NCBI GenBank assembly: GCA_028283725.1
Contig: JAPWKC010000004.1
Coordinates: 1,054,001 to 1,118,000, forward strand
Length of the DNA stretch: 64,000 nt
Origin: Neorhizobium sp.
GTDB taxonomy: Bacteria > Pseudomonadota > Alphaproteobacteria > Rhizobiales > Rhizobiaceae
Reading direction: 5' to 3'
Part shown: piece after piece, positions 1-64,000 of the stretch
Layout of the letters: each line of letters starts with the position of its first letter
Numbering within the stretch: position 1 is the stretch's first letter
Made by a program: the position numbers and the translations under genes
The notes under the pieces: model-generated
What the model was told of the DNA's origin: nothing
Seen by the model: the letters and a program-made list of their open reading frames with translations, nothing else
The model's database searches: none

Positions 1-29
1 CAAACTTCCCTTCGGGTAAATTAATTTTT

Positions 30-44
30 CGCAATTCAATTGCG
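30..44. promoter_or_regulatory. Palindromic operator candidate for the OhrR-like repressor
   Basis: A perfect 15-base inverted repeat with core CAATT-C-AATTG lies about 97 bases before the start of the MarR/OhrR-like gene. OhrR operators are AT-rich inverted repeats of the AATT...AATT type, so this fits an autoregulatory site. It may also control a gene to the left, outside the window. The repeat is seen directly; the role is inferred. Confidence 0.5.
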
Positions 45-140
45 CACAATCTAGTTACGCGCATTGCAGCCGGCCGTCAAGCCTGCGATAATGACGGTGT
101 CGATAATTTGTTGCACGGGATCGTGACGTCAGGACCGGCC

Positions 141-617
141 ATGGAGAAGAAAGCGGAAAAGACCATGCAGGCGCGCAGCGGCGGCGGGCAGATGGTGCTT
201 GAGGCAAACCTGTGCTTTGCGATCTACGGCGCGGCACATGCCTTTACCCGCACCTACAAGCCGCTGCTCGAACCGCTTGGCCTCACCTACCCGCAATATC
301 TCGTCATGCTTTGCCTCTGGGAAGAGGACATGCAGACGGTGAAGGCGCTCGGCGAGCGGCTGGGGCTTGATTCCGGCACGCTGTCGCCGCTCCTCAAGCG
401 GATGGAACAGAGCGGATATGTGCGGCGCGAGCGCTCCCGCGAGGACGAGCGGCAGGTGAAGATCGCGCTGACAGACGAAGGTGCTTGCCTTGAGGCGCGC
501 TCGGCCAATGTACGCGCTGCAATCGGTGCGGCACTCGGCTGCACGATGGACGAGGCGGCCGCACTGCGCGACGAGGTGATGGCGCTGAAGGCGCGGCTGA
601 TGCAGCTGGAAGGCTGA
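141..617 (+). CDS. ohrR: OhrR-type MarR family organic-peroxide-sensing repressor
   Basis: This is a 158-residue winged-helix MarR family regulator. It has the OhrR hallmarks: a Cys at residue 25 in NLCFAIYG, followed by YKPLL and LTYPQYLVML, the region that contacts the reactive Cys in OhrR proteins. The wing motif REDERQVKIALT is present. OhrR represses the peroxide reductase gene ohr until its Cys is oxidised by organic hydroperoxides. No ohr lies downstream; a partner could lie left of position 1. An ATG at 165 and a TTG at 108 are alternative starts. The 141 start was chosen because it is an ATG that keeps a normal N-terminus; the ribosome site is weak. A perfect palindrome upstream supports autoregulation. 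Family call is firm, the OhrR subtype likely. Confidence 0.8.
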   Translation: MEKKAEKTMQARSGGGQMVLEANLCFAIYGAAHAFTRTYKPLLEPLGLTYPQYLVMLCLWEEDMQTVKALGERLGLDSGTLSPLLKRMEQSGYVRRERSREDERQVKIALTDEGACLEARSANVRAAIGAALGCTMDEAAALRDEVMALKARLMQLEG

Positions 618-643
618 CCGGCGGCACTTTTTCTTCTGAACCG

Positions 644-1549
644 TCAGGGCCTGTCGGCAAAACGCGTGTCGGCCAGCAAGCGGGCGATCCAGCGCCGGTA
701 AGGATCGGCTGCCGCCGGGTCCGTGTCGCGCAGTTCGGCGATCTTGATTAAGGCCTTCCAGAGACACCAGCCGCGGGCGCGCTCCCAGGTTTGGCGGTCG
801 AGGCCGATCCTGTCGCGGAAGAGCCGGGCGGATGGCACGTCGAGAAGCGTCCAGGCAATCGTGAGATCGCAGGCGGGATCGCCGATGCCGCAGGTGCCGA
901 AATCGATGACGGCCGACAGCTTTCCATCCTTTACCAGCAGATTGCCTTCCGACACATCGCCATGCAGCCAGACCGGCGGCGCCTGCCATGTGGAGGCGCG
1001 TGCGCGCTCCCATATCGCCGTCAGAACGGTTGCGTCGACCTCATCCGACAGGATCCCGATCGCTGCCCTCGCCTCGTCGTCATAGACACAAAGCCCGCCG
1101 CCGCGATGAAAGTTTTGCGCTCCCGCCAGCGGCCCCTCCCCGGCATCGATGGCCCTCAGCGCATTGAGGAAATCGGCGATATCGAAGGCGAAGCGCTGCA
1201 TGTCGGCAATCCGCTCGGGGCGTGCCGTCTCGCCCTCGATCCAGCGATAGACGGACCAGGCAAAGGGGTAGCCCTCGCCGGGCACGCCGACGGCAAGCGG
1301 CTCGGGCACAGGCCTTGGCAGATGGGGTGCAAGACGCTGCAGCCAATGGGCTTCCTTCTCCACCTGCGCGGCATACCGTCCGTTACTCGGCAGGCGTACC
1401 GACATCGTGTCGCCCAGATGGAAGGTGCGGTTGTCCCAGCCGCCGTTTGCCACGGGCTCGACCGGCAGCCCGGCCCAGCGCGGAAACTGCGTCTCGATCA
1501 GCCGCCCGACAAGCGATGCGGCAATGTCCATGCGATCGTCAGCAGACAT
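644..1549 (-). CDS. Aminoglycoside phosphotransferase (APH) family kinase-like protein
   Basis: The 301-residue product has the APH/choline-kinase fold: a nucleotide-binding N-lobe (VANGGWDNRTF), the catalytic loop VWLHGDVSEGNLL near residues 190-200 and the metal-binding VIDFGTCGIGDP about 20 residues later. Such kinases phosphorylate small hydroxylated molecules; the substrate cannot be read from the sequence, and resistance should not be assumed. The ATG at 1549 was preferred to a TTG at 1567. The stem-loop and T-tract of a probable terminator sit immediately before this ATG, which leaves little room for a ribosome site, so a start at 1531 is also possible. It is convergent with ohrR, 26 bases away. 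Confidence 0.8.
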   Translation of the reverse strand: MSADDRMDIAASLVGRLIETQFPRWAGLPVEPVANGGWDNRTFHLGDTMSVRLPSNGRYAAQVEKEAHWLQRLAPHLPRPVPEPLAVGVPGEGYPFAWSVYRWIEGETARPERIADMQRFAFDIADFLNALRAIDAGEGPLAGAQNFHRGGGLCVYDDEARAAIGILSDEVDATVLTAIWERARASTWQAPPVWLHGDVSEGNLLVKDGKLSAVIDFGTCGIGDPACDLTIAWTLLDVPSARLFRDRIGLDRQTWERARGWCLWKALIKIAELRDTDPAAADPYRRWIARLLADTRFADRP

Positions 1550-1550
1550 G

Positions 1551-1584
1551 AAAAAATCCCGGCGCAACGGATTGCACCGGGATT
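1551..1584 (-). terminator. Rho-independent terminator of the first L,D-transpeptidase
   Basis: Thirteen-base arms (AATCCCGG.GCAA) with one mismatch and a 4-base loop are followed on the minus strand by a run of T. It lies 49 bases past the stop of the gene ending at 1633 and abuts the ATG of the next minus-strand gene. Confidence 0.7.
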
Positions 1585-1632
1585 ATCAGAAATCCGTGAC
1601 GGTTGCTCGCGCTTTTCGGCGCGGAGGAACAC

Positions 1633-2352
1633 TTACTGCCAGACGACGATGCGGGCCTTTTCCGGCACGCGCTGGTAAAGGTCGATGACATCCTGGTTCA
1701 TCAGACGCACGCAGCCGGAAGAGACGGCGCGGCCGATGGAATTCCATTCCGGATTGCCATGCAGACGATAGAGCGTGTCCTGGCCGTTCTGGAAAATGTA
1801 GAGCGCGCGGGCGCCGAGCGGGTTCATCAGACCGCCGGGCATGCCGCCATTCTTGGCCGAATATTTGGTGAGTTCCGGCTGGCGGGCGATCATTTCCTGC
1901 GGCGGGACCCAGCGCGGCCATTTCTGGCGCCACTGGATGACGCCGTCGCCCGACCATGCGAAGCCCTCGCGGCCGATGCCGACGCCGTAGCGCATGGCGC
2001 TGCCGCCCTGCTCGACCAGATAGAGGAAACGCGACGGCGTATCGACGACGATCGTGCCGGGACGTTCGCCCGTCGGATCGACGACGCGCTGGCGATAGTA
2101 GCGCGGGTTGATGCGCTGGTAGGGGATGGCCGGAATGTGGAAGCCGCCATCGTCTGCGCCGGCATACATGACGGCCGGGTCGAATTCACCGCCGGTGCTT
2201 GCGCCGGGAAGACCGGCACCCACGGGCTCCGGGCCGTTATAGGTGATGATGTTACCGGAAGGCGCTGTCGAGGCGCAGCTGGCAAGCGTGGACGCTGCAC
2301 CGACGCCCATCAGCGACAGGAAGCCACGGCGCGAGAAGTTGTCTTTGATCAT
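1633..2352 (-). CDS. L,D-transpeptidase (YkuD family), Tat-exported lipoprotein
   Basis: The protein has 239 residues. YkuD enzymes cross-link peptidoglycan through 3-3 bonds or attach outer-membrane proteins to it. The N-terminus SRRGFLSL is a twin-arginine motif followed by a hydrophobic stretch and the lipobox LASC at Cys26. The YkuD domain fills the C-terminal half (about residues 95-239) and ends in the active-site block HGNPEWNS...SSGCVRL, with His198 and Cys214. The ATG at 2352 was chosen because it starts the signal peptide; a longer frame upstream adds unrelated residues. A second, similar transpeptidase lies upstream on the same strand. Substrate (cross-linker or anchor enzyme) is unresolved. 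Confidence 0.88.
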   Translation of the reverse strand: MIKDNFSRRGFLSLMGVGAASTLASCASTAPSGNIITYNGPEPVGAGLPGASTGGEFDPAVMYAGADDGGFHIPAIPYQRINPRYYRQRVVDPTGERPGTIVVDTPSRFLYLVEQGGSAMRYGVGIGREGFAWSGDGVIQWRQKWPRWVPPQEMIARQPELTKYSAKNGGMPGGLMNPLGARALYIFQNGQDTLYRLHGNPEWNSIGRAVSSGCVRLMNQDVIDLYQRVPEKARIVVWQ

Positions 2353-2443
2353 GTGAGGTAGAACCACCGGTAAGAAAAACGCATTCGATGCGCAAAAGCC
2401 TAACTCAACGAGGATGGTATCGAAAGGTTCCGGCACCATCAGA

Positions 2444-2467
2444 CGCAGGCCTAAAGATAGGTCTGCG
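2444..2467. other. Hairpin upstream of the first L,D-transpeptidase
   Basis: Ten-base arms CGCAGGCCTA and TAGGTCTGCG differ by one wobble pair and enclose AAGA. The hairpin sits 92 bases before the ATG at 2352 and has no T-tract. It could be a leader structure or an operator. Further along in the same gap is the perfect palindrome CAAAAGGCCTTTTG (2542-2555). Confidence 0.35.
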
Positions 2468-2618
2468 ATAATTAAGCAACTCTTTCTTCACGACTGCAAC
2501 ACATCCGGTCACAGGATCGCGACAATCGATGCCGGCACGGGCAAAAGGCCTTTTGTGGCCGCCCACGCAGCGTTGCGCGACCACGCATATGCGGCCCCCG
2601 GTATGCCGGGGGGGCGAA

Positions 2619-3512
2619 TCACATGACGACGATCGGCGTTCCCGTCGGCACGCGGTCGAAGAGATCGATGACGTCCTGATTGAACATCCGCACACATCCC
2701 GACGAGGTGGCCTTGCCGACCGACTGCCAATCGGGCGTGCCGTGGACGCGGTAGAGCGTGTCCTTGCCGTTCTGGTAGATATAGAGTGCGCGGGCGCCGA
2801 GCGGATTGTTCAGTCCGGGGTCGGCACCGCCTTCGGCTGCGGCGAATTTGCGAAGATCCGGCTGGCGCGCGACCATGTCGTCGGGCGGCGTCCAGCGCGG
2901 CCATTTTGCCTTGCGGGCAATCACGCCGCGGCCATGCCAGGCAAAGCCCGCCTTGCCGAGGCCGACGCCATAGCGCACGGCCTTGCCGCCGCCCTGGACG
3001 AGATAGAGAAAATGCGCCCGCGTATCGACGATGATCGTGCCGGCCGGCTCGTTGGTCTGGTAATCCACCGTCTGGCGCAGAAAATTGGCATCGACGCGCG
3101 AATAGGGAATGGCCGGCAGCGTGTGGCCGTCATCGCGGATCACGTCGTAGATGATCCGGTTGACCGGGTTGGAGACCGGCAGGCCATAGGTCTGGTGGAA
3201 CTGCGTCTGGTAGAGTTCGCGACGCTGCGGGATCGGTTCGGTCCGTGGATAGGGCTGCGGCTGGCCCTGTGCCGGCTGCGGCGGGTAGGCCTGCCGTGCG
3301 GGATAGGCAGATTGGGGCGGCGCCTGTTGCGGGGCGGCCTGCGCGTAATTGGGCTGGTAGAAGACCGGCGCCGTCTCGCGGGCGAAGACATCCGGGTTCA
3401 TGCGGCTCGTATCGGTGACGAAGGGAACCTGGCACCCGCTCAAGACGAAGGTCGCGCCAAGCGCGGACAGAAGACCGAGAACCCGGCGCAAAGGTCGATA
3501 GATGGAGAGCAT
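2619..3512 (-). CDS. L,D-transpeptidase (YkuD family), lipoprotein with Pro/Gln-rich linker
   Basis: A 297-residue paralogue of the transpeptidase ending at 1633; the two share most of the C-terminal 180 residues. The N-terminus is a Sec lipoprotein signal with lipobox LSGC (Cys28) instead of the Tat signal of its neighbour. A linker rich in Pro, Gln, Ala and Tyr (about residues 60-105) follows, suited to span from the membrane to the peptidoglycan. The YkuD active site reads HGTPDWQS...SSGCVRM, with His257 and Cys273. The ATG at 3512 begins the signal peptide. A GC-rich hairpin without a T-run lies just past the stop (about 2594-2612). Role: 3-3 cross-linking or protein anchoring in the envelope. 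Confidence 0.88.
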   Translation of the reverse strand: MLSIYRPLRRVLGLLSALGATFVLSGCQVPFVTDTSRMNPDVFARETAPVFYQPNYAQAAPQQAPPQSAYPARQAYPPQPAQGQPQPYPRTEPIPQRRELYQTQFHQTYGLPVSNPVNRIIYDVIRDDGHTLPAIPYSRVDANFLRQTVDYQTNEPAGTIIVDTRAHFLYLVQGGGKAVRYGVGLGKAGFAWHGRGVIARKAKWPRWTPPDDMVARQPDLRKFAAAEGGADPGLNNPLGARALYIYQNGKDTLYRVHGTPDWQSVGKATSSGCVRMFNQDVIDLFDRVPTGTPIVVM

Positions 3513-3682
3513 GAAACCGCTTTCGGCAGATGACGTCGCGCGGGAGATTGCCATTTGCGGCTGGCGCGAAGCTGGTCACGGCGTCGATGCCGCCTGCATG
3601 ACAGGGGGCGCGGCCCTTCCCCGGCCGCTGCCGGCCTTCCAGCCGCCGGCCGGGCTGCCGGAAGCAGCGGGCCATTCGGATC

Positions 3683-4597
3683 TCAGGCCATGAACTGGTT
3701 GAAAAACCTGATGCTTTCATGCACGGCGCCGGGAACCACGCCCGTATGCGTGCCGGGCAGGATCCGGGTGTCGATCTTGCCGCCCGCCCCCCGCACCCGG
3801 TCGATCAGCAGCTGGTGATCCTCGTCGAACGGGCGTTCTTCGGAACCGCGCAGGAGATAGGTCGGGCATTTGAGGCTGGTGGCGAAACAGGCCGACGAGC
3901 GCATCAGGAACTCTTTGGGGTCCGTGCGGTCGAAGCGGATATCCTGCTGCCAGCGGGCAAAGAAGCGCCAGGCGCTGACACCGGCCGAGATCGGCACGGC
4001 GGCGCGGAACTTCCGATCCATGCCGGCCAGAAGCGACAGCGTGCCGCCATTGCTGTGACCGGCGATGAAGAGACGCTCCTTGTCGATGCCTGGACGGTTT
4101 TCGAGATAGGTCGCGGCCGCCAGCGCATCCGTCGTCTCGTCATAGAAACCGGAGAAATAGCCTTGCTGGCCGTTTTCGCCACGGAAGGATGGCAGCATGA
4201 CGACGAAGCCCGCCTCCACATAGGGCTTCATCAACAGCCAGTGGCCGTCGCCGGTGGCATTGCCGCCATGGAGGAAAAGCACGGCCGGCTTCGGCTTGCC
4301 GGTCTCCTCATAGGGTGAAATCCAGGCGACGAGCTCGATCGAACCGTCGGGGCCGCCGGGATAGGTGATGCGGCGCGCCTCGGGCGGAGTGCCGAGCAGG
4401 CGCTGGTCATCCGGCGCCGGCCCCTTCTGCAACAGACGGGTGGCGAATGCCCGGCGGGCGACGCCGTAATCCGTGCGGTCGAGCGGCAGGGTTTCCGGGA
4501 TCGGAAAATCCGGTTCGGCAGCGTCTGCGGGAACGATCGAGGGGATGAGAGTGCAGGAGGCCATGGCGGCCATCATCGTGCGGCGTGTCAGATGCAT
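3683..4597 (-). CDS. Exported alpha/beta hydrolase (dienelactone-hydrolase/prolyl-oligopeptidase-like)
   Basis: A 304-residue protein with a signal peptide (MHLTRRTMMAAMAS followed by a hydrophobic segment and ADAAE). The hydrolase fold is clear: oxyanion strand AVLFLHGGN, nucleophile elbow AGHSNGGT and a late His in PGTHTG. The acid residue probably lies in the segment around RPFDEDHQ. These enzymes cut ester or peptide-like bonds; the substrate is unknown. The ATG at 4597 was chosen over a longer frame because it starts the signal peptide. The gene stands alone between the transpeptidase pair and a gene-free stretch. Confidence 0.75.
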   Translation of the reverse strand: MHLTRRTMMAAMASCTLIPSIVPADAAEPDFPIPETLPLDRTDYGVARRAFATRLLQKGPAPDDQRLLGTPPEARRITYPGGPDGSIELVAWISPYEETGKPKPAVLFLHGGNATGDGHWLLMKPYVEAGFVVMLPSFRGENGQQGYFSGFYDETTDALAAATYLENRPGIDKERLFIAGHSNGGTLSLLAGMDRKFRAAVPISAGVSAWRFFARWQQDIRFDRTDPKEFLMRSSACFATSLKCPTYLLRGSEERPFDEDHQLLIDRVRGAGGKIDTRILPGTHTGVVPGAVHESIRFFNQFMA

Positions 4598-5109
4598 CAA
4601 TCTACCTATCGCGGTGCGGTCGATATGATGTACCGCCCGCAAACACCGAGGCAAGAGGCTTGCGGCCAAGGATCTGCAGTGAGAGCGGCTTCAACGCAGA
4701 AGTGATCGGCCAGGCGTTCCGGGGCGATGGGGCTGGACCATGAATGCCAATGCCACGGGGTGGCAGGTAATGGGTTGGGCAGGACACGGGATGGTCAGTC
4801 ATGAGGTGGCAGGTGACGGGATGGTCAGTCACGAGTCGGTAGGTCGTGGGGAATGGGTAGGGCTGTCGTCCATGGCGGTGCCAAGGCAATCGTGTGCTGG
4901 ACCAGCTGGACCATGGGGGCCGACCGACGGTGCGTGGAGGCATCGATGTGCAGGGTCATGGACATGGGAAGTGCCTGATGTGACGTCAGGGCCTGCAGGG
5001 TGTCAGGGTGGGGCTTGCTCGTCCCACCCTTGCGTCCGGCGCCTGCCATGGGGAACTCTAAAGTATCACCCTCAAGGGTCACTCACGGCTCATGCGCGCA
5101 CGCGATGCA
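4598..5109. other. Gene-free stretch with short direct repeats
   Basis: No frame here has convincing codon use or a ribosome site. The notable content is the direct repeats at 4759-4834, a doubled GCTGGACCA near 4898-4915 and an unusually high density of G on the plus strand. A frame starting at 4740 on the plus strand is rich in Gly, Trp and His and does not resemble a protein. Confidence 0.5.
4759..4834. repeat. Short direct repeats in an intergenic region
   Basis: ACGGGATGGTCAGTCAYGA occurs at 4786-4804 and 4816-4834, a 30-base period. GGTGGCAGGT occurs at about 4759 and 4805. The repeats look like a decayed tandem array. No function can be assigned. Confidence 0.6.
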
Positions 5110-5550
5110 TTAATCGAGAAGATCGGCCGGCACCTTGCCGCCGTTTTCCGACAGTTTCTTCATCAGCGCCTTGTGCAGCCACATGTTCATCTTGGCGCTG
5201 TCGCCGGTATCGCCGGTATAGCCGAGTTCGGCGGCCAGTTCCTTGCGTTCCGACAGGCTCGCATCCATGCCGAGCGCCTTCATGAGGTCGACGATCGAAT
5301 GTTTCCAATCGAGCTTCTGGCCGCTCTTCTTGACGGCCGCGTCAAGCGCAGGCGCGACATCGAAGGGTGCGGATGCGCCGGCCGGCGCCGGTGAAGCAGA
5401 TGCCGGGGCAGCGGTCGTGGCGGCCGGTGCGGCCGGGGTCGGGCTTGCGGGTGCGGCGGATGCCGGGGCCGAAGCGGTTGCAGCTGCGGGCTCGGCCGCC
5501 TGTGCGGCATGGCCGAAAATCGCATCCTTGATCTTGCCGAAAATACTCAT
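5110..5550 (-). CDS. DUF3597 domain protein
   Basis: A 146-residue protein with an amphipathic N-terminus (MSIFGKIKDAIFG), an Ala/Pro/Ser/Thr-rich low-complexity segment (about residues 15-65) and a conserved C-terminal DUF3597 domain (FDVAPALDAAVKKSG..LDWKHSIVDLMKALG..). The function of this family is not known. There is no signal peptide, so a cytoplasmic or peripheral place is likely. The ATG at 5550 has GGAG at 6 bases; the ATG at 5556 would have no spacing to that site. It stands apart from its neighbours. Confidence 0.82.
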   Translation of the reverse strand: MSIFGKIKDAIFGHAAQAAEPAAATASAPASAAPASPTPAAPAATTAAPASASPAPAGASAPFDVAPALDAAVKKSGQKLDWKHSIVDLMKALGMDASLSERKELAAELGYTGDTGDSAKMNMWLHKALMKKLSENGGKVPADLLD

Positions 5551-5678
5551 GGGCATCTCCCTCTCTGTTTAGAAAGCGTTAACTAGGGCGTCCCGTCATT
5601 GGGGGAATGGCCCGGCAAGAGCGAAATTACTAAAATAACGATCAAGAAGATACGGCAGGCGAACGCCGTTTCTGCGGA

Positions 5679-7322
5679 TCATCCATCACCCGCATCGATC
5701 ATCGCGAGCAGCGTCTCCAGCCGGTCGGCATCGCGCGGCAGCTTGTCCGTCCGCAATCTCGAAATCCGCGGGAAGCGCATGGCAACGCCGGATTTGTGGC
5801 GGGTGGAACGGTTGATGCCCTCGAAGGCGACTTCCAGCACGAAACCGAAATCCGGCCCGGCCCGCACCGCCCGTACCGGCCCGTAGCGATCCACCGTATT
5901 GTCGCGAACGAACTTGTCGAGCACTTCCAGTTCCTGATCGGTGAAGCCGAAATAGGCTTTTCCGACGGGCACGAGCTGATCGGCACCGTCGTCCCCCATG
6001 GTCCAGACGCCGAAGGTAAAGTCGGAATAATAGCTCGACCGCTTGCCGTGGCCGCGCTGGGCATAGAGCATGACGGCATCGATATTATAGGGATCGCGCT
6101 TCCACTTGAACCACGGACCTTTCAATCGGCCTGCCTGATAGACGCTGTCCTTCTTCTTGATCATCACGCCTTCGATGACGGGATCGGGCGGCGCGATGCG
6201 CAGCCGGTCGAGCGTCGGCCAGTCGTGGAAAGGCACGAGGTCGGAGAGATCGAAGCGATCATGCGGGGCGTGATCGATGATCTGCGCCAGCCGCGCGCGG
6301 CGTTCGAGAAAGGTTTTACCCCGCACATCCTCCCCGCCATCGAAGAGAAGATCGTAGGCGCGCACGAAGGCGGGGTAATCGGCGATCATCTTTGGCGTCA
6401 CCGTCTTGCGATTGAGGCGCTGCTGGAGATCGGAAAAGGTGCGGGTCGGGCTGTTGGATCGCATCGTGCCGCCGACCAGAAGCTCGCCATCGACGACACC
6501 GTCGAAATCGATGGCGTCGACCACATCGGGAAAGGCGTTGGTGATATCGTCGCCGGAGCGGGAATAGAGCTTTTTCGTGCCGCCATGGCTCGACATCTGC
6601 ACGCGGATGCCGTCCCATTTCCATTCGGCGGCATAGTCTGCGGGATCGAGTTTCTCAAGATCGCCGTCTTCCACCGGGTTTGCCAGCATGACGGAATGAA
6701 AGATCGCGGGCGTGGCGAGAACCGGCCTGTCCGCCCTGCCCTCCAGCCATTCGAACAGCGAAAGATAGGGCGGCGTCAGGCCGTGCCAGAGCGTCTCGAT
6801 CTCGGTGATGTCGCGGGGGGCGCCGCATTCGGCGCTCATCTCCGACAGCGCCTGTTTGGCAAGCCGGGCCGAGACGCCGATGCGCAGCGCACCGGTCGCA
6901 AGTTTCAAAAAGGCGAAACGGGCGGAGGGGTCGAGCCGGTCCAGAAGATCGCGGACGGCGGCGCGGGTTTCGGTGCGGCCGAGCGCATTCATGCGGGTGA
7001 CGACGTCGGAAAGGCGCGGTTCGGCCTCCTCGTTCACCGTCTCCTTCTCGCCGCCACTCCAGACCAGTGCAATAGTTTCGGCAAGATCGCCGACATAGTC
7101 GTAGGAATACTGGAAGAGAACGGGGTCTAGCCGTTCCAGCACCAGTTCGCGCAGCAGCGCAGGCTTGACGCCCTTCAGATCCAGCGTGCCGGCGAGTGCG
7201 GCCAGACCATAGCCGCGGTCGGGATCGGGCGTGGTGCGGAAATAATCGACGAGCAGCGTGATCTTGCCGTTGCGCGAGGGGGTGAGAACGAGCCGGTCGA
7301 GAAGCGTTGCGAAGGGTTTCAC
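5679..7322 (-). CDS. ATP-dependent DNA ligase (bacterial PP_1105-type)
   Basis: A 547-residue ATP-dependent DNA ligase. The N-terminal domain (residues 1-200) resembles the DNA-binding domain of archaeal and LIG1-type ligases. Motif I is EWKWDGIRVQ with the adenylated Lys at residue 235. The nucleotidyltransferase domain includes LYSRSGDDITN and VDGELL. Motif V lies around VIEGVMIKKKDSVY, and the C-terminal OB domain ends with GVAMRFPRISR. Such ligases add to the NAD-dependent LigA and work in DNA repair. Known relatives sit beside a metallo-beta-lactamase-fold exonuclease, and here that gene lies 82 bases upstream on the same strand, so the pair is likely an operon. Confidence 0.92.
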   Translation of the reverse strand: MKPFATLLDRLVLTPSRNGKITLLVDYFRTTPDPDRGYGLAALAGTLDLKGVKPALLRELVLERLDPVLFQYSYDYVGDLAETIALVWSGGEKETVNEEAEPRLSDVVTRMNALGRTETRAAVRDLLDRLDPSARFAFLKLATGALRIGVSARLAKQALSEMSAECGAPRDITEIETLWHGLTPPYLSLFEWLEGRADRPVLATPAIFHSVMLANPVEDGDLEKLDPADYAAEWKWDGIRVQMSSHGGTKKLYSRSGDDITNAFPDVVDAIDFDGVVDGELLVGGTMRSNSPTRTFSDLQQRLNRKTVTPKMIADYPAFVRAYDLLFDGGEDVRGKTFLERRARLAQIIDHAPHDRFDLSDLVPFHDWPTLDRLRIAPPDPVIEGVMIKKKDSVYQAGRLKGPWFKWKRDPYNIDAVMLYAQRGHGKRSSYYSDFTFGVWTMGDDGADQLVPVGKAYFGFTDQELEVLDKFVRDNTVDRYGPVRAVRAGPDFGFVLEVAFEGINRSTRHKSGVAMRFPRISRLRTDKLPRDADRLETLLAMIDAGDG

Positions 7323-7404
7323 CGGGTTACGCTCCCACGCTCGTTGCGGCGCTTTTCACCGGCATGACGGCCTCTTCGTGGACGTGCAGATGCAAAAACC
7401 ATCC

Positions 7405-8415
7405 TCAATCCCCCTCATCCTCGTAGCCGACGAGATGCAGCGGCTTGGCGGCGATCCCCTGCAACTCGCACCAGCGCACGAGCGCCTCCTCGCGGCCATG
7501 CGTCACCCAGACCTCACCGGGAGACAGCTCCTTGATCGTGTCCAGCAATTCGGGCCAGTCGCAATGATCGGAGATGACGAGCGGAAGTTCGACGCCGCCC
7601 TGTTTGGCGCGCTGGCGCACCATCATCCAGCCCGACGCGAATGCGATCAACGGCTCGTTGAAGCGCCGGGCCCAGCGATCCTGAAACGCGGATGGCGGCC
7701 CGACGACGATGGCGCCGCGGAAATCCTGATCGGCCTTCTTGTCGATCGTCGCGGCCCTGAGATCGCCAAGCGCGATGCCCTGCCCCTCATAATAATCGCA
7801 GAGTTTGGCGAGCGCGCCGTGGATATAGACCGGCCGGTCATAGCCGGCATCGCGGATGAGGCGGATCACCCGCTGCGCCTTGCCGAGCGCATAGGCACCG
7901 ACCAGATGGGTGCGCTCGGGAAACTGTTTCAGCGAGGTCAGAAGCTTGCCGATTTCCGCCTGCGGCTTCGGATGATGGAAGACCGGCAGGCCAAACGTCG
8001 CCTCGGTGATGAAGACATCGCAGGCGACCGGCTCGAAGGGCGCGCAGGTGGGATCGATACCGCGCTTGTAATCGCCCGAGACGACGATCCTCAATCCATC
8101 CTTGACGATGCGGATCTGGGCGGAGCCGAGGACATGGCCGGCGGGGTGAAAGCTGACGGTGACGCCGTTCACCTCGACCGTCTCGCCGAATGCCGCGGCC
8201 TGTTCCTCGCCGCAGAAATCCTCGCCATAACGGATGCGCATGATGTCGAGCGTCTGGCGGGTGGCGAGCACCCTGGCATGGCCGGAACGGGCATGATCGG
8301 AATGGCCGTGGGTGATCAGCGCCCGCTCGACGGGGCGTACCGGATCGACATAAAAACCACCGGCCGGGCAAAAGAGCCCGGCAGGTGTGGGATGAAGCAA
8401 TGCCTCTGGTTTCAT
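7405..8415 (-). CDS. Ligase-associated DNA exonuclease (metallo-beta-lactamase/beta-CASP fold)
   Basis: A 336-residue member of the ligase-associated exonuclease family. The metal-binding motif HGHSDHA appears near residue 36, then HPAGHVLGSA and VVSGDYKRG; the beta-CASP part carries the late histidines SDHCDW and VTHGREE. It has the same fold as SNM1/Artemis nucleases. With the ligase downstream it should process and seal DNA ends. In many bacteria this pair is joined by an Lhr-like helicase and a PdeM-type phosphoesterase; neither lies next to the pair here. The start at 8415 gives a normal N-terminus. Confidence 0.92.
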   Translation of the reverse strand: MKPEALLHPTPAGLFCPAGGFYVDPVRPVERALITHGHSDHARSGHARVLATRQTLDIMRIRYGEDFCGEEQAAAFGETVEVNGVTVSFHPAGHVLGSAQIRIVKDGLRIVVSGDYKRGIDPTCAPFEPVACDVFITEATFGLPVFHHPKPQAEIGKLLTSLKQFPERTHLVGAYALGKAQRVIRLIRDAGYDRPVYIHGALAKLCDYYEGQGIALGDLRAATIDKKADQDFRGAIVVGPPSAFQDRWARRFNEPLIAFASGWMMVRQRAKQGGVELPLVISDHCDWPELLDTIKELSPGEVWVTHGREEALVRWCELQGIAAKPLHLVGYEDEGD

Positions 8416-8461
8416 GCCTGAAGAGATAGGCTGGAAACGGCCGCTTGCCAGAGGTGGAGTT

Positions 8462-10039
8462 TCAGGCGGCGACCTTCTTTTCGGCCGCCCCGTTCACGGG
8501 TGCCGGTGCGCCGGCGGGCGCCTGCGGCTTGGCGGCCGGCGGCAGATGCTTCGGCTTCAGGCACAGGCCTGCCACCAGCGCCAGGAAGGCGATGAAGGCC
8601 GCCGTCAGAAACAGCGGCGAGAAGGCGCCATAGTAGACGCCGGCAACGGCTGCGCGCGAGGCTTGTGGCAATTCGGCCATCAGTTTGGGGGTGAGCGAGG
8701 CCAGATCGTCGACGCCGGGGATCTTGATGTCGACGCCCTTGAGCGCGATGCCGACGATCGCGCCGTAGATCGAAATGGCAATCGAAGCGCCGCCCATACG
8801 CATGAGCGTGACGGCACCGGTTGCCGCACCGATATCCTGCCGCGGTGCCGAGTTCTGTACGCCGATGATCGGCGCCTGCTGGCCAAGGCCAATCCCCATG
8901 CCCTGGAAGAACATCAGGACGGCGATGAGCGCAAGCGGCGTGTGCGGGCCCATCTGCGAAAGGCACAGAAGCGCCACGATATTGAGGACCAGGCCGATCA
9001 GGGTGAACGGCTTGTAACGCCCCGTCGACGAGATGAGACGGCCGGCCGTCATCGAGCCGATCACCATGCCGATCGTCAGGCCGATGAAGAACAGACCGGC
9101 ATGCGAGGGTGACAGGCCGGTCGTCGTCTGCAGGAAGAGCGCGAAGTAGTTGACCATGCCGATGGCGATGCCGCCGGTGCAGAGCGTGACGATCAGATAA
9201 AGGGAGAACGTGCTGTCGCGGAAGAGTTTCAGCGGCACGATCGGCTCGGGTACCCTCGATTCGACCAGGACCCAGATGCAGGCGCAGACGATGCCGAAGA
9301 CGAGGATGGCGAGCGCGCCCGAAGACAGCATCGAGCCGAAGATCTGGCGGCTGTCGGCATAGGCGACGACGCTTGCGATCGTTGCGGCCAGAAGAACGGC
9401 ACCGGCATAATCGATTTTCGGGCGCCGTTGCGGCCGCCTGTAGGGAAGCATCATCACGATGCCGGCAACGACGACGATGCCAATCGGCAGGTTGATCAGG
9501 AAGATCGAGCGCCAGCCGAAGAGATCGCTCATCGTGCCGCCGAGAAGCGGGCCAATGCTGCCGGACGCCATGATCATCAGGCTGGAATAGCTCTGATACT
9601 TCGCCCTTTCGCGCGGCTCGAAGAGATCTGCATTGATCGAGAAGATCGACACCATGATGCCGCCACCGCCCAGACCCTGAAAGACGCGGGCGGCAATCAG
9701 CGAATCCATCGACCAGGCCAATCCGCAGACGAGCGAGCCGAAGGTGAAGAGCACGATCGCGAAGATCATCACATATTTGCGGCCGAAGAGATCGCCGAGC
9801 TTGCCGTAGATCGGCATGACGGCGCTGGTGGCCAGAAGGAAGGCGGAGGTGATCCAGCCGAAACGTTCCATCTCGCCGAACTCGCCGACAATCGTGGGAA
9901 GCGCCGTCGAAACGATCTGGTTGTCGAGCGTGGCCATGAACATTGCAGCCATCAGCAGGCAGAAAACGGTGATGCGCCGCTTGTGATCGCTCACCAGCGG
10001 GACAAAGGCGGCCGGCTCAGCCGGGCGTTTGATATCCAT
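8462..10039 (-). CDS. MFS drug:H+ antiporter, DHA2 (EmrB/QacA) family
   Basis: A 525-residue inner-membrane exporter with about 14 predicted helices. MFS motif A is at GKLGDLFGRKYVM, and the DHA2 signature LDNQIVSTALPTI sits in the first helix. Proteins of this family pump lipophilic drugs, dyes or host compounds out of the cell using the proton gradient. The C-terminus is an Ala/Pro-rich cytoplasmic tail. It is divergent from a MarR-type regulator (10182-10727) with a shared 142-base promoter region, the usual arrangement for a repressor controlling an exporter. No membrane-fusion partner gene is adjacent. Confidence 0.88.
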   Translation of the reverse strand: MDIKRPAEPAAFVPLVSDHKRRITVFCLLMAAMFMATLDNQIVSTALPTIVGEFGEMERFGWITSAFLLATSAVMPIYGKLGDLFGRKYVMIFAIVLFTFGSLVCGLAWSMDSLIAARVFQGLGGGGIMVSIFSINADLFEPRERAKYQSYSSLMIMASGSIGPLLGGTMSDLFGWRSIFLINLPIGIVVVAGIVMMLPYRRPQRRPKIDYAGAVLLAATIASVVAYADSRQIFGSMLSSGALAILVFGIVCACIWVLVESRVPEPIVPLKLFRDSTFSLYLIVTLCTGGIAIGMVNYFALFLQTTTGLSPSHAGLFFIGLTIGMVIGSMTAGRLISSTGRYKPFTLIGLVLNIVALLCLSQMGPHTPLALIAVLMFFQGMGIGLGQQAPIIGVQNSAPRQDIGAATGAVTLMRMGGASIAISIYGAIVGIALKGVDIKIPGVDDLASLTPKLMAELPQASRAAVAGVYYGAFSPLFLTAAFIAFLALVAGLCLKPKHLPPAAKPQAPAGAPAPVNGAAEKKVAA

Positions 10040-10086
10040 GGGTATATCCAGACGGGTTTTGCCGGCCCTCGCGACCGGATAGCAAA

Positions 10087-10115
10087 TTTATGTGCCTTCA
10101 GCATATAATTGTCAA
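10087..10115 (-). promoter_or_regulatory. Sigma70-type promoter of the MFS exporter
   Basis: On the minus strand TTGACA (10115-10110) and CATAAA (10092-10087) are separated by 17 bases, about 50 bases before the exporter ATG at 10039. The divergent regulator may bind here, because the surrounding sequence is AT-rich. Confidence 0.5.
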
Positions 10116-10181
10116 CCGCATCTTCATGTGCGACGCAATGATTTGTTGATCGCAGCTTTCCACCTCTGCTATTCTGCGCCG

Positions 10182-10727
10182 ATGAGCAAATTGCATTCCA
10201 TCGCAACGGCGGCAGACGCGCCGATCAAGAACAGTTCGGGCATTGCCGAGCAGGATCTGGCACGCGTCAGCGAGACGTTCTCGCGCATGCGGCTGATGAT
10301 GGGAAAGCGCGTCTTCGGCCGCGCGGCGATCGCCAAGACCATGCCCGACCTCGAAGTCATGCATCTCGACGTGCTCGACGCCATGCGGCGCATCGAGGGA
10401 GAGATCACCGTGGGCGCGATTGCGGATGCATTGCGGATAGATCCGTCGCGCGGCAGCCGGCTGGTTTCCGATCTCGTGTCGCGCGGGGTTTTGCAGCGCG
10501 TCGCGTCTCAGGAAGACGGGCGACGCTCGCTTCTGGAGCGCACGGAACTCGGCGACCGGCTGCTGATGGAAGTGCGCATCGTCAAGCGTTCGGTGCTGAC
10601 CAGCGTCCTGGAGGACTGGCCGGCGGACGATATCGAGGCCTTTTCCATTCTCTTCGAAAAATTCGTCGCCGGCTTTTACGATGCGACCGCCGAGCTCACG
10701 GCTATGCGGGATGAACAGGCGGATTAA
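10182..10727 (+). CDS. MarR family transcriptional regulator
   Basis: A 181-residue MarR family protein. The winged helix covers about residues 50-130 (ITVGAIADALRIDPSRGSRLVSDLVSRGVLQRVASQEDGRRS), with helical dimerisation ends. MarR proteins usually repress an adjacent exporter and release DNA on binding a phenolic or drug ligand, and here the divergent neighbour is a DHA2 exporter. The ATG at 10182 was chosen: upstream residues in the frame from 10092 have no regulator character and would overlap the exporter promoter. Confidence 0.85.
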   Translation: MSKLHSIATAADAPIKNSSGIAEQDLARVSETFSRMRLMMGKRVFGRAAIAKTMPDLEVMHLDVLDAMRRIEGEITVGAIADALRIDPSRGSRLVSDLVSRGVLQRVASQEDGRRSLLERTELGDRLLMEVRIVKRSVLTSVLEDWPADDIEAFSILFEKFVAGFYDATAELTAMRDEQAD

Positions 10728-10825
10728 GACCTGTCGCGTTCTGCGGGTGTGCGTCCGCGCTTGACGTTCTTCTTCCAGCGGGTGCCGCGGTCGAAAATGC
10801 GCTGCATGTCTGGTGCTTGAGGCCT

Positions 10826-12424
10826 TTAGATGCCCGTGGCCGCCGCCACATGAAGCGCATCGCGGCCGCATTCCTTGGCGCCGTACATTGCCCTGTCAGC
10901 CTTGGCCAGAAGCGCATCGGGATCCGTCCCGTCGGCGGGATAGAAGGCGACGCCCATGCTACAGGTGGCCGTGACGGCCCGTCCGGCGACCGCAAGCGGT
11001 TCGGCGATCGCCGCCCGCAGACATTCCAGCCGGCCGATCACCGTTCTCGCGCTCATCGCCTCGCCGGAGCAATCGAGGCTCGGCTGCTTGTCATCCGCGA
11101 GCACGACAGCGAATTCGTCGCCGCCGAGACGCACCAGCAGATCGCCCGCGCCGATACAGCCGGCCATGCGTTTGGCGAGCGTCATCAGAACCTCGTCGCC
11201 CGCCGCATGGCCAAGCGTATCGTTGACCTGCTTGAAGTTGTCGAGATCGATATAGGCGACAGCGATTTCCCTGTGCCCCTGCCCATCGGCATTGTCTGTC
11301 TCCATCGCGTGCGCCGCCGCCGCATCCCGCAGGAGATCGTTGAACTGGGACCAGAACAGCGCGCGGTTCGGCAAGCCGGTCAGCGGATCGTGGTGGGCCA
11401 TGAACCGGATGCGGCTCTCGACCTCGGCACGCTCGATCGCGATGCCGGCGATATCGGTTACCATGCCCGCAAGTTCGAGTTCATCCTCGGTCGGCTCGCG
11501 CGGCTCGACGGAATAAAAACCGAGCGTGCCGAGAAGGCGCCCTCCGGTGCCGAGGATCGGTATCGACCAGCAGCCGCGAAAACCGCCGGCTTGCCCGATC
11601 CCGCGATAATCGCTCCATAACGGATCGGTCGTCACATCACTGACAATGACGGCAGAGCGTCGCCAGGCTGCCGTGCCGCAAGAGCCGACAGACGGTCCGA
11701 CCTCGATGCCATCGACCATTTCCATAAATGCCGGCGAAAGGCTCGATGAGGCGGCGTTCCTGAGCCGTCCACCCGAAGGGTCGAGCGTCAGGATGCTCAT
11801 GCGAATGCCGTCGAGTTCGGCTTCAGCCAGACGCACAAGCGCATCAAGAACCGGTTGCAACGGCTGGCCGCGGGCGATCATCTCAAGAAGCCTGGCGTGA
11901 CCGTGGCGCAGCTCCTCGCGGCGCTTGCGCTCGCTGATATCGCGCGACAGTCCGATCAGCCCGACAATTGTGCCGTCTGTGCTGCGCAACGGCATTTTCG
12001 AGGTGGACAGCCACAGTTCCTTGCCGTCGAGAAAGACGACCTTCTCCTCGCGCGCCTCGATGGCTGCGCCGCTCTCCATGACGTGCTGCTCCGAGAGATA
12101 GCAGAGTGCGGCGGCCTTCTCGTCGAGAACGTCGAAATCCGTCTTGCCGATGAGGGCGGCACCGAAGAAGGGCGATCGACCGCGACCGGTGGAAGCATTG
12201 GCGAAGATGAAACGGCTGGCGCGGTCCTTGATATAAAGCGCATCCGGCAGCTGATCGAGAAGAAGCGCCAGATCGACGCCATCGCCCATCATGCCATCCC
12301 CGATCATGCCGGGATCGGCATCCTCGCGGCTTTCGTCCGCTGCCGTCAGAAGTCTTTTGCAAAGCCGTTCCAGAAGGTTTGCGGGAGGGATCTGCTCATT
12401 CCCCAGAATGAAGGTATCAACCAT
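10826..12424 (-). CDS. PAS-GAF-GGDEF diguanylate cyclase
   Basis: A 532-residue cytoplasmic signalling protein. A PAS domain (about residues 50-175, ending in the DISERKRREE linker), a GAF domain (about 190-330, with PSVGSCGTAAWR) and a GGDEF domain (about 345-525) follow in order. The catalytic motif RLGGDEF is intact, so synthesis of cyclic di-GMP is expected. The usual RxxD inhibitory site is GAGD here, so product inhibition is probably absent. The ATG at 12424 has a GGGGGAG ribosome site; a TTG at 12487 is less likely. Sensory input would come through PAS/GAF. The gene is divergent from the Tat-exported beta-helix protein. Confidence 0.9.
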   Translation of the reverse strand: MVDTFILGNEQIPPANLLERLCKRLLTAADESREDADPGMIGDGMMGDGVDLALLLDQLPDALYIKDRASRFIFANASTGRGRSPFFGAALIGKTDFDVLDEKAAALCYLSEQHVMESGAAIEAREEKVVFLDGKELWLSTSKMPLRSTDGTIVGLIGLSRDISERKRREELRHGHARLLEMIARGQPLQPVLDALVRLAEAELDGIRMSILTLDPSGGRLRNAASSSLSPAFMEMVDGIEVGPSVGSCGTAAWRRSAVIVSDVTTDPLWSDYRGIGQAGGFRGCWSIPILGTGGRLLGTLGFYSVEPREPTEDELELAGMVTDIAGIAIERAEVESRIRFMAHHDPLTGLPNRALFWSQFNDLLRDAAAAHAMETDNADGQGHREIAVAYIDLDNFKQVNDTLGHAAGDEVLMTLAKRMAGCIGAGDLLVRLGGDEFAVVLADDKQPSLDCSGEAMSARTVIGRLECLRAAIAEPLAVAGRAVTATCSMGVAFYPADGTDPDALLAKADRAMYGAKECGRDALHVAAATGI

Positions 12425-12597
12425 TCCCACTCCCCCTCTCTTGACCCGGCCGTTCGACCTGTTTTCATGCGACCGGATGGTCGCCAACGACAGGCCGTCC
12501 GGCCTTCATGCCGGAAAAGCGACGTTGGCATGATGCGCGGCACTGTTGGAGTCCGCACGCCGGCCGATCCAGCATTGTTTGCACTGCGAAAGGACGA

Positions 12598-14034
12598 ATG
12601 TTTCAATATGGCAAATGTTCCGTTTACGACGTCTGGAAAAATCACGTGATCCCGCGGCGCTCGCTGCTCGGTCTGGGTTTCGGTGCCGCCACCCTCGCCG
12701 CATTTCCGGCAATGGCGCCGCCGGCGTCCGCTGCGTCGTCCGCCACGCCGCGGCTCGGCCTGCGCGGCGCGATCGATGCCGGCCAGGAAGGCGTGACGCC
12801 CGGTGGCGGCGAGGCGGCCGCGCGCAAGCTCGCCAGCCTCATCCGCGCTGCGGCGCAGCAGAACATGCCGGTCTTCCTGCCGCCGGGTCGCTATGAGGTC
12901 GGCGACCTTGATCTCCCCGATGGCAGCCGCCTGATCGGTATTTCCGGCGCATCGCGGCTCGTCCTGTCCGGCGGCAGGCGTCTTCTCGGGGCTACCAATC
13001 GTCGGCGGATCGCGCTGTCGGGCCTCGTCTTCGACGGCCTCGGCCGCACCCTCGGCGACGACCGGCAGGCGCTTCTTTCATTTGCCGGCATCGACAACCT
13101 CGCCATCGACGATTGCGAGATCACCGGTTCGGGCGGTTCCGCGATCAGGATCGAACGCTGCGGCGGGCGGATCGAGCGCAGCCGGATTTCAGGCGCGGCG
13201 GAATACGGCGTTCTGGCGATCGACAGCACCGGGCTTGCGATCACCGGAAATATGGTTGCCGAGTGCGGCAATGGCGGCATTCTCGTGCATCGATGGGAAA
13301 AGGGACGCGACGGGACGATCGTGTCGGGCAACCGGATCGAGCGCACGGGGGCGGCGCATGGCGGGACGGGGCAATACGGCAATGCGATCAATCTCTTCAA
13401 GGCCGACGGAGTGATCGTGTCGGGCAACCAGATCGCCCAATCCGCCTTTTCGGCGATCCGCGCCAACAGCGCCTCGAATGCGCAGATCGTCGACAACCAG
13501 TGCCTTTCGAGCGGCGAGACGGCGATCTATTCGGAATTCGCCTTCGAGGGCGCGGTCATTTCCGGCAATATCGTCGATGGCGCCGCCAACGGCATTTCGG
13601 TGGTCAATTTCAACGAGGGCGGCCGGATGGCGACGGTCGCCAACAATATCGTCCGCAACCTTTCGCTTTCCGGCCCCTATACTCAGGAGGACCCGATTTT
13701 CGGCGTGGGGATCAGTGCCGAGGCCGACACGACCGTCAGCGGCAATGTGATCGAGAACGCGCCGTTCTGGGGGATGTCGTTCGGTTTCGGCAACTATCTG
13801 CGCAATGTGGTGGCAAGCGGCAATGTCATCCGCCAGGCGCGGATCGGCTGCGCCGTCACCATTGTCGAGGGCGCCGGCCCGGCCATTCTTTCCGGCAACC
13901 TGTTTCAGGGCATGAAGGATGGCGCAATCATCGGCCATCGCTGGCGGGATGCGGCAACCGCCGAACTTGCCGCAGGCGGAACCGCTGCCGCCGCCTATCC
14001 GCAGCTGACGATCGTCAACAATCGGGTGGTTTAG
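12598..14034 (+). CDS. Tat-exported right-handed beta-helix protein (TIGR03808 family)
   Basis: A 478-residue protein with a twin-arginine signal (IPRRSLLGLGFGAATLAAFPAM is the region; the RR pair is residues 19-20), followed by a pectate-lyase-like parallel beta-helix made of repeated short units such as ISGNIVDG, VSGNRIE and VSGNVIE. This repetitive Tat protein family occurs in rhizobia; the substrate is unknown, but the fold is typical of polysaccharide-binding or polysaccharide-cleaving proteins. The ATG at 12598 has AAAGGA just upstream. A GTG at 12646 (GGAAAA upstream) would place the RR motif at residues 4-5, like many relatives, so the start is uncertain. Confidence 0.82.
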   Translation: MFQYGKCSVYDVWKNHVIPRRSLLGLGFGAATLAAFPAMAPPASAASSATPRLGLRGAIDAGQEGVTPGGGEAAARKLASLIRAAAQQNMPVFLPPGRYEVGDLDLPDGSRLIGISGASRLVLSGGRRLLGATNRRRIALSGLVFDGLGRTLGDDRQALLSFAGIDNLAIDDCEITGSGGSAIRIERCGGRIERSRISGAAEYGVLAIDSTGLAITGNMVAECGNGGILVHRWEKGRDGTIVSGNRIERTGAAHGGTGQYGNAINLFKADGVIVSGNQIAQSAFSAIRANSASNAQIVDNQCLSSGETAIYSEFAFEGAVISGNIVDGAANGISVVNFNEGGRMATVANNIVRNLSLSGPYTQEDPIFGVGISAEADTTVSGNVIENAPFWGMSFGFGNYLRNVVASGNVIRQARIGCAVTIVEGAGPAILSGNLFQGMKDGAIIGHRWRDAATAELAAGGTAAAAYPQLTIVNNRVV

Positions 14035-14047
14035 TCGTCAGCGCGGA

Positions 14048-14350
14048 CTACAGCTGGCCCTCGGGCAATTCTACATTTCGCCCCCGATTGAAGATGCGGG
14101 CGATGATGACCCGGTCGTTTTCAACTGTGAAGACGATCGTTGCCCGTCTTCTATAACCAACAAGCCGCAAACGAGGATTGCTATCGGATCGAATACCGCG
14201 CTCCGGGAAGGTCGCGAAGGACTGGCAGTAATCGATCAGCGCATCGACGTAGTTGCGAGCCGCCTTCTCGCCCGCATGATCGAGCAGGTAGGCCATGATT
14301 TCAGCGATATCGTCTTCGGCCGCGTCAGAGAGGACAACGGTATAGGTCAT
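14048..14350 (-). CDS. parE: ParE/RelE-family toxin
   Basis: A 100-residue protein of the ParE/RelE toxin superfamily: N-terminal helices (SDAAEDDIAEIMAYLLDH) then a beta-sheet core (LRLVGYRRRATIVFTVENDRVIIARIFNRGRNVE). ParE toxins poison DNA gyrase, RelE toxins cut mRNA; the sequence is closer to ParE, but this needs a profile search. The first four bases overlap the end of the antitoxin gene, so the two are translationally coupled. Convergent with the beta-helix gene, 13 bases away. Confidence 0.82.
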   Translation of the reverse strand: MTYTVVLSDAAEDDIAEIMAYLLDHAGEKAARNYVDALIDYCQSFATFPERGIRSDSNPRLRLVGYRRRATIVFTVENDRVIIARIFNRGRNVELPEGQL

Positions 14351-14628
14351 CGGCGCCGATCGACCATGCGATCCAGGCGATCATGAAGACGTCGCCGCGC
14401 TTCATCGAGGGGGCGCACAGCCATCTGGCCGGCATCGATCGCGGCAAGCGTCGGCGCCACTTCCTCCGCCAACCATTTCTCGATCGCCCCGTCGCGGGCC
14501 ATCAGCGTGCGCAGGCCGTCGCGGATGACCTCGCTTTCAGAGGCGTATTCGCCGGATGCGACCTTGGCCTTGACCATCTCGGCCATTTCGATCGGCAGGG
14601 TAATGCTGAGCGACTGGGTGGTGCGCAT
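14347..14628 (-). CDS. parD: ParD-type ribbon-helix-helix antitoxin
   Basis: A 93-residue antitoxin. The N-terminal ribbon-helix-helix reads QSLSITLPIEMAEMVKAKV, then SGEYASESEVIRDGLRTL, the standard ParD/CopG pattern. The C-terminal helix (PLDEARRRLHDRLDRM) would wrap the toxin. The ribosome site CAGGAG lies 7 bases before the ATG at 14628. ParD usually represses its own operon. A 4-base overlap joins it to parE downstream. Confidence 0.85.
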   Translation of the reverse strand: MRTTQSLSITLPIEMAEMVKAKVASGEYASESEVIRDGLRTLMARDGAIEKWLAEEVAPTLAAIDAGQMAVRPLDEARRRLHDRLDRMVDRRR

Positions 14629-14788
14629 GGCCGGGCTCCTGTTCGAAAGGCTCTGACACGATTAAATCCTATCGAAAACCGCCCTGCACGTCCAATGCCC
14701 GGACGACTTGCGTTCGCCAACGATGCGATATGGAGCGCCGTTCTTGCGAACGGACCATCGCGGAACGCTCTATCTCCTTGAATCTACG

Positions 14789-14830
14789 CATCGGGGCTCC
14801 CGAAAATCGATTCCGATTTTCGGGCCGATG
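14789..14830. repeat. Rhizobial-type intergenic palindrome
   Basis: An 11-base perfect stem CCCGAAAATCG / CGATTTTCGGG with loop ATTC (14799-14824) is enclosed by an outer GCATCGG / CCGATGC pair. Palindromes with this core are, from general knowledge, scattered between genes of rhizobial genomes. It lies between the ParDE module and a glutathione transferase. Confidence 0.65.
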
Positions 14831-14895
14831 CTGTAGCGTCGCCGCCGACCGATCCCGGGAGAGATCGTCCGGTTTGCCATCCAAGGAGACTTCGC

Positions 14896-15543
14896 ATGCT
14901 GAAAATCTATGGTGTCTATCGTTCGCGCGCCTCGCGGCCGCTCTGGCTTGTGGAGGAACTGGGCCTGCCGTTTAAGCATGTACCGATCATCCAGGCATAC
15001 CGTCTGAACGAACCGATGGCGAAGGGCAGCCCGGCCAACACGCTGTCGCCGGACTTTCTTGCCGTCAATCCGATGGGCTCGATCCCGTCGATGGACGATG
15101 ACGGGTTCGTGCTGCATGAATCGCTTGCGATCACGCTCTATCTCGCCCGCAAATACGGCGGCGAGATCGGTCCGAAGACGATCGAGGAAGAGGCGCTGAT
15201 GGTGCAATGGTCGCTGTTTGCCGCCACCAGCGTCGAGCCTGCCGCGCTGACCATCCAATCGTCGAAACCCGACACGGAAGATGGCCGCGCGACGATCCAG
15301 GTGTCGGCCCGCACGCTGAAGCGGTCGTTCGACGTCCTGGAAAAGCACCTTTCGACGGCGGACTATGTGGTCGGCGATCGGTTCACGGCGGCCGATATCA
15401 ATGTTGCCGAAATCGTCCGCTATGCCCGCGGCTGCGCCTCGCTTTTCGATGGCCGGCCGGCGCTTTCGGCATGGTACGAGCGCTGCACGAGCCGCTCCGG
15501 CTATCAGGCGATGTGGAGCAAGCGTGGTGCGGAACCGGCATAA
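14896..15543 (+). CDS. Glutathione S-transferase family protein
   Basis: A 215-residue cytosolic GST-like protein. The N-terminal thioredoxin-like domain (residues 1-85) starts MLKIYGVYRSRASRPLWLVEEL, with NPMGSIPSM providing the cis-Pro and HESLAITLYLARKYG the glutathione gamma-Glu contact (ES). The C-terminal helical domain contains FTAADINVAEI. GSTs conjugate or reduce electrophiles. A strong ribosome site AAGGAG lies 7 bases before the ATG. It is convergent with another GST gene; the two share only fold-level similarity. A hairpin terminator lies between them. Confidence 0.88.
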   Translation: MLKIYGVYRSRASRPLWLVEELGLPFKHVPIIQAYRLNEPMAKGSPANTLSPDFLAVNPMGSIPSMDDDGFVLHESLAITLYLARKYGGEIGPKTIEEEALMVQWSLFAATSVEPAALTIQSSKPDTEDGRATIQVSARTLKRSFDVLEKHLSTADYVVGDRFTAADINVAEIVRYARGCASLFDGRPALSAWYERCTSRSGYQAMWSKRGAEPA

Positions 15544-15577
15544 GGATCACGCCGGTTCCATCTCGAATTCAATCGAG

Positions 15578-15600
15578 AAGGCCGCTTATGCGGCCTTTTC
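15578..15600 (+). terminator. Bidirectional hairpin terminator between two GST genes
   Basis: AAGGCCGC (15578-15585) and GCGGCCTT (15590-15597) pair perfectly around TTAT and are followed by T on the plus strand. It lies 34 bases past the plus-strand stop and overlaps the last codons of the minus-strand GST. Confidence 0.7.
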
Positions 15601-16209
15601 TTCCTCCAGTGCCTTCTGCACGGCAGGGCGCTGCAGCATGCGCTGGTAATGCGCGGCGACCTTGGGGAAGTCTGCGACATCGATCTTGTCGGTTGCAAGC
15701 CAGCGAACCATGGTCAAGAGATAACCGTCGGCCACCGAATAGGTGTCGCCGAGGACCCAGGGGCCTTCGAGGAACTCATTCTCGATCAGGGTGAAGCAGT
15801 CACGCATCGTCTGCGGCACCTTGTTCAGCATATCGGCATGCGAGGAAGCCTCGTCTGCCCAGCGGGCGCCGCGCGGGCCGTGCGCGTGATTGATATGGAC
15901 GGTGGAGGCGAGATAGGCGTTGAAGGCCTGCATCCTGGCCATCAGGAACGGATCGTCGAGCGGCGCGAGCTTCTTTTCCGGCGCGAGCTGGGCGACATAG
16001 GCAAGCAATGCCACTGTCTCGGTCAGCACGCCGTCGTCCGTCACGAGAGCCGGCACGCGACCCTTCGGATTGATCTTCAGATAGGCCTCGGAACGCTGTT
16101 CGCCACCCTTCAGGTCGAGCCGCCTGACGGCATAGGGCAGGCCGGATTCGGCCAGCGCGATATGGGTTGCGATGGCGCATGTGCCGGGTGCGAAATAAAG
16201 CGTATGCAT
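15586..16209 (-). CDS. Glutathione S-transferase family protein
   Basis: A 207-residue GST of the bacterial beta-class type: MHTLYFAPGTCAIATHIALAE places a Cys at residue 10, the position of the catalytic Cys of beta-class enzymes, followed by NPKGRVPAL (cis-Pro) and LTETVALLAYVA. The C-terminal domain has YSVADGYLLTMVRWL. The ribosome site AAGGAGG lies 7 bases before the ATG at 16209. Likely role: glutathione-dependent detoxification in the cytosol. Downstream in the same direction as the asparaginase gene but 132 bases away. Confidence 0.88.
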   Translation of the reverse strand: MHTLYFAPGTCAIATHIALAESGLPYAVRRLDLKGGEQRSEAYLKINPKGRVPALVTDDGVLTETVALLAYVAQLAPEKKLAPLDDPFLMARMQAFNAYLASTVHINHAHGPRGARWADEASSHADMLNKVPQTMRDCFTLIENEFLEGPWVLGDTYSVADGYLLTMVRWLATDKIDVADFPKVAAHYQRMLQRPAVQKALEEEKAA

Positions 16210-16341
16210 GAAAGGCCTCCTTGATGTGGGAGGCCTTTGTAGCATGGCCGCACCGGACCGAAAGCGCCGGATGCGGGCATCGCGGGGGAAAACTCCCGCC
16301 GCGATTGATCGGCCCGATGGCATCAGGCCGATGGCACTGTT

Positions 16342-17349
16342 TCAGGCAAACAGGGCGTCGGTCATTCTGACATCGCCGACATGCATGCCATTCCAGTTCG
16401 ACATGGACTTGTTGGCCATGGCCATCAGCGTCGCCTCGGTCTCGCCGCCCTTCTCGAAATAGCGGGCGATCAGCGCAAAGATCATCGCCTCGGCAGCGCG
16501 CGTCGTGCCGTCCTCGCATTTGACCGCCATGGCAAGGCCCTGTTCGGGCAGCGCTGCGATGAACACGCCTTCGGCGCCGGTCTTGGCAAAGATTTTTCCC
16601 GGCGCGACTTCCATCAGTTTCGTGCAGGCGCGGTTGGTGCCCGCGACATAGAGCGGCTCGGCCATGCAGGCATCGATCAGGCGGCGCGAAGCCCTGGCGC
16701 GCTCGGCGCCGAGGCCCGTGCCGGTGAGCATTTTTGCAAAACCGTGAGCGAGGCCCTTCAATGGCACGGCGTAAGTCGGGATGGAGCAACCGTCGGTGCC
16801 GCAATTGTCGGCACCGAGCACGGCCCCGGTCAGGCTTTCCATGACGCCGCGGATTTCCTGCTGAAGCGGATGGTCGTAGCCGATATAGCCCTCGACGTCA
16901 TAGCCGGCATGGACGCAGGTGCAGACGAAGCCCGAATGCTTGCCGGAGCAATTGTTGTGCAGCGCGGACGGCTTTTCCAGCGTGCGGGCCTGATGGATGA
17001 GGGTTGCCTGATCCGCCGACCAGTGGGCGCCGCATTCGAGCGCGCTCACGTCGCGTCCGGCCTTTTTGAGCATGCCGGCGGCGGTCGCCACATGAATGTC
17101 CTCGCCGGAATGCGACGAGCAGGAGAGCGCCAGTTCGCGATTGCCGAGACCAAAGGCATCGGCTGCGCCGCTTTCGATCAGCGGCAGGGCCTGCATGGCC
17201 TTGCAGGAGGAGCGCGGAAAGACCGGCGCATCGGCATCGCCGAAGGAAAACACCACCTTGCCATCGCCATCGACGACGACACCAAGGCCGCGATGACGGC
17301 TTTCGACGAGTTTGCCGCGGGTGACTTCGACAGTAACGGGGTTGTGCAT
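16342..17349 (-). CDS. Class 3 L-asparaginase (ReAV type)
   Basis: A 335-residue asparaginase of the Rhizobium etli ReAV family, unrelated to the E. coli types. The catalytic residues known from ReAV can be matched: an SxxK pair at Ser47/Lys50 (PRSSCK), a Ser in SCSSHSGED near 79, Cys134 and Lys137 in NNCSGKHSG, and Asp186/Cys188 in NCGTDGCS. The Cys-Lys-Asp-Cys set forms the zinc site. It hydrolyses asparagine to aspartate and ammonia in the cytosol. The ATG at 17349 is the natural start; the longer frame reads into the divergent DUF3750 promoter. A weak hairpin lies past the stop. Confidence 0.9.
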   Translation of the reverse strand: MHNPVTVEVTRGKLVESRHRGLGVVVDGDGKVVFSFGDADAPVFPRSSCKAMQALPLIESGAADAFGLGNRELALSCSSHSGEDIHVATAAGMLKKAGRDVSALECGAHWSADQATLIHQARTLEKPSALHNNCSGKHSGFVCTCVHAGYDVEGYIGYDHPLQQEIRGVMESLTGAVLGADNCGTDGCSIPTYAVPLKGLAHGFAKMLTGTGLGAERARASRRLIDACMAEPLYVAGTNRACTKLMEVAPGKIFAKTGAEGVFIAALPEQGLAMAVKCEDGTTRAAEAMIFALIARYFEKGGETEATLMAMANKSMSNWNGMHVGDVRMTDALFA

Positions 17350-17473
17350 GGTCTGTCCTGCAATTCTGGCTTCAATGGATTGGGCGTCTTCCGCCGGACA
17401 CGGCCCAACCGGGCCGCCCAGACGGATTGTCGCAGGGCTTTTAACCGAGAATTCGGGGAGTTGCACGGGATTG

Positions 17474-18214
17474 TTGCGAAAATCGCTGCGGCGGATGCTG
17501 ATCGCCATCTTCGTCGTCTATCTGGTGCCGACCTTCGCATCGGCCGGTCTGTGGGCAATGCAGGCGCATCCGCGCGGATGGAGCGAGGCGCGCTGGACCT
17601 CTGCCGGCATCCTGCCGAAACCGGAGGAGAGCGATGCGGCGGCAATCTACGTTTTTTCGGCGATGACCGGCGGCCTCAAGGGCGCGGTTGCGAGCCATGC
17701 CTGGATCGTGACGAAGGACAGGGGTGCTTTCCGCTATACCCGCTACGACAAGGTGGGCTGGGGCATGCCGATCCGGCGCAATCACCGGGACGCGGATGCC
17801 TATTGGTACTCGAACGCGCCGCAGCTGGTGGCCGAGATCAGGGGCGCGCGCGCAGAACTGCTCATTCCCAAGGTCGAAGGCGCGATCGCCGCCTACCCTT
17901 ATGCCGAGCCCGGCGGCTATACGATCTGGCCGGGGCCGAATTCCAATACATTCGTCGCCCATGTGCTGCGCACGGTGCCGGAACTCGGCGCGGTGCTGCC
18001 GCCGCATGCCGTCGGGCGCGACTATCTGCCGAATGGCGAATTCGTGCATCTGGATGAGGACGGGCTGGACCTGCATGTGACGATGCGTGGACTTGCAGGA
18101 TTTTCCGTCGGCGCACGCAGCGGGATCGAGGTGCATTTCCTCGGCCTGGTGGCGGGTCTCGACCTTGCAAGACCCGGCATCAAGGTGCCGGCGGTCGGAC
18201 GGATCGGTATCTGA
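17474..18214 (+). CDS. DUF3750 domain protein, membrane-anchored
   Basis: A protein of about 246 residues with one N-terminal membrane helix (LIAIFVVYLVPTFASAGLWAM) preceded by basic residues. The rest is the DUF3750 domain, with SHAWIV, YTIWPGPNSNTFVAHVL and PPHAVGRDYLPNG. The pattern of a His, an N-T-F segment and a buried Cys-less core is reminiscent of papain-like/NlpC folds, but the function is not known. The TTG at 17474 keeps the positive residues before the helix; the ATG at 17495 is the alternative. Divergent from the asparaginase gene. Confidence 0.75.
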   Translation: MRKSLRRMLIAIFVVYLVPTFASAGLWAMQAHPRGWSEARWTSAGILPKPEESDAAAIYVFSAMTGGLKGAVASHAWIVTKDRGAFRYTRYDKVGWGMPIRRNHRDADAYWYSNAPQLVAEIRGARAELLIPKVEGAIAAYPYAEPGGYTIWPGPNSNTFVAHVLRTVPELGAVLPPHAVGRDYLPNGEFVHLDEDGLDLHVTMRGLAGFSVGARSGIEVHFLGLVAGLDLARPGIKVPAVGRIGI

Positions 18215-18320
18215 CCGGTCGGGCGTTGACGGCGCTCCGGCGGCAAGAGCGCCATTCGATGCCCAGAGCGGGGTCACGAGGCCCGACGCGGAGATATCTC
18301 GGCTGGAGCCAAGCCCTGCC

Positions 18321-18353
18321 AAAAATGCAAAACGCCCGCAACCATGCGGGCGT
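18321..18353 (-). terminator. Rho-independent terminator of the DUF1127 gene
   Basis: A perfect 9-base stem ACGCCCGCA / TGCGGGCGT with a 4-base loop is followed on the minus strand by T-rich sequence. It lies 27 bases past the DUF1127 stop. Confidence 0.75.
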
Positions 18354-18379
18354 CATCACAACCAGAGACCTGTTATCGA

Positions 18380-18526
18380 TCAGAAGCCGGCGGCAGTGCG
18401 GGCGACACGGCGGATATTGTTGCGCTCGATACCGAGGTCGCTCAGTTCGCGGGTCGACATACGGCCCAGTTCGGAGACCGTCTGACGGTATTTGCGCCAG
18501 TTGTTCAAGGTGCGTGCAACGTTCAT
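18380..18526 (-). CDS. DUF1127 small protein (YjiS-like)
   Basis: A 48-residue basic protein with the DUF1127 pattern: WRKYRQTVSELGRMSTRELSDLGI then RNNIRRVAR. Short DUF1127 proteins of rhizobia are known to bind RNA and influence small-RNA turnover and stress or phosphate responses; which role applies here is not visible. AAAGGGGA lies 6 bases before the ATG at 18526. A strong terminator follows, so it is probably a single-gene transcript. Confidence 0.85.
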   Translation of the reverse strand: MNVARTLNNWRKYRQTVSELGRMSTRELSDLGIERNNIRRVARTAAGF

Positions 18527-18715
18527 GATGGTCCCCTTTCCGAGGGCTTTCGAAGCCTGGCTGCCAGTCCGTGGCGCCCTCATCTGCTTCGATGACCTCC
18601 TTATACGCTGCACAAGGAAGAAGCAGAAGCGCCAGCCTATCAGGACACCCCTGCGCTATACGCATAGGTTGTATTGACCGGGGTCAAGGTGAACGCGAAA
18701 TGGGTCGAGAAATTC

Positions 18716-18739
18716 AAAAAGGGCCGCCCAGGGCGACCC
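18716..18739 (-). terminator. Rho-independent terminator of the 24-residue small gene
   Basis: Eight-base arms GGGCCGCC / GGCGACCC (one wobble) with a 3-base loop are followed on the minus strand by TTTTT. It ends a transcript of about 200 bases that carries the small reading frame at 18807-18881. Confidence 0.7.
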
Positions 18740-18806
18740 TCCATGAAATTTAGTCCGTTTGAACGAACCCGGCCCGCCTCACGGCGCTCCGAAGAGAAGA
18801 TGATGC

Positions 18807-18881
18807 TCAGGCCGAGGGCTGCCCCGTCGAGACCTTCACCTTTCCATTGCCCGTTGCGCGGACCGAAATCTCACTAGACAT
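18807..18881 (-). CDS. Probable 24-residue small protein
   Basis: A 24-codon frame starts MSSEIS and has a core RATGNGKVKVSTG. Its ribosome site is exceptional: AAGGAAGGTGATCC ends just before the ATG and matches nearly the full complement of the 16S rRNA 3' end. A hairpin with a T-run follows 68 bases after the stop. Together these look like a dedicated small gene, or a small RNA with a coding part. I do not recognise the peptide. It is polar and has no membrane segment. The upstream 200 bases hold TTGCGA and TACCTT spaced by 17 as a weak promoter candidate. Confidence 0.55.
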   Translation of the reverse strand: MSSEISVRATGNGKVKVSTGQPSA

Positions 18882-19076
18882 TGGATCACCTTCCTTTCAC
18901 TACGTTGAACATGACTAAAAGGTAGGAGCGGCCGGGACTTTTCGCAAGGCAAGTTGTGTAACGCGCTGCAGAGTTAATTGAGTTGCAGTGCAGCGCCGAT
19001 GCCTTATCATTCGCCCGCCAGCCGAGACGAATCGCATGTCTATCGGCCGCCTCCAGCCCCCAGCACATCCCAACAA

Positions 19077-20078
19077 TCAGTCCAGCGTGACGACGATCTT
19101 GCCGATATGGCTCGACGTCTCCATCAGCCGGTGGGCATCGACGATCTTGTCGAAGGGCAGGACCGTGTGGATGACGGGCGCAACGTCACCGGCCTCCAGA
19201 AGCGGCCAGACGAGGTCCTTCAGGTCGTCGCGGATGGCGCGTTTTTCGTCCGCCGTGCGTGGCCGCATGGTCGAGCCGGTCACCGTCAGACGCTTGACCA
19301 TGATCGGCGCCAGCGGCACCTTTTCGGCCACCGCCCCGCCGAGGAAGGCGATGATCGACAGGCAGCCGTCTTTCGCCAGGATCGACAGGTTCTTTTCGAA
19401 ATATGCGGCGCCGATCATGTCGAGAACGACGTCGACACCCTTGCCGTCCGTTTCGGCCTTGATGACCTCGGCGAAATCCTCCGTCTTATAGTCGATGCCG
19501 CGTTTTGCGCCGAGCTTTTCGCAGGCCTCGCATTTTTCCTTCGAGCCGGCCGTCGCATAGACCGTTGCGCCGAACGCTTTGGCAAGCTGGATCGCCGTCG
19601 TGCCGATACCGCTCGAACCACCATGGATCAGAACGCTCTCGCCTTCGGTGAGGCCTGCCATCTGGAAAAGATTTGCCCAGACGGTGAAGAAGGTTTCCGG
19701 CAGGGCTGCGGCCTTCACGGCGTCATAGCCTTTGGGAAAGGGGAGCGCCTGGCTTGCCGGAACGGCGCAAAACTGCGCATACGCGCCGCCGTTCGCCAGC
19801 GCGCAGACCTTATCGCCGATGGCAAAGTCGCTGACGCCCTCGCCGAGACCGACCACTTCGCCGGCGATTTCAAGCCCGAGGATCGGGCTTGCGTCCTTCG
19901 GCGGCGGGTAGGTTCCCTGCCTCTGGGCCACATCCGGCCGGTTGATGCCGGCCGCCTCGACCTTGACCAGAATTTCGCCGGCACGCAGCGCAGGCAGCGG
20001 GCCGGTGGCGATCACCATCACGTCGGGGGCACCGAACGACGGCAGATCGACGAAACGCATTTCGGGGGGAAGCGGCAT
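19077..20078 (-). CDS. NAD(P)H:quinone oxidoreductase (zinc-independent MDR family)
   Basis: A 333-residue medium-chain dehydrogenase/reductase of the quinone-oxidoreductase branch. GroES-like domain: [17 protein letters not shown] and [13 protein letters not shown], without the catalytic zinc ligands of alcohol dehydrogenases. Rossmann domain: [21 protein letters not shown], then AGSKEKCE for cofactor binding. It reduces quinones or other electrophilic carbonyls with NAD(P)H. The ATG at 20078 has GAGGAG at 8 bases. An ATG at 20099 is also possible, with GAGGATC as its ribosome site. That second site would be buried in the 17-base stem just upstream. Confidence 0.85.
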
Positions 20079-20101
20079 GTCATACTCCTCATCAGTCATC
20101 A

Positions 20102-20139
20102 GATCCTCTGCGGCAAACAGAGGTTTGCCGCAGAGGATC
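20102..20139. other. Perfect 17-base inverted repeat before the quinone oxidoreductase gene
   Basis: GATCCTCTGCGGCAAAC pairs without mismatch with its complement across the loop AGAG. In the minus-strand transcript the stem contains a possible ribosome site (GAGGATC) for the ATG at 20099 and lies 24 bases before the ATG at 20078. There is no T-run for a plus-strand terminator. Confidence 0.6.
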
Positions 20140-20163
20140 CGTTTGCTTGCCTTTACGCAATGG

Positions 20164-20190
20164 CAGCAAAAACGGTTCCGCGTTTTGCTG
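20164..20190. repeat. Short intergenic palindrome
   Basis: CAGCAAAA and TTTTGCTG form 8-base arms around a GC-rich centre containing GGTTCCGCG. The look is of the small intergenic palindromes common in rhizobia. It lies between the EAL-CBS-GGDEF gene end and the 17-base stem. Confidence 0.4.
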
Positions 20191-20270
20191 GAATTGCCTT
20201 GGCGACTGACTTAGTGCAGGCCTACCGGATTACAAAGACCGATTGGAAAGCGCGGCGTTCGGCCGCGCGA

Positions 20271-22076
20271 TCATCTCGTCTCGCCGAAGATCGAAAACAC
20301 GAGGCCGCCGGCGCTTTCCTTGGCCTCCGCCTTTACCGAGGCGATCGCCGAGCCGATGCGCGCCACATCGTCGAGAACGAGGCCCTGGGGCAGTTCCACG
20401 ACGCCGATCGAGCAGCGCAGCAGCGGGAAATCGCGTTCGGCACCGAAGCGGTCATGGCCGCGGATATGGCCGGTGGCGCGGTCCTCTTCGGAATAGAGCT
20501 CGATCACGTCATCGTGGAAATCCGACAGGAGGCGTTCGAGGATTTCGGAAATCTCGTCCCGCGACCAGTCACGCACGCCGATGAAGAAATCGTCGCCGCC
20601 GACATGGCCGAGAAAATGCTCCTCGGAGAAGAAATAGCGACGGATCAGGGCGGCAAACAGCGAGATGGCATGGTCGCCCATGTGGAAGCCGTAATGATCG
20701 TTGAACGGCTTGAAATTGTCGAAATCGCAATAGCAGAAGAAACGGGTCTGGTCGTCGTCGCGGCCGGTCTCCTGCATGAAATCGCGGATGGCGCGATTGC
20801 CGGGAAGCCCGGTCAGCGGGTTCTGATCCTGGGCGATCTTCAGCTGCTTCTCGTTGACCACCTTGATCAGCGAGGCGGCGGAGACAACGCCGGCATAGCG
20901 CATGTTTTCAGTGAGGATGACGCAGGCGCTGTTTTCCATATTGGCAAACACGCTCATCAGCTCTTCGGCCTCGGCATCGAGACCGACGATCGGGGCGCGG
21001 TCGACGAAATGGGCGATCGAGCGCTCATAGACCTTGTTCTTCAACAGATCGCGACCGAAGGGCTGATAGATATATTCCTTCAGGTGGTATTCGTTGATAA
21101 CGCCGCGCGGCTCGCCATTGGCGTTCAGCACGGGGAAGAAGGCCTGTCGCGGATTGCGACGGAACAGTTCGAAGACCGTGTCGATACTCTCGTTTTCGTA
21201 GACCGCCGGCAGGTTCTCGATCTGCTTGCGGATCAGCATCTCGTCGAGCGACTGGCTGGAGCGGCGCGAGCGGCCGATATCGGCGAGATAGGAGAAGGAC
21301 GGTTTCAGTTCGCCGACCATCGTCGTCGGGCGGGCGATGAACCAGCCCTGGACCAGATCGACGCCGGCATCGCGACAGGCGAGAAACTCCGCCTCGGTCT
21401 CGATGCCCTCGGCGATGACGCGGATGCCGAGAACATGGGCGATGTTGACGATGTTCTTGACGAGGTGGCGCTTGCGGGAGTTCCTGTCGAGGCCATCGAC
21501 GAAATGGCGGTCGATCTTCAGGTAGTCGACCGGGAAGTCGCAGAGAAGCTTCATCTCGCCATGGCCGACGCCGAAATCGTCGATGGCAAGCTTGAAACCC
21601 TCCTTGCGCATCAGGGTGACGAGATCGGCAAATTCCGGCACGCTGGTATTGTCGAAGCGCTCGGACAATTCGAAACAGATCGAGGACGGGGCGATATTGG
21701 CCTGACGCAGATGCTGGACGAGCTTTTCGATATATTGCGCGCCCTGCGGGATGAGCCGGACATCGAGATTGAGAAAGAGCGTCGTGGAGGCGTAATCCGG
21801 CAGGCTGGCGAATTTCGCCAGCGCGCGGGCGGCCATCATCTGTTCGAGCGGCAGAAGCTGGCCGGCTTCTGCGGCCTGATCGAGCAATTCGAGCGGCGAC
21901 GAGAAGCCGATCTTGTCCTGACCGCGCATCAGCGCCTCATGGCCGAAGACCGAGCCGGTGCCGACCTCGACGATCGGCTGGAAGGCATTTTCGAGCGTCA
22001 GCTTTGCGAGCGAGATCAGCTGGTCGCTGGCATATCGCCGGAAAACACCCGGTTCGAGAATGGCCGCTGACGACAT
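20271..22076 (-). CDS. EAL-CBS-GGDEF cyclic di-GMP signalling protein
   Basis: A 601-residue cytoplasmic protein with an unusual order. The N-terminal EAL domain (about residues 20-265) has every catalytic residue: E47 of EALMR, FLNLD, FELSE, IDDFG, LKID, AEGIE and VQGW, so phosphodiesterase activity is expected. Two CBS motifs follow (about 285-410), which often bind adenine nucleotides. The C-terminal GGDEF domain (about 425-590) has GGDDF instead of GGDEF and no RxxD inhibitory site; it may be a weak cyclase or a GTP-binding regulator. The ATG at 22076 has GGAG at 9 bases. Divergent from the betCBA operon. Confidence 0.9.
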   Translation of the reverse strand: MSSAAILEPGVFRRYASDQLISLAKLTLENAFQPIVEVGTGSVFGHEALMRGQDKIGFSSPLELLDQAAEAGQLLPLEQMMAARALAKFASLPDYASTTLFLNLDVRLIPQGAQYIEKLVQHLRQANIAPSSICFELSERFDNTSVPEFADLVTLMRKEGFKLAIDDFGVGHGEMKLLCDFPVDYLKIDRHFVDGLDRNSRKRHLVKNIVNIAHVLGIRVIAEGIETEAEFLACRDAGVDLVQGWFIARPTTMVGELKPSFSYLADIGRSRRSSQSLDEMLIRKQIENLPAVYENESIDTVFELFRRNPRQAFFPVLNANGEPRGVINEYHLKEYIYQPFGRDLLKNKVYERSIAHFVDRAPIVGLDAEAEELMSVFANMENSACVILTENMRYAGVVSAASLIKVVNEKQLKIAQDQNPLTGLPGNRAIRDFMQETGRDDDQTRFFCYCDFDNFKPFNDHYGFHMGDHAISLFAALIRRYFFSEEHFLGHVGGDDFFIGVRDWSRDEISEILERLLSDFHDDVIELYSEEDRATGHIRGHDRFGAERDFPLLRCSIGVVELPQGLVLDDVARIGSAIASVKAEAKESAGGLVFSIFGETR

Positions 22077-22287
22077 GACTTCTACTCCAACTGCATACAC
22101 GCCTTCACACGAGCGCTACGATGATTGCAATTGGTCAAGAAATCCTTTGTGTCAGATGACAGTTTGATGAAACTTCAATGACAGAAAAGTCCATTTTTAT
22201 TCAATGTGATAATCCTGATTTTAGATCAGAAAAACCGCTGTGAATTCGGTGGCGGCGGGCCGTCTGCGTTTTTGAGACAGCGGGGTT

Positions 22288-22319
22288 CGCAATCGTTTCT
22301 TGATTGCGGGCGCGATCAA
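22288..22319. promoter_or_regulatory. Overlapping inverted repeats before betC
   Basis: CGCAATC (22288-22294) pairs with GATTGCG (22302-22308), and TTGATTGC (22300-22307) pairs with GCGATCAA (22312-22319) with one mismatch. The two stems share GATTGC and cannot form together. The site lies 51 bases before the betC ATG and could be an operator with three half-sites for a BetI-like repressor. Confidence 0.4.
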
Positions 22320-22369
22320 AAATAACTCATGCTGTGCGCGCAACCTCATTCGAAAGACCGATCACGATC

Positions 22370-23887
22370 ATGGCACGCCCGAATATCCTCATCATCATGG
22401 TCGATCAGCTCAACGGCACGCTGTTTCCCGATGGGCCGGTGGAGTGGCTGCATGCGCCGCATCTGAAGGCGCTTGCCGCCCGTTCTGCGCGCTTCAAGAA
22501 CAATTACACCTCCTCGCCGCTCTGTGCGCCGGCGCGGGCTTCGTTCATGGCCGGGCAATTGCCGAGCCGCACGCAGGTCTATGACAATGCGGCCGAATAT
22601 GTCTCTTCCATCCCGACCTATGCGCATCACCTGCGCCGCGCCGGCTATTACACGGCGCTCTCGGGAAAAATGCATTTCGTCGGACCGGACCAGATGCACG
22701 GTTTCGAGGAACGCCTGACGACCGATATCTATCCGGCCGATTTCGGCTGGACGCCGGACTATCGCAAGCCGGGAGAACGGATCGACTGGTGGTATCACAA
22801 TATGGGCTCCGTCACCGGCGCCGGCGTCGCCGAGATTTCCAACCAGATGGAATATGACGACGAGGTGGCCTTCCTCGCCAACCAGAAGCTCTATCATCTC
22901 TCCCGCGAGAACGACGATCTCGACCGTCGCCCCTGGGCGCTCACCGTCTCCTTCAGCCATCCGCACGACCCTTATGTGGCACGGCGGAAATTCTGGGATC
23001 TCTACGAGGACTGCGCGCATCTGCTGCCTGAAACGGGCATGCTCGACGAGCACGATCCTCATTCGGCGCGCATTCTCAAATCCTGCGACTATGCGAGCTT
23101 TGCGATTACCGGCGAGCATGTGCGCCGGGCGCGGCAGGGCTATTTCGCCAATATCTCCTATATCGACGAAAAGGTCGGCGAACTCATCGATACGCTGACG
23201 CGCACCCGGATGCTCGACAATACGTTCATCCTGTTCTGCTCCGACCATGGCGACATGCTGGGCGAGCGCGGATTGTGGTTCAAGATGAATTTCTTCGAGG
23301 GATCGGCGCGGGTGCCGCTGATGATATCGGGACCCGGCATATCCCCTGCCCTGCATCAGGCGCCCGTCTCCAATCTCGACGTCACGCCGACGCTCTGCGA
23401 TCTGGCCGGCATTTCCATGGGCGAGATCGCCCCCTGGACGGATGGCGAGAGCCTGAAACCGGTCATCGATGGCGGCGTCAGAACATCGCCGGTGCTGATG
23501 GAATATGCGGCGGAAGCCTCGTTTGCGCCGCTTGTCGGCATCCGTGAGGGGAAATGGAAATACATCCATTGCGACCTCGACCCGGACCAGCTTTTCGACC
23601 TTGAGGCCGATCCGAAGGAACTGACCAATCTGGCCGGCGATGCCGCTTACGCCGACATTCTGGAAGGGTTTCGCGCCAGGCGGAAGGCCAAATGGGACAT
23701 GGCGGCATTCGACGCGGCCGTACGCGAAAGCCAGGCCCGGCGCTGGGTGGTCTACGAGGCGCTGAGGAACGGCGCCTATTATCCCTGGGACCATCAGCCC
23801 TTGCAAAGGGCCTCGGAGCGCTACATGCGCAACCACATGAACCTCGACAATCTGGAAGAGTCCAAGCGTTATCCGCGCGGGGAATGA
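22370..23887 (+). CDS. betC: Choline-sulfatase
   Basis: A 505-residue arylsulfatase-family enzyme that releases choline from choline-O-sulfate in the cytosol, giving both a sulfur source and the precursor of the osmoprotectant glycine betaine. The sulfatase signature C-A-P-A-R (residues 52-56) provides the Cys that becomes formylglycine. Metal ligands include IMVDQLNG and [17 protein letters not shown]; the C-terminal choline-sulfatase region ends YPWDHQP. The ATG at 22370 fits family starts. First gene of a betC-betB-betA operon; betB starts 23 bases after the stop. The known rhizobial order has betI before betC, but it is not here. Confidence 0.93.
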
Positions 23888-23910
23888 CGGCAAACGGACG
23901 GAGAATGACA

Positions 23911-25374
23911 ATGAAAGCACAGCCGAAAGCCAGCCACTTCATCGACGGCGACTATGTCGAGGATACCGATGGCACCGTGATCGAGAGCCTCTATCCCGCG
24001 ACCGGCGAGGTGATCGCAAGACTGCATGCGGCAACGCCTGCCATCGTCGACAAGGCGATTGCGGCGGCCAAGCGTGCCCAGCCGGAATGGGCCTCTATGA
24101 GCCCGACGGCGCGCGGCCGCATTCTCAAGCGTGCGGCCGAGATCATCCGCGCGCGCAACCGCGAGCTTTCCGAACTTGAAACGCTCGATACCGGCAAGCC
24201 GATCCAGGAAACGATCGTCGCCGACCCGACATCCGGCGCCGACAGTTTCGAATTTTTCGGCGGCGTGATCGCGGCCGGCTTGAACGGCGAATATATCCCG
24301 CTCGGCGGCGATTTTGCCTATACCAAGCGCGTGCCGCTCGGCGTCTGCGTCGGCATCGGCGCCTGGAACTATCCGCAGCAGATCGCCTGCTGGAAGGGCG
24401 CTCCGGCGCTTGCCGCCGGCAATGCCATGGTGTTCAAGCCCTCGGAAAACACCCCGCTGGGCGCCCTGAAGATCGCCGAGATCCTGATCGAGGCCGGCCT
24501 GCCCAAGGGCCTCTACAACGTCATCCAGGGCGACCGGACCACCGGGCCGCTTCTCGTCGAGCATCCCGACGTTGCGAAAGTGTCGCTCACCGGCTCGGTG
24601 CCGACCGGCCGCAAGGTGGCGGCAGCCGCCGCCGGAAACCTCAAGCACGTCACGATGGAACTCGGCGGCAAATCACCGCTGATCATCTTCGACGACGCCG
24701 ATCTGGAAAGCGCCATCGGCGGCGCCATGCTCGGCAATTTCTATTCGACCGGCCAGGTCTGCTCCAACGGCACGCGCGTCTTCGTGCAGAAGACGATCAA
24801 GGACCGCTTCCTGTCGCGATTGAAGGAGCGCACCGAAAACATCGTCATCGGCGAGCCGATGGACGAGGCAACACAGCTTGGCCCGATGGTCTCCTATGAC
24901 CAGCGCCAGAAGGTGCTTTCCTATATCGACAAGGGCCGCGCCGAAGGCGCGACGCTTCTGACTGGCGGCGGCATTCCGAACCATGTGACCGGCGAGGGCT
25001 ATTACATCCAGCCGACCGTATTTGCCGATGTCACCGACGACATGACGATCGCGCGCGAGGAGATTTTTGGCCCGGTCATGTGCGTGCTCGACTTCGACGA
25101 TGAGGCGGAGGTGATCGCGCGCGCCAATGCGACCGAATTCGGGCTGTCGGCCGGCGTCTTCACCGCCGATATTTCCCGTGCGCATCGCGTGGTGGACAGG
25201 CTCGAAGCCGGCACGCTGTGGATCAACACCTACAATCTCTGCCCGGTGGAAATTCCCTTCGGCGGCTCCAAGCAATCCGGCTTCGGGCGAGAGAACTCGC
25301 TTGCGGCACTGGAACACTATTCCGAGCTGAAGACCGTCTATGTGGGCATGTCACCGGTCGAGGCGCCGTATTGA
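23911..25374 (+). CDS. betB: Betaine-aldehyde dehydrogenase
   Basis: A 487-residue NAD(P)-dependent aldehyde dehydrogenase, the usual BetB length. The catalytic Glu250 is in ELGGKS and the nucleophile Cys284 in [23 protein letters not shown] and GSVPTGRKV are the cofactor loop and glycine motif. It oxidises betaine aldehyde to glycine betaine, the second oxidation step after BetA. The ATG at 23911 has GGAG at 7 bases; the ATG at 23905 is too close to that site. Middle gene of the operon. Confidence 0.94.
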
Positions 25375-25490
25375 ACTGACATCACGGACTGAGAGTGCCC
25401 TTGGCGCGATCCCCTTACCGCTCCCCGGACAGGGAGACTGGCGGGCTGGTGGGGGCAGCGCCCGACGAGACAGATATAGAGGCAATTTTC

Positions 25491-27140
25491 ATGCAGGCAG
25501 ATTTCGTCATCATCGGTTCCGGCTCGGCGGGTTCTGCCATGGCCTACCGCCTTTCCGAAGACGGCAGGCATTCGGTCATCGTCATCGAGGCGGGCGGGTC
25601 TGATTTCGGGCCGTTCATCCAGATGCCGGCGGCACTTGCCTGGCCGATGAGCATGAAGCGCTACAATTGGGGCTATCTCTCCGAGCCGGAACCGGCGCTC
25701 AACAATCGCCGGATCACGGCGCCCCGCGGAAAGGTTCTGGGCGGTTCTTCCTCGATCAACGGGCTCGTCTATGTGCGCGGCCATGCCGAGGATTACAACC
25801 GCTGGGAGGCATTGGGGGCAACGGGCTGGTCCCACGCGGACGTGCTTCCCTATTTCAAGCGGATGGAACATTCCCATGGCGGCGAGGACGGCTGGCGCGG
25901 CACCGACGGGCCATTGCATGTCCAGCGCGGGCCGGTGACCAACCCGCTTTTCCACGCCTTCATCAGAGCCGGCGCCGAAGCCGGTTTCGAGACGACGGAC
26001 GATTATAACGGCTCGAAGCAGGAAGGTTTCGGGCTGATGGAGCAGACGATCCATCAGGGCCGCCGGTGGTCTGCCGCCAACGCCTATCTGCGGCCGGCAA
26101 TGAAGCGGAAGAATGTCGAGATCGTCTATGGTCTCGCCCAGAAGATCGTCATCGAGAATGGCCGCGCCACCGGCGTCGAGGTGCTGCGGCGCGGCGTGCC
26201 GGACGTGGTGAAGGCCAACCGCGAGGTGATCGTCGCGGCCTCCTCCTTCAATTCGCCCAAGCTGCTGATGCTGTCGGGCATCGGGCCGGCGGCGCATCTG
26301 AAAGAGATGGGCATCGAGGTGAAAGCGGATCGGCCGGGCGTCGGCGCCAATCTGCAGGACCATATGGAATTCTATTTCCAGCAGGTCTCGACCAAGCCGG
26401 TATCGCTCTACTCATGGCTGCCATGGTTCTGGCAGGGGGTTGCGGGGGCTCACTGGCTGATGACGAAGGGCGGGCTTGGCGCTTCCAACCAGTTCGAGGC
26501 CTGCGCCTTCCTGCGTTCCGAAGCGGGATTGAAACAACCCGATATCCAGTATCATTTCCTGCCCGTCGCCATTTCATACGACGGCAAGGCGGCCGCCAAA
26601 AGCCATGGTTTCCAGGTGCATGTCGGCTATAACCTGTCGAAATCGCGCGGCAACGTCACGCTTGCCTCAGCCGATCCGAAGGACGATCCGGTCATCCGCT
26701 TCAACTACATGAGCCATGAGGAAGACTGGATCAAGTTCCGCCACTGCGTGCGGCTGACGCGCGAAATCTTCTCGCAGAAATCGTTCGAGGATTATCGCGG
26801 GCCGGAAATCCAGCCGGGTGAAACCGTGCAGTCCGACGACGAGATCGATGCCTTCCTGCGCGAGCATCTGGAAAGCGCCTACCATCCTTGCGGCACCTGT
26901 CGGATGGGCCGCGCCGACGACCCGATGGCTGTCGTCGATCCGGAATGCCGGGTGATCGGGGTCGAGGGGCTGCGCGTCGCCGACTCGTCGATCTTCCCGC
27001 ATGTGACCTATGGCAATCTCAACAGCCCGTCGATCATGACCGGCGAGAAGGCCGCGGACCATATTCTCGGCAGACAACCGCTGCCGCGCAGCAATCAGGA
27101 GCCCTGGGTCAACCCGCGGGCAATGCTGAGCGACCGGTAA
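25491..27140 (+). CDS. betA: Choline dehydrogenase (GMC oxidoreductase)
   Basis: A 549-residue FAD-dependent GMC oxidoreductase that oxidises choline to betaine aldehyde, membrane-associated in bacteria. The FAD-binding motif [15 protein letters not shown] is at the N-terminus, then [14 protein letters not shown], and the active-site His in HPCGTCRMG. The C-terminal FAD motif is [28 protein letters not shown] lies 9 bases before the ATG at 25491. It is 116 bases after betB, so a shared transcript is likely but an internal promoter cannot be excluded. Confidence 0.93.
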
Positions 27141-27187
27141 GGCGAGCCCGCGGGCGGCGGCGCGTAGTATCCCGCAGGTTTGCAGCG

Positions 27188-27487
27188 TCAGTGGTAGTCG
27201 TCCTCGCGCTGATGGCGGATGGCGGCGACAGTGACCGCCTCGCTGCCATCGATGCGGAAGAGCACGATATAGCCGGAGGATCCGAACGGCACGAGCAGTT
27301 CGCGAAGCAGCGGATTGCCGCCCGCCGCCTTGCGGCAGGAAAAGGGAAACTGTTCCAGCAGCCTTATCGCATTTCTAATTGCCCCATAGGCGCGATCGGC
27401 AAGATCGAGATCGTAGGCGATGAGATAGTCGTATAGCCTATCGAAATCCTCTAAAGCTTCATCAGTATAACGAATTTCATAGCTCAT
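27188..27487 (-). CDS. ParE/RelE-family toxin
   Basis: A 99-residue toxin-like protein: EIRYTDEALEDFDRLYDYLIAY helices followed by the sheet SCRKAAGGNPLLRELLVPFGSSGYIVLFRIDGSEAVTVAAIRHQRED, the ParE/RelE-superfamily pattern with the terminal AIRHQ(R)ED motif. It overlaps the antitoxin stop by four bases. Convergent with betA across 47 bases. Target (gyrase or mRNA) not determined. Confidence 0.82.
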   Translation of the reverse strand: MSYEIRYTDEALEDFDRLYDYLIAYDLDLADRAYGAIRNAIRLLEQFPFSCRKAAGGNPLLRELLVPFGSSGYIVLFRIDGSEAVTVAAIRHQREDDYH

Positions 27488-27777
27488 TCGTCCCTTGCCG
27501 CCCGAGCAGCCTTCGCTGCATCAAGCTTGGATTTGAGCATGGCAAGAACGTCTTCCGATGTGTGATAGACACCCGTTCTTTCGGCTTCGGCCAGCGAAGC
27601 GAGGCCGCGTGCGATGAACTCGGCCTGAGACTTCCTGATATGAACCTGTTTCTTGACGGCGCCCTCGACGAAGGCCGAGAGCGTTTCGCCATCTTCCAGA
27701 ACGCTTTCGGCTGCGGCGCGCAATTCCGGATCGACGCGCAGCGATGGCAGCGTCGCGGTCTTTTTCGTGCTGTTCAT
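27484..27777 (-). CDS. Antitoxin of the second toxin-antitoxin pair (ribbon-helix-helix-like)
   Basis: A 97-residue protein with LPSLRVDPELRAAAESVLEDGETLSAFVEGAVKKQV at the N-terminus, a ribbon-helix-helix pattern, and a charged C-terminal half (SEDVLAMLKSKLDAAKAARAARDE) to bind the toxin. The ATG at 27777 has GAGGAG at 6 bases; the ATG at 27783 sits on top of that site. Related rhizobial proteins precede RelE-like toxins. Likely autorepressor through the palindrome upstream. Confidence 0.8.
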   Translation of the reverse strand: MNSTKKTATLPSLRVDPELRAAAESVLEDGETLSAFVEGAVKKQVHIRKSQAEFIARGLASLAEAERTGVYHTSEDVLAMLKSKLDAAKAARAARDE

Positions 27778-27791
27778 CGGCATCTCCTCAT

Positions 27792-27809
27792 GCGTTGCAA
27801 TTGCGATGC
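27792..27809. promoter_or_regulatory. Operator candidate of the second toxin-antitoxin pair
   Basis: GCGTTGCAA and TTGCGATGC form an 18-base palindrome matching at 7 of 9 positions, 15 bases before the antitoxin start. A place for binding of the antitoxin to its own promoter is likely. Confidence 0.4.
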
Positions 27810-27924
27810 ATGATGCGCGTGCCACGGAAAATTCGCAAGTGCGGGCGGCGGATGCCGCCCGCGTGCCGTTTAAAAGCGCATCGCAAAGCTTCGAATACGC
27901 TTTGGGCGTCAGATTCCTGCTTCA

Positions 27925-27970
27925 GCGCATGTCGTGATCGCCAAACAGCTGCACGTTTTCGCGCGACGGC
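27925..27970. repeat. Rhizobial-type intergenic palindromic repeat
   Basis: The segment begins GCGCATGTCGTGATCG, continues CAAACAGCTGCACG and ends TTTTCGCGCGACGGCC. The pattern (GCATGTCG..CAAAACCGCTGCACACTTTT..CGACATGC) is, from general knowledge, a common intergenic palindrome of rhizobial genomes; this copy is imperfect at the right end. Confidence 0.5.
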
Positions 27971-27976
27971 CTTGGA

Positions 27977-29338
27977 TCAATTGGTCGCCGAGAGTGCCGT
28001 CATCCGGTCGACGATCAGGCGGTTGAGCGCCCGGTAGTCGCCATCGAAATGGTGGCTGCCGGGGCGTTCCAGAACCTGAGTGCCGGCGATCTTTTCCACG
28101 TCGAGGCAGGCGCTACCCTCTTCGTCGCGGCCATGGATACACTGGATCTTCCAGGGTTCCATACCGGCGAGAGCTGCAACCGGATCGCCGTATTTGCCGG
28201 CACCCGGCACACCGAGCCAGCCGGTGACGGCGATCTTGAAATCGGCCTGATGGGTGGGGGCAAGAAGCGAGACCAGCGAGACGACCTGACGATCGGCATC
28301 CGGCAATTTGTCGTAGGTCGCCGGCAGGATGTTGGCACCGAAGGAATAGCCGATCAGGATGACATGATCGACCTTCCACTGGCGGCGATAGGTATCGATG
28401 ATGCGGGAAAGATCCTCGGCTGCCTTTTGCGGCGACTTCTCGCTCCAGAAATAGCGCAGCGAGTCGACGCCGACGACGGGTATGCCTTCTTCCTGCAGAT
28501 AGCTGCCGAGCTTCTCGTCGATATCGCGCCAGCCGCCATCGCCGGAATAGACGATCGCCATCGTGTCGTGCTTCGGCTCCGCCGGGATCGGCACGATCGG
28601 CAGGTTGAGCGCGGTCTTCGAACGCGCCAGACGGTCGAGCAGTTCGGCGCCGTAGAGGCGCAGCGCATCGTCGGCTGCCATGCCGGAATGGCTCACCTTG
28701 ATATCCGGATGGCTGACCTTCAGATCCTCGGTATGCGCCCTGCCCTCGGCATCGGCCTTGGGGCTCAGCACAACGCGGATCGGGTTGGGCAACTGCCCGG
28801 CGGTGAGGCCGTAAACGATGCCGCCGCGGCCGGGTTTCTTCGGGGCCGGCGTGCATAAAACCGTCGAAAGCGGGATCGTGCTTTCCGGGTCGATCGCCAG
28901 CGTTTCGCTGATCGTCGATTCCGGCGTCTGGGCGGCGATCGCCAGCGCCAGCGTGGCCCCATCTCCGAGACCGGCAATGACCGGCGGACGATAATCGGAA
29001 AGGCCGGCGAAGCGATGCACCTGGCGGCTCAGATCCTCGATGTCGGAGACGAGGTAAAGACAGTCACGCTTCTCGTTGCCGAGTGCGGCGTAATATTCCG
29101 GCAGATCGACGCCGACGACCACGGCGCCATCTTCGCGCAGGGTTTCGGACGCCTCTTCCTCGTCCTCGTTCCAGCCGTTCGCATCCGACAGAAGCACGAC
29201 GACGCTTTTCGGATCTCCCGATGGGTAGACGATGTGGGAGGTCGGGAGGCTGCTGGTCTTGAAGCTCGGACCGGTGCAGAAATTGAAAAAGGTTGCCGCC
29301 GCGGTGATCACGGCCACGATAATGGGCAGGAGACTCAT
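27977..29338 (-). CDS. acvB: AcvB/VirJ family periplasmic lysyl-phosphatidylglycerol hydrolase
   Basis: A 453-residue exported protein with an N-terminal hydrophobic segment (LLPIIVAVITAAATFF). The C-terminal VirJ-like domain (from about residue 255) has an alpha/beta-hydrolase core: IVYSGDGGWRDID, the nucleophile elbow GYSFGAN and a late His pair in GSHHFDGDY. In Agrobacterium, AcvB hydrolyses lysyl-phosphatidylglycerol made by LpiA in the inner membrane and affects virulence and acid tolerance. Its ATG overlaps the lpiA stop by four bases, the known lpiA-acvB order. Confidence 0.92.
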   Translation of the reverse strand: MSLLPIIVAVITAAATFFNFCTGPSFKTSSLPTSHIVYPSGDPKSVVVLLSDANGWNEDEEEASETLREDGAVVVGVDLPEYYAALGNEKRDCLYLVSDIEDLSRQVHRFAGLSDYRPPVIAGLGDGATLALAIAAQTPESTISETLAIDPESTIPLSTVLCTPAPKKPGRGGIVYGLTAGQLPNPIRVVLSPKADAEGRAHTEDLKVSHPDIKVSHSGMAADDALRLYGAELLDRLARSKTALNLPIVPIPAEPKHDTMAIVYSGDGGWRDIDEKLGSYLQEEGIPVVGVDSLRYFWSEKSPQKAAEDLSRIIDTYRRQWKVDHVILIGYSFGANILPATYDKLPDADRQVVSLVSLLAPTHQADFKIAVTGWLGVPGAGKYGDPVAALAGMEPWKIQCIHGRDEEGSACLDVEKIAGTQVLERPGSHHFDGDYRALNRLIVDRMTALSATN

Positions 29339-30744
29339 TTACGGAATACGCCCTTGATGCCACCAGCAATCAGCATGGTGATGTCGAATACGGAAAGGAG
29401 AGGAAGACCGCGACCGGCCACGGCAAGATAACGGGGATGCCATTGCGGATCGAACTTGGACTTGAATGCGAGAACGCCGCGGAAATTGTAGAAGCGCTCG
29501 CCATTGTCGAAGACCTGATGAGCGATGTGGTTCCAGAGCGGCGCGCGGATATGGGTCGAGAGGCGCGCAAGCGGCGCCATGCCGAGATTGAGGGTGCTGA
29601 ACCCTTCCGCCTTCAGGTGTTCCATGATCTTCACGAAGAGAAGATCCATCATGCCGCGATGGGTATCGGGCACATGGCGCATCAGGTCGATGAAGGCATC
29701 GCCGGAGGCACTTGCGGCCAGAATATTGGCGAAGGCGACAATCCGGCCCTCGAGGCGGATGACGGCGACGGGGCTTGCGGCCACATAGCCAGGTTCGAAC
29801 GTGCCGAGCGAAAAGCCCTTTTCCGCCGCATTATGGGCGGCAAGCCATGCGCGCGACACGGCCAGAAGCTCATCAAGGACCTCGGGCACCTGCTCGCGTG
29901 TCAGCATGGCGAATTCCAGCCCGTCACGCGCCGCACGGTTGACGGAGCGGCGCAGTTTCAGCCAGTCGCCCCCCTTCATGTCGAAACCCTTGAGATCGAC
30001 GACCGCCTGCTCTCCGAGCTTGTAGGGTTTCAAGCCCAGTTCGATGGCGCAGGGCAGGAAATCCGGCGAGACCTGATAGAAGACCGGACGGCAACCGGCA
30101 CGACGGGCCTCTTCCATGAAACGGGCGACCAGCGCCGGCCAGGCCTGACGCGCGCCGACGGGATCAAACAGCGCGATCCACGAACGGCCGGAGCGGGCAT
30201 ACATGATGAAGGCTTCGCCGCACGCGGAAAACAGCACATGCTTGTCGCCGAGCCTGACGAGACCTGCCGCGGCGTTGTCCTGTCGGGCGAGAAGCTCGAC
30301 GGCCTGCTGCAGCCGATCCTTGCAGGGTGCCAATGCGACGATGCCGGGCGTGGCTGCGGCGCGGCGCAGGCGGCCGCTCGCCAGCGTGCCGAGCATGATT
30401 GCACACACGAGGCCGATCGGCAGCTGAAGCGAACCGGAAAACAGCCGGTTCCACCCAAGCCCGGTCACGTCGTCTTCGATCGCAAGGCCCGCCATCAGGC
30501 CGGCGCCGACGAAGGCGAAGGCCGCCAGCAGGCGTCGACCGGCCGGCAGCAGCCTGATCATCAGAGCGCCTGCGAGCGGGCTCGACAAAAGACGGACGCT
30601 GTTTTCCCAGATGGCCGCAAGGCGGTCAGCAATGGCGTGCGGGATGGTGGAAAAGCCCCTGAAATTAAAGGGGCGGAGCGAGCGACCGCCGTTTACGGCA
30701 GCGGCGATCGTAGAAACGTCATCGGCATGCGCAGTCTCTGCCAT
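29335..30744 (-). CDS. lpiA: Phosphatidylglycerol lysyltransferase, short LpiA/MprF
   Basis: A 469-residue protein with the catalytic DUF2156/GNAT-like domain of LpiA/MprF (about residues 145-440: LRRSVNRAARDGLEF, MMDLLFVKIMEHLKAEGF, RFYNFRGVLAFKSKFDPQWHPRYL). It transfers Lys from Lys-tRNA to phosphatidylglycerol, making the membrane less negative and giving tolerance to acid and cationic peptides. Only two membrane helices precede the domain (about 75-130); full MprF/LpiA proteins have an N-terminal flippase of many helices and are about 850 residues. No flippase code remains upstream. The ATG at 30744 was chosen over a TTG at 30801. Confidence 0.88.
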   Translation of the reverse strand: MAETAHADDVSTIAAAVNGGRSLRPFNFRGFSTIPHAIADRLAAIWENSVRLLSSPLAGALMIRLLPAGRRLLAAFAFVGAGLMAGLAIEDDVTGLGWNRLFSGSLQLPIGLVCAIMLGTLASGRLRRAAATPGIVALAPCKDRLQQAVELLARQDNAAAGLVRLGDKHVLFSACGEAFIMYARSGRSWIALFDPVGARQAWPALVARFMEEARRAGCRPVFYQVSPDFLPCAIELGLKPYKLGEQAVVDLKGFDMKGGDWLKLRRSVNRAARDGLEFAMLTREQVPEVLDELLAVSRAWLAAHNAAEKGFSLGTFEPGYVAASPVAVIRLEGRIVAFANILAASASGDAFIDLMRHVPDTHRGMMDLLFVKIMEHLKAEGFSTLNLGMAPLARLSTHIRAPLWNHIAHQVFDNGERFYNFRGVLAFKSKFDPQWHPRYLAVAGRGLPLLSVFDITMLIAGGIKGVFRK

Positions 30745-30847
30745 TCTGTCCCCGTCAAGGTATGCCCTTGCCCCTACACCCTTGCGAAAATCGCTTGGCA
30801 ATGAAGGACACAGTTCCCCGACGCTGTCATAGAACGAGAACGATCAC

Positions 30848-30872
30848 GGAAAATTGACGCAAATCAATTTCC
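30848..30872. promoter_or_regulatory. Inverted repeat in the lpiA promoter region
   Basis: GGAAAATTGA and TCAATTTCC form arms with one bulged A around CGCAAA, about 105 bases before the lpiA ATG. A regulator of acid induction could bind here; the role is inferred only. Confidence 0.3.
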
Positions 30873-30939
30873 CGAAACTTTTCAACGAAAGGTTAACGGC
30901 AAAGCAGAAAGTGTCGCCTCACGGCGCAATTGTGCAACT

Positions 30940-31962
30940 TTACTTGCTGGCGATCGGTTCGGCCTTGTCCCACTGGTCGTTGATGAAATGCAGGGCATCG
31001 ACGATCGAGCGGCGCCATAGCGACCAGACGTGGTCGCCGTCGGTAATCCTCAGCTGCGATGGACGACCGGCGGCCTGTAACGTCTCATGCAGGGCAACCG
31101 CGCCGCGCCAGAGGAAAAAGCCGTCCGCATCGCCACAGGTCAGGAATGTCGCCGGCAAGTCCGACTGTTCGGCAATATGCTGGGCGGCGAGCGTGAAGAC
31201 ATTTTTCTCGTTGAACAGGCGCGCATCGAAGGGCGTGCCGAAGGAGCCGGAGAAGTGATCGCCGGTCGACGGCAGCACGACGCCACTGGTGATCGTGGTG
31301 CGATCGACGCGGTGGAAGAAGGCGCTGTCCTGAATGAGCCGCAGTTCGGCCGGCGTCTTGTCGAGTTGCGAGGCCGGCACGTTCTGCCAGATGGCGCCCG
31401 AGAGGCTGGCAACGGCGACATAGAGATCCGGATGGGCGTAAGCCAGATGCAGGGCGCCGAAGCCGCCCATGGAAAGCCCGGCGATCGCCCGGCCCAGGCG
31501 GTCCTTGCGCACCTGAAGCGTGCTTTCGACCTGCCGGCGCAGATCCGAGGTGATCGCGAGTTCGAAATCTCCCGCCCCTCCGACGGCCGCCGAATCCACA
31601 TACCAGCTGTTGCCGACACCGGGCATGACGACCACGAGCGGCCGGATCGTGTTGTCGGCGATCAGGTTATCCAGGGTCTCACGAATATTGCCGAGGTCAC
31701 GCCAGCTGTTCTGGTTGCCGTCATGGCCATGGAGAAGATAGAGGACCGGCCAGCCTTCCTTCGGCGGCGTGCCATCCGGCATGTAGATGTTGACGGGCAG
31801 GACCTGATCGAGCGCATCGCTCCTAAATGTCGCATCCTTGATCGTTCCCGCGAATGCCCAATTCGTCGATCCGGCAATCGTCGCGGCAAATCCGACGACG
31901 GCGATTACTGCCGCGTTCATGGCCGCCATCAGATTGCGACTACAGCATCCCTTACCCGCCAT
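30940..31962 (-). CDS. Exported esterase D-like alpha/beta hydrolase
   Basis: A 340-residue protein with a signal sequence (residues 1-38: a basic start, a hydrophobic segment and an Ala-rich cleavage region near WAFA). The esterase D/antigen 85 family core follows: LYLLHGHDGNQNSWRD, then the nucleophile motif GLSMGGFGALHLA and a late His in DGDHVWSLWR. The ATG at 31962 has AGAGGG at 6 bases. Family members cut carboxyl esters, S-formylglutathione or siderophore esters; the signal peptide argues for a periplasmic role. Same strand as cysA but probably separate. Confidence 0.82.
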   Translation of the reverse strand: MAGKGCCSRNLMAAMNAAVIAVVGFAATIAGSTNWAFAGTIKDATFRSDALDQVLPVNIYMPDGTPPKEGWPVLYLLHGHDGNQNSWRDLGNIRETLDNLIADNTIRPLVVVMPGVGNSWYVDSAAVGGAGDFELAITSDLRRQVESTLQVRKDRLGRAIAGLSMGGFGALHLAYAHPDLYVAVASLSGAIWQNVPASQLDKTPAELRLIQDSAFFHRVDRTTITSGVVLPSTGDHFSGSFGTPFDARLFNEKNVFTLAAQHIAEQSDLPATFLTCGDADGFFLWRGAVALHETLQAAGRPSQLRITDGDHVWSLWRRSIVDALHFINDQWDKAEPIASK

Positions 31963-32041
31963 ACTGCCCTCTCCCACCGTTGCAGACCTCATCTGCAATG
32001 CACGAGGGTGATAGGCGGTTCCGGCCATGCCGCGACCGCCG

Positions 32042-33082
32042 TCAGGACTTGGTAAATATCTTCCAGCGGCTCGGACGGAAGCGGATATCGGCGCCAAGCT
32101 CGACGGGCGCATGCAGCGGCACCTCGATCTCGACGTGATAGGGGGCATGGCCGTTGTTGGCGATATCGACCTCGACGATCCGGGTGCCGGCGAGGCGCCG
32201 CGATGTCGTGACCTTGCCGGAGAGTGCGTCGGGCGCATCGACCAGCGCCACGTCTTCCGGGCGGAAGAAAAGCTCGCCTGCGCCATCGCGCTCGCCGGCA
32301 ATGCCAATCGGCTCACCCTGGAAGAGAACCGTACCGCCCTTCACTTCGACGGGAAGCTCAGACGATTCGCCGATGAAGGAGAAGACGAAGGGCGAGCCCG
32401 GCCGGTCGTAGACGTCGTCGGCCGAGCCGACCTGCTCGATCCTGCCCTGGCTCATGACGACGACGCGGTCGGCCAGTTCCAGCGCCTCTTCCTGGTCGTG
32501 GGTGACGAAGACGGTGGTGTGGCCGGTGCGATCGTGAAACTCGCGCAGCCAGCGGCGCAGTTCCTTTCTCACCTTGGCATCGAGCGCGCCGAAGGGCTCG
32601 TCGAGCAGGAGAATGCGCGGCTCGATCGCCATGGCGCGGGCAAGCGCCACGCGCTGCCGCTGGCCACCGGAGAGCTGGTTGGGATAGCGCTTTTCGAGAC
32701 CGCCGAGCTGGACCATCTCCAGCAATTCGGAAACACGCCTGCGGATTTCGGATTTCGGCGGCCTGCTCTTTGCGGGACGCACGCGCAGGCCAAAACCGAT
32801 GTTTTCGGCGACCGTCATGTGGCGGAAGAGCGCGTAATGCTGGAACACGAAGCCGACATTGCGCTCCTGCACTGTATGGCGCGAGGCATCCTCATCACCG
32901 AAGAGGATGCGGCCCGAGGTTGGGAAATCGAGGCCGGCGATCAGCCGCAGAAGCGTCGTCTTGCCCGAACCAGACGGCCCGAGCAGCGCGATCAGCTCAC
33001 CCGAGCCGATCGTCAGGGAGACATCGTTCAGCGCGGCGAAGCGATCGAATTCCTTGCGGATATTGTTGATGGTGACTTCCAT
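32042..33082 (-). CDS. cysA: Sulfate/thiosulfate ABC importer, ATPase
   Basis: A 346-residue ATPase. Walker [10 protein letters not shown] (about residues 35-43), Q-loop VFQHYALF, signature [14 protein letters not shown], Walker [13 protein letters not shown] and switch His in VTHDQEE. The C-terminal domain (from about 240) is the CysA/TOBE regulatory region. It powers CysT-CysW with the periplasmic binding protein Sbp. Last gene of the sbp-cysT-cysW-cysA run, 15 bases after cysW. Confidence 0.95.
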
Positions 33083-33097
33083 CGATATTTGAACCTT

Positions 33098-33958
33098 TCA
33101 ATGCCTGCCGCCGGCAGCACCGGCTCCGAACCGCAGTTCGAGAAGGGATTTCAATGCGAGCGTGACAAGGGCAAGCAGTGCCAGAAGCGAGGCGACGGCG
33201 AAGGCTGCGACCATGTTATACTCGTTGTAGAGGATCTCGATATGCAGCGGCATCGTATTGGTGACGCCCCGGATATGCCCAGAGACGACCGAGACGGCGC
33301 CGAACTCGCCCATGGCGCGGGCATTGCACAACAGCACGCCGTAGAGCAGGCCCCATCGGATATTCGGCAGCGTCACATGCCAGAAGGTCTGCCAGCCGGA
33401 CGCGCCCAATGACAGCGCCGCCTCCTCGTCGCCGGTGCCCTGATCCTCCATCAGCGGTATCAGTTCGCGGGCGACGAAGGGAAAGGTGACGAAGACGGTG
33501 GCAAGAACGATGCCGGGCACGGCAAACAGGATCTCGATGCCATAGCTTTTCAGCCATGGGCCGAGAACGCTCTGGGTGCCGAACAACAGAACGTAGACGA
33601 GCCCGGAAATGACCGGCGAAATCGAGAATGGCAGGTCGATCAGGGTGATCAGGAAGGATTTGCCGCGGAACTCGAACTTGGCGATCGCCCAGGAGGCGGC
33701 GAGACCGAAGACGAGATTGAGCGGCACGGCGATCGCCGCGATCGTCAGTGTCAGCCTGATGGCCGCCGCTGCATCCGGCTCGACCAGCGCCTCGTAATAA
33801 TCCGTCCACCCCTTGCGGAAGGCTTCGATGAAGACCGAGGCCAATGGCAGGATCAGGAAGAGCGCGAGATAGGCAAGCGTCAGAAAGAGAAGGACGCCCT
33901 TGGCGGCAAAGCTCTCGTCGGCAGGGTTGCGGAAGGATGAACGTCCCTTTTCAGCCAT
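33098..33958 (-). CDS. cysW: Sulfate ABC importer permease CysW
   Basis: A 286-residue inner-membrane permease with six predicted helices. The coupling-helix motif [23 protein letters not shown] contacts CysA. The sequence [21 protein letters not shown] is a CysW signature. The ATG overlaps the cysT stop by eight bases, so translation is coupled. Confidence 0.94.
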
Positions 33959-34808
33959 TGCCGTACCTCTTTCTGCTCCAGGCCTGTATGAGATTGATGA
34001 CGAAGAGCATGACGAAGGAGATCAGAAGCATGATCGTCGCAATCGCCGTCGCGCCGGAATAGTTGAACTCCTCCAGACGGATGACGATCAGGAGCGGCGC
34101 GATTTCCGAGACATAGGGGATGTTGCCGGCGATGAAGATGACCGAGCCGTATTCCCCGACCCCTCGGGCAAAGGCGAGCGCGAAACCGGTGAGGATGGCA
34201 GGTGCCAGGCCCGGCAGGATGACGCGGGTGATCGTCTGGAAACGGTTGGCGCCAAGGGTGGCGGCCGCCTCCTCCACTTCCCGGTCGATCTCTTCCATCA
34301 CGGGCTGCACGGTGCGCACGACGAAGGGCAGACCGATGAAGACCAGCGCCACGACGATGCCATAGGGCGTGAACGCGATGCGGAAGGGCATGAAATACTG
34401 GCCGATCCAGCCCTGCGGCGCATAGAGCGCGGCAAGTGCGATGCCGGCGACGGCCGTCGGCAATGCAAAGGGGAGATCCACCATGGCATCGACGAGGCGG
34501 CGGCCGGGAAAGCGGTAACGCGTCAAAACCCAGGCGACGATCAGGCCGAAGACGACGTTGATGAGGGCCGCGGCAAAGGCGGTACCGAAGGAGACGATGA
34601 GGGCCCGTACGGTGCGATCATCTGTGGCGATGGCAAGGAAGCCGGCAGGGCCGAGCTCCGCCGTGCGCCAGATCAGGCCGGCGACGGGAATGAGAATGAT
34701 CAGCGACAGGTAGGCGAGCGAAAAGCCGAGCGTCAACCCGAAGCCCGGGATGATGCTCGGCTGTTTCAGTCGCCACCGCACCGGTGCGGCAGCGGCAGGT
34801 TCAGTCAT
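33951..34808 (-). CDS. cysT: Sulfate ABC importer permease CysT
   Basis: A 285-residue permease, partner of CysW. Coupling motif [23 protein letters not shown] and the family segment [16 protein letters not shown] are present, with six predicted helices. It lies 57 bases after the binding-protein gene on the same strand and overlaps cysW. Confidence 0.94.
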
Positions 34809-34865
34809 ATGGTATCCGAGTTATTTCGCAGGCATGTCACTTCGCAGACCCTGGTCTTGCGGGAT

Positions 34866-35900
34866 CTACTTCGCAGGCTTGTAGATCTGGTCGAAAATGC
34901 CGCCATCGCCGAAGTGTTCCGGCTGCACCTTCTTCCACCCGCCGAAGATCGGATCATCGATCGTCACGAGCGTCAGTTTCGGCAGCTTGTCGACGAGCGC
35001 CTTGTCGACAAGCTCGGGCTTGGACGGACGGTAGAAATGCTTGGCGGCAATCGTCTGGCCCTCCTTGGAGTACAGGTAGTCGAGATAGGCTTCGGCAACC
35101 TTGCGGGTGCCCTTGGCATCGACATTGGCATCCACCACCGCAACCGGCGGCTCGGCCTTGATCGAGATCGGCGGCACGATGATCTCGAACGCATCCTTGC
35201 CGAATTCTTCCGTTGCCAGATAGGCCTCGTTTTCCCAGGCGATCAGGACATCACCCAACTGGCGCTGCGCAAATGTGATGGTCGAGCCGCGCGCCCCACT
35301 GTCGAGCACCGGCGCGCGCTTGTAAAGGTCGCCGATATAGGCCTTGATCTTGGTCTGGTCGCCCTTGAACTCCTGATTGGCCCAGGCCCAGGCGGCGAGA
35401 TAGTTCCAGCGGGCACCACCCGAGGTCTTCGGGTTCGGCGTGATGATGGATACATCGCCCTTCACCAGATCGCCCCAGTTGTGGATGTTCTTCGGATTGC
35501 CCTTGCGGACGAGGAAGACGATCGTCGACGTGTAAGGAGAGGAATGGTTGGGCAGGCGATCGATCCAGCCGGCCTTGATCTTGCCGGTCTTCTCGATGGC
35601 GTTGATATCGCCTTCCAGCGCCAGCGTCACCACGTCGGCTTCCAGTCCGTCGATGACCGAGCGGGCCTGGGCGCCGGAGCCGCCATGCGACTGGCGCACC
35701 GTCAGATCCTCGCCGGTCTTGTCCTTCCAGTATTTGGCAAAGGCGGTGTTGTAATCCTTGTAGAGTTCGCGCGTCGGATCATAGGACACGTTGAGCAACT
35801 GGGTGGCGGCAAAGGCCGGCGCGACGGAACCGGCAACCAGCGACAGGCCAAGGGCTGCGGCCGCCAGACCTGTCCCGAGGCGTTTAACGAAATGCGACAT
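34866..35900 (-). CDS. sbp: Sulfate-binding periplasmic protein
   Basis: A 344-residue secreted substrate-binding protein with a signal peptide cleaved near FAATQ. The core [41 protein letters not shown] and [16 protein letters not shown] match the Sbp/CysP family, in which these loops bind the sulfate ion. It could take thiosulfate too. The ATG at 35900 has GGAG at 8 bases; the extra frame before it does not belong to the signal. First gene of the sulfate importer operon. Confidence 0.93.
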
Positions 35901-35925
35901 GAGAGGCTCTCCTGTGTTCGCCAAA

Positions 35926-35953
35926 ACTCTATCGGTTGGGTCGTCTTAGTCAA
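35926..35953 (-). promoter_or_regulatory. Promoter candidate of the sulfate importer operon
   Basis: Minus-strand TTGACT (35953-35948) and TAGAGT (35931-35926) are 16 bases apart, 26 bases before the sbp ATG. The -10 is imperfect. A CysB- or Rrf2-type control is expected but no clear operator was found. Confidence 0.35.
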
Positions 35954-36130
35954 TCTGGGGCGAAAAGAAGGCAAAACTGTTTCCCTTTGCCGCGTTTGCG
36001 CGACAAAGAATGGGTCGCGTCACGGATGGACGGCAGAACGGGCGGTTTGGGAAAAGCCGGATTGGCGGAATGGGGATTTGGCGGGAGATCGGCTGAATAG
36101 CCTTCCATCACGATGTTTGGCGGCGTCATT

Positions 36131-36430
36131 TCACAAGCGACGCGCAACATCCATGCGCTCGTGAAGGATACGGACGACTTCGATACCGTCTTCGGTAAGC
36201 TTGTAGAAGACCACATGCGACCCGACACGATATTTCCAGTAATCGACGCGGACATCGCTTCTTCGACCGCGTGATTTTCCTGCCGCCAATCTGGCGAATG
36301 CGGCAATCAAACCGGCATGATAATCTTCCGCTTTATCGGCCGACCATGTATCGACGGTATAGAGCCAAATATCTTCGAGATCGCGCTTGGCGCGTGGTGT
36401 CAGCCGATAGCGGTCAACGCTATCGGCCAT
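36131..36430 (-). CDS. parE: ParE-family toxin
   Basis: A 99-residue toxin of the ParE type: RYRLTPRAKRDLEDIWLYTVDTW, then the sheet GRRSDVRVDYWKYRVGSHVVFYKLTEDGIEVVRILHERMDVARRL, ending in the LHERMD motif typical of ParE. Gyrase poisoning is the likely action. It overlaps the antitoxin by 11 bases. Confidence 0.88.
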   Translation of the reverse strand: MADSVDRYRLTPRAKRDLEDIWLYTVDTWSADKAEDYHAGLIAAFARLAAGKSRGRRSDVRVDYWKYRVGSHVVFYKLTEDGIEVVRILHERMDVARRL

Positions 36431-36695
36431 GTTTCTGTTGCATGCGCTTGACGAAGTCGTCGTTGTCGAAGGGCTCAGCGGCGCCGGACAGCTCGCCCTC
36501 GATCAGAGCGGCTTCGAGGGCCGCAACCTTATGCTGATGCTCTTCCAGAAGGCGTAAGCCTGCCTGGACGACGTCATTTGCAGTCTCATATTGGCCGCTC
36601 GTTACCTGACGTTCGATAAAACGCGCGAAGTGACTGTCGAGCGCAATTGTCGCGCTCCCATCACGTCCGTCGTGCTCGCCAATATCGTCGGTCAT
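36420..36695 (-). CDS. parD: ParD-family antitoxin
   Basis: A 91-residue ParD. The ribbon-helix-helix is SATIALDSHFARFIERQVTSGQYETANDVVQAGLRLLEE, and the C-terminal part (GELSGAAEPFDNDDFVKRMQQK) is the toxin-binding helix. It overlaps parE. A palindrome over the promoter -10 suggests autorepression. It sits between the sulfate importer and the Rrf2 regulator. Confidence 0.88.
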   Translation of the reverse strand: MTDDIGEHDGRDGSATIALDSHFARFIERQVTSGQYETANDVVQAGLRLLEEHQHKVAALEAALIEGELSGAAEPFDNDDFVKRMQQKHGR

Positions 36696-36704
36696 CCGAA
36701 GTCT

Positions 36705-36724
36705 CCTGACGAAACTATATCAGG
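36705..36724. promoter_or_regulatory. Promoter/operator of the third toxin-antitoxin pair
   Basis: CCTGA and TCAGG flank a minus-strand -10 box TATAGT (36719-36714). The left arm is part of the ribosome-site region TCAGGAG of parD. The layout suits repression by ParD. Confidence 0.45.
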
Positions 36725-36766
36725 TTTCGGCCCTTCACCAAGAGGCGCAGCAAGATCAGCAGCGTA

Positions 36767-37234
36767 TCACGCCGACATCAATTCCCGCACCGGCACCTTG
36801 GTCTGGCCGGCACCCTCTCCGGCGCCTTCGAGGGCATCGGCGATGGTGGTGTTGAACAGGACATCGCGGGTGGCATCGGCCACGCGGGCGAAGACGTGGC
36901 GGATCTCGCAGAGATGCTCGCCGTCGCAATCGTCGCATTTGCGGTAGGCCGTCTGGGAAAGACAGGGCAACGGGGCGATCGGGCCATCCACCAGCCGCAG
37001 CACCTCGCCGAAGGTGATCGCGTCCGCCGGTTTCAGCAGCAGATAGCCGCCCTGCTTGCCGCGGCGGCTGACGACGATGCCGGAGCGCTTGAGGTCGAGC
37101 AGGATCTGCTCCAGGAACTTCTTGGGGATGCTCTGCTGGACAGCAATTTCCGAGATCAGCATCGGCTCCTCGGATCGAGCCTGCGCCAGCGCCGTCAAGG
37201 CCCTCAGCGCGTATTTCGCCTTCTGGGATATCAT
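36767..37234 (-). CDS. Rrf2 family regulator with four C-terminal cysteines
   Basis: A 155-residue Rrf2 protein. The winged helix (residues 1-80) contains ISQKAKYALRALTALA, SIPKKFLEQILLDLKRSGIV and RGKQGGYLL. Cysteines 91, 100, 103 and 109 form a C-x8-C-x2-C-x5-C set that could hold an iron-sulfur cluster. Relatives include IscR and the cysteine regulator CymR. Its position divergent from cysH-cysD-cysN and near the sulfate importer suggests control of sulfur assimilation. The ATG at 37234 begins the conserved MISQKAKYAL. Confidence 0.85.
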   Translation of the reverse strand: MISQKAKYALRALTALAQARSEEPMLISEIAVQQSIPKKFLEQILLDLKRSGIVVSRRGKQGGYLLLKPADAITFGEVLRLVDGPIAPLPCLSQTAYRKCDDCDGEHLCEIRHVFARVADATRDVLFNTTIADALEGAGEGAGQTKVPVRELMSA

Positions 37235-37632
37235 AACGCAACCATCAACAGGAACACCGTCGCCCGGCCGGAATTGACCGCACGTCGTGGCTCGATCATC
37301 GCATTTGCGCACATCCGCGGGGACGCCGCGCGTGGCCTTCCGAGAGGCAAGCCATGGGGCACTCTGGGGGTGTCAGACAGATGCATGCCCGCTTGCGGTT
37401 CTACCGCATTGCAAACATACGTTCGGGATAGCTCAAATGACCAGAAATTACAAACCAATGCGGGTAGGCTTGCGGATAAATTCGCTCACTTTTGGTTAAG
37501 GCGGCGGGTTTTCTGTGCGATCGCAGGTTTCTAGAGAAATTTGCTCTGCGCAACCGCCGGAAGAAACGCGTTTTCCTGTCCTTTCGCCCCGCAGGTCCGG
37601 ATAATCCAGACACTGCTTATGAAAGAAGACCG
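37235..37632. other. Divergent promoter region between the Rrf2 gene and cysH
   Basis: No gene is visible in this 398-base stretch. It contains the inverted repeat TGCGGT-TCT-ACCGCA (37394-37408) and the perfect palindrome TGCGATCGCA (37516-37525), either of which may be an operator. The part after 37420 is AT-rich compared with the flanks and is where the cysH promoter should lie. Confidence 0.5.
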
Positions 37633-38418
37633 ATGACGCTTCATGATGCTGCCGGGCGCGATCGCCTTGCCCGCAACGATGTTTCCGTAATGACACTCGA
37701 CCGTCGGCTTGCCGGTCTCGACCTTGCCGCACGGCTGGCGCTTGCGGCCGGGCTCGGGCGCGCCGTGTTCACAACGTCGCTCGGCATAGAGGATCAGGTC
37801 ATCACGGCTGCAATCGGCACGCACCGCCTGCCGATCGAGGTCTCCACGCTGCAGACGGGCCGATTGTTTCCCGAGACGCTGTCGCTGATGGCAGAGACCG
37901 AGGAGCGCTACGACCTGACGATCCGTCGCTTCGCGCCGGAGCAGGATGATATCGATGCCTATGCGGAAAAATACGGCCTGAACGGCTTCTACGACAGCGT
38001 CGAGGCGCGCCACGCCTGCTGTCATGTGAGAAAGCTCGTGCCGCTCGCCAAGGCGCTTGATGGCGCAGACGTGTGGATCACCGGGCTTCGCCGCGGCCAG
38101 TCCGGCAACCGGGCATCGACGCCGTTTGCCGACTATGACGCCGACCGGCATCTCCTGAAGATCAATCCGCTCGCCGATTGGGACATCGAGACCATTCATG
38201 CCCATGTGACGGCCGAGGCAATCCCGGTCAATCCGTTGCATGGCCGCGGATATCCCTCGATCGGTTGCGAGCCCTGTACACGCGCCATCAAGCCCGGCGA
38301 ACCCGAACGCGCCGGACGATGGTGGTGGGAAAACGACGAGACGCGCGAATGCGGCCTGCATGTGCAGGAAGACCCTGTATCGGACATCGCATCAACAGCG
38401 CGTTCCGTTTCCCGCTAA
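37633..38418 (+). CDS. cysH: Phosphoadenylyl/adenylyl-sulfate reductase (APS type)
   Basis: A 261-residue PAPS/APS reductase. The PP-loop-like part (FTTSLGIEDQVI), the iron-sulfur cysteines 129, 130, 212 and 215 (HACCHVRK and GCEPCTR) and the catalytic Cys240 in ECGLH are all visible. The four cluster cysteines mark the assimilatory APS-reducing form, which skips PAPS. It reduces activated sulfate to sulfite with thioredoxin. The ATG at 37633 was chosen for a normal start; the longer upstream frame is not conserved in kind. First gene of cysH-cysD-cysN. Confidence 0.93.
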   Translation: MTLHDAAGRDRLARNDVSVMTLDRRLAGLDLAARLALAAGLGRAVFTTSLGIEDQVITAAIGTHRLPIEVSTLQTGRLFPETLSLMAETEERYDLTIRRFAPEQDDIDAYAEKYGLNGFYDSVEARHACCHVRKLVPLAKALDGADVWITGLRRGQSGNRASTPFADYDADRHLLKINPLADWDIETIHAHVTAEAIPVNPLHGRGYPSIGCEPCTRAIKPGEPERAGRWWWENDETRECGLHVQEDPVSDIASTARSVSR

Positions 38419-38495
38419 CCGCCATCCCGCACGCGGCCGGCAAGACCGGTCGCCACCTCCTGTGTTTGTAACAGACTGATTATCCGGAGACCGCA

Positions 38496-39449
38496 ATGCC
38501 CCTGTCCGTACAGGAAACGGAAATCAAGAACCCGCCCGTTTCCAGACCGCCGCTCGACCCGCATCTGAAGGCCCTCGAGAACGAAGCGATCCATATCTTC
38601 CGCGAGGTCGCGGCCGAGTTCGAAAACCCGGTCATGCTCTATTCGATCGGCAAGGATTCCTCCGTGCTCCTGCACTTGGCGCGCAAGGCCTTCTTTCCCG
38701 GCCGGCTGCCCTTCCCGCTTCTGCACATCGATACGACGTGGAAGTTCAAGGAAATGATCGAGTTCCGCGACCAGATCGCGGAGAAATACGATCTCGACCT
38801 CGTCGTCCATACCAACAGGCGCGGCCGCGATGAAAACATCACGCCGTTCACCCACGGCTCTGCTTTCTATACCGACGTGATGAAGACCGAGGCCTTGCGG
38901 CAGGCGCTGGATGCCGGCGGCTATGACGCGGCCTTCGGCGGCGCACGCCGCGACGAGGAGGCAAGCCGCGCCAAGGAACGCATCTATTCGTTCAGGACCC
39001 CCGACCACAAATGGGACCCGCGCAACCAGCGGCCCGAACTGTGGAACGTCTATAACGGCATGGTCAGAAAGGGGGAAAGCGTGCGCGCCTTCCCGCTCTC
39101 CAACTGGACGGAAGTCGATATCTGGCGCTACATCCAGGCCGAAGACATTCCGCTCGTGCCGCTCTATTACGCCGCCGAACGCCCCTATGTGGAGCGCGAC
39201 GGGATGATGATCCTTGCCGCAGATCCGCGCCTGGAACTGCAGCCGGGCGAAGAGGTGAAGCATGGCTCGATCCGTTTTCGCACGCTTGGCTGCTTTCCCT
39301 TGACCGGCGCGATCCGCTCGACGGCCTCGACGCTCGACGAGGTGATCTCGGAACTCGAAATCGCCACCGTTTCCGAACGGCAGGGCCGCGCCATCGACCG
39401 CGACCAATCCGGCTCGATGGAAAAGAAAAAGCGCGAAGGATATTTTTGA
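38496..39449 (+). CDS. cysD: Sulfate adenylyltransferase subunit 2
   Basis: A 317-residue ATP sulfurylase small subunit. The PP-loop SIGKDSS is near residue 50, then [14 protein letters not shown] and [16 protein letters not shown]. With CysN it makes APS from sulfate and ATP, driven by GTP hydrolysis. It lies 77 bases after cysH and one base before cysN. Confidence 0.96.
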
Positions 39450-39450
39450 G

Positions 39451-40956
39451 ATGAGTGCAACGGCAACTTCAACCGTCTCCTCCGCAACGATCCTTCCCTT
39501 CGTCGAGGCCGCCGCGCGCGGTCAGCGCGACACGCGGCCGCTGCGGCTGATCACCTGCGGCTCGGTGGATGACGGCAAGTCGACGCTGATCGGCCGACTT
39601 TTGTGGGACACCAAAGCGGTCAAGGAAGACCAGGCGGCGACGCTCGCACGCGATTCGGGCAAGCAGAACGATCTGGGTCTTCCCGATTTCGCGCTGCTGC
39701 TCGACGGTTTGCAGGCGGAACGCGAACAGGGCATCACGATCGACGTCGCCTATCGCTATTTCGCCACCGACCGGCGCTCGTTCATCGTCGCCGATACGCC
39801 CGGCCACGAGCAATATACCCGCAACATGGCGACCGGCGCCTCGACGGCGGACCTCGCCGTGCTTCTGGCCGATGCCCGCGCCGGCATTCTGGAACAGACC
39901 CGCAGGCATGCGACGATCGCGGCCCTGATGGGCATCAAGCAGTTCGTGCTTGCGGTCAACAAGGTCGACCTCGTCAATTACGACAAGGCGATCTTCGAGA
40001 AAATCAGCCACGAGTTTCGCGAGTTCGCGCTGGCGCTCGGCGTTCGGCAGATCACGGCTATCCCGATGTCGGCGCTGAAGGGCGAGAATGTCGTGACGGC
40101 AGCCACGTCCGCCATGCCCTGGTATGATGGGCCGACGCTGATCGAAACGCTGGAACTGGCAACCGCCCGCTCTGGCCAGACGGGTGGCTTTCGCCTGCCG
40201 GTGCAGCGCGTGTCGCGCCCGGGCGAAAGTTTTCGCGGCTATCAGGGAACGGTCGCGGGCGGCTCGATCAAGCCGGGCGACAGTGTCGTCGTCCTGCCGG
40301 CCGGCACGGTTGCCAATGTCAAGCAGATCGTGACCTTCGATCTGGTGCGCAATGCGGCCGTCTCGGGTGATGCCATCACGCTGGTTCTCGACCGCAATGT
40401 CGACGTTTCGCGTGGCGACCTGATCGTGTCGATCGAAGGCCAGCCGATGACCGGCAAAGCCTTCGACGCGCAGATCGTGGCGCTGCAGCCGGGCGGCATC
40501 GAGCCTGGAAAGCGATACTGGCTGAAGACGGGCTCGCGCCGCCAGCGCGTCTCGGTGGAGCCATGGTCGCAGCTGGAGCTGAAAACCGGCGCCTGGGCTG
40601 CGCATGCCGGCGCGCTTGCGATGAACGCCATCGGCAAGGTGCGGCTCTCCTTCGAGGAACAGGCGGTCTTCGACACCTATGAGCAGAACCGCACGACGGG
40701 CGCCTTCATCCTGATCGATCCGGATACGCTGAACACCGTGGCGGGTGGCATGATCACCGCCAGGCGCGGCGAACTCGGCGGCCTTTATCGCGGGGATGCC
40801 GACGGCCAGCGCGTCGTGCTGTCGCTTCCCGCAGATCTTGCCGAACAGTTGATGGCGAGCGATCTTTTCGCCAGCCGCCGCGACGAAACGGAGATCCGGC
40901 GGATGACGGCGCATGAGGCAACAGAGCTGTTTGCCAATGCCGGCAGCGATATCTGA
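39451..40956 (+). CDS. cysN: Sulfate adenylyltransferase subunit 1 (GTPase)
   Basis: A 501-residue elongation-factor-like GTPase. G1 GSVDDGKST (residues 37-45), G3 DTPGH and G4 NKVD are intact. Two beta-barrel domains fill the C-terminal half. There is no fused CysC kinase domain (as in NodQ-type proteins), which agrees with direct APS reduction by CysH. It activates CysD. Confidence 0.95.
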   Translation: MSATATSTVSSATILPFVEAAARGQRDTRPLRLITCGSVDDGKSTLIGRLLWDTKAVKEDQAATLARDSGKQNDLGLPDFALLLDGLQAEREQGITIDVAYRYFATDRRSFIVADTPGHEQYTRNMATGASTADLAVLLADARAGILEQTRRHATIAALMGIKQFVLAVNKVDLVNYDKAIFEKISHEFREFALALGVRQITAIPMSALKGENVVTAATSAMPWYDGPTLIETLELATARSGQTGGFRLPVQRVSRPGESFRGYQGTVAGGSIKPGDSVVVLPAGTVANVKQIVTFDLVRNAAVSGDAITLVLDRNVDVSRGDLIVSIEGQPMTGKAFDAQIVALQPGGIEPGKRYWLKTGSRRQRVSVEPWSQLELKTGAWAAHAGALAMNAIGKVRLSFEEQAVFDTYEQNRTTGAFILIDPDTLNTVAGGMITARRGELGGLYRGDADGQRVVLSLPADLAEQLMASDLFASRRDETEIRRMTAHEATELFANAGSDI

Positions 40957-41099
40957 GACTAGCCGTCGCTGCAGCTTTTGCAGCATCGACCGACACGCCG
41001 CCGACAGCCCTCGTGCCATCGTCGACGTGCCGGCGATCGACGGCCGGGTTCGGGCCGGCCAGCCATGGCGGCTGGCGGCGCGAGCGGCCTTCGACATCA

Positions 41100-43982
41100 T
41101 CACCCCCGCAGACCGCGCTTGTCGATGCCGAGGGCTTTCTTGATTGCGGCCATTTCCTGCCGGGCGGCGCAGGCCTGTGCCAGGTCGGCGGTGACGGCCG
41201 GGGGGCCTGAGGACGGGGGGGCTGAGAGCGGGGGATCGTCGCCGGATGGTGGCTCGGGCTCGGGCGTGGAGGCCCATCCCGGAGCCCATTTGGGGTGGTC
41301 GGTGGTCGTCAAAGCCCGTTCGAGCGCATGGAAGCCAAGTGCGCGGTAAGCTTCCATCTGTTCCTCGGAGAAAAACTGGTCGCCCGTCGTTTCATGCGGG
41401 AAACTCTGGTAACGCCGCTCGTAGTCGAGCACGTAGTCGGGCTCGTCACCGGTGACAAGCGCCTTCACATAGATGAGCGTGCCCTTGTCATTGCCACCGT
41501 AATCGATCTCGCCGATTGAGAAATGCTCGGCATGAACGGGATCGGCATCCTCTGCGTGGGCGCCCTTGGCCTGCGCGCGGCGTGCTGCCGCCTTCTGCAT
41601 GGCGGTGAAATCGATGGTTATGCGATAGCCGAGATCGATACGGGCAAAGCGTTCGACATCCACCAGCGCGCCGAAATGCATCGCCGGATCGGCCTCGGCG
41701 TCAACGATGAGGATGACCCTGCATTTGCGCCGGAGCAGCTGGTAGAGGCCGAGATTGTCCACATGGCCACCATCCGTGACATAGATCTTCGAACTGTCGG
41801 TGCGCAGCAGGCCGAAGGCTTCGGCGACCAGATAGGCGCGCAGGAAATCGTGCCAGGGAAGGCGCGGGCTGAGATCCTCGACTTTGGTGTCGCAATATTT
41901 CGGATTGTCCAACCAGTAGCCGAGGCGGACGTTGAGAAGCGCCAGCGTCGGCGTCAGAGCATCGATATTGGCGCGCCCCATATTGGAGGAGAAAGCCGCG
42001 CCGGAGATGGCGGTGGCCGCAGGAAGCGTCAGATCGGCATCCTTCTTCTCCATGACCGTCGTTGGCGCATAGCGGGTGCTGAGGCTGCCGATGTAATCAC
42101 GCGACAGATGGAAGAACTCGGCCCGGCGGCCGCGCTTGGCGGGATCGGGCGGTGCGGCCGAGCGATTTCCGGCTGGTGGCTCGACATCTGCGGCCTGGAT
42201 ATTGACCCGCATGCTTTCCCGTTGCGTGCCCGCCGCAAGGCGGGCGTTCAATGCCGCATTGACGAGGAGATAGGGCGCGTATGGCGTGATCTGGCTCAGC
42301 TTCATCGGCCCGACCGCATTGTCTCGCCCGGATCGTATGCCCAGCCGGAAGGCCACGGAGAGACGGTCGCGGTAGAGACCGTGCAGGGAATTGGCATTGG
42401 CTGAAAACAGAAAGGCCGACAGGATCACCACGAGGCTCGCCAACACGTAATTGATGAGGACGAGATAGCTCGCCTCCTGCCAATCCAATGGCGATGCGAA
42501 CCGAAAGACCGGTGGGCCGCCGCGGGTGGCCCATGCGGCCAGGACCAGACATGCGAGCGCCACCGCCACGGCGGCAAGGCCGACCGGCAGCTTGTAGCCC
42601 AATGCCGCCAGCCGCTTGCCGAAGAGGCGAAGGGTCGATTTTCCGTTTTGCGTCAGGAGCAATGCGGCGCCATGGAAGACGGTGAGACCGACAAAAGCGG
42701 CCATGAGCAGGACCTGCGTCCAGGGATTGCCAATGAAGGACGGACCGAGCGGAAAGGCATTTTCAGGATGGGTGATGTCGAACAGGCCGACGCAGGCGAT
42801 GCCCCAGAGCGACAGGCCGAGATAGGCGAGATAGATGAGGAACGGCACGATCAGCCCGGCTGCGAAGAGCAGGATGCGGGAAAGGACCGAGCGCAACAGA
42901 GCGCCGACGCCCGGTTCTGCCAGCCCCTTTTCGATCCAGCCGACAAGCTGTGTCCGAAAGCCTGCCGTGGCCGCGACGAAGGCGGCGAGCATGGCATAGA
43001 CCGCCGGGATCGTCGCTTTGGTGGTTTCGCCCTGCGTCAGATAGCCGAAGAACAGCTTCAGAATGGGGCCTTGCAACTCGAGCGCGAAACCGGCCAGTGT
43101 CAGGACACCGACCAATCTCACCGTGCCGACGCCCCAGCCAGACGCCGTATCGCTCCAGCCGCGCCCGCCAGAGCGGACTGCGCCCCAGACGATCAGAGAC
43201 ACGACGAGCGCCGCAAGACCTATCTTCGACAGCGGAAACGCATTGAGGAGATCCGGCCACCATGTGAACGCCTGGCCGAACTTCCATGTGAGCACGTCGA
43301 CAAGAATGCTGGTGTCGAGGTTTCTGACGGTCGGGTTGGTCAGGATGGTGATCGTGGCGAGCGGCAGGATCACCAGCAGTACGAGAAAGAGATTGACCGC
43401 CACCCCGCGTGCCACGACGCAGAGCGACAGAATGATATCGGTCACACCATGGGGCATGAGATAATTGGCGTGATCGCGAATATGGCTGACCGCTTCATTG
43501 TCGCGGATGTCGTTTTCCGTCGGCTGTCCGCTCTGCGGGGCGCCATCGCTTGTGCCTGCGCCATCGCCTGCGCCTGCGCCGACGGAGAGGCCAGCGTAGG
43601 GGAAGGCATAGGGCACCGTCTTGCCCCTGCCCGCGGCGTGACGCGTCATCGCCGCCACCATGCCGGTACCGATGAAGCCGCCGCCGGAGACCGTCGACAG
43701 ATAGTCCGCCCGCTTGACCATGCCGAACGCGTCGAGCGCCTGCAAAGCGCCAAGACAAAACGAGGCCGAGCGGATGCCGCCGCCGGACAGGCCGATACCG
43801 AACCACGGCGCCCCGTCACCCAGGCCCTTTCCGTCGGCAAACCATGCCTCGCGGCGCGTGCGGATCGCCGCGGCCTCTGCCTCGACGACATCCGCAAGAT
43901 CGACCACGCCGCTCCCCGGCACCTTGCCTGCGCCGAACAGTTGTTTCAGCCAGCCCCAGGATTTCTTCCAGAATTTCCCCAT
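41100..43982 (-). CDS. Large membrane-embedded patatin-like phospholipase
   Basis: A 960-residue protein. The N-terminus has a patatin oxyanion motif GLSGGGIRS (residues 64-72) and the probable nucleophile Ser99 in TVSGGGFIG. A long central part (about residues 170-560) has about 9-11 hydrophobic segments, and the patatin core then resumes with the catalytic Asp in VTDGGHVDNLG near residue 736. So the lipase domain is split by a membrane region. Patatins hydrolyse phospholipid or lipid acyl esters. It stands alone between cysN (convergent) and a symporter gene. Target lipid is unknown. Confidence 0.8.
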   Translation of the reverse strand: MGKFWKKSWGWLKQLFGAGKVPGSGVVDLADVVEAEAAAIRTRREAWFADGKGLGDGAPWFGIGLSGGGIRSASFCLGALQALDAFGMVKRADYLSTVSGGGFIGTGMVAAMTRHAAGRGKTVPYAFPYAGLSVGAGAGDGAGTSDGAPQSGQPTENDIRDNEAVSHIRDHANYLMPHGVTDIILSLCVVARGVAVNLFLVLLVILPLATITILTNPTVRNLDTSILVDVLTWKFGQAFTWWPDLLNAFPLSKIGLAALVVSLIVWGAVRSGGRGWSDTASGWGVGTVRLVGVLTLAGFALELQGPILKLFFGYLTQGETTKATIPAVYAMLAAFVAATAGFRTQLVGWIEKGLAEPGVGALLRSVLSRILLFAAGLIVPFLIYLAYLGLSLWGIACVGLFDITHPENAFPLGPSFIGNPWTQVLLMAAFVGLTVFHGAALLLTQNGKSTLRLFGKRLAALGYKLPVGLAAVAVALACLVLAAWATRGGPPVFRFASPLDWQEASYLVLINYVLASLVVILSAFLFSANANSLHGLYRDRLSVAFRLGIRSGRDNAVGPMKLSQITPYAPYLLVNAALNARLAAGTQRESMRVNIQAADVEPPAGNRSAAPPDPAKRGRRAEFFHLSRDYIGSLSTRYAPTTVMEKKDADLTLPAATAISGAAFSSNMGRANIDALTPTLALLNVRLGYWLDNPKYCDTKVEDLSPRLPWHDFLRAYLVAEAFGLLRTDSSKIYVTDGGHVDNLGLYQLLRRKCRVILIVDAEADPAMHFGALVDVERFARIDLGYRITIDFTAMQKAAARRAQAKGAHAEDADPVHAEHFSIGEIDYGGNDKGTLIYVKALVTGDEPDYVLDYERRYQSFPHETTGDQFFSEEQMEAYRALGFHALERALTTTDHPKWAPGWASTPEPEPPSGDDPPLSAPPSSGPPAVTADLAQACAARQEMAAIKKALGIDKRGLRG

Positions 43983-44080
43983 GTCTGCCTACCCCCGGTT
44001 TCCCTGGAAAGCAGACTAATGCAACCTTAAATTACATTTCAAGATTTTTCGCGCGATAGCATTTACATTAGCTAAACGAG

Positions 44081-44102
44081 AAAAGGGCCGCTTGCGCAGC
44101 CC
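44081..44102 (-). terminator. Rho-independent terminator after the symporter gene
   Basis: GGGCCGC / GCAGCCC (one wobble) with loop TTGC is followed on the minus strand by TTTT. It separates the symporter from the patatin gene. Confidence 0.6.
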
Positions 44103-44128
44103 CTTGCCTTCGTTGCCCGATGGCCCAC

Positions 44129-44158
44129 GATCCGTGGGGTGGCGATCCGTGGGGTGGC
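44129..44158. repeat. Two perfect tandem copies of a 15-base unit
   Basis: GATCCGTGGGGTGGC occurs twice in a row, and a third copy begins (GATC) before the symporter stop codon. It looks like a recent slippage product. Confidence 0.75.
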
Positions 44159-44160
44159 GA

Positions 44161-45120
44161 TCAGTGCAGAACCGGCGCCGGGCGAACCTCGTCGCCCTTC
44201 GTGCGGCTGGCAAAGACATTGGCCAGCAGCGCGCCGGAAATGTTGTGCCAGACCGAGAAGATCGCGCTCGGGACGGCGGCGAGCGGCGAAAAATAGGCGG
44301 TGGCCAATGCGGCGCCGAGGCCGCTGTTCTGCATGCCGACTTCGATGGCGAGCGCCTTCTGCTTGTAGAAATTCAGGCCGAAAGCCTTTGCGGCGAAGAA
44401 GCCGAGCAGATAGCCGAGACCGTTATGCAGCACAACGACGGCGAAGATCAGCAGGCCGGACTGGGCGATCGCGCCCCTGCTGGCGCCGACGACTGCCGAG
44501 ACGATCAGCACGATGCCGACGACGCTTACGAGCGGCAGGACCGGGATCGCCATCTTGACGGCGCGCGGCAGCAGCTTCTGGGCAAGGAAGCCCAGCGCCA
44601 GCGGCACGATGATCACCTGCACGATGCTGATGAACATGGACCAGGCGTTGACCGGCAGATACTGGCTGGCGAACATCCAGACGAGGAAAGGTGTAACGAT
44701 CGGCGCAGCAAGCGTCGTCACCGAGGTGCAGGCAACCGACAGCGCCACATCGCCCTTGGCGAGATAGGTCATGACGTTGCTCGACGTGCCGCCCGGGCAG
44801 CAACCGACAAGGATGACGCCGGCCGCGACTTCCGGCGGCATCGGGATGATCTTCGTCAGGATGACGGCCAGAAGCGGCATGATGAGGAAGTGCGCGACGA
44901 CGCCGATCGCCACCTCGAAGGGGCGGCGCGCAAGCTCGCGAAAATCATCGACGGAGATCGTCAGGCCCATGCCGAACATGATGATGCCGAGCAGCGTGAC
45001 GATATAAGGCGCAATCTGCTTGAACGTTTCGGGGAAGACGAAGCCCAGAACGGCGAAGACGATGACCCAGATGGCGAATGTCCGCCCGACAAAGGCGGAG
45101 AATGTGGCAAGTGCTTTCAA
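44161..45120 (-). CDS. BASS-family (bile acid:sodium symporter-like) transporter
   Basis: A 319-residue membrane protein with about 9-10 helices. Family motifs: LGIIMFGMGLTISVDDF, LVGCCPGGTSSNVMTYLAKGDVALSVACTS, and EVGMQNSGLGAALATAYF. Members move bile acids, pantothenate precursors (PanS), pyruvate or other organic anions with sodium; the substrate here is unknown. The start was placed at TTG 45120, because GGGAGG lies 6 bases upstream and no ATG is available; a TTG at 45174 would run through that site. Confidence 0.82.
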   Translation of the reverse strand: MKALATFSAFVGRTFAIWVIVFAVLGFVFPETFKQIAPYIVTLLGIIMFGMGLTISVDDFRELARRPFEVAIGVVAHFLIMPLLAVILTKIIPMPPEVAAGVILVGCCPGGTSSNVMTYLAKGDVALSVACTSVTTLAAPIVTPFLVWMFASQYLPVNAWSMFISIVQVIIVPLALGFLAQKLLPRAVKMAIPVLPLVSVVGIVLIVSAVVGASRGAIAQSGLLIFAVVVLHNGLGYLLGFFAAKAFGLNFYKQKALAIEVGMQNSGLGAALATAYFSPLAAVPSAIFSVWHNISGALLANVFASRTKGDEVRPAPVLH

Positions 45121-45707
45121 TGGAACCTCCCTCAAGAGAAAGGCGCCCCTTAAGCGCTTGCCCGCAAGGGTCAAGGCCTATTTATCGCAAACGGGTACGC
45201 CTGAGCCCGCGTTCGGCCGTGGTTTGGCCTTTCTGGGCGTATTGATGACGATTGCCGGCGCGTCTGTCGGCCTTTCGGCGATGCGGGCCCGCATCACCCC
45301 TTCCCGCAGCCGTTCATCGGCGGGCGTTTTTCCGAACCCTTTTCCCATCGGCTTTTGCGGCGCGCGCATTGCTGCTGTACCCGGTCTTACACGATGGCCG
45401 TTGCTGCCGCCCGCAGCCAGAGGAGATTTCGGCGCTCCTCCGAATCAAACATCGGCCGGCCGCAACCGCCATCTGCGCCCTCTGCAACGCAAGGCTGATC
45501 GCCCTCTCGTACTACCGGCCACAATGGCGCCCGAGACCTGTTGCAATCCAAGGGCTTGATGCCCGGTGTTGAAAACCGGCCACTACACACAGTGTTCAAC
45601 CTTTGGGCTAGTTTGCAGAGCGTCCGCAACAGCCTATATCATAGTCCGCTTGAACAGCCGGAACGCGTGCCCCACGGACACCGCACCGGACGGAAGATCT
45701 GCCGCCG
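45121..45707. other. Gene-free stretch before the ABC-like gene
   Basis: Nothing convincing is coded in these 587 bases. A 63-codon minus-strand frame (45178-45369) has no ribosome site. The right end carries the promoter candidate listed separately and a loose inverted repeat GTTGAA..TTCAAC near 45569-45601. Confidence 0.45.
45613..45642 (+). promoter_or_regulatory. Promoter candidate of the ABC-like gene
   Basis: TTGCAG (45613-45618) and TATCAT (45637-45642) are 18 bases apart, 66 bases before the ATG at 45708. Confidence 0.3.
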
Positions 45708-48428
45708 ATGGAAAAACATCTACTCCGCTATATCTGGAACCATACGCGTCCGCAGCAGATCTGGGTCCTGGCCGTCGTGCTGGCGTCGATGATCCCGTAC
45801 TTCCTGGCGTTCGACCTGCCGAAGCAGATCATCAACGGCCCGATCCAGGGCGGCGGTTTCGATACGCCCGATGCGCGGCAGGCCTTTCTCGACTTCGATT
45901 ACACGGTGCCGCTTTTCGGCTGGCATTTCCAGTTCGACGGTTTCGAACTCAACCGCATGGCGATGCTGATGGCGCTTTCCGGCGTCTTCCTGCTGCTCGT
46001 CATCGTCAACGGCCTCTTCAAGTTCTATATCAACGTCTACAAGGGCCGGCTCGGCGAACGCCTGCTGCGCCGCATCCGCTATGAGCTGGTCGACCGTCTT
46101 CTGCGCTTTCCGCCCAACACGATGCGGCAGATCCGTGCGGCGGAAGTCTCCAGCATGGTCAAGGACGAGGTGGAACCGTTCGGCGGCTTCACCGGGGATG
46201 CCTTCGTGCAACCGGCGCTGCTGGGCGGGCAGGCTGCCGCGGCGCTGTTCTTCATCTTTCTGCAGAATGCCTGGCTCGGCATGATCGCCGGTGTGATGGT
46301 GGCGATCCAGGTGGGCGTTATTCCGAAGATGCGCCGCCGGCTGATCGAACTCGGCCGGCAGAGGCAGATCACCGCCCGGCACCTCGCCGGCAAGGTCGGC
46401 GAGATCGTCGAGGGCATGGAGACGATCCATGCCTATGACACGTCCAATTACGAGCGGGCCGACATTTCGGAGAGGCTCGGGCAGATCTTCAAGATCCGTT
46501 ACGACCTCTATCGCTGGAAGTTCATCGTCAAGTTCATCAACAATTTTCTCTCGCAGCTGACACCGTTCCTGTTCTACTCGATCGGCGGCTATCTGGCGCT
46601 GCGCGGCACGCTGGACGTCGGGCAGCTGGTGGCCGTCATCAACGCCTACAAGGACCTGCCCGGCCCGCTCAAGGAACTGATCGACTGGGATCAGGCACGA
46701 CAGGACGTGCAGGTTAAATACGAGCAGGTGCGCGAACAGTTCGAGCCGCTGCAGCTGATCGATCCGAAACTCCAGACCCTGACCCCCTCCGTTCCCGAGC
46801 ATACGCCGACGCCTCTGGCGGCCTTCAACGTGATGATCGCCGACGGCAGCGGTGCGCATCTGACGGAAAACGTCACGCTCAAGGTGGAGCGCGGCGAAAC
46901 GCTTGCGATGATCGACAATGTCGGCACCGGCGCCGAGGCCATGGCGCAGGCCTTCGGCCGGGTGGTCTGGCCCTCGGCCGGCCGCGTGACGATGGGTGAC
47001 GTGGATCTTCTCGAACTGCCGGAAGCCGTGACCGGCCGCGAAATCACCTATGCGTCCTCCGACAGCTATTTCTTCCACGGCACGCTGAAGGACAACCTTC
47101 TCTACGGCCTCAAGCACGCGCCGCGCAGCACCACGCCCGACGAGGAAACGCCGGAACAGATGCAGCGCTGGGCAAAGGAAGAAGCCGACCTTGCCGGCAA
47201 CCATATGCACTTTCCCGATGCCGACTGGATCGACCGGCGTTCAACCTCCGTCTTCCACGGCGCCGACGACGATGTGAGGCAATCCGTCCTGCGGGCGCTC
47301 GAAGCCGTGCAACTGACAACCGACGTGATGGAGCTTGCGCTGCATTCCTTCGTCGAGCCCACCGACAATCCGTCACTGACGGAGCGCATCGTCGAGATGC
47401 GGTTTGCGTTGAGGAACGAACTCAGCCGCTCCGGCCTTGGCAATCTCGTCGCGCATTTCGATTTCAGCGCCTACAACAAGGAAGCGACCGTGCGGGAAAA
47501 TCTCCTGTTCGGCGCGATCCGGCCGGCAACGGCATCCGACGACGATCTGGAAGAGGGCGAATATGTTTTCGAGGTTCTGAAGACCGCACAGCTCTTCGAC
47601 CTGCTTTTCGACATGGGCCTGACGATCGCCGAAAACGTGGTGGAAATCTTCGCCGGCCTGCCGCCGGAACATCCCCTCTTCCAGCAGCTCGAACACCTGA
47701 CGGCCGACGATATCGACTTCTACCAGCATTTCATGAAACGCCGCCGCAACCCGTCCAATTCCGCCCCGACGGACGAGGAGCAGCGCGAGATCGTCAAGCT
47801 CAGCCTGTTCTACATCGAGCCGCGCTACCGTTTCGGCGTCCTGTCGAGCGACATCATGCGACAGATCGTCGCTGCAAGGGACATTTTCTACACCAACCTG
47901 CCGGCCAACCTGCGCGACCGCGTGGAACGCTATGATCCGCATCGCTACATGGGAGCCGCCACGCTGCGCGAGAACATCCTGTTCGGCAAGCTCTCCCACC
48001 GCAATGCCGAAGCCCCCGCCAAGATCCGCACGGTTGCTGCCAAATTGTTGAGAGAAATGGACCTTTACGGGCCTGTTATGGGGCTTGGACTGGATTATGA
48101 CGTCGGCGCCAGCGGCCGCAGGCTGACGCTCGTACAGCGCCACAAGCTGAGCCTGGCACGGGCTCTGATCCGCCGCTCCAACTATTACGTGTTCAACAAG
48201 CCGCTTCCGGGGCTCGATCGGCGCGTACAGGAGGAGATTGTAAAGAACGTCCTGAATTTCCTTCAGGAACAGGATAATAATCCATCCGTCATATGGGTTT
48301 TGTCGAATACGTCTTTGTCACGTTTGTTTCATCGGGTTATCGTATTTGACCGCGGGCAAGTGGTCGAAGATGGCACATACGAGACACTTGACACGAACAG
48401 TGGTATATTCAGATCATTGGTAGCATGA
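45708..48428 (+). CDS. ABC exporter-like membrane protein with a degenerate nucleotide-binding region
   Basis: A 906-residue protein. Residues 1-330 are an ABC exporter membrane domain (HLLRYIWNHTRPQQIWVL, LGERLLRRIRYELVDRLLRFP, EGMETIHAYDTSNYERADIS). The following region should be the ATPase, but Walker A reads DNVGTGAEAM (about residues 403-412) with no Lys; Walker B is YYVFNKPL; the signature area is GASGRRLTLVQRHKLSLARAL (about 800-820). The Q-loop-following motif occurs three times: GTLKDNLLYG (458), ATVRENLLFG (593), ATLRENILFG (751). ATP hydrolysis by the usual mechanism is unlikely. The last 70 codons are clearly more AT-rich. The next gene, a cyclic-nucleotide-binding protein, starts 10 bases later. 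Confidence 0.8.
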   Translation: MEKHLLRYIWNHTRPQQIWVLAVVLASMIPYFLAFDLPKQIINGPIQGGGFDTPDARQAFLDFDYTVPLFGWHFQFDGFELNRMAMLMALSGVFLLLVIVNGLFKFYINVYKGRLGERLLRRIRYELVDRLLRFPPNTMRQIRAAEVSSMVKDEVEPFGGFTGDAFVQPALLGGQAAAALFFIFLQNAWLGMIAGVMVAIQVGVIPKMRRRLIELGRQRQITARHLAGKVGEIVEGMETIHAYDTSNYERADISERLGQIFKIRYDLYRWKFIVKFINNFLSQLTPFLFYSIGGYLALRGTLDVGQLVAVINAYKDLPGPLKELIDWDQARQDVQVKYEQVREQFEPLQLIDPKLQTLTPSVPEHTPTPLAAFNVMIADGSGAHLTENVTLKVERGETLAMIDNVGTGAEAMAQAFGRVVWPSAGRVTMGDVDLLELPEAVTGREITYASSDSYFFHGTLKDNLLYGLKHAPRSTTPDEETPEQMQRWAKEEADLAGNHMHFPDADWIDRRSTSVFHGADDDVRQSVLRALEAVQLTTDVMELALHSFVEPTDNPSLTERIVEMRFALRNELSRSGLGNLVAHFDFSAYNKEATVRENLLFGAIRPATASDDDLEEGEYVFEVLKTAQLFDLLFDMGLTIAENVVEIFAGLPPEHPLFQQLEHLTADDIDFYQHFMKRRRNPSNSAPTDEEQREIVKLSLFYIEPRYRFGVLSSDIMRQIVAARDIFYTNLPANLRDRVERYDPHRYMGAATLRENILFGKLSHRNAEAPAKIRTVAAKLLREMDLYGPVMGLGLDYDVGASGRRLTLVQRHKLSLARALIRRSNYYVFNKPLPGLDRRVQEEIVKNVLNFLQEQDNNPSVIWVLSNTSLSRLFHRVIVFDRGQVVEDGTYETLDTNSGIFRSLVA

Positions 48429-48438
48429 TATCGTAGAT

Positions 48439-48930
48439 ATGACTGCCAATCACGTGAACGAACGAATGGTGCATGCTATGCTGCTCAACGATGAAGTTCA
48501 GTTGTTACGCAAGGTCCCCTATTTCTGCAGGGTGGACCCGTGCAAGCTAAAGCTGCTCGCCTTCACGTCGGATCGCGTATGCTACGAACCGGGGCAGGTT
48601 CTGTTCTCTCAGGGAGATAGCAGCGATGCTGCCTATGTCATCCTGCGGGGCAGCGTCGATCTCCTCACACAATCTGCTGGTGAAGAGCTTAAGGTGGGCG
48701 ACGCCGGATGCAACTCAATCATCGGTGAGATGTGCGTGTTGTCCAATTCGCTCCAGGCCGTCACGGCGCGTGCCAGCACCGATGTCGAGGTGCTGCGCAT
48801 CGACAAGGACGCTTTCTTCAAGGTGATTGCCGACAATCCGCGCATCAGCATGGAGATCAGCCGTACATTGGCCGAAAACCTGCGTGGCTCGCGCTACGAG
48901 GGCAAAACCCGCCAGAACCAGCACGCGTGA
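48439..48930 (+). CDS. Cyclic nucleotide-binding domain protein
   Basis: A 163-residue single-domain protein. The cNMP-binding beta-barrel runs from about residue 25 to 140: LAFTSDRVCYEPGQVLFSQGD, AAYVILRGSVDLL, the phosphate-binding cassette IGEMCVLSNSLQAVTARA. In the classical cassette the segment is GE-x-A-L...R-A-x-S; here the Arg and Glu are present but the pattern is loose. There is no DNA-binding domain, so it is not a CRP-type regulator. Position suggests it is a regulatory partner of the ABC-like protein. Start choice among ATGs at 48439, 48466 and 48478 is uncertain because no ribosome site is clear. Confidence 0.82.
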   Translation: MTANHVNERMVHAMLLNDEVQLLRKVPYFCRVDPCKLKLLAFTSDRVCYEPGQVLFSQGDSSDAAYVILRGSVDLLTQSAGEELKVGDAGCNSIIGEMCVLSNSLQAVTARASTDVEVLRIDKDAFFKVIADNPRISMEISRTLAENLRGSRYEGKTRQNQHA

Positions 48931-49281
48931 CGGCATGAAGGCTCAGGCCGCCTTGCAGGTGGATTGCGGATAGCGAGCGTTGCCCGCCCATCTTCACGTG
49001 CGCGTCACTCTCCCGGCGACCGTCAACTCTTGCCGTGCCTGTCAGCCTCTCTGTGCCCGTCGGTTTCGCATTGCTGATCGATCTGCGGTCAACTTCGTCT
49101 GACAGAGCCGTCCTCCTTGCCTCCCACAGCCTTCTGATCGTTTGCGCGACGCGGGCTTTCTTGCCGCGTGATGCGGGCAGATTTAACCTTGCGTTAACGT
49201 CTCCAACGAAACAGCCGGCATAACGTGCTGTTATGCCGGCTGTTTTCCGTGTCGATCATGGCGGAAAAACGGCTGCCGCAA
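48931..49281. other. Gene-free stretch
   Basis: No gene is visible in these 351 bases. It ends in the terminator at 49210-49244. The rest is pyrimidine-rich on the plus strand and shows no clear frame. Confidence 0.5.
49210..49244. terminator. Perfect 15-base stem, probable bidirectional terminator
   Basis: AACAGCCGGCATAAC and its exact complement flank the loop GTGCT; T follows on both strands. It lies 38 bases beyond the stop of the minus-strand methyltransferase and also faces the plus-strand cNMP gene. Confidence 0.75.
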
Positions 49282-49764
49282 TCACGCTTTCTTGTAATAG
49301 AAGTAGCGGCCTTCCTCGACGGTCGGCAGGCGCGCAAGCTCGTTCAGTTCCGGATGGACGAGCGGCAGGCCGCTCACCGCATACGATCCCGACGCCAGCA
49401 TTCCGGCAACGAGCTGCGGCAGCCAGGTAAGCGTGACGGCATCCTTTTCCGGATAGCCGGTTCCGATATCGGCATGCACGAGGGCAGCACCCGTTCCGAC
49501 ATAGCCGGGACCGGTGTCCTTGATCTCGCCGAGCACGATATCGTCCTCCGTCGGCGCTTCGGTCTTGTGGGCGCCCATGTGGCGGTCGAAGGCGAGGATG
49601 CGGCGGTCGCCGAAGAGCTGGCGCAGGTGGCTGTAGGTGCGGCCGTTGCCAAGGCCGACCTCGTAGACCTCACCGGTGGCGGGCATGCCGAGAACCTCGT
49701 TGATATGGTTCAGAATGTCCCGCTGTGCGGTCATACGGCTGATGAAGCTGTCCAGTCTGCTCAT
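49282..49764 (-). CDS. SAM-dependent methyltransferase-like protein
   Basis: A 160-residue small class I methyltransferase-like protein. The SAM-binding motif I is YEVGLGNGRTYSHL (about residues 34-47), followed by ILAFDRHMGAH at strand 2. The region after it is short and lacks a clear motif IV, so the enzyme may be minimal or inactive. The substrate is not known. A good GAGGAGAG ribosome site lies before the ATG. It is transcribed with the sugar dehydrogenase upstream (56 bases apart). Confidence 0.7.
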   Translation of the reverse strand: MSRLDSFISRMTAQRDILNHINEVLGMPATGEVYEVGLGNGRTYSHLRQLFGDRRILAFDRHMGAHKTEAPTEDDIVLGEIKDTGPGYVGTGAALVHADIGTGYPEKDAVTLTWLPQLVAGMLASGSYAVSGLPLVHPELNELARLPTVEEGRYFYYKKA

Positions 49765-49819
49765 GGTCTTCTCTCCTCGTCTCTTTTGGTCGTTCGTCTT
49801 TGGGAAATTCGGGAAAAAA

Positions 49820-51163
49820 TCAGGCCTTCACGACGTTGTCCGCGGCAATGCCGGAGCGGGCAAAGACATTGCGGGTATCGACAACCAGGGGCAGACGCGT
49901 GGCGATCGCCCCATAATCCACGGCATCGTGATCGGTGGCGACCACGGCCGCGTCGAAACCTTCCAGCGATTGCGGATCGATGGCGACCGAGCGGCGGCCC
50001 TTCAGATGGCCGTATTCGCGGGTGCGCGGGATCTCGGCAAGATAGGGATCGTGGTAACAGACATCGGCGCCGCGCTCGATCAGCAGTTCCATCAGCCGAA
50101 GCGACGGGCTTTCGCGGATATCGGGCACGTTTTTCTTGTAGGCGAGGCCGAGAAGCAGGATCTTCGAGCGGCTGAGCGCCTTGCCGTGCGAACGGTCGAG
50201 GGCTTCGGCCAGACGATCCACCACATGGCGCGGCATGGCCGTGTTGATCTCGCCGGCCAGTTCGATGAACCGCGTCGGCAGATCGAATTCCCGCGACTTC
50301 CAGGTGAGGTAGAACGGGTCGATCGGGATGCAGTGACCGCCGAGGCCGGGGCCCGGATAGAAGGGCATGTAGCCGAAGGGTTTCGTCTTGGCCGCGTCGA
50401 TCACTTCCCAGATATCGATGCCCATGCGCTCGTAAACGAGCTTCAATTCGTTGACGAGGGCGATGTTGACGGCACGGAAGACGTTTTCCGTCAGCTTCAC
50501 CGCTTCCGCCGTGCGGGTGCCGGAGACCGGAACCACGGTCTTCACCACCGCGCCATAAAAGGCCGAGACCATGGCGGAGGCCGCCTCGCCGTCACCGGCG
50601 ACCACTTTGGGAATGGTCGATGTCTCGAAATCGCGATTGCCGGGGTCTTCGCGCTCCGGCGAGTAGCCGAGGAAGAAATCGCGCCCGGCGACGAGGCCAC
50701 CCTCTTCGAGGATCGGCTTCATGATTTCCTCGGTCGTGCCGGGCCAGGTCGTCGATTCCAGCACGATCAGCTGGCCGGGACGCAATGTCCTTGCAATCTG
50801 CCGGCAGGTATTGGCGACATAGCTTAGATCCGGTTCGCGATGGCGGGTGAGCGGCGTCGGCACGCAGATGGCGATGATATCGCATTCGCCGAGCCGTGAA
50901 AAATCGCTGGTGGCGGAAAACCGTCCCGCGCCGGTTTCGGCGCGCAGCACCGCTTCGGGCACGGCCTCGATATAGCTGCGGCCGGCCTCGATGGCGATCA
51001 TCTTGTCCGGATCAATGTCGAAGCCGATAGCGGTGAAACCGGCGCGTGCGACCGTCATGGCAAGCGGCAGGCCGACATAGCCAAGGCCGATGATCCCGAC
51101 CTTCGAGCGCCTTGCCTGGATGGCCGACAGAAGCTCTGCCGCCGTTACCTCATGTTCGTTCAA
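49820..51163 (-). CDS. Nucleotide-sugar dehydrogenase (UDP-N-acetylglucosamine 6-dehydrogenase type, WbpA-like)
   Basis: A 447-residue NAD-dependent dehydrogenase. The Rossmann motif is GIIGLGYVGLPLAMTVARAG, catalytic Cys in PGPGLGGHCIPIDPFY, and the C-terminal UDP-binding domain has LLLGLAYKKNVPDIRESPS. It should make UDP-uronic acids such as UDP-GlcNAcA, building blocks of acidic surface polysaccharides. The start is TTG at 51163, with GGAG upstream; no in-frame ATG lies near. Divergent from the glycosyltransferase at 51460. Confidence 0.87.
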   Translation of the reverse strand: MNEHEVTAAELLSAIQARRSKVGIIGLGYVGLPLAMTVARAGFTAIGFDIDPDKMIAIEAGRSYIEAVPEAVLRAETGAGRFSATSDFSRLGECDIIAICVPTPLTRHREPDLSYVANTCRQIARTLRPGQLIVLESTTWPGTTEEIMKPILEEGGLVAGRDFFLGYSPEREDPGNRDFETSTIPKVVAGDGEAASAMVSAFYGAVVKTVVPVSGTRTAEAVKLTENVFRAVNIALVNELKLVYERMGIDIWEVIDAAKTKPFGYMPFYPGPGLGGHCIPIDPFYLTWKSREFDLPTRFIELAGEINTAMPRHVVDRLAEALDRSHGKALSRSKILLLGLAYKKNVPDIRESPSLRLMELLIERGADVCYHDPYLAEIPRTREYGHLKGRRSVAIDPQSLEGFDAAVVATDHDAVDYGAIATRLPLVVDTRNVFARSGIAADNVVKA

Positions 51164-51459
51164 GGGAAATCGCTCCGGTCTTCGTCATATCATCGGGTAA
51201 AATTCGAGGCTCCGCTCGCGGCGCAGCAGACGGGCAAAAGCCATCCGGCAGGCCGAAACGGAGCCCTTCAGGTGGGCTCATTGACGGACCCTGTCAAGTC
51301 GAAGCATGGCCAAGGCCGGGCTTGAACGCGGTTGCAGGCGAGTGGCAGAATGGCGACCACTGGTATGCCGCTCAAGCTTCGGTGATCACAGGCGCAAATT
51401 TCAACGAAGAGGCATGCGGCATGTTGCAAACAGGCGCCCGGATGCGGCATCACGCAGCT
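51164..51459. other. Divergent promoter region of the sugar genes
   Basis: A 296-base gap between a minus-strand nucleotide-sugar dehydrogenase and a plus-strand glycosyltransferase. No clear operator or RNA was found; GAAGAGG near 51404-51410 could serve an upstream ATG at 51421. Confidence 0.4.
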
Positions 51460-52554
51460 ATGAACATCGCTTTCTACGCGCCGCTGAAGTCCCCCGACCA
51501 TCCCGTGCCCTCCGGCGACCGGCTGATGGCACGCCAGTTGATGGCCGCGCTGGAGCTTGCGGGACACGATGTGGACCTCGTTTCGACCTTTCGTGCCTTT
51601 CTCCCGTCATCGGACATGGATGACGGCCCGCGCGCGAGCAATGCAGAGCAGGACGTCGAGCGGATCGCCGGCCTATGGAAGGCATCCGGCCGGCCGGATG
51701 CCTTCCTCTGCTATCACCCCTATTACAAGGCGCCGGATCTGATCGGTCCCGCGCTCTGCCGCCGCTTCGACATTCCCTATGTCACCATCGAGACCTCCTA
51801 TTCGCATCGCCGCAATATCGGACGATGGGAGGACGCACAGCGCCATGTGCTCGACGGGGCGCGGCTTGCCGCTGCCAATATCTGCATCACCGGCCGTGAC
51901 CATGACGGTTTGAAGGAGGCGGCACCGCAGGTGCGGCTTGCCCGGCTTTTCCCGTTCATCGATGCGGCGCCTTATCTGGCGCTTACGCCTAAACCGGAAG
52001 AGGGCCGTCTGATCACGGTGGCGATGATGCGGCCGGGCGACAAGCTTTCCAGTTACCGGGCCCTTGCCGCAGCACTTGGGCTGATCCGCACACATGACTG
52101 GCGGCTTTCGTTGATCGGCGACGGGCCGGCACGACCCGAGGTGGAGACGGCTTTCGCCGAGGCCGGCATTGCCGACCGGATCGACTTTCTGGGAGAGAAG
52201 ACCGCAGACGAGATCGCCCGTCTTCTGTCGTGCAGCTCGATCTATCTGTGGCCCGGCCATGGCGAGGCCTATGGGCTTGCCTATCTCGAGGCGCAGGCGG
52301 CAGGGCTGCCGGTGATCGCCGAGGCGGTGGCCGGCGTTTCCGAAGCCGTCGTCGACGGGAAAACCGGGATGCTGACCGCGCCGGGCGATATTGCGGCCTA
52401 TGCCGATGCGATCATCGCGCTGACCGGCGACGATAATCGCCGTCTCAAACTCTCGCGAAACGCACGGCAGATGATCGCCGATCGCCGCTCGATCGGCGCT
52501 GCCGCCATCGCGCTCGACCGGATTCTGAAAACCGCCACGGGGAACCGGACATGA
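51460..52554 (+). CDS. GT4-type glycosyltransferase
   Basis: A 364-residue GT-B fold enzyme. The N-terminal domain starts MNIAFYAPLKSPDHPVPSGDRLMARQL. The C-terminal domain has the GT4 pieces FLGEKTADEIARLLS and the EX7E motif region HGEAYGLAYLEAQAAGLPVIAEAVAGVSEAV. It transfers sugar from a nucleotide donor to a surface-glycan acceptor. Starts at 51421 and 51442 are possible; 51460 begins the conserved part. The stop overlaps the deacetylase start by four bases. Confidence 0.86.
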   Translation: MNIAFYAPLKSPDHPVPSGDRLMARQLMAALELAGHDVDLVSTFRAFLPSSDMDDGPRASNAEQDVERIAGLWKASGRPDAFLCYHPYYKAPDLIGPALCRRFDIPYVTIETSYSHRRNIGRWEDAQRHVLDGARLAAANICITGRDHDGLKEAAPQVRLARLFPFIDAAPYLALTPKPEEGRLITVAMMRPGDKLSSYRALAAALGLIRTHDWRLSLIGDGPARPEVETAFAEAGIADRIDFLGEKTADEIARLLSCSSIYLWPGHGEAYGLAYLEAQAAGLPVIAEAVAGVSEAVVDGKTGMLTAPGDIAAYADAIIALTGDDNRRLKLSRNARQMIADRRSIGAAAIALDRILKTATGNRT

Positions 52555-53312
52555 CGCCAGACCAATTCATCGCCATTCTCGATGCCGAAGCCGAGTCGGG
52601 CCGCAGCGTGCGCTTCTGGCTGCGCGACGACGACGCCATCGAGCCGACCCCTGCCCTCACGCGTCTGACGGACCTCGCCGGGCAATCTTCAGTGCCGATC
52701 ACGCTTGCCGTCATTCCGCGCGATACCGGCGCAGCGCTTGCCACTTTTCTCGACGAGCGCGCCCAAGACTGTCCCGGCATCAGCATTGCCGTGCATGGCT
52801 GGTCGCATCAGAACCATGCGGGCTGGGTCGAGAAGAGCCAGGAGCTTGGCGCACATCGGCCGATCAGGCAGGTGACGGACGAACTGCGCGAGGGTTTCGT
52901 CAAGCTGCGCGCATTGCATCCGACGCGGTTCGTACCGATGCTGGTGCCACCGTGGAACCGGATCGCCACGTCGGTGGTCAAGGAATTGGCGGCGCTCGGC
53001 TTTACGGCGCTTTCGACCTTCGGGCCGGAAGCGACGGCGCCGATCGCCATGCTCAACACCCATGTCGATATCATCGACTGGCGCGGCACGCGCGGCGGCC
53101 GGCCGGTCGGCACCCTTCTGTCGGAAACGGCCCAGCGGATCGCCTCGACACGGGGCGTGAGCGAAGCGACCGTCGGCATTCTCACGCATCATCTCGTGCA
53201 TGACGCTGCCGCCTGGGATTTCCTCGATCGGCTTTTCGCACTGACGTCCGGGCATCCGGGCGCCACATGGGTCGGAAAAGACAACAAGATGGCCGGATCG
53301 GCATCGTTCTAA
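52551..53312 (+). CDS. Polysaccharide deacetylase-like (CE4) protein
   Basis: A 253-residue protein of the NodB-like fold. The motif DDDAIEP (metal and base Asp), HGWSHQNH (metal histidines), PPWNR and a late HH pair (LTHHLVHD) are visible, so an active N-deacetylase is expected. Substrates would be GlcNAc-type residues in a glycan. No signal peptide, so it acts in the cytoplasm, perhaps on a lipid-linked intermediate. Coupled to the glycosyltransferase by an ATGA overlap. Confidence 0.85.
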   Translation: MTPDQFIAILDAEAESGRSVRFWLRDDDAIEPTPALTRLTDLAGQSSVPITLAVIPRDTGAALATFLDERAQDCPGISIAVHGWSHQNHAGWVEKSQELGAHRPIRQVTDELREGFVKLRALHPTRFVPMLVPPWNRIATSVVKELAALGFTALSTFGPEATAPIAMLNTHVDIIDWRGTRGGRPVGTLLSETAQRIASTRGVSEATVGILTHHLVHDAAAWDFLDRLFALTSGHPGATWVGKDNKMAGSASF

Positions 53313-53345
53313 GCAGGGCTAAATCAGGCCAGAGCGGGCATGTCC

Positions 53346-54326
53346 CTACCAGGACTTCCAGTTGACCAGAAGCCCATCGCCGTTTTCGCGGGCGGCCCGT
53401 GAGGCGGCCTCGACTGCCTCGATGGCGGCGCGGCGGGGAAGATCGGCGGCAACCAGACCCGCCGGAGGCACGAAGACGCTGGTGTTGCGGAAGACGAGCG
53501 TCATCGCGAGCGGGCCCGTGGACCACCAGGCCGGCGCGTCGGGCATGGCTTCGACGGCGGCCGGCAGGAGATCGAGCAGCATGGCGAAGGCCGGGTGGCC
53601 GGGCGGTGCGGCGATCAGCGAATTGGTGAAGAGCAGGCTCCCCTTGCCCGTGTCGCGCGGCGTTGCCTCTTCCAGCGCGGTCAGGCCGACCAGCGGCAGG
53701 AGATCGGCAAAGCCCAGATCGTCGCGCGCAGGATACCAGTCGCAATCGATATAGATACCGCCCTCCTCCAGAAGGATGACGTAGCGCGCCACATCGACGG
53801 CACCGGGATAATCGCCCTCAGCGATCATCCGCCTATAGGCCGGGTGATGGGTGACACCGAGCGCATCGAGATCGGCCTCGCGCCAAAGCCTGTAGGCAAA
53901 ACCCGTCGCCCCCGCATGAGCCTGCCAGCGGGCACAGCCGGGCGGTACGTCCATAGTGCCGATCCAGATCTGGTGGATTTTGCGCGGCACCGGCTCGCCA
54001 CCCTTGGCGTTCATACGGCGACGCAGATCGGGACCGGCGGTGGTCATCGGGCCAAGGATTGCCGGATCGGGTACGAGCGTATGTTGCAGGCCGACACGCG
54101 CGATCCGATCTGCGGAGGCTTTGGCAAGCTTCAGATAGGCGGAATGCAGCTTGCGCGGCAGGCCGAGCACCGTTGCTTCGCCAAGCACCCGACCGCTCAT
54201 CGCCCCCTCGTCCGCCTTCAACTGGTCGAGCATGTCGCGCGCTTGTGCAAAATGCCTGTCGGCGATGAGCGCCAGCGCCTGTTTCAGGCGGTCCCTGTAG
54301 GGATTGCGGGGGGACGTGTCGGACAT
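53346..54326 (-). CDS. OCH1-like (GT32) glycosyltransferase
   Basis: A 326-residue GT32 enzyme. After a helical N-terminal 100 residues the catalytic domain begins PVPRKIHQIWIGTMDVP; the sugar-nucleotide/metal motif is GGIYIDCDW (a DxD), preceded by PGAVDVARYVILLEEGG, the classic GT32 signature. Probably adds mannose, glucose or galactose. The ATG at 54326 was chosen; the upstream frame is not plausible. Convergent with the deacetylase; divergent from the ABC importer. Confidence 0.85.
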   Translation of the reverse strand: MSDTSPRNPYRDRLKQALALIADRHFAQARDMLDQLKADEGAMSGRVLGEATVLGLPRKLHSAYLKLAKASADRIARVGLQHTLVPDPAILGPMTTAGPDLRRRMNAKGGEPVPRKIHQIWIGTMDVPPGCARWQAHAGATGFAYRLWREADLDALGVTHHPAYRRMIAEGDYPGAVDVARYVILLEEGGIYIDCDWYPARDDLGFADLLPLVGLTALEEATPRDTGKGSLLFTNSLIAAPPGHPAFAMLLDLLPAAVEAMPDAPAWWSTGPLAMTLVFRNTSVFVPPAGLVAADLPRRAAIEAVEAASRAARENGDGLLVNWKSW

Positions 54327-54621
54327 GATCTCGGCCTTTCGACGGGTGCCTGCAACAGCGATGCCGGGTGGCGCGCAGCCCGCACGATGCGGATCTGCCG
54401 AATGCCACCCATCAAGCTGTTGCCGGGCAGTTTCATACAAGACAACCACTGGTAAGCTTTGTTTATTACCGGCCGGATGGAACCATCGGCGCGGGCGGCT
54501 GTTTGCCTCCAATTGCTACACGTGTTCGTCATAGACAGGCAATAAGGCGTGGGCTACGGTGCCGATATGCAAGGCCTTGTCTGGCCTCGAATTTCATAGG
54601 CAAGTGCTGGAAAGAATGCGA
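54327..54621. other. Divergent promoter region between GT32 and the ABC importer
   Basis: A 295-base gap. GGTAA and TTACC flank GCTTTGTTTA near 54454-54472, a loose operator candidate. No gene or RNA is visible. Confidence 0.4.
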
Positions 54622-56553
54622 ATGAACGAGCGTGACGAGTTGCTCCACATCGAAGGACTGAATGTCTCCTTCCCTGTGATGGGCGGCGCAATTCACGCCG
54701 TGAAGGATTTCAGCATGCGGCTGCGACCCGGCAAGGTCACGGCGCTCGTCGGTGAATCCGGTTCGGGAAAGTCGGCGCTCGGTCGTGCCATCATGGGCAT
54801 CGAGACGGATACCGCACGGATTTCCGGCAAGGCGATCTTCAAGGATCCGGCGATGGGGTCGCCCGATGGGCAACCGGTCGATCTGATCGCGCTGCCGCGC
54901 GACGGACGCCAGATCCGCGGCATTCGCGGCAAGCGGATCGGGATGATCTTCCAGGAGCCGATGACCTCGTTCTCGCCGCTCCACACGATCGGCAACCAGA
55001 TCGAGGAAAACCTCAAGATCCATACCTTGAAAAGCCCTAGGGAACGGCGCGAGGCGAGCGAGGAAATGCTTGGTCTCGTCGGGTTCGACAATCCGGGCCG
55101 TGTGTTCGACATGTATCCTTTCGAGCTTTCAGGCGGCATGCGGCAGCGTGCGATGATCGCCATGGCGCTGATCTGCCGGCCGGCGCTGCTGATCGCCGAC
55201 GAGCCGACGACGGCGCTCGACGTCACCATCCAGGCGCAGATCCTCAAGCTCCTGCAGGAATTGCAGTCGCAGCTCAACATGGCCATGCTCCTGATCACCC
55301 ACGATCTCGGCGTCGTCGCCAGCATGGCCGACGAGGTGGTGGTGATCTATCGCGGCGAAGTGATGGAGGCGGGAACCGCCGACGATATTTTCCGCAATCC
55401 GCAACATCCCTATACGAAGGGCCTGATGGCCGCCGTGCCGGATTTCGACCGGCCGCGCAGCGAACGTCTGAAGCCGTTGCGCGAAATCAGCGTCGATACG
55501 GCCGGACTGATGGCAGGGCGGGCGAAGGCGGAAAGCATCGCCGCACAGCCGGCCAAGGAGCCGGTGAAGCGGTCGGATATCCTTCTGTCGATCAACCATG
55601 TGACGAAATCGTTTGCCGCCAAGCGCGAGATCGGCTTCGGCCTGAAACCCGTCGCCCGCGCGATCGCGGTCAATGACGTGTCCTTCGATATCCGCCGCGG
55701 CGAGACGCTCGGTCTCGTCGGTGAAAGCGGCTGCGGCAAGACCACGCTGTCGAAGATCCTGATGCGCGGGCTGACGGCCGATAGTGGCGCCGTCGTCTAC
55801 GAAGGCGACAGCGGCCCTATCGATGTGCTTCAGGCCGAAGGCGAGGAACTGCAAAACCTCAGAACCAAGATCCAGATGGTGTTTCAGGACCCGGTCTCGT
55901 CGCTGTCGCCGCGCATGACGGTGAGCAATATCGTACGCGAGCCGCTGGACATCCATGGCCGCGGCGACATGAAGAAGCGGCAGGCGATCGTGCGCAAGCT
56001 GCTTCATGCGGTCGGCATGCCCGAGCACGCGCTGATGCGCTACCCGCACAGCTTTTCCGGCGGCCAGCGGCAGCGTATCGGCATCGCCCGCTCGCTGGCG
56101 CTTGGGCCGGATCTTCTGATCTGCGACGAGCCGGTCTCGGCGCTCGACGTGTCGATCCAGGCGCAGATCCTCAATCTGATGAAGGACCTGAAGGACGAAC
56201 TTGGGCTCACCTACCTGTTCATCTCGCACAATCTCGCCGTCATCAACTACATGGCCGACAGGGTAGCGGTGATGTATGCCGGACGGATCGTCGAGATGGG
56301 TCCCTGCGAGACGATCATGCGCGCGCCCGTTCACCCCTATACGAAGCGGCTTCTGGCCGCCGTGCCGCTTCCAAGCCTCGACCACAAGCTCGATTTCGCC
56401 GCAGCCGGTGAATCCAGCGCCAAGGTGAAGAAGGTCTGGGGCAAGCAGTTCCTCGATGAAGGCGATACCGCCAATCTGGCGCATGTCGATCTTGGCGGCG
56501 GCCATGTGGTGCTTGCCAGACACAATGTCGATGCACGGGAGCTCGTCCCATGA
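54622..56553 (+). CDS. Dual-ATPase subunit of a peptide-type ABC importer
   Basis: A 643-residue fusion of two OppD/DppD-OppF/DppF-like ATPases. The first: Walker A GESGSGKS, signature LSGGMRQRAMIAMAL, Walker B LLIADEPTTALDV. The second: GESGCGKTT, FSGGQRQRIGIARSLAL, LLICDEPVSALDV. Each ends in the oligopeptide-transporter C-terminal tail (YTKGLMAAVP, YTKRLLAAVP). It powers the two permeases downstream. The ATG at 54622 has GGAAAG at 7 bases. Stop overlaps the next start. Confidence 0.92.
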   Translation: MNERDELLHIEGLNVSFPVMGGAIHAVKDFSMRLRPGKVTALVGESGSGKSALGRAIMGIETDTARISGKAIFKDPAMGSPDGQPVDLIALPRDGRQIRGIRGKRIGMIFQEPMTSFSPLHTIGNQIEENLKIHTLKSPRERREASEEMLGLVGFDNPGRVFDMYPFELSGGMRQRAMIAMALICRPALLIADEPTTALDVTIQAQILKLLQELQSQLNMAMLLITHDLGVVASMADEVVVIYRGEVMEAGTADDIFRNPQHPYTKGLMAAVPDFDRPRSERLKPLREISVDTAGLMAGRAKAESIAAQPAKEPVKRSDILLSINHVTKSFAAKREIGFGLKPVARAIAVNDVSFDIRRGETLGLVGESGCGKTTLSKILMRGLTADSGAVVYEGDSGPIDVLQAEGEELQNLRTKIQMVFQDPVSSLSPRMTVSNIVREPLDIHGRGDMKKRQAIVRKLLHAVGMPEHALMRYPHSFSGGQRQRIGIARSLALGPDLLICDEPVSALDVSIQAQILNLMKDLKDELGLTYLFISHNLAVINYMADRVAVMYAGRIVEMGPCETIMRAPVHPYTKRLLAAVPLPSLDHKLDFAAAGESSAKVKKVWGKQFLDEGDTANLAHVDLGGGHVVLARHNVDARELVP

Positions 56554-58502
56554 GCAATCAGCCGAAGACGAGCGGACCGATGATCACCCGACGCCATACG
56601 CTGGCGCTTCTTGCCGCAACCGCCGCAGCGCCCCGCCTCGCCTTTGGCGCTGCGGCATCGCCGATGAGTTTTTCGGAATCGCCCTATGTGGCGAAGATCG
56701 AAGGCGAAAAGCCTTTGCCGCCGGTCTCCGAGCGTCTGCCGAAGACACCGCGCGTGCTCAACCTCTCCGGTATGGGCCGCGAGGCCGGCACGTTCGGCGG
56801 CGATATCAGGATGATGATCGGCGGCCAGCGCGACATCCGCTATATCCCGATCTTCTGCTACAACCGGCTCGTCTCCTATAACGACCAGTTCAAGCTGGAA
56901 GCCGATATTCTCGAAAGCTTCGAGGTGGAGAACGAACGGGTCTTCACCTTCCGCATCCGCGAAGGGCACAAGTGGTCGGACGGCACGCCGTTCACCTCTG
57001 AAGACTTCCGCTATGTCTGGCAGGACGTGTTCCACGAGAAGAAGCTGGCGCGCGGCGGCCCGCCGGCGACGCTTCTGATCAACGGCAAGGCACCGAAATT
57101 CGAAGTCGTCGATGAATTGACCGTACGCTACAGCTGGGATGATCCGAACCCGGATTTCCTCGCCGATCTCGCCTCGCCCTCGCCGACGCGCATCTGGTTT
57201 CCGGCGCAATATCTCAAGCAGTTCCACGCCCGCTACCAGACCGAGGAAATGCTGGCGCAATATATCAAGAAGTACCGGGTTCAGGACTGGGGCGCGCTGC
57301 ATCAGTTCATGTCGCGCACCGTGCGGCCCGAGAACCCCAGCCTGCCGACGCTCGATGCCTGGCGCAACCGCACCGCACCGCCGGCCGAGCAGTTCGTCTT
57401 CGAGCGCAATCCCTATTATCACCGGGTCGATGAGAAAGGGCAGCAGCTTCCCTATGTCGACCGGGTGATCCTCGGCATCAGTTCGGCCGATCTCATTCCC
57501 GCCAAGACCGGCACCGGCGAGGCCGACCTTCAAGTCACCAATCTCGACTTTGCCGACTACACATTTCTGAAAAGTGCCGAAAAGCGCTATCCGATCAATG
57601 TCGATCTGTGGAAGCAGATCCAGGGGTCGCGTATCGCGCTTGTGCCCAATCTCAACTGCAAGGACGAGGGCTGGCGCAAGGTGGTGCAGGACGTGCGCTT
57701 CCGCCGGGCGCTGTCGCTTGCGATCGACCGCACCGAGATCAACAAGGCGGTATTCTACGGCCTTGCCAAGGAGAGCGCGAATACGGTTCTGCCCGACAGC
57801 CCGCTGTTCAAGCCCGAATATCGCGATGCCTGGGCGATCCGCGACGTGGGGGCGGCAAACTCGCTTCTCGATGCCGCAGGCCTTCTCATGGACGACGAGA
57901 CGGGCTTCCGTACCCTGCCGGACGGGCGGCCGCTGACCATCGTCGTGGAAAGCGCCGGCGACAACAGTTTCCAGGCCGACGTGCTGGAACTGGTGACCGA
58001 CCATTTCCGCGATATCGGCGTGAAGATCTTCACCCATGTCACCGACAAGGAGCTGATGCGCCGGCGGCTGAAGGGCGGCGACACCGTCATGGCCGTGTGG
58101 AACGGTCTCGACAACGGCGTGCCGACCGCCGACATGTCACCGAAGGAGCTGGCGCCAACCAGCGACGACCAGCTGCAATGGCCCGTCTGGGGCCTGCATG
58201 CCATGTCCGTCGGCACCGACGGCCATCCGCCCGACCTGCCGGAAGCTATCGCGCTTCTGAAGATGATGCATGAATGGCGCGACGCGATCGACGCCGATGC
58301 ACGGACCGAAATCTGGCACCGGATGCTGTCGCTGTTCACCGACCAGGTGTTCACGATTGGCATCGTCAATTCGGCGCTGCAACCGGTCGTGCGGGCGCGA
58401 CGCCTGAAGAACGTGCCGGAGAAGGCGCTCTACGGCTTCGATCCGACATCCTATCTCGGCGTCTATATGCCGGACACGTTCTGGTTCGAAGGGGGCGCCT
58501 GA
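56550..58502 (+). CDS. Tat-exported ABC importer substrate-binding protein (SBP_bac_5)
   Basis: A 650-residue solute-binding protein. A twin-arginine-like signal (ITRRHTLALLAATAA) precedes the mature part. The family core is FRIREGHKWSDGTPFTSEDFRYVWQDV and VRFRRALSLAIDRTEINKAVFYG. At 650 residues it is longer than usual oligopeptide-binding proteins (about 540). Ligand unknown: peptide, glycoside or opine-like. The start ATG overlaps the upstream stop. Confidence 0.88.
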   Translation: MSNQPKTSGPMITRRHTLALLAATAAAPRLAFGAAASPMSFSESPYVAKIEGEKPLPPVSERLPKTPRVLNLSGMGREAGTFGGDIRMMIGGQRDIRYIPIFCYNRLVSYNDQFKLEADILESFEVENERVFTFRIREGHKWSDGTPFTSEDFRYVWQDVFHEKKLARGGPPATLLINGKAPKFEVVDELTVRYSWDDPNPDFLADLASPSPTRIWFPAQYLKQFHARYQTEEMLAQYIKKYRVQDWGALHQFMSRTVRPENPSLPTLDAWRNRTAPPAEQFVFERNPYYHRVDEKGQQLPYVDRVILGISSADLIPAKTGTGEADLQVTNLDFADYTFLKSAEKRYPINVDLWKQIQGSRIALVPNLNCKDEGWRKVVQDVRFRRALSLAIDRTEINKAVFYGLAKESANTVLPDSPLFKPEYRDAWAIRDVGAANSLLDAAGLLMDDETGFRTLPDGRPLTIVVESAGDNSFQADVLELVTDHFRDIGVKIFTHVTDKELMRRRLKGGDTVMAVWNGLDNGVPTADMSPKELAPTSDDQLQWPVWGLHAMSVGTDGHPPDLPEAIALLKMMHEWRDAIDADARTEIWHRMLSLFTDQVFTIGIVNSALQPVVRARRLKNVPEKALYGFDPTSYLGVYMPDTFWFEGGA

Positions 58503-58503
58503 G

Positions 58504-59502
58504 ATGCTGCGCTACATCCTGTGGCGGATCATGATGATGATCCCGACGCTGATCCTGATCTCGATGCTGGTGTTCACCATCATCAACCTGCCGCCCGGCG
58601 ACTATTTCGAAAGCTATGTGGAGCAGCTGCGCGCCATCGGCGAAAAGGCCGACCTGGCCGAAATCGCCGAACTGCGCGCCCGCTACGGCTTCGACCAACC
58701 CGAACCGGTGCGCTACCTGCACTGGGTGCTCGGCATGCTGCATGGCGATTTCGGCTATTCGTTCGAATATCGTCTGCCGGTCTCGGCGGTCGTCGGCGAC
58801 CGCATCTGGCTCACCATCCTCGTGTCCGTGATCACCATCATCGTCACCTGGGTCATCGCGTTTCCGATCGGCGTCTATTCGGCCACGCATCAGTATAGCT
58901 GGGGTGATTACGGACTGACGCTGCTCGGCCTGCTCGGCGTCGCCGTGCCGAATTTCGTGCTGGCTCTGATCCTGATGTATTTCGCCAATATCTGGTTCGG
59001 GATCTCGATCGGCCATATCATGGATCCGCAATTCCTGTCGGAGCCGATGAGCTGGGCGAAGACGAAATCGATCCTCGAACATATCTGGATCCCGGTCATC
59101 ATCATCGGCACTGCGGGCACCGCCGGCATGGTGCGGCGCCTGCGCGCCAACCTGCTCGACGAATTGCACAAGCAATATGTGATGACGGCGCGCGCCAAGG
59201 GTCTGCACCCGTTCAAGGTGCTGGTCAAATATCCGCTCAGAATGTCGCTCAACTTCTTCATTTCCGATATCGGTTCGATCCTGCCGGCCGTCATTTCCGG
59301 GGCAGAGATCACGGCCGTCGTCCTGTCGCTCGAAACGACCGGGCCGATGCTGATCCGGGCATTGCAGAGCCAGGACATGTATCTCGCCGGCTCGTTCCTG
59401 ATGTTCCTGAGCTTTCTCACCGTGATCGGCGTGCTGATCTCCGATATCGCACTTGCCATGTTCGATCCGCGCATCAGATTGCGCGGCGGGAGAACGAAAT
59501 GA
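58504..59502 (+). CDS. ABC importer permease, OppB/DppB type
   Basis: A 332-residue inner-membrane permease with six helices. It begins LRYILWRIMMMIPTLILISMLVF; the coupling region is QYVMTARAKGLHPFKVLVKYPLRMSLN, followed by PAVISGAEI. It pairs with the next permease. The start is one base after the substrate-binding protein stop. Confidence 0.9.
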   Translation: MLRYILWRIMMMIPTLILISMLVFTIINLPPGDYFESYVEQLRAIGEKADLAEIAELRARYGFDQPEPVRYLHWVLGMLHGDFGYSFEYRLPVSAVVGDRIWLTILVSVITIIVTWVIAFPIGVYSATHQYSWGDYGLTLLGLLGVAVPNFVLALILMYFANIWFGISIGHIMDPQFLSEPMSWAKTKSILEHIWIPVIIIGTAGTAGMVRRLRANLLDELHKQYVMTARAKGLHPFKVLVKYPLRMSLNFFISDIGSILPAVISGAEITAVVLSLETTGPMLIRALQSQDMYLAGSFLMFLSFLTVIGVLISDIALAMFDPRIRLRGGRTK

Positions 59503-60674
59503 CCGCTGTCACCACCCGCGATCCGGATGCGCTCGCGCATTTCGTCCATCAGGGCGCTTTCGACCCCTATGCGGCGGAAGCCGGCATTGGCGGCTCCTCG
59601 GCGATCAACGAGGCGTCGCAACTGAAACTGATGTGGATCCGCTTCAAGCGCCACAAGCTGGCACTGATTTCCGGCATCCTGATCATTCTCACCTATATCG
59701 CCATTCTCTTCGTCGAGTTCCTGGCACCCTATACGGTGCATACGCGCAACGTCGATTCCATCTATTCGCCGCCGCAGCAGGTCCACCTGTTCGATCAGGG
59801 CAAGTTCGTCGGGCCGTTCGTCTACGGCCAGAAGATGGAACTGGACATGACGACGCTGCGCCGCGTCTATACCGACGATACGAACGACGTGCAGAAGCTG
59901 CGCTTCTTCTGCCAGGGCAGACCCTATCATTTCTGGGGCATGATCGAGGGCAGCACGCATCTCGTCTGCCCGGCCGAGGGCGGACACATGTATCTGCTCG
60001 GCACCGACCGGCTCGGCCGCGACGTGCTTTCGCGCATCATCTACGGCGCACGCATTTCGATGACGATCGGCCTTCTCGGGGTGACGACCAGCTTCATCCT
60101 CGGCATCGTCATCGGCGGCATTGCCGGCTATTGGGGCGGCTGGTTCGATCTCGTCGTGCAGCGCGTCATCGAGGTCCTGCATTCGATCCCGCATATTCCG
60201 CTGTGGCTGGCGCTTGCCGCCGTGATGCCGGCGGACTGGAGCCCGCTGCTCATCTATCTCGGCATCATCTTCATTCTCGGGCTTCTCGACTGGACGAACC
60301 TGGCGCGCGCCGTGCGTTCCAAACTTTTGTCCTTGCGTGAAGAGGACTATGTGCTGGCCGCGCAGCTGATGGGTGCCGGCAGCACCCGCATCATCGGTCG
60401 TCACCTCATTCCGGGCTTCATGTCGCACCTTATCGCCAGCGCGACCCTGACGATCCCCGGCATGATCCTCGGAGAGACGACCTTGAGCTTCCTCGGGCTT
60501 GGCCTTCGCCCGCCGATCACGAGCTGGGGCGTGCTGCTCACGGAAGCGCGAGGTGTGAGTATCATCGCGCTTTATCCATGGCTGCTGTTGCCGGTGGTCC
60601 CCGTTATTTTCGTCATCCTCGCCTTCAATTTTCTCGGCGACGGTCTTAGAGATGCAGCAGATCCTTACAAGTAA
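59499..60674 (+). CDS. ABC importer permease, OppC/DppC type, with a large extracytoplasmic insert
   Basis: A 391-residue permease. The N-terminal OppC segment and first helix (LALISGILIILTYIAILFVEF) are followed by about 100 residues facing the periplasm before the usual GTDRLGRDVLSRIIYGARISM; the coupling motif is DYVLAAQLMGAGSTRIIGRHLIPGF. The insert (about residues 75-170) is longer than in DppC and may contact the long binding protein. It overlaps the previous gene by four bases. Confidence 0.9.
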   Translation: MTAVTTRDPDALAHFVHQGAFDPYAAEAGIGGSSAINEASQLKLMWIRFKRHKLALISGILIILTYIAILFVEFLAPYTVHTRNVDSIYSPPQQVHLFDQGKFVGPFVYGQKMELDMTTLRRVYTDDTNDVQKLRFFCQGRPYHFWGMIEGSTHLVCPAEGGHMYLLGTDRLGRDVLSRIIYGARISMTIGLLGVTTSFILGIVIGGIAGYWGGWFDLVVQRVIEVLHSIPHIPLWLALAAVMPADWSPLLIYLGIIFILGLLDWTNLARAVRSKLLSLREEDYVLAAQLMGAGSTRIIGRHLIPGFMSHLIASATLTIPGMILGETTLSFLGLGLRPPITSWGVLLTEARGVSIIALYPWLLLPVVPVIFVILAFNFLGDGLRDAADPYK

Positions 60675-60769
60675 GGTCAGCGGGTCGCATGGATCGCCGT
60701 GGCCTTTCTCCGCGACAGCCGCGGATAGACCTGTCTGAGAAGGCGTTAGAATTTTTGGAGAAAGAGGGC

Positions 60770-62023
60770 ATGTCGCGACACCTTGGGAACGCCCGCATCC
60801 TGATGTACAGCCATGACACGTTCGGGCTCGGCCATTTGCGCCGCTGTCGCACGATCGCGCATTCGCTCGTCGAAAACTACCGCGGCCTCAACGTGCTGAT
60901 CATTTCCGGCGCGACGATCGCCGGTGCCTTCGACTACAGAGCGCGCGTCGATTTCGTGAAGATCCCGAGCGTGATCAAGCTGCGCAACGGCGAATACACG
61001 TCGATGGACCAGCATATCGACCTGCAGGAAACGATGAAGATGCGCCAATCGATCATCCGCCACACGGCGGAGACGTTCGAGCCCGACATCTTCATCATCG
61101 ACAAGGAACCGCTTGGGCTGCGCGGCGAGGTGGAAGAGACGCTCACCTACCTCAAGACGCACGGCACGACGCTGGTGCTCGGCCTGCGCGACGTGATGGA
61201 CGCCCCTCACCTGCTCGAAGCGGAATGGCAGCGTCACGATACGCTCGGCAAGATCGAGCAGTTCTACGACGATATCTGGATCTACGGCCCACCGGATTTC
61301 TACGACCCGCTGACCGGCCTCGACGTGTCGGCCAAGGTGCGCTCCAAGATGCGGTTCGTCGGCTTCCTGCAGCGCAAGATTTCCGGCGATGCGCAAGCCC
61401 AGGCACAAGCACACGCGCAGGCTCAGGCTTCGGCCAATGCACCGGCCGGCGCCGGTGACGGGTCCGACTACCTGCTGGTGACGACCGGCGGCGGTGGCGA
61501 CGGCGCCAGCCTCGTGGAGGACGTCATCAACGCCTACAAGGCCGACCCGACCCTGACGGCCAAGGCGATGATCGTGCTCGGCCCCTATATGCCCGGCGAG
61601 CAGCGCGCCGCCTTTACCGAGGCCTGCAAGGAAGTGCCGCAGCTCGACGTCATCGAATTCGACAACCGCATGGAAGACCGTATCGCCGGCGCCAAGGCGG
61701 TGATCGCCATGGGCGGCTACAATACCTATTGCGAGATCCTGTCCTTCGACAAGCCGGCTTTGATCGTGCCGCGCACCCAGCCGCGCGAGGAGCAATCGAT
61801 CCGGGCGCACAGGGCGGCCGAACTCGGGCTCGTGGATGTTCTGGCGGCTGAAGAAGCCTGCGACAGCCTCAAATTCGCCGCAGCGATCAAGGCACTTCTG
61901 ACACGTGATCCGCCATCGGTCAGCGCGCCCGGCATGCATCTCGAGGGGTTGACGAACATCACGCAGATCGTAGACGAGTGGCTGCAGCATAAAGGCCACC
62001 AGCTTACCGTGGCCAAGGCTTGA
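60770..62023 (+). CDS. MurG-like glycosyltransferase (COG4671 type)
   Basis: A 417-residue GT-B-like protein. The N-terminus ARILMYSHDTFGLGHLRRCRTIAHSL and the C-terminal donor domain (LLVTTGGGGDGASLVED, then AMGGYNTYCEILSFDKPALIVPRTQPREEQ) match COG4671 predicted glycosyltransferases. An Ala/Gln/His-rich low-complexity insert (about residues 207-224) separates the halves. The ATG at 60770 has GAGGGC nearby; the ATG at 60689 would add 27 residues with rare AT-rich codons and is less likely. It begins 95 bases after the importer operon on the same strand. Confidence 0.82.
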   Translation: MSRHLGNARILMYSHDTFGLGHLRRCRTIAHSLVENYRGLNVLIISGATIAGAFDYRARVDFVKIPSVIKLRNGEYTSMDQHIDLQETMKMRQSIIRHTAETFEPDIFIIDKEPLGLRGEVEETLTYLKTHGTTLVLGLRDVMDAPHLLEAEWQRHDTLGKIEQFYDDIWIYGPPDFYDPLTGLDVSAKVRSKMRFVGFLQRKISGDAQAQAQAHAQAQASANAPAGAGDGSDYLLVTTGGGGDGASLVEDVINAYKADPTLTAKAMIVLGPYMPGEQRAAFTEACKEVPQLDVIEFDNRMEDRIAGAKAVIAMGGYNTYCEILSFDKPALIVPRTQPREEQSIRAHRAAELGLVDVLAAEEACDSLKFAAAIKALLTRDPPSVSAPGMHLEGLTNITQIVDEWLQHKGHQLTVAKA

Positions 62024-62052
62024 AAGCAGGAACAGGTCCGGCCGGAATGACC

Positions 62053-63306
62053 ATGAAGAAGATACTGGTGCTTTTGAAGGGCTATCCGAGGCTTTCGGAA
62101 ACCTTCATCGCACAGGAATTGCTGGGGCTCGAGCGCGCCGGCTTCGAGCTGGAACTGGTCGCCATGCGCCGGCCGACCGACAAGAAGCGCCACCCCGTGC
62201 ATGACGAGATCAAGGCGCCGGTGCGCTATCTGCCGGAATATCTGCATCAGGAGCCGATCCGCGTCATCAAGGCGCTGATTTCAACCTCGCGCCTGCCGGG
62301 CTTCAAACGCGCCATTCAGGCGCTTGCCGAGGACTTCAAGCGTGATCGCTCGCGCAACCGCCTGCGGCGCTTCGGACAGGCTGCCGTGCTGGTGGCCGAA
62401 TGGCCCCGCGATGCCGGATGGCTGCATGTGCATTTCATCCACACACCGGCGGCCGTCGCCCGCTATGCCAGCCAGATCGGCTGCATGCCATGGACCGTTT
62501 CGGCGCATGCCAAGGATATCTGGACGTCCGAGGCCTGGGATCTCACGGACAAGCTTTCCGAGGCCCGCTGGGCCGTGACCTGTACCCGCGCCGGCTATGA
62601 GCGGCTGTCGTCATTGTCCGACCGGAAGAATGTGCATTTGAGCTATCACGGGCTCGATCTCGACCGGTTCCCGCCCTTCCTGCAGGACCGGCCACCGCGC
62701 GACGGTTCTGATGGTACCGATCCGATCCGCATCGTCAGCGTCGGCCGGGCCGTGAAGAAGAAGGGCTATGACGTGCTGCTGGCGGCACTTGCCCGCCTGC
62801 CCAAAGACATAGCCTGGACCTTTACCCATATCGGCGGCGGCGACGAGCTGAAGGGCTTGAAGGCGCAGGCCGAGACACTCGGCATTGCCGGCCGGATGAC
62901 CTGGAAGGGCGCGCTCGACCAGCGCGAGGTGCTCGAACATTACCGCACCAGCGATCTCTTTGCGCTTGCCTGCCGGATTACCGCCGATGGCGACCGGGAC
63001 GGGCTGCCCAACGTGCTGGTGGAGGCATCCAGCCAGGCATTGCCGATCGTCTCCACCGATATTTCCGGCATCGGCGAATTGTTCCGCAACGAGGAGAACG
63101 GCCTGCTCGTCGCGCCCGACAGTATCGACGCGCTCGCGGCAGCCCTTGAAAAGGCAATCCGCAACCCCGCCTTCCGCCGCAGGCTCGGCAAGACCGCCGA
63201 GCAAAAGGTGCGCACCCAGTTCGACTATCACAGCAGCATTGCCGATCTTGAGCGGCTGTTCGGCCAGAGCTTCGCCGAGCACGATGAAGAGGCCCGCAAT
63301 GTCTGA
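62053..63306 (+). CDS. GT4-type glycosyltransferase
   Basis: A 417-residue GT4 enzyme. The N-terminal domain begins MKKILVLLKGYPRLSETFIAQELLGLERAGF, the pattern seen in colanic-acid-type glycosyltransferases. The donor domain has ISVGRAVKKKGYDVLLAAL in similar form and DGDRDGLPNVLVEASSQALPIVSTDISGIGELF. It presumably extends the same glycan as its neighbours. The ATG at 62053 was chosen; 62047 and a TTG at 62020 are alternatives. The stop overlaps the next start by eight bases. Confidence 0.86.
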   Translation: MKKILVLLKGYPRLSETFIAQELLGLERAGFELELVAMRRPTDKKRHPVHDEIKAPVRYLPEYLHQEPIRVIKALISTSRLPGFKRAIQALAEDFKRDRSRNRLRRFGQAAVLVAEWPRDAGWLHVHFIHTPAAVARYASQIGCMPWTVSAHAKDIWTSEAWDLTDKLSEARWAVTCTRAGYERLSSLSDRKNVHLSYHGLDLDRFPPFLQDRPPRDGSDGTDPIRIVSVGRAVKKKGYDVLLAALARLPKDIAWTFTHIGGGDELKGLKAQAETLGIAGRMTWKGALDQREVLEHYRTSDLFALACRITADGDRDGLPNVLVEASSQALPIVSTDISGIGELFRNEENGLLVAPDSIDALAAALEKAIRNPAFRRRLGKTAEQKVRTQFDYHSSIADLERLFGQSFAEHDEEARNV

Positions 63307-64000
63307 AACCCGGAAAGCCGGCCGCGGCGGCATCTTCTTCTATGTCCAGCATCTGCTCGGCATCGGCCATATCGTGCGGGCGAGCCGCGTGGCGCAGGCG
63401 CTGGCCGAAGCCGGTTTTGAGGTGACGCTGGTGACAGGGGGAACGCCGGTCAAAGGGTTTCCGCCTTCAGGCGTCCGGCACATACAATTGCCATCCGTCG
63501 TTGCCTCAACCACCGGTTTTTCCGCGCTTGCCGATGGCGAGGGCAATCCGGTCGATCGCGCCTTCGAAGAGACGCGCACCGGCATGCTGATCGACGCCTA
63601 CCGGGCTGCTTCGCCTGACGCCGTCATCATCGAGGCCTTTCCGTTCGGCCGCCGGCAGATGCGCTTCGAGCTTCTGCCGCTGCTCGCCGCGATCGAGGAG
63701 AGCATGCCTCGGCCTATCCTTCTCTCATCAGTGCGCGACATCCTGCAGGAAAATCGCAAGGCCGGACGCGACGAGGAAACGCTCGGCCTCATCGAACAGC
63801 ATTTCGACGGCATTCTCGTGCATGGCGACCAGCGCTTCGTGCGGCTCGAAGAAACGTTTCCAAAGGCCGGCGCCTTTGCGGACAAGATCTTCTATACCGG
63901 GCTTGTGGCGCCGCAGAAGCCCGCCCCCTCTCCCGACCGGTTCGATGTGGTCGTGTCGGCCGGCGGCGGCGCCGTCGGTGCGGGGCTTATCCGTGCGGCG
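63299..64000 (+). CDS. MurG-like glycosyltransferase, cut by the window end
   Basis: The first 234 codons of a glycosyltransferase related to the one at 60770: GGIFFYVQHLLGIGHIVRASRVAQALAEAGFEV at the N-terminus, FDGILVHGDQRF, and the start of the donor domain VVVSAGGGAVGAGLI at the right edge. No stop codon lies inside the window. The ATG at 63299 overlaps the previous stop, so the three glycosyltransferases form one operon that continues to the right. Confidence 0.8.
   Translation, partial: MSETRKAGRGGIFFYVQHLLGIGHIVRASRVAQALAEAGFEVTLVTGGTPVKGFPPSGVRHIQLPSVVASTTGFSALADGEGNPVDRAFEETRTGMLIDAYRAASPDAVIIEAFPFGRRQMRFELLPLLAAIEESMPRPILLSSVRDILQENRKAGRDEETLGLIEQHFDGILVHGDQRFVRLEETFPKAGAFADKIFYTGLVAPQKPAPSPDRFDVVVSAGGGAVGAGLIRAA

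Follow-up and report, generated by a model that had tools for sequence, protein, structure and literature searches.

The window (the whole stretch of DNA analysed, 64,000 nucleotides from Neorhizobium sp.) carries at 45708..48428, on the plus strand like all features below unless stated otherwise, a stop-free open reading frame that is translated into a pseudo-ABC exporter of 906 aa. Residues 1-345 (45708..46742) form a membrane domain of the exporter type, in which the Pfam model ABC_membrane (PF00664) matches residues 87-311 (E 1.3e-20, 74.7 bits against a cut-off of 28), in agreement with an earlier note that had read a normal exporter membrane domain from the letters; the core of this domain (residues 76-340) is the best-conserved portion of the protein. 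The cytoplasmic part past residue 345 comprises 561 residues, and the ABC_tran model reaches 23 bits in this protein, under the Pfam cut-off of 25. The five catalytic letters considered here, namely the Walker A Lys and Ser/Thr, the Walker B Asp and Glu and the H-loop His, are all replaced. The Walker A position reads VGTGAEAM (residues 405-412; 46920..46943), with A409 in place of Lys and E410 in place of Ser/Thr; the Walker B position, YYVFNKPLPGLD (residues 826-837; 48183..48218), includes YYVFNKP, where N830 and K831 replace the Asp-Glu pair and the LD of the D-loop is retained; and at the H-loop position, VIWVLSNTSL (residues 861-870; 48288..48317), the His site is occupied by S866-N867. 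The loss of the Walker A Lys and of the Asp-Glu pair, both announced in the earlier note, is thus borne out. The signature region, located by alignment, is GASGRRLTLVQRHKLSLAR (residues 800-818; 48105..48161).

The Q-loop-type motif T-x-x-x-N-[LI]-L-[FY]-G occurs three times, at residues 458, 593 and 751; the exact form given in the earlier note, x-T-x-(R/K)-(E/D)-N-(L/I)-L-(F/Y)-G, fits at the same three residues and in 0 of 20,000 shuffled versions of the protein. Of 14 canonical exporter orthologues, 13 contain a looser form of the motif a single time; the remaining one, with zero copies, is that of the window genome itself. Alignment to canonical exporters places the first half of the cassette at residues 371-470 (46818..47117), up to the first Q-loop motif (copy 1, GTLKDNLLYG, residues 458-467; 47079..47108), and an insert of ~270 residues (471-738; 47118..47921) within the cassette. 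Repeat 2 (about residues 555-650; 47370..47657) holds motif copy 2, ATVRENLLFG (593-602), and repeat 3 (about residues 712-798; 47841..48101) holds copy 3, ATLRENILFG (751-760); the second half of repeat 3 is the cassette's own helical segment. In profile comparisons, repeats 2 and 3 match each other with E 6.6e-15 (1.9e-14 for the stretch preceding the motif), and the Q-loop/helical segment is present three times in the cassette (E 7e-15 to 4e-7). The region after the membrane domain had been described as about 570 residues long, twice a normal cassette, and as a product of internal duplication. The length stands, but the profile alignment indicates a single cassette interrupted just past its Q-loop by the ~270 residues, and two full cassettes are ruled out because the Walker A, signature and Walker B regions align once each; duplication is upheld for the Q-loop/helical segment and not for these regions. 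A signature-like copy ahead of motif copies 2 and 3 is unsupported (probability 0.3% and 1.3%, respectively). Residues 473-741, covering the insert, give zero Pfam matches up to E 1 and, compared by sequence with the PDB up to E 10, a sole match at E 0.97.

The same losses recur in the homologues, collected from 179 loci that yield 171 distinct proteins (8 of the 179 are identical to others, some loci being one gene from two collections). All five catalytic letters are kept in 0 of the 171, four in 5 and none in 115, so that the identification of a pseudo-ATPase, made previously for the window protein, is well supported family-wide. The replacements are themselves conserved: 154 of the 171 homologues carry Glu or Asp where Ser/Thr would stand, and 139 have Asn in place of the Walker B Asp. 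A separate alignment, A2, contains 76 rows, L075, L128 and L166 having been omitted from the 79 chosen. The Walker A Lys is retained in 41/171, and ABC_tran passes its Pfam cut-off in three (L148, L159, L178) and fails it in two (L150, L154) of the five homologues scanned. These retained letters and the three passing scores could speak for a cassette that binds ATP without hydrolysis, as an ATP-level sensor or ATP-gated switch, above all in the 5 homologues with four of five letters; given the replacement of Lys, Ser/Thr, Asp, Glu and His alike in the window protein and the 115 homologues that keep no letter, this reading is very improbable.

Ten bases downstream of the pseudo-ABC gene lies a gene for a 163 aa protein (48439..48930) with a cyclic-nucleotide-binding domain (Pfam cNMP_binding, E 2.8e-19, 69.3 bits against a cut-off of 27.5). 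The two are linked at 169 of the 179 loci: the partner lies less than 700 bases downstream at 148, overlaps the end of the gene at 9 and is fused to it at 12. By tblastn 8 of the 179 loci show no partner, among which L154 is fused according to Pfam and contig ends may hide neighbours. In a class-wide search, family matches were obtained in 132 of 385 genomes (window genome included; two candidates were scored per genome and copy numbers are lower bounds), with a stop reported in two rows. That the gene is decaying and functionless, a reading to which the motif loss and the stop-bearing copies (G016:C3, G119, G249 and G723) could be taken to point, is extremely unlikely in view of this spread, the conserved gene pair and the strong conservation of the membrane domain.

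At the nucleotide site, compared across 158 distinct copies of the partner, Gly is found in 158, Glu in 149 and Arg in 154, the Glu and Arg belonging to what we take to be the phosphate-binding motif. In the window partner the Glu is kept and the phosphate-cassette Arg is Gln (residue 106), as it is in L009, L039 and L055. The site thus looks damaged in the sub-lineage of the window, judging from these letters, and control there may therefore have been lost or replaced. Class III cyclase genes were counted within 5 kb of 34 family loci, split into two groups by similarity rank to the window copy; the loci come from a search that included the window genome and scored 22 candidates per genome, so that copy numbers are lower bounds, and for the count the window locus was excluded, the two pieces of a broken copy were counted once and all cyclase rows of the genomes holding the loci were used. 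Such genes accompany 14 of the 18 loci of the second group, to which the window copy does not belong, against 0.22 expected at random, and 0 of the 16 loci of the window's group, for which the link to cyclases does not hold. A tblastn search of the flanks places a cyclase at just 17 of 80 and 6 of 40 loci. The window genome, an assembly that is 78% complete, yields no class III cyclase match. The idea that the sensor Arg was lost through loss of the cyclase is unsupported, as G003, whose sensor has Gln (L009), contains one cyclase match.

Conservation along the protein was compared with that of one canonical exporter over 14 genomes that contain both proteins, a fifteenth (G012) being excluded for its partial canonical match; the membrane domain equals the canonical one in conservation, the cassette does not. 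Over 91 pairs, the mean identity in the pseudo-ABC family is 72.6% in the membrane domain and 53.7% in the cassette core, versus 73.3% and 74.0% in the canonical exporter; the cassette is more conserved than the membrane domain in 0 of 91 pairs of the former and 56 of 91 of the latter. Conserved acidic residues, recognised from the sequence and among which a proton-coupling glutamate ladder of the SbmA/BacA kind would have to lie, are E117, E146, E154, E156, E232, E323 and D333. Relatives that consist of the membrane domain alone also exist. A membrane-domain profile run against 398 genomes of the phylum (window genome included, five candidates scored per genome, counts being lower bounds) gives at least 45 matches at E <=1e-40, of which 31 are in frames of >=870 aa, 14 in frames of <430 aa and 0 in between. 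A quickly built tree sets 27 family members, together with 10 membrane-domain-only relatives, apart from 11 canonical exporters with an SH-aLRT support of 100, although long canonical branches may affect this tree; the 27 rows were hand-picked for spread, and one exporter of the window genome (L251), missed by the Walker A pattern, was dropped. Residues 230-262 (46395..46493) align with ABCB4 in an intracellular loop that, from this alignment and exporter anatomy, presumably contains coupling helix 2. All 16 family members compared have this loop at full length, and all 9 membrane-domain-only relatives compared have it shortened, a difference that speaks for a dead cassette still in its docked place; 4 of these 9 relatives have a long N-terminal extension.

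Around the pair lie genes for sugar polymers. On the minus strand, a Methyltransf_17 methyltransferase (49282..49764) and a UDP-glucose/GDP-mannose dehydrogenase (49820..51163), both assigned by Pfam, are recurrent neighbours, as are, on the plus strand, a group 1 glycosyltransferase (51112..52554; the true start may be downstream) and an oligopeptide-type ABC importer consisting of a double ATPase, a binding protein and two permeases (54559..60674). Between the latter two lies a polysaccharide-deacetylase-like protein (52551..53312) with a weak, sub-threshold DUF2334 match, whose homologous neighbours in annotated plasmids are named polysaccharide deacetylase. Two further glycosyltransferases, one with a GT28 C-terminal domain and one of group 1, occupy 60689..63306; homologues of these two sit upstream of the pseudo-ABC gene in many relatives. 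In flanks of up to 6 kb at 80 loci, where contig ends may hide neighbours and a query with one glycosyltransferase can pick up homologues of another, the counts are 46 for GT4, 40 each for GT28 and GT1, 38 and 37 for the permeases, 36 for the deacetylase and 33 for the UDP-sugar dehydrogenase. The cargo or partner is likely to be a glycan or glycolipid that the adjoining glycosyltransferases produce, even though a neighbourhood is no proof of substrate.

The neighbourhood bears as well on the view that the protein is the degenerate half of an ordinary heterodimeric exporter whose other half is a complete ABC exporter. Degenerate halves usually retain Walker A, and the window protein has other residues at Walker A, at Walker B and at the H-loop alike; moreover, no second exporter is annotated in three annotated neighbourhoods (entries named only 'ABC transporter ATP-binding protein' being left aside), and the ATPase of the window cluster is of the importer type with its own permeases. 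Exporters with one degenerate site are known (PMC7544095), and this reading nonetheless appears improbable. The glycosyltransferase neighbours, the lost catalytic letters and the big extra cytoplasmic part with its nearly invariant E492, N498, W507, H655 and R708 would also suit a scaffold or receptor that does not transport, in which the membrane domain just anchors a platform assembling glycosyltransferases and the cyclic-nucleotide sensor. We regard this as unlikely, if less so than the heterodimer, because the membrane domain is the best-conserved part, at the level of the canonical exporter, and because the membrane-domain-only relatives persist lacking such a platform.

The ATP-burning residues have been lost, yet the protein is kept in many alphaproteobacteria beside a protein resembling cyclic-AMP/GMP sensors, so that a role independent of ATP, be it pore, carrier or scaffold, is probable. 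The best explanation as a whole, in which we place slightly more belief than doubt, is that this large alphaproteobacterial, ABC-exporter-like family no longer uses ATP and provides a surface glycan with a conduit or scaffold that is linked to cyclic nucleotides and independent of ATP, with the dead cassette as a platform for the sensor subunit. The protein would be a dimer, with a conduit or carrier made up of its membrane domains; the dead cassette would remain docked on the retained coupling loops, without ATP hydrolysis, and could offer the cyclic-nucleotide-binding subunit a platform on which to dock and act as on a lever, and the cyclic nucleotide would then alter the state of the membrane domain. 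Dimerisation, cassette docking and the part played by the repeats are what we infer rather than observe. The scaffold, channel or sensor that the earlier note preferred to a pump is plausible, and the conservation pattern, the relatives made of the membrane domain alone and the cyclic-nucleotide-binding protein at the same loci now favour it; a secondary carrier that works independently of ATP, not named in that note, is no less plausible.

Among the papers listed, judged by titles and abstract openings, none concerns the pseudo-ABC family, for which we found no name, and the annotated records examined label its members 'ABC transporter ATP-binding protein' or 'ABC transporter transmembrane domain-containing protein', the former label implying an activity for which the sequence gives no support. 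Should the family indeed be ATP-independent and tied to cyclic nucleotides, it would be a natural test of how an exporter fold can be uncoupled from ATP and placed under second-messenger control, and could point, in rhizobia and other alphaproteobacteria, to a so far unknown step concerning surface glycans. Among systems of known structure, the family profile matches 584 PDB sequences at E <=0.001, the best being ABCB4 (9.7e-81). The membrane domain and the order of the cassette elements are shared with the Type IV ABC exporters (MsbA, P-glycoprotein/ABCB4 and kin), from which the family differs in its missing catalytic residues, the ~270 residues inserted after the Q-loop, the tripled Q-loop/helical segment and the cyclic-nucleotide-binding protein that accompanies it. 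TM287/288 and ABCB11, which are ABC proteins with degenerate sites, have lost catalysis at one site, and CFTR and SUR have channel or regulator roles; all four retain a working site or bind ATP, unlike the present family, in no sampled member of which the five catalytic letters are complete.

The membrane-domain-only relatives resemble the proton-driven peptide transporters SbmA/BacA (SLiPT), which have an exporter-type membrane domain without a cassette. Pfam includes a model of the SbmA/BacA family, and this is absent from the matches of P0001 at E 0.01 and of L206 and L211 at E 1. SbmA/BacA are reported to have lost the cassette and coupling helices and gained TM0 helices (PMC13316013), to which the shortened loop of the 9 relatives and the N-terminal extension of 4 may be compared; the pseudo-ABC family itself differs in retaining a dead cassette and in having a cyclic-nucleotide partner. 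A second route to ATP-independent exporter membrane domains, besides SbmA/BacA, can tentatively be imagined, although we hold it for rather doubtful: within one clade, the cassette would have been either dropped or turned, by tripling of the Q-loop/helical segment, into a receiver for the cyclic-nucleotide-binding subunit, and surface glycans would pass through an ABC-type conduit gated by cyclic nucleotides. The partner also shows a weak match to TIGR03896, the bacteriocin-type transport-associated protein (E 3.7e-9, 36.4 bits against a cut-off of 161); the exporters in TIGR03896 settings, unlike the pseudo-ABC family, have working cassettes.

The pseudo-ABC exporter, encoded at 45708-48428 on the + strand, is translated as 906 residues without an in-frame stop. 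Pfam recognizes the exporter membrane domain at residues 87-311 (E 1.3e-20) and leaves ABC_tran below threshold (23 bits vs a cut-off of 25); NCBIfam exporter models cover two stretches of the protein, about 78-470 and 750-905. As described in the earlier note, the Walker A position reads VGTGAEAM, without the Lys, and the acidic pair of Walker B is missing (FNKP); the H-loop also lacks its His. The three copies of the motif.T.[RK][ED]N[LI]L[FY]G noticed then are indeed present, at residues 458, 593 and 751, and not even one copy appeared in 20,000 shuffles of the protein. A looser form of this motif occurs once in 13 of 14 canonical exporter orthologues and has no copies in the 14th, that of the window's own genome.

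The internal duplication proposed earlier holds for the Q-loop/helical segment, which is present three times, but not for the cassette itself, which is single and split. When a 76-homologue profile was aligned to exporters of solved structure, positions 350-472 corresponded to ABCB4 384-508 and positions 765-889 to ABCB4 502-628; these stretches land on adjacent parts of one canonical cassette and therefore show a single cassette, split shortly after the Q-loop. In profile comparisons of the pieces, 574-735 matches 732-826 at 98.4% (E 6.6e-15), and 440-576 matches each of these at about 93% (E 3.5e-7 and 2.6e-7, respectively), vs at most 0.3% in all six comparisons of Q-loop/helical pieces with two membrane-domain pieces and at most 4.8% in the remaining five comparisons involving a membrane-domain piece. 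The stretches preceding motif copies 2 and 3 also resemble one another (98.3%, E 1.9e-14), and likeness to the signature region was absent from both in profile comparison. For the insert within the cassette, Pfam gave nothing up to E 1, and a sequence search of the PDB gave a single match (E 0.97).

The catalytic losses are a property of the whole family, not of the window copy alone. Of 171 distinct homologues, 115 keep none of the five catalytic letters (Walker A Lys and Ser/Thr, Walker B Asp and Glu, H-loop His); 20 keep one, 22 two, 9 three, 5 four and none all five. The Ser/Thr position of Walker A is Glu or Asp in 154 of the 171, the Walker B Asp is replaced by Asn in 139, and the motif Asn is kept in 169, 170 and 170 (copies 1, 2 and 3, respectively). 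Because the replacement letters are non-random, the nucleotide pocket would seem to be under selection for a new set of contacts rather than drifting. Complete loss everywhere is argued against by retention of the Walker A Lys in 41 of the 171 homologues and by three of five scanned homologues that pass the Pfam cut-off for ABC_tran. Judging from these residues, loss of ATP hydrolysis is very likely.

Conservation was compared over 91 pairs from 14 genomes that encode both a family protein and one canonical exporter. Mean identity within the family is 72.6% for the membrane domain, 56.8% for the N-terminal stretch (1-75), 53.7% for the cassette core and 44.3% for the insert; the canonical exporters of the same genomes show 73.3% for the membrane domain and 74.0% for the cassette. 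The cassette exceeds the membrane domain in conservation in 0/91 family pairs vs 56/91 pairs of the canonical control. An ATP-independent role of the membrane domain is likely, and a conduit or carrier is somewhat favored over a pure scaffold.

Ten cassette-less proteins of 314-413 residues possess the same kind of membrane domain. A search of 398 genomes of the phylum with a profile of both kinds (E 1e-40 or better, five candidates scored per genome) gave 45 matches, comprising 31 open frames of at least 870 residues, 14 of less than 430 and none in between. In a quick tree, 27 family proteins and 10 membrane-domain-only relatives are set apart from 11 canonical exporters (SH-aLRT 100), and the short relatives branch outside the family (98), the root region being unsure given the long canonical branches. 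The loop bearing coupling helix 2 in exporters keeps its full length in 16/16 family members; in 9/9 membrane-domain-only relatives it is 2-11 residues shorter. No cassette gene directly adjoins the membrane-domain-only genes of loci L206 (3926-5164), L242 (6995-8299) and L243 (6995-8299). On two roseobacter plasmids, such a gene lies in copper operons, amid genes for TolC, a copper oxidase, an azurin-type protein and cytochrome c; in one genome it adjoins a gene for a multicopper-oxidase-like protein (labelled by eye). These relatives, cassette-less and with a shortened coupling loop, resemble SbmA, which is described as a proton-driven exporter membrane domain that has lost the cassette and coupling helices (PMC13316013). 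The SbmA/BacA family was not matched among the Pfam results here.

Starting 10 bases downstream of the pseudo-ABC exporter gene, a second gene encodes a cyclic-nucleotide-binding-domain protein of 163 residues (Pfam, E 2.8e-19). Across 179 loci, which include some genes fetched twice, this partner lies at most 700 bases downstream in 148, overlaps the gene end in 9 and forms a fusion in 12. Eight loci showed no partner, although one of them, L154, is fused by Pfam; at one locus with a broken frame the partner lies farther off, and one locus is cut by a contig end. The site Gly is present in all 158 distinct copies, the Glu in 149 and the Arg in 154. Arg is replaced by Gln at the nucleotide site (48724-48774) in the window copy and at L009, L039 and L055, whose exporters rank among those most similar to the window's (77-79%). 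Across 34 loci from relatives, class III cyclase genes occur within 5 kb at 14 of 18 second-group loci (one of the 14 a broken copy) and at none of the 16 loci most like the window's, the expectation under random placement of the cyclases being 0.22 and 0.09, respectively. With three cyclases as tblastn queries, a homologue was found in the flanks of 17/80 and 6/40 loci; the window's own genome, an assembly 78% complete, gave no class III cyclase match. Cyclic-nucleotide-linked control is fairly probable in the family at large and less likely in the window's group. In Mesorhizobium (L241, 12204-13058), an MBL-fold hydrolase gene immediately follows the sensor gene; its product scores 37.5 bits against a cyclic-nucleotide phosphodiesterase model (cut-off 400), ribonuclease Z models scoring higher, and homologues occur in 33 of 180 loci searched.

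With the window's neighbors as queries against 80 loci (flanks up to 6 kb), the recurring genes encode the cyclic-nucleotide-binding protein (79), glycosyltransferases GT4 (46), GT28 (40) and GT1 (40), permeases (38 and 37), a deacetylase (36), a UDP-sugar dehydrogenase (33) and a methyltransferase (31), followed by GT32 (20), an importer ATPase (19), cysD (3), cysN (3) and SBF (1); related glycosyltransferase queries may pick up one another's homologues in these counts. Shinella, Phyllobacterium and Mesorhizobium have annotated plasmids with related clusters, which in the latter two include cyclase genes. This setting suggests a glycan or glycolipid of the cell surface but does not identify the molecule, and the case for such a molecule as cargo or partner is evenly balanced.

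At E 1e-30 and with the window's genome counted, the family is matched in 22/40 relatives and 132/385 genomes of the class, which the taxonomy lines for named hits give as Alphaproteobacteria; one of the 132 (G363) has a membrane-domain-only protein as its sole match. Phylum-wide at E 1e-20, 33/398 genomes match (window's genome counted); 31 belong to this class, and the two outside contribute a membrane-domain-only protein (G529) and a normal exporter (G661). At least 569 relatives were found among species genomes, and the names of the 80 kept are those of rhizobia and of their order; 262 plasmid records match at E 1e-40. Searches of Pfam, NCBIfam and PHROGs gave general ABC matches and no family-specific model, and no name or description of the family was found in the open-licence literature searched. 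A second family copy, G016:C3:413776-416483, is interrupted by an in-frame TGA.

Elsewhere in the window, the long open frames at 18978-22070 (+) and 33900-36164 (+), of 1030 and 754 codons, have no Pfam match at E 1e-4; both are overlapped by long frames on the opposite strand and may be spurious. The 960-residue product of 41100-43982 (-) matches Patatin below threshold (19.4 bits against a cut-off of 27.7) and shows, by eye, numerous hydrophobic stretches. At 27977-30801, a VirJ-domain protein adjoins a phosphatidylglycerol lysyltransferase, a pair that resembles AcvB/LpiA.
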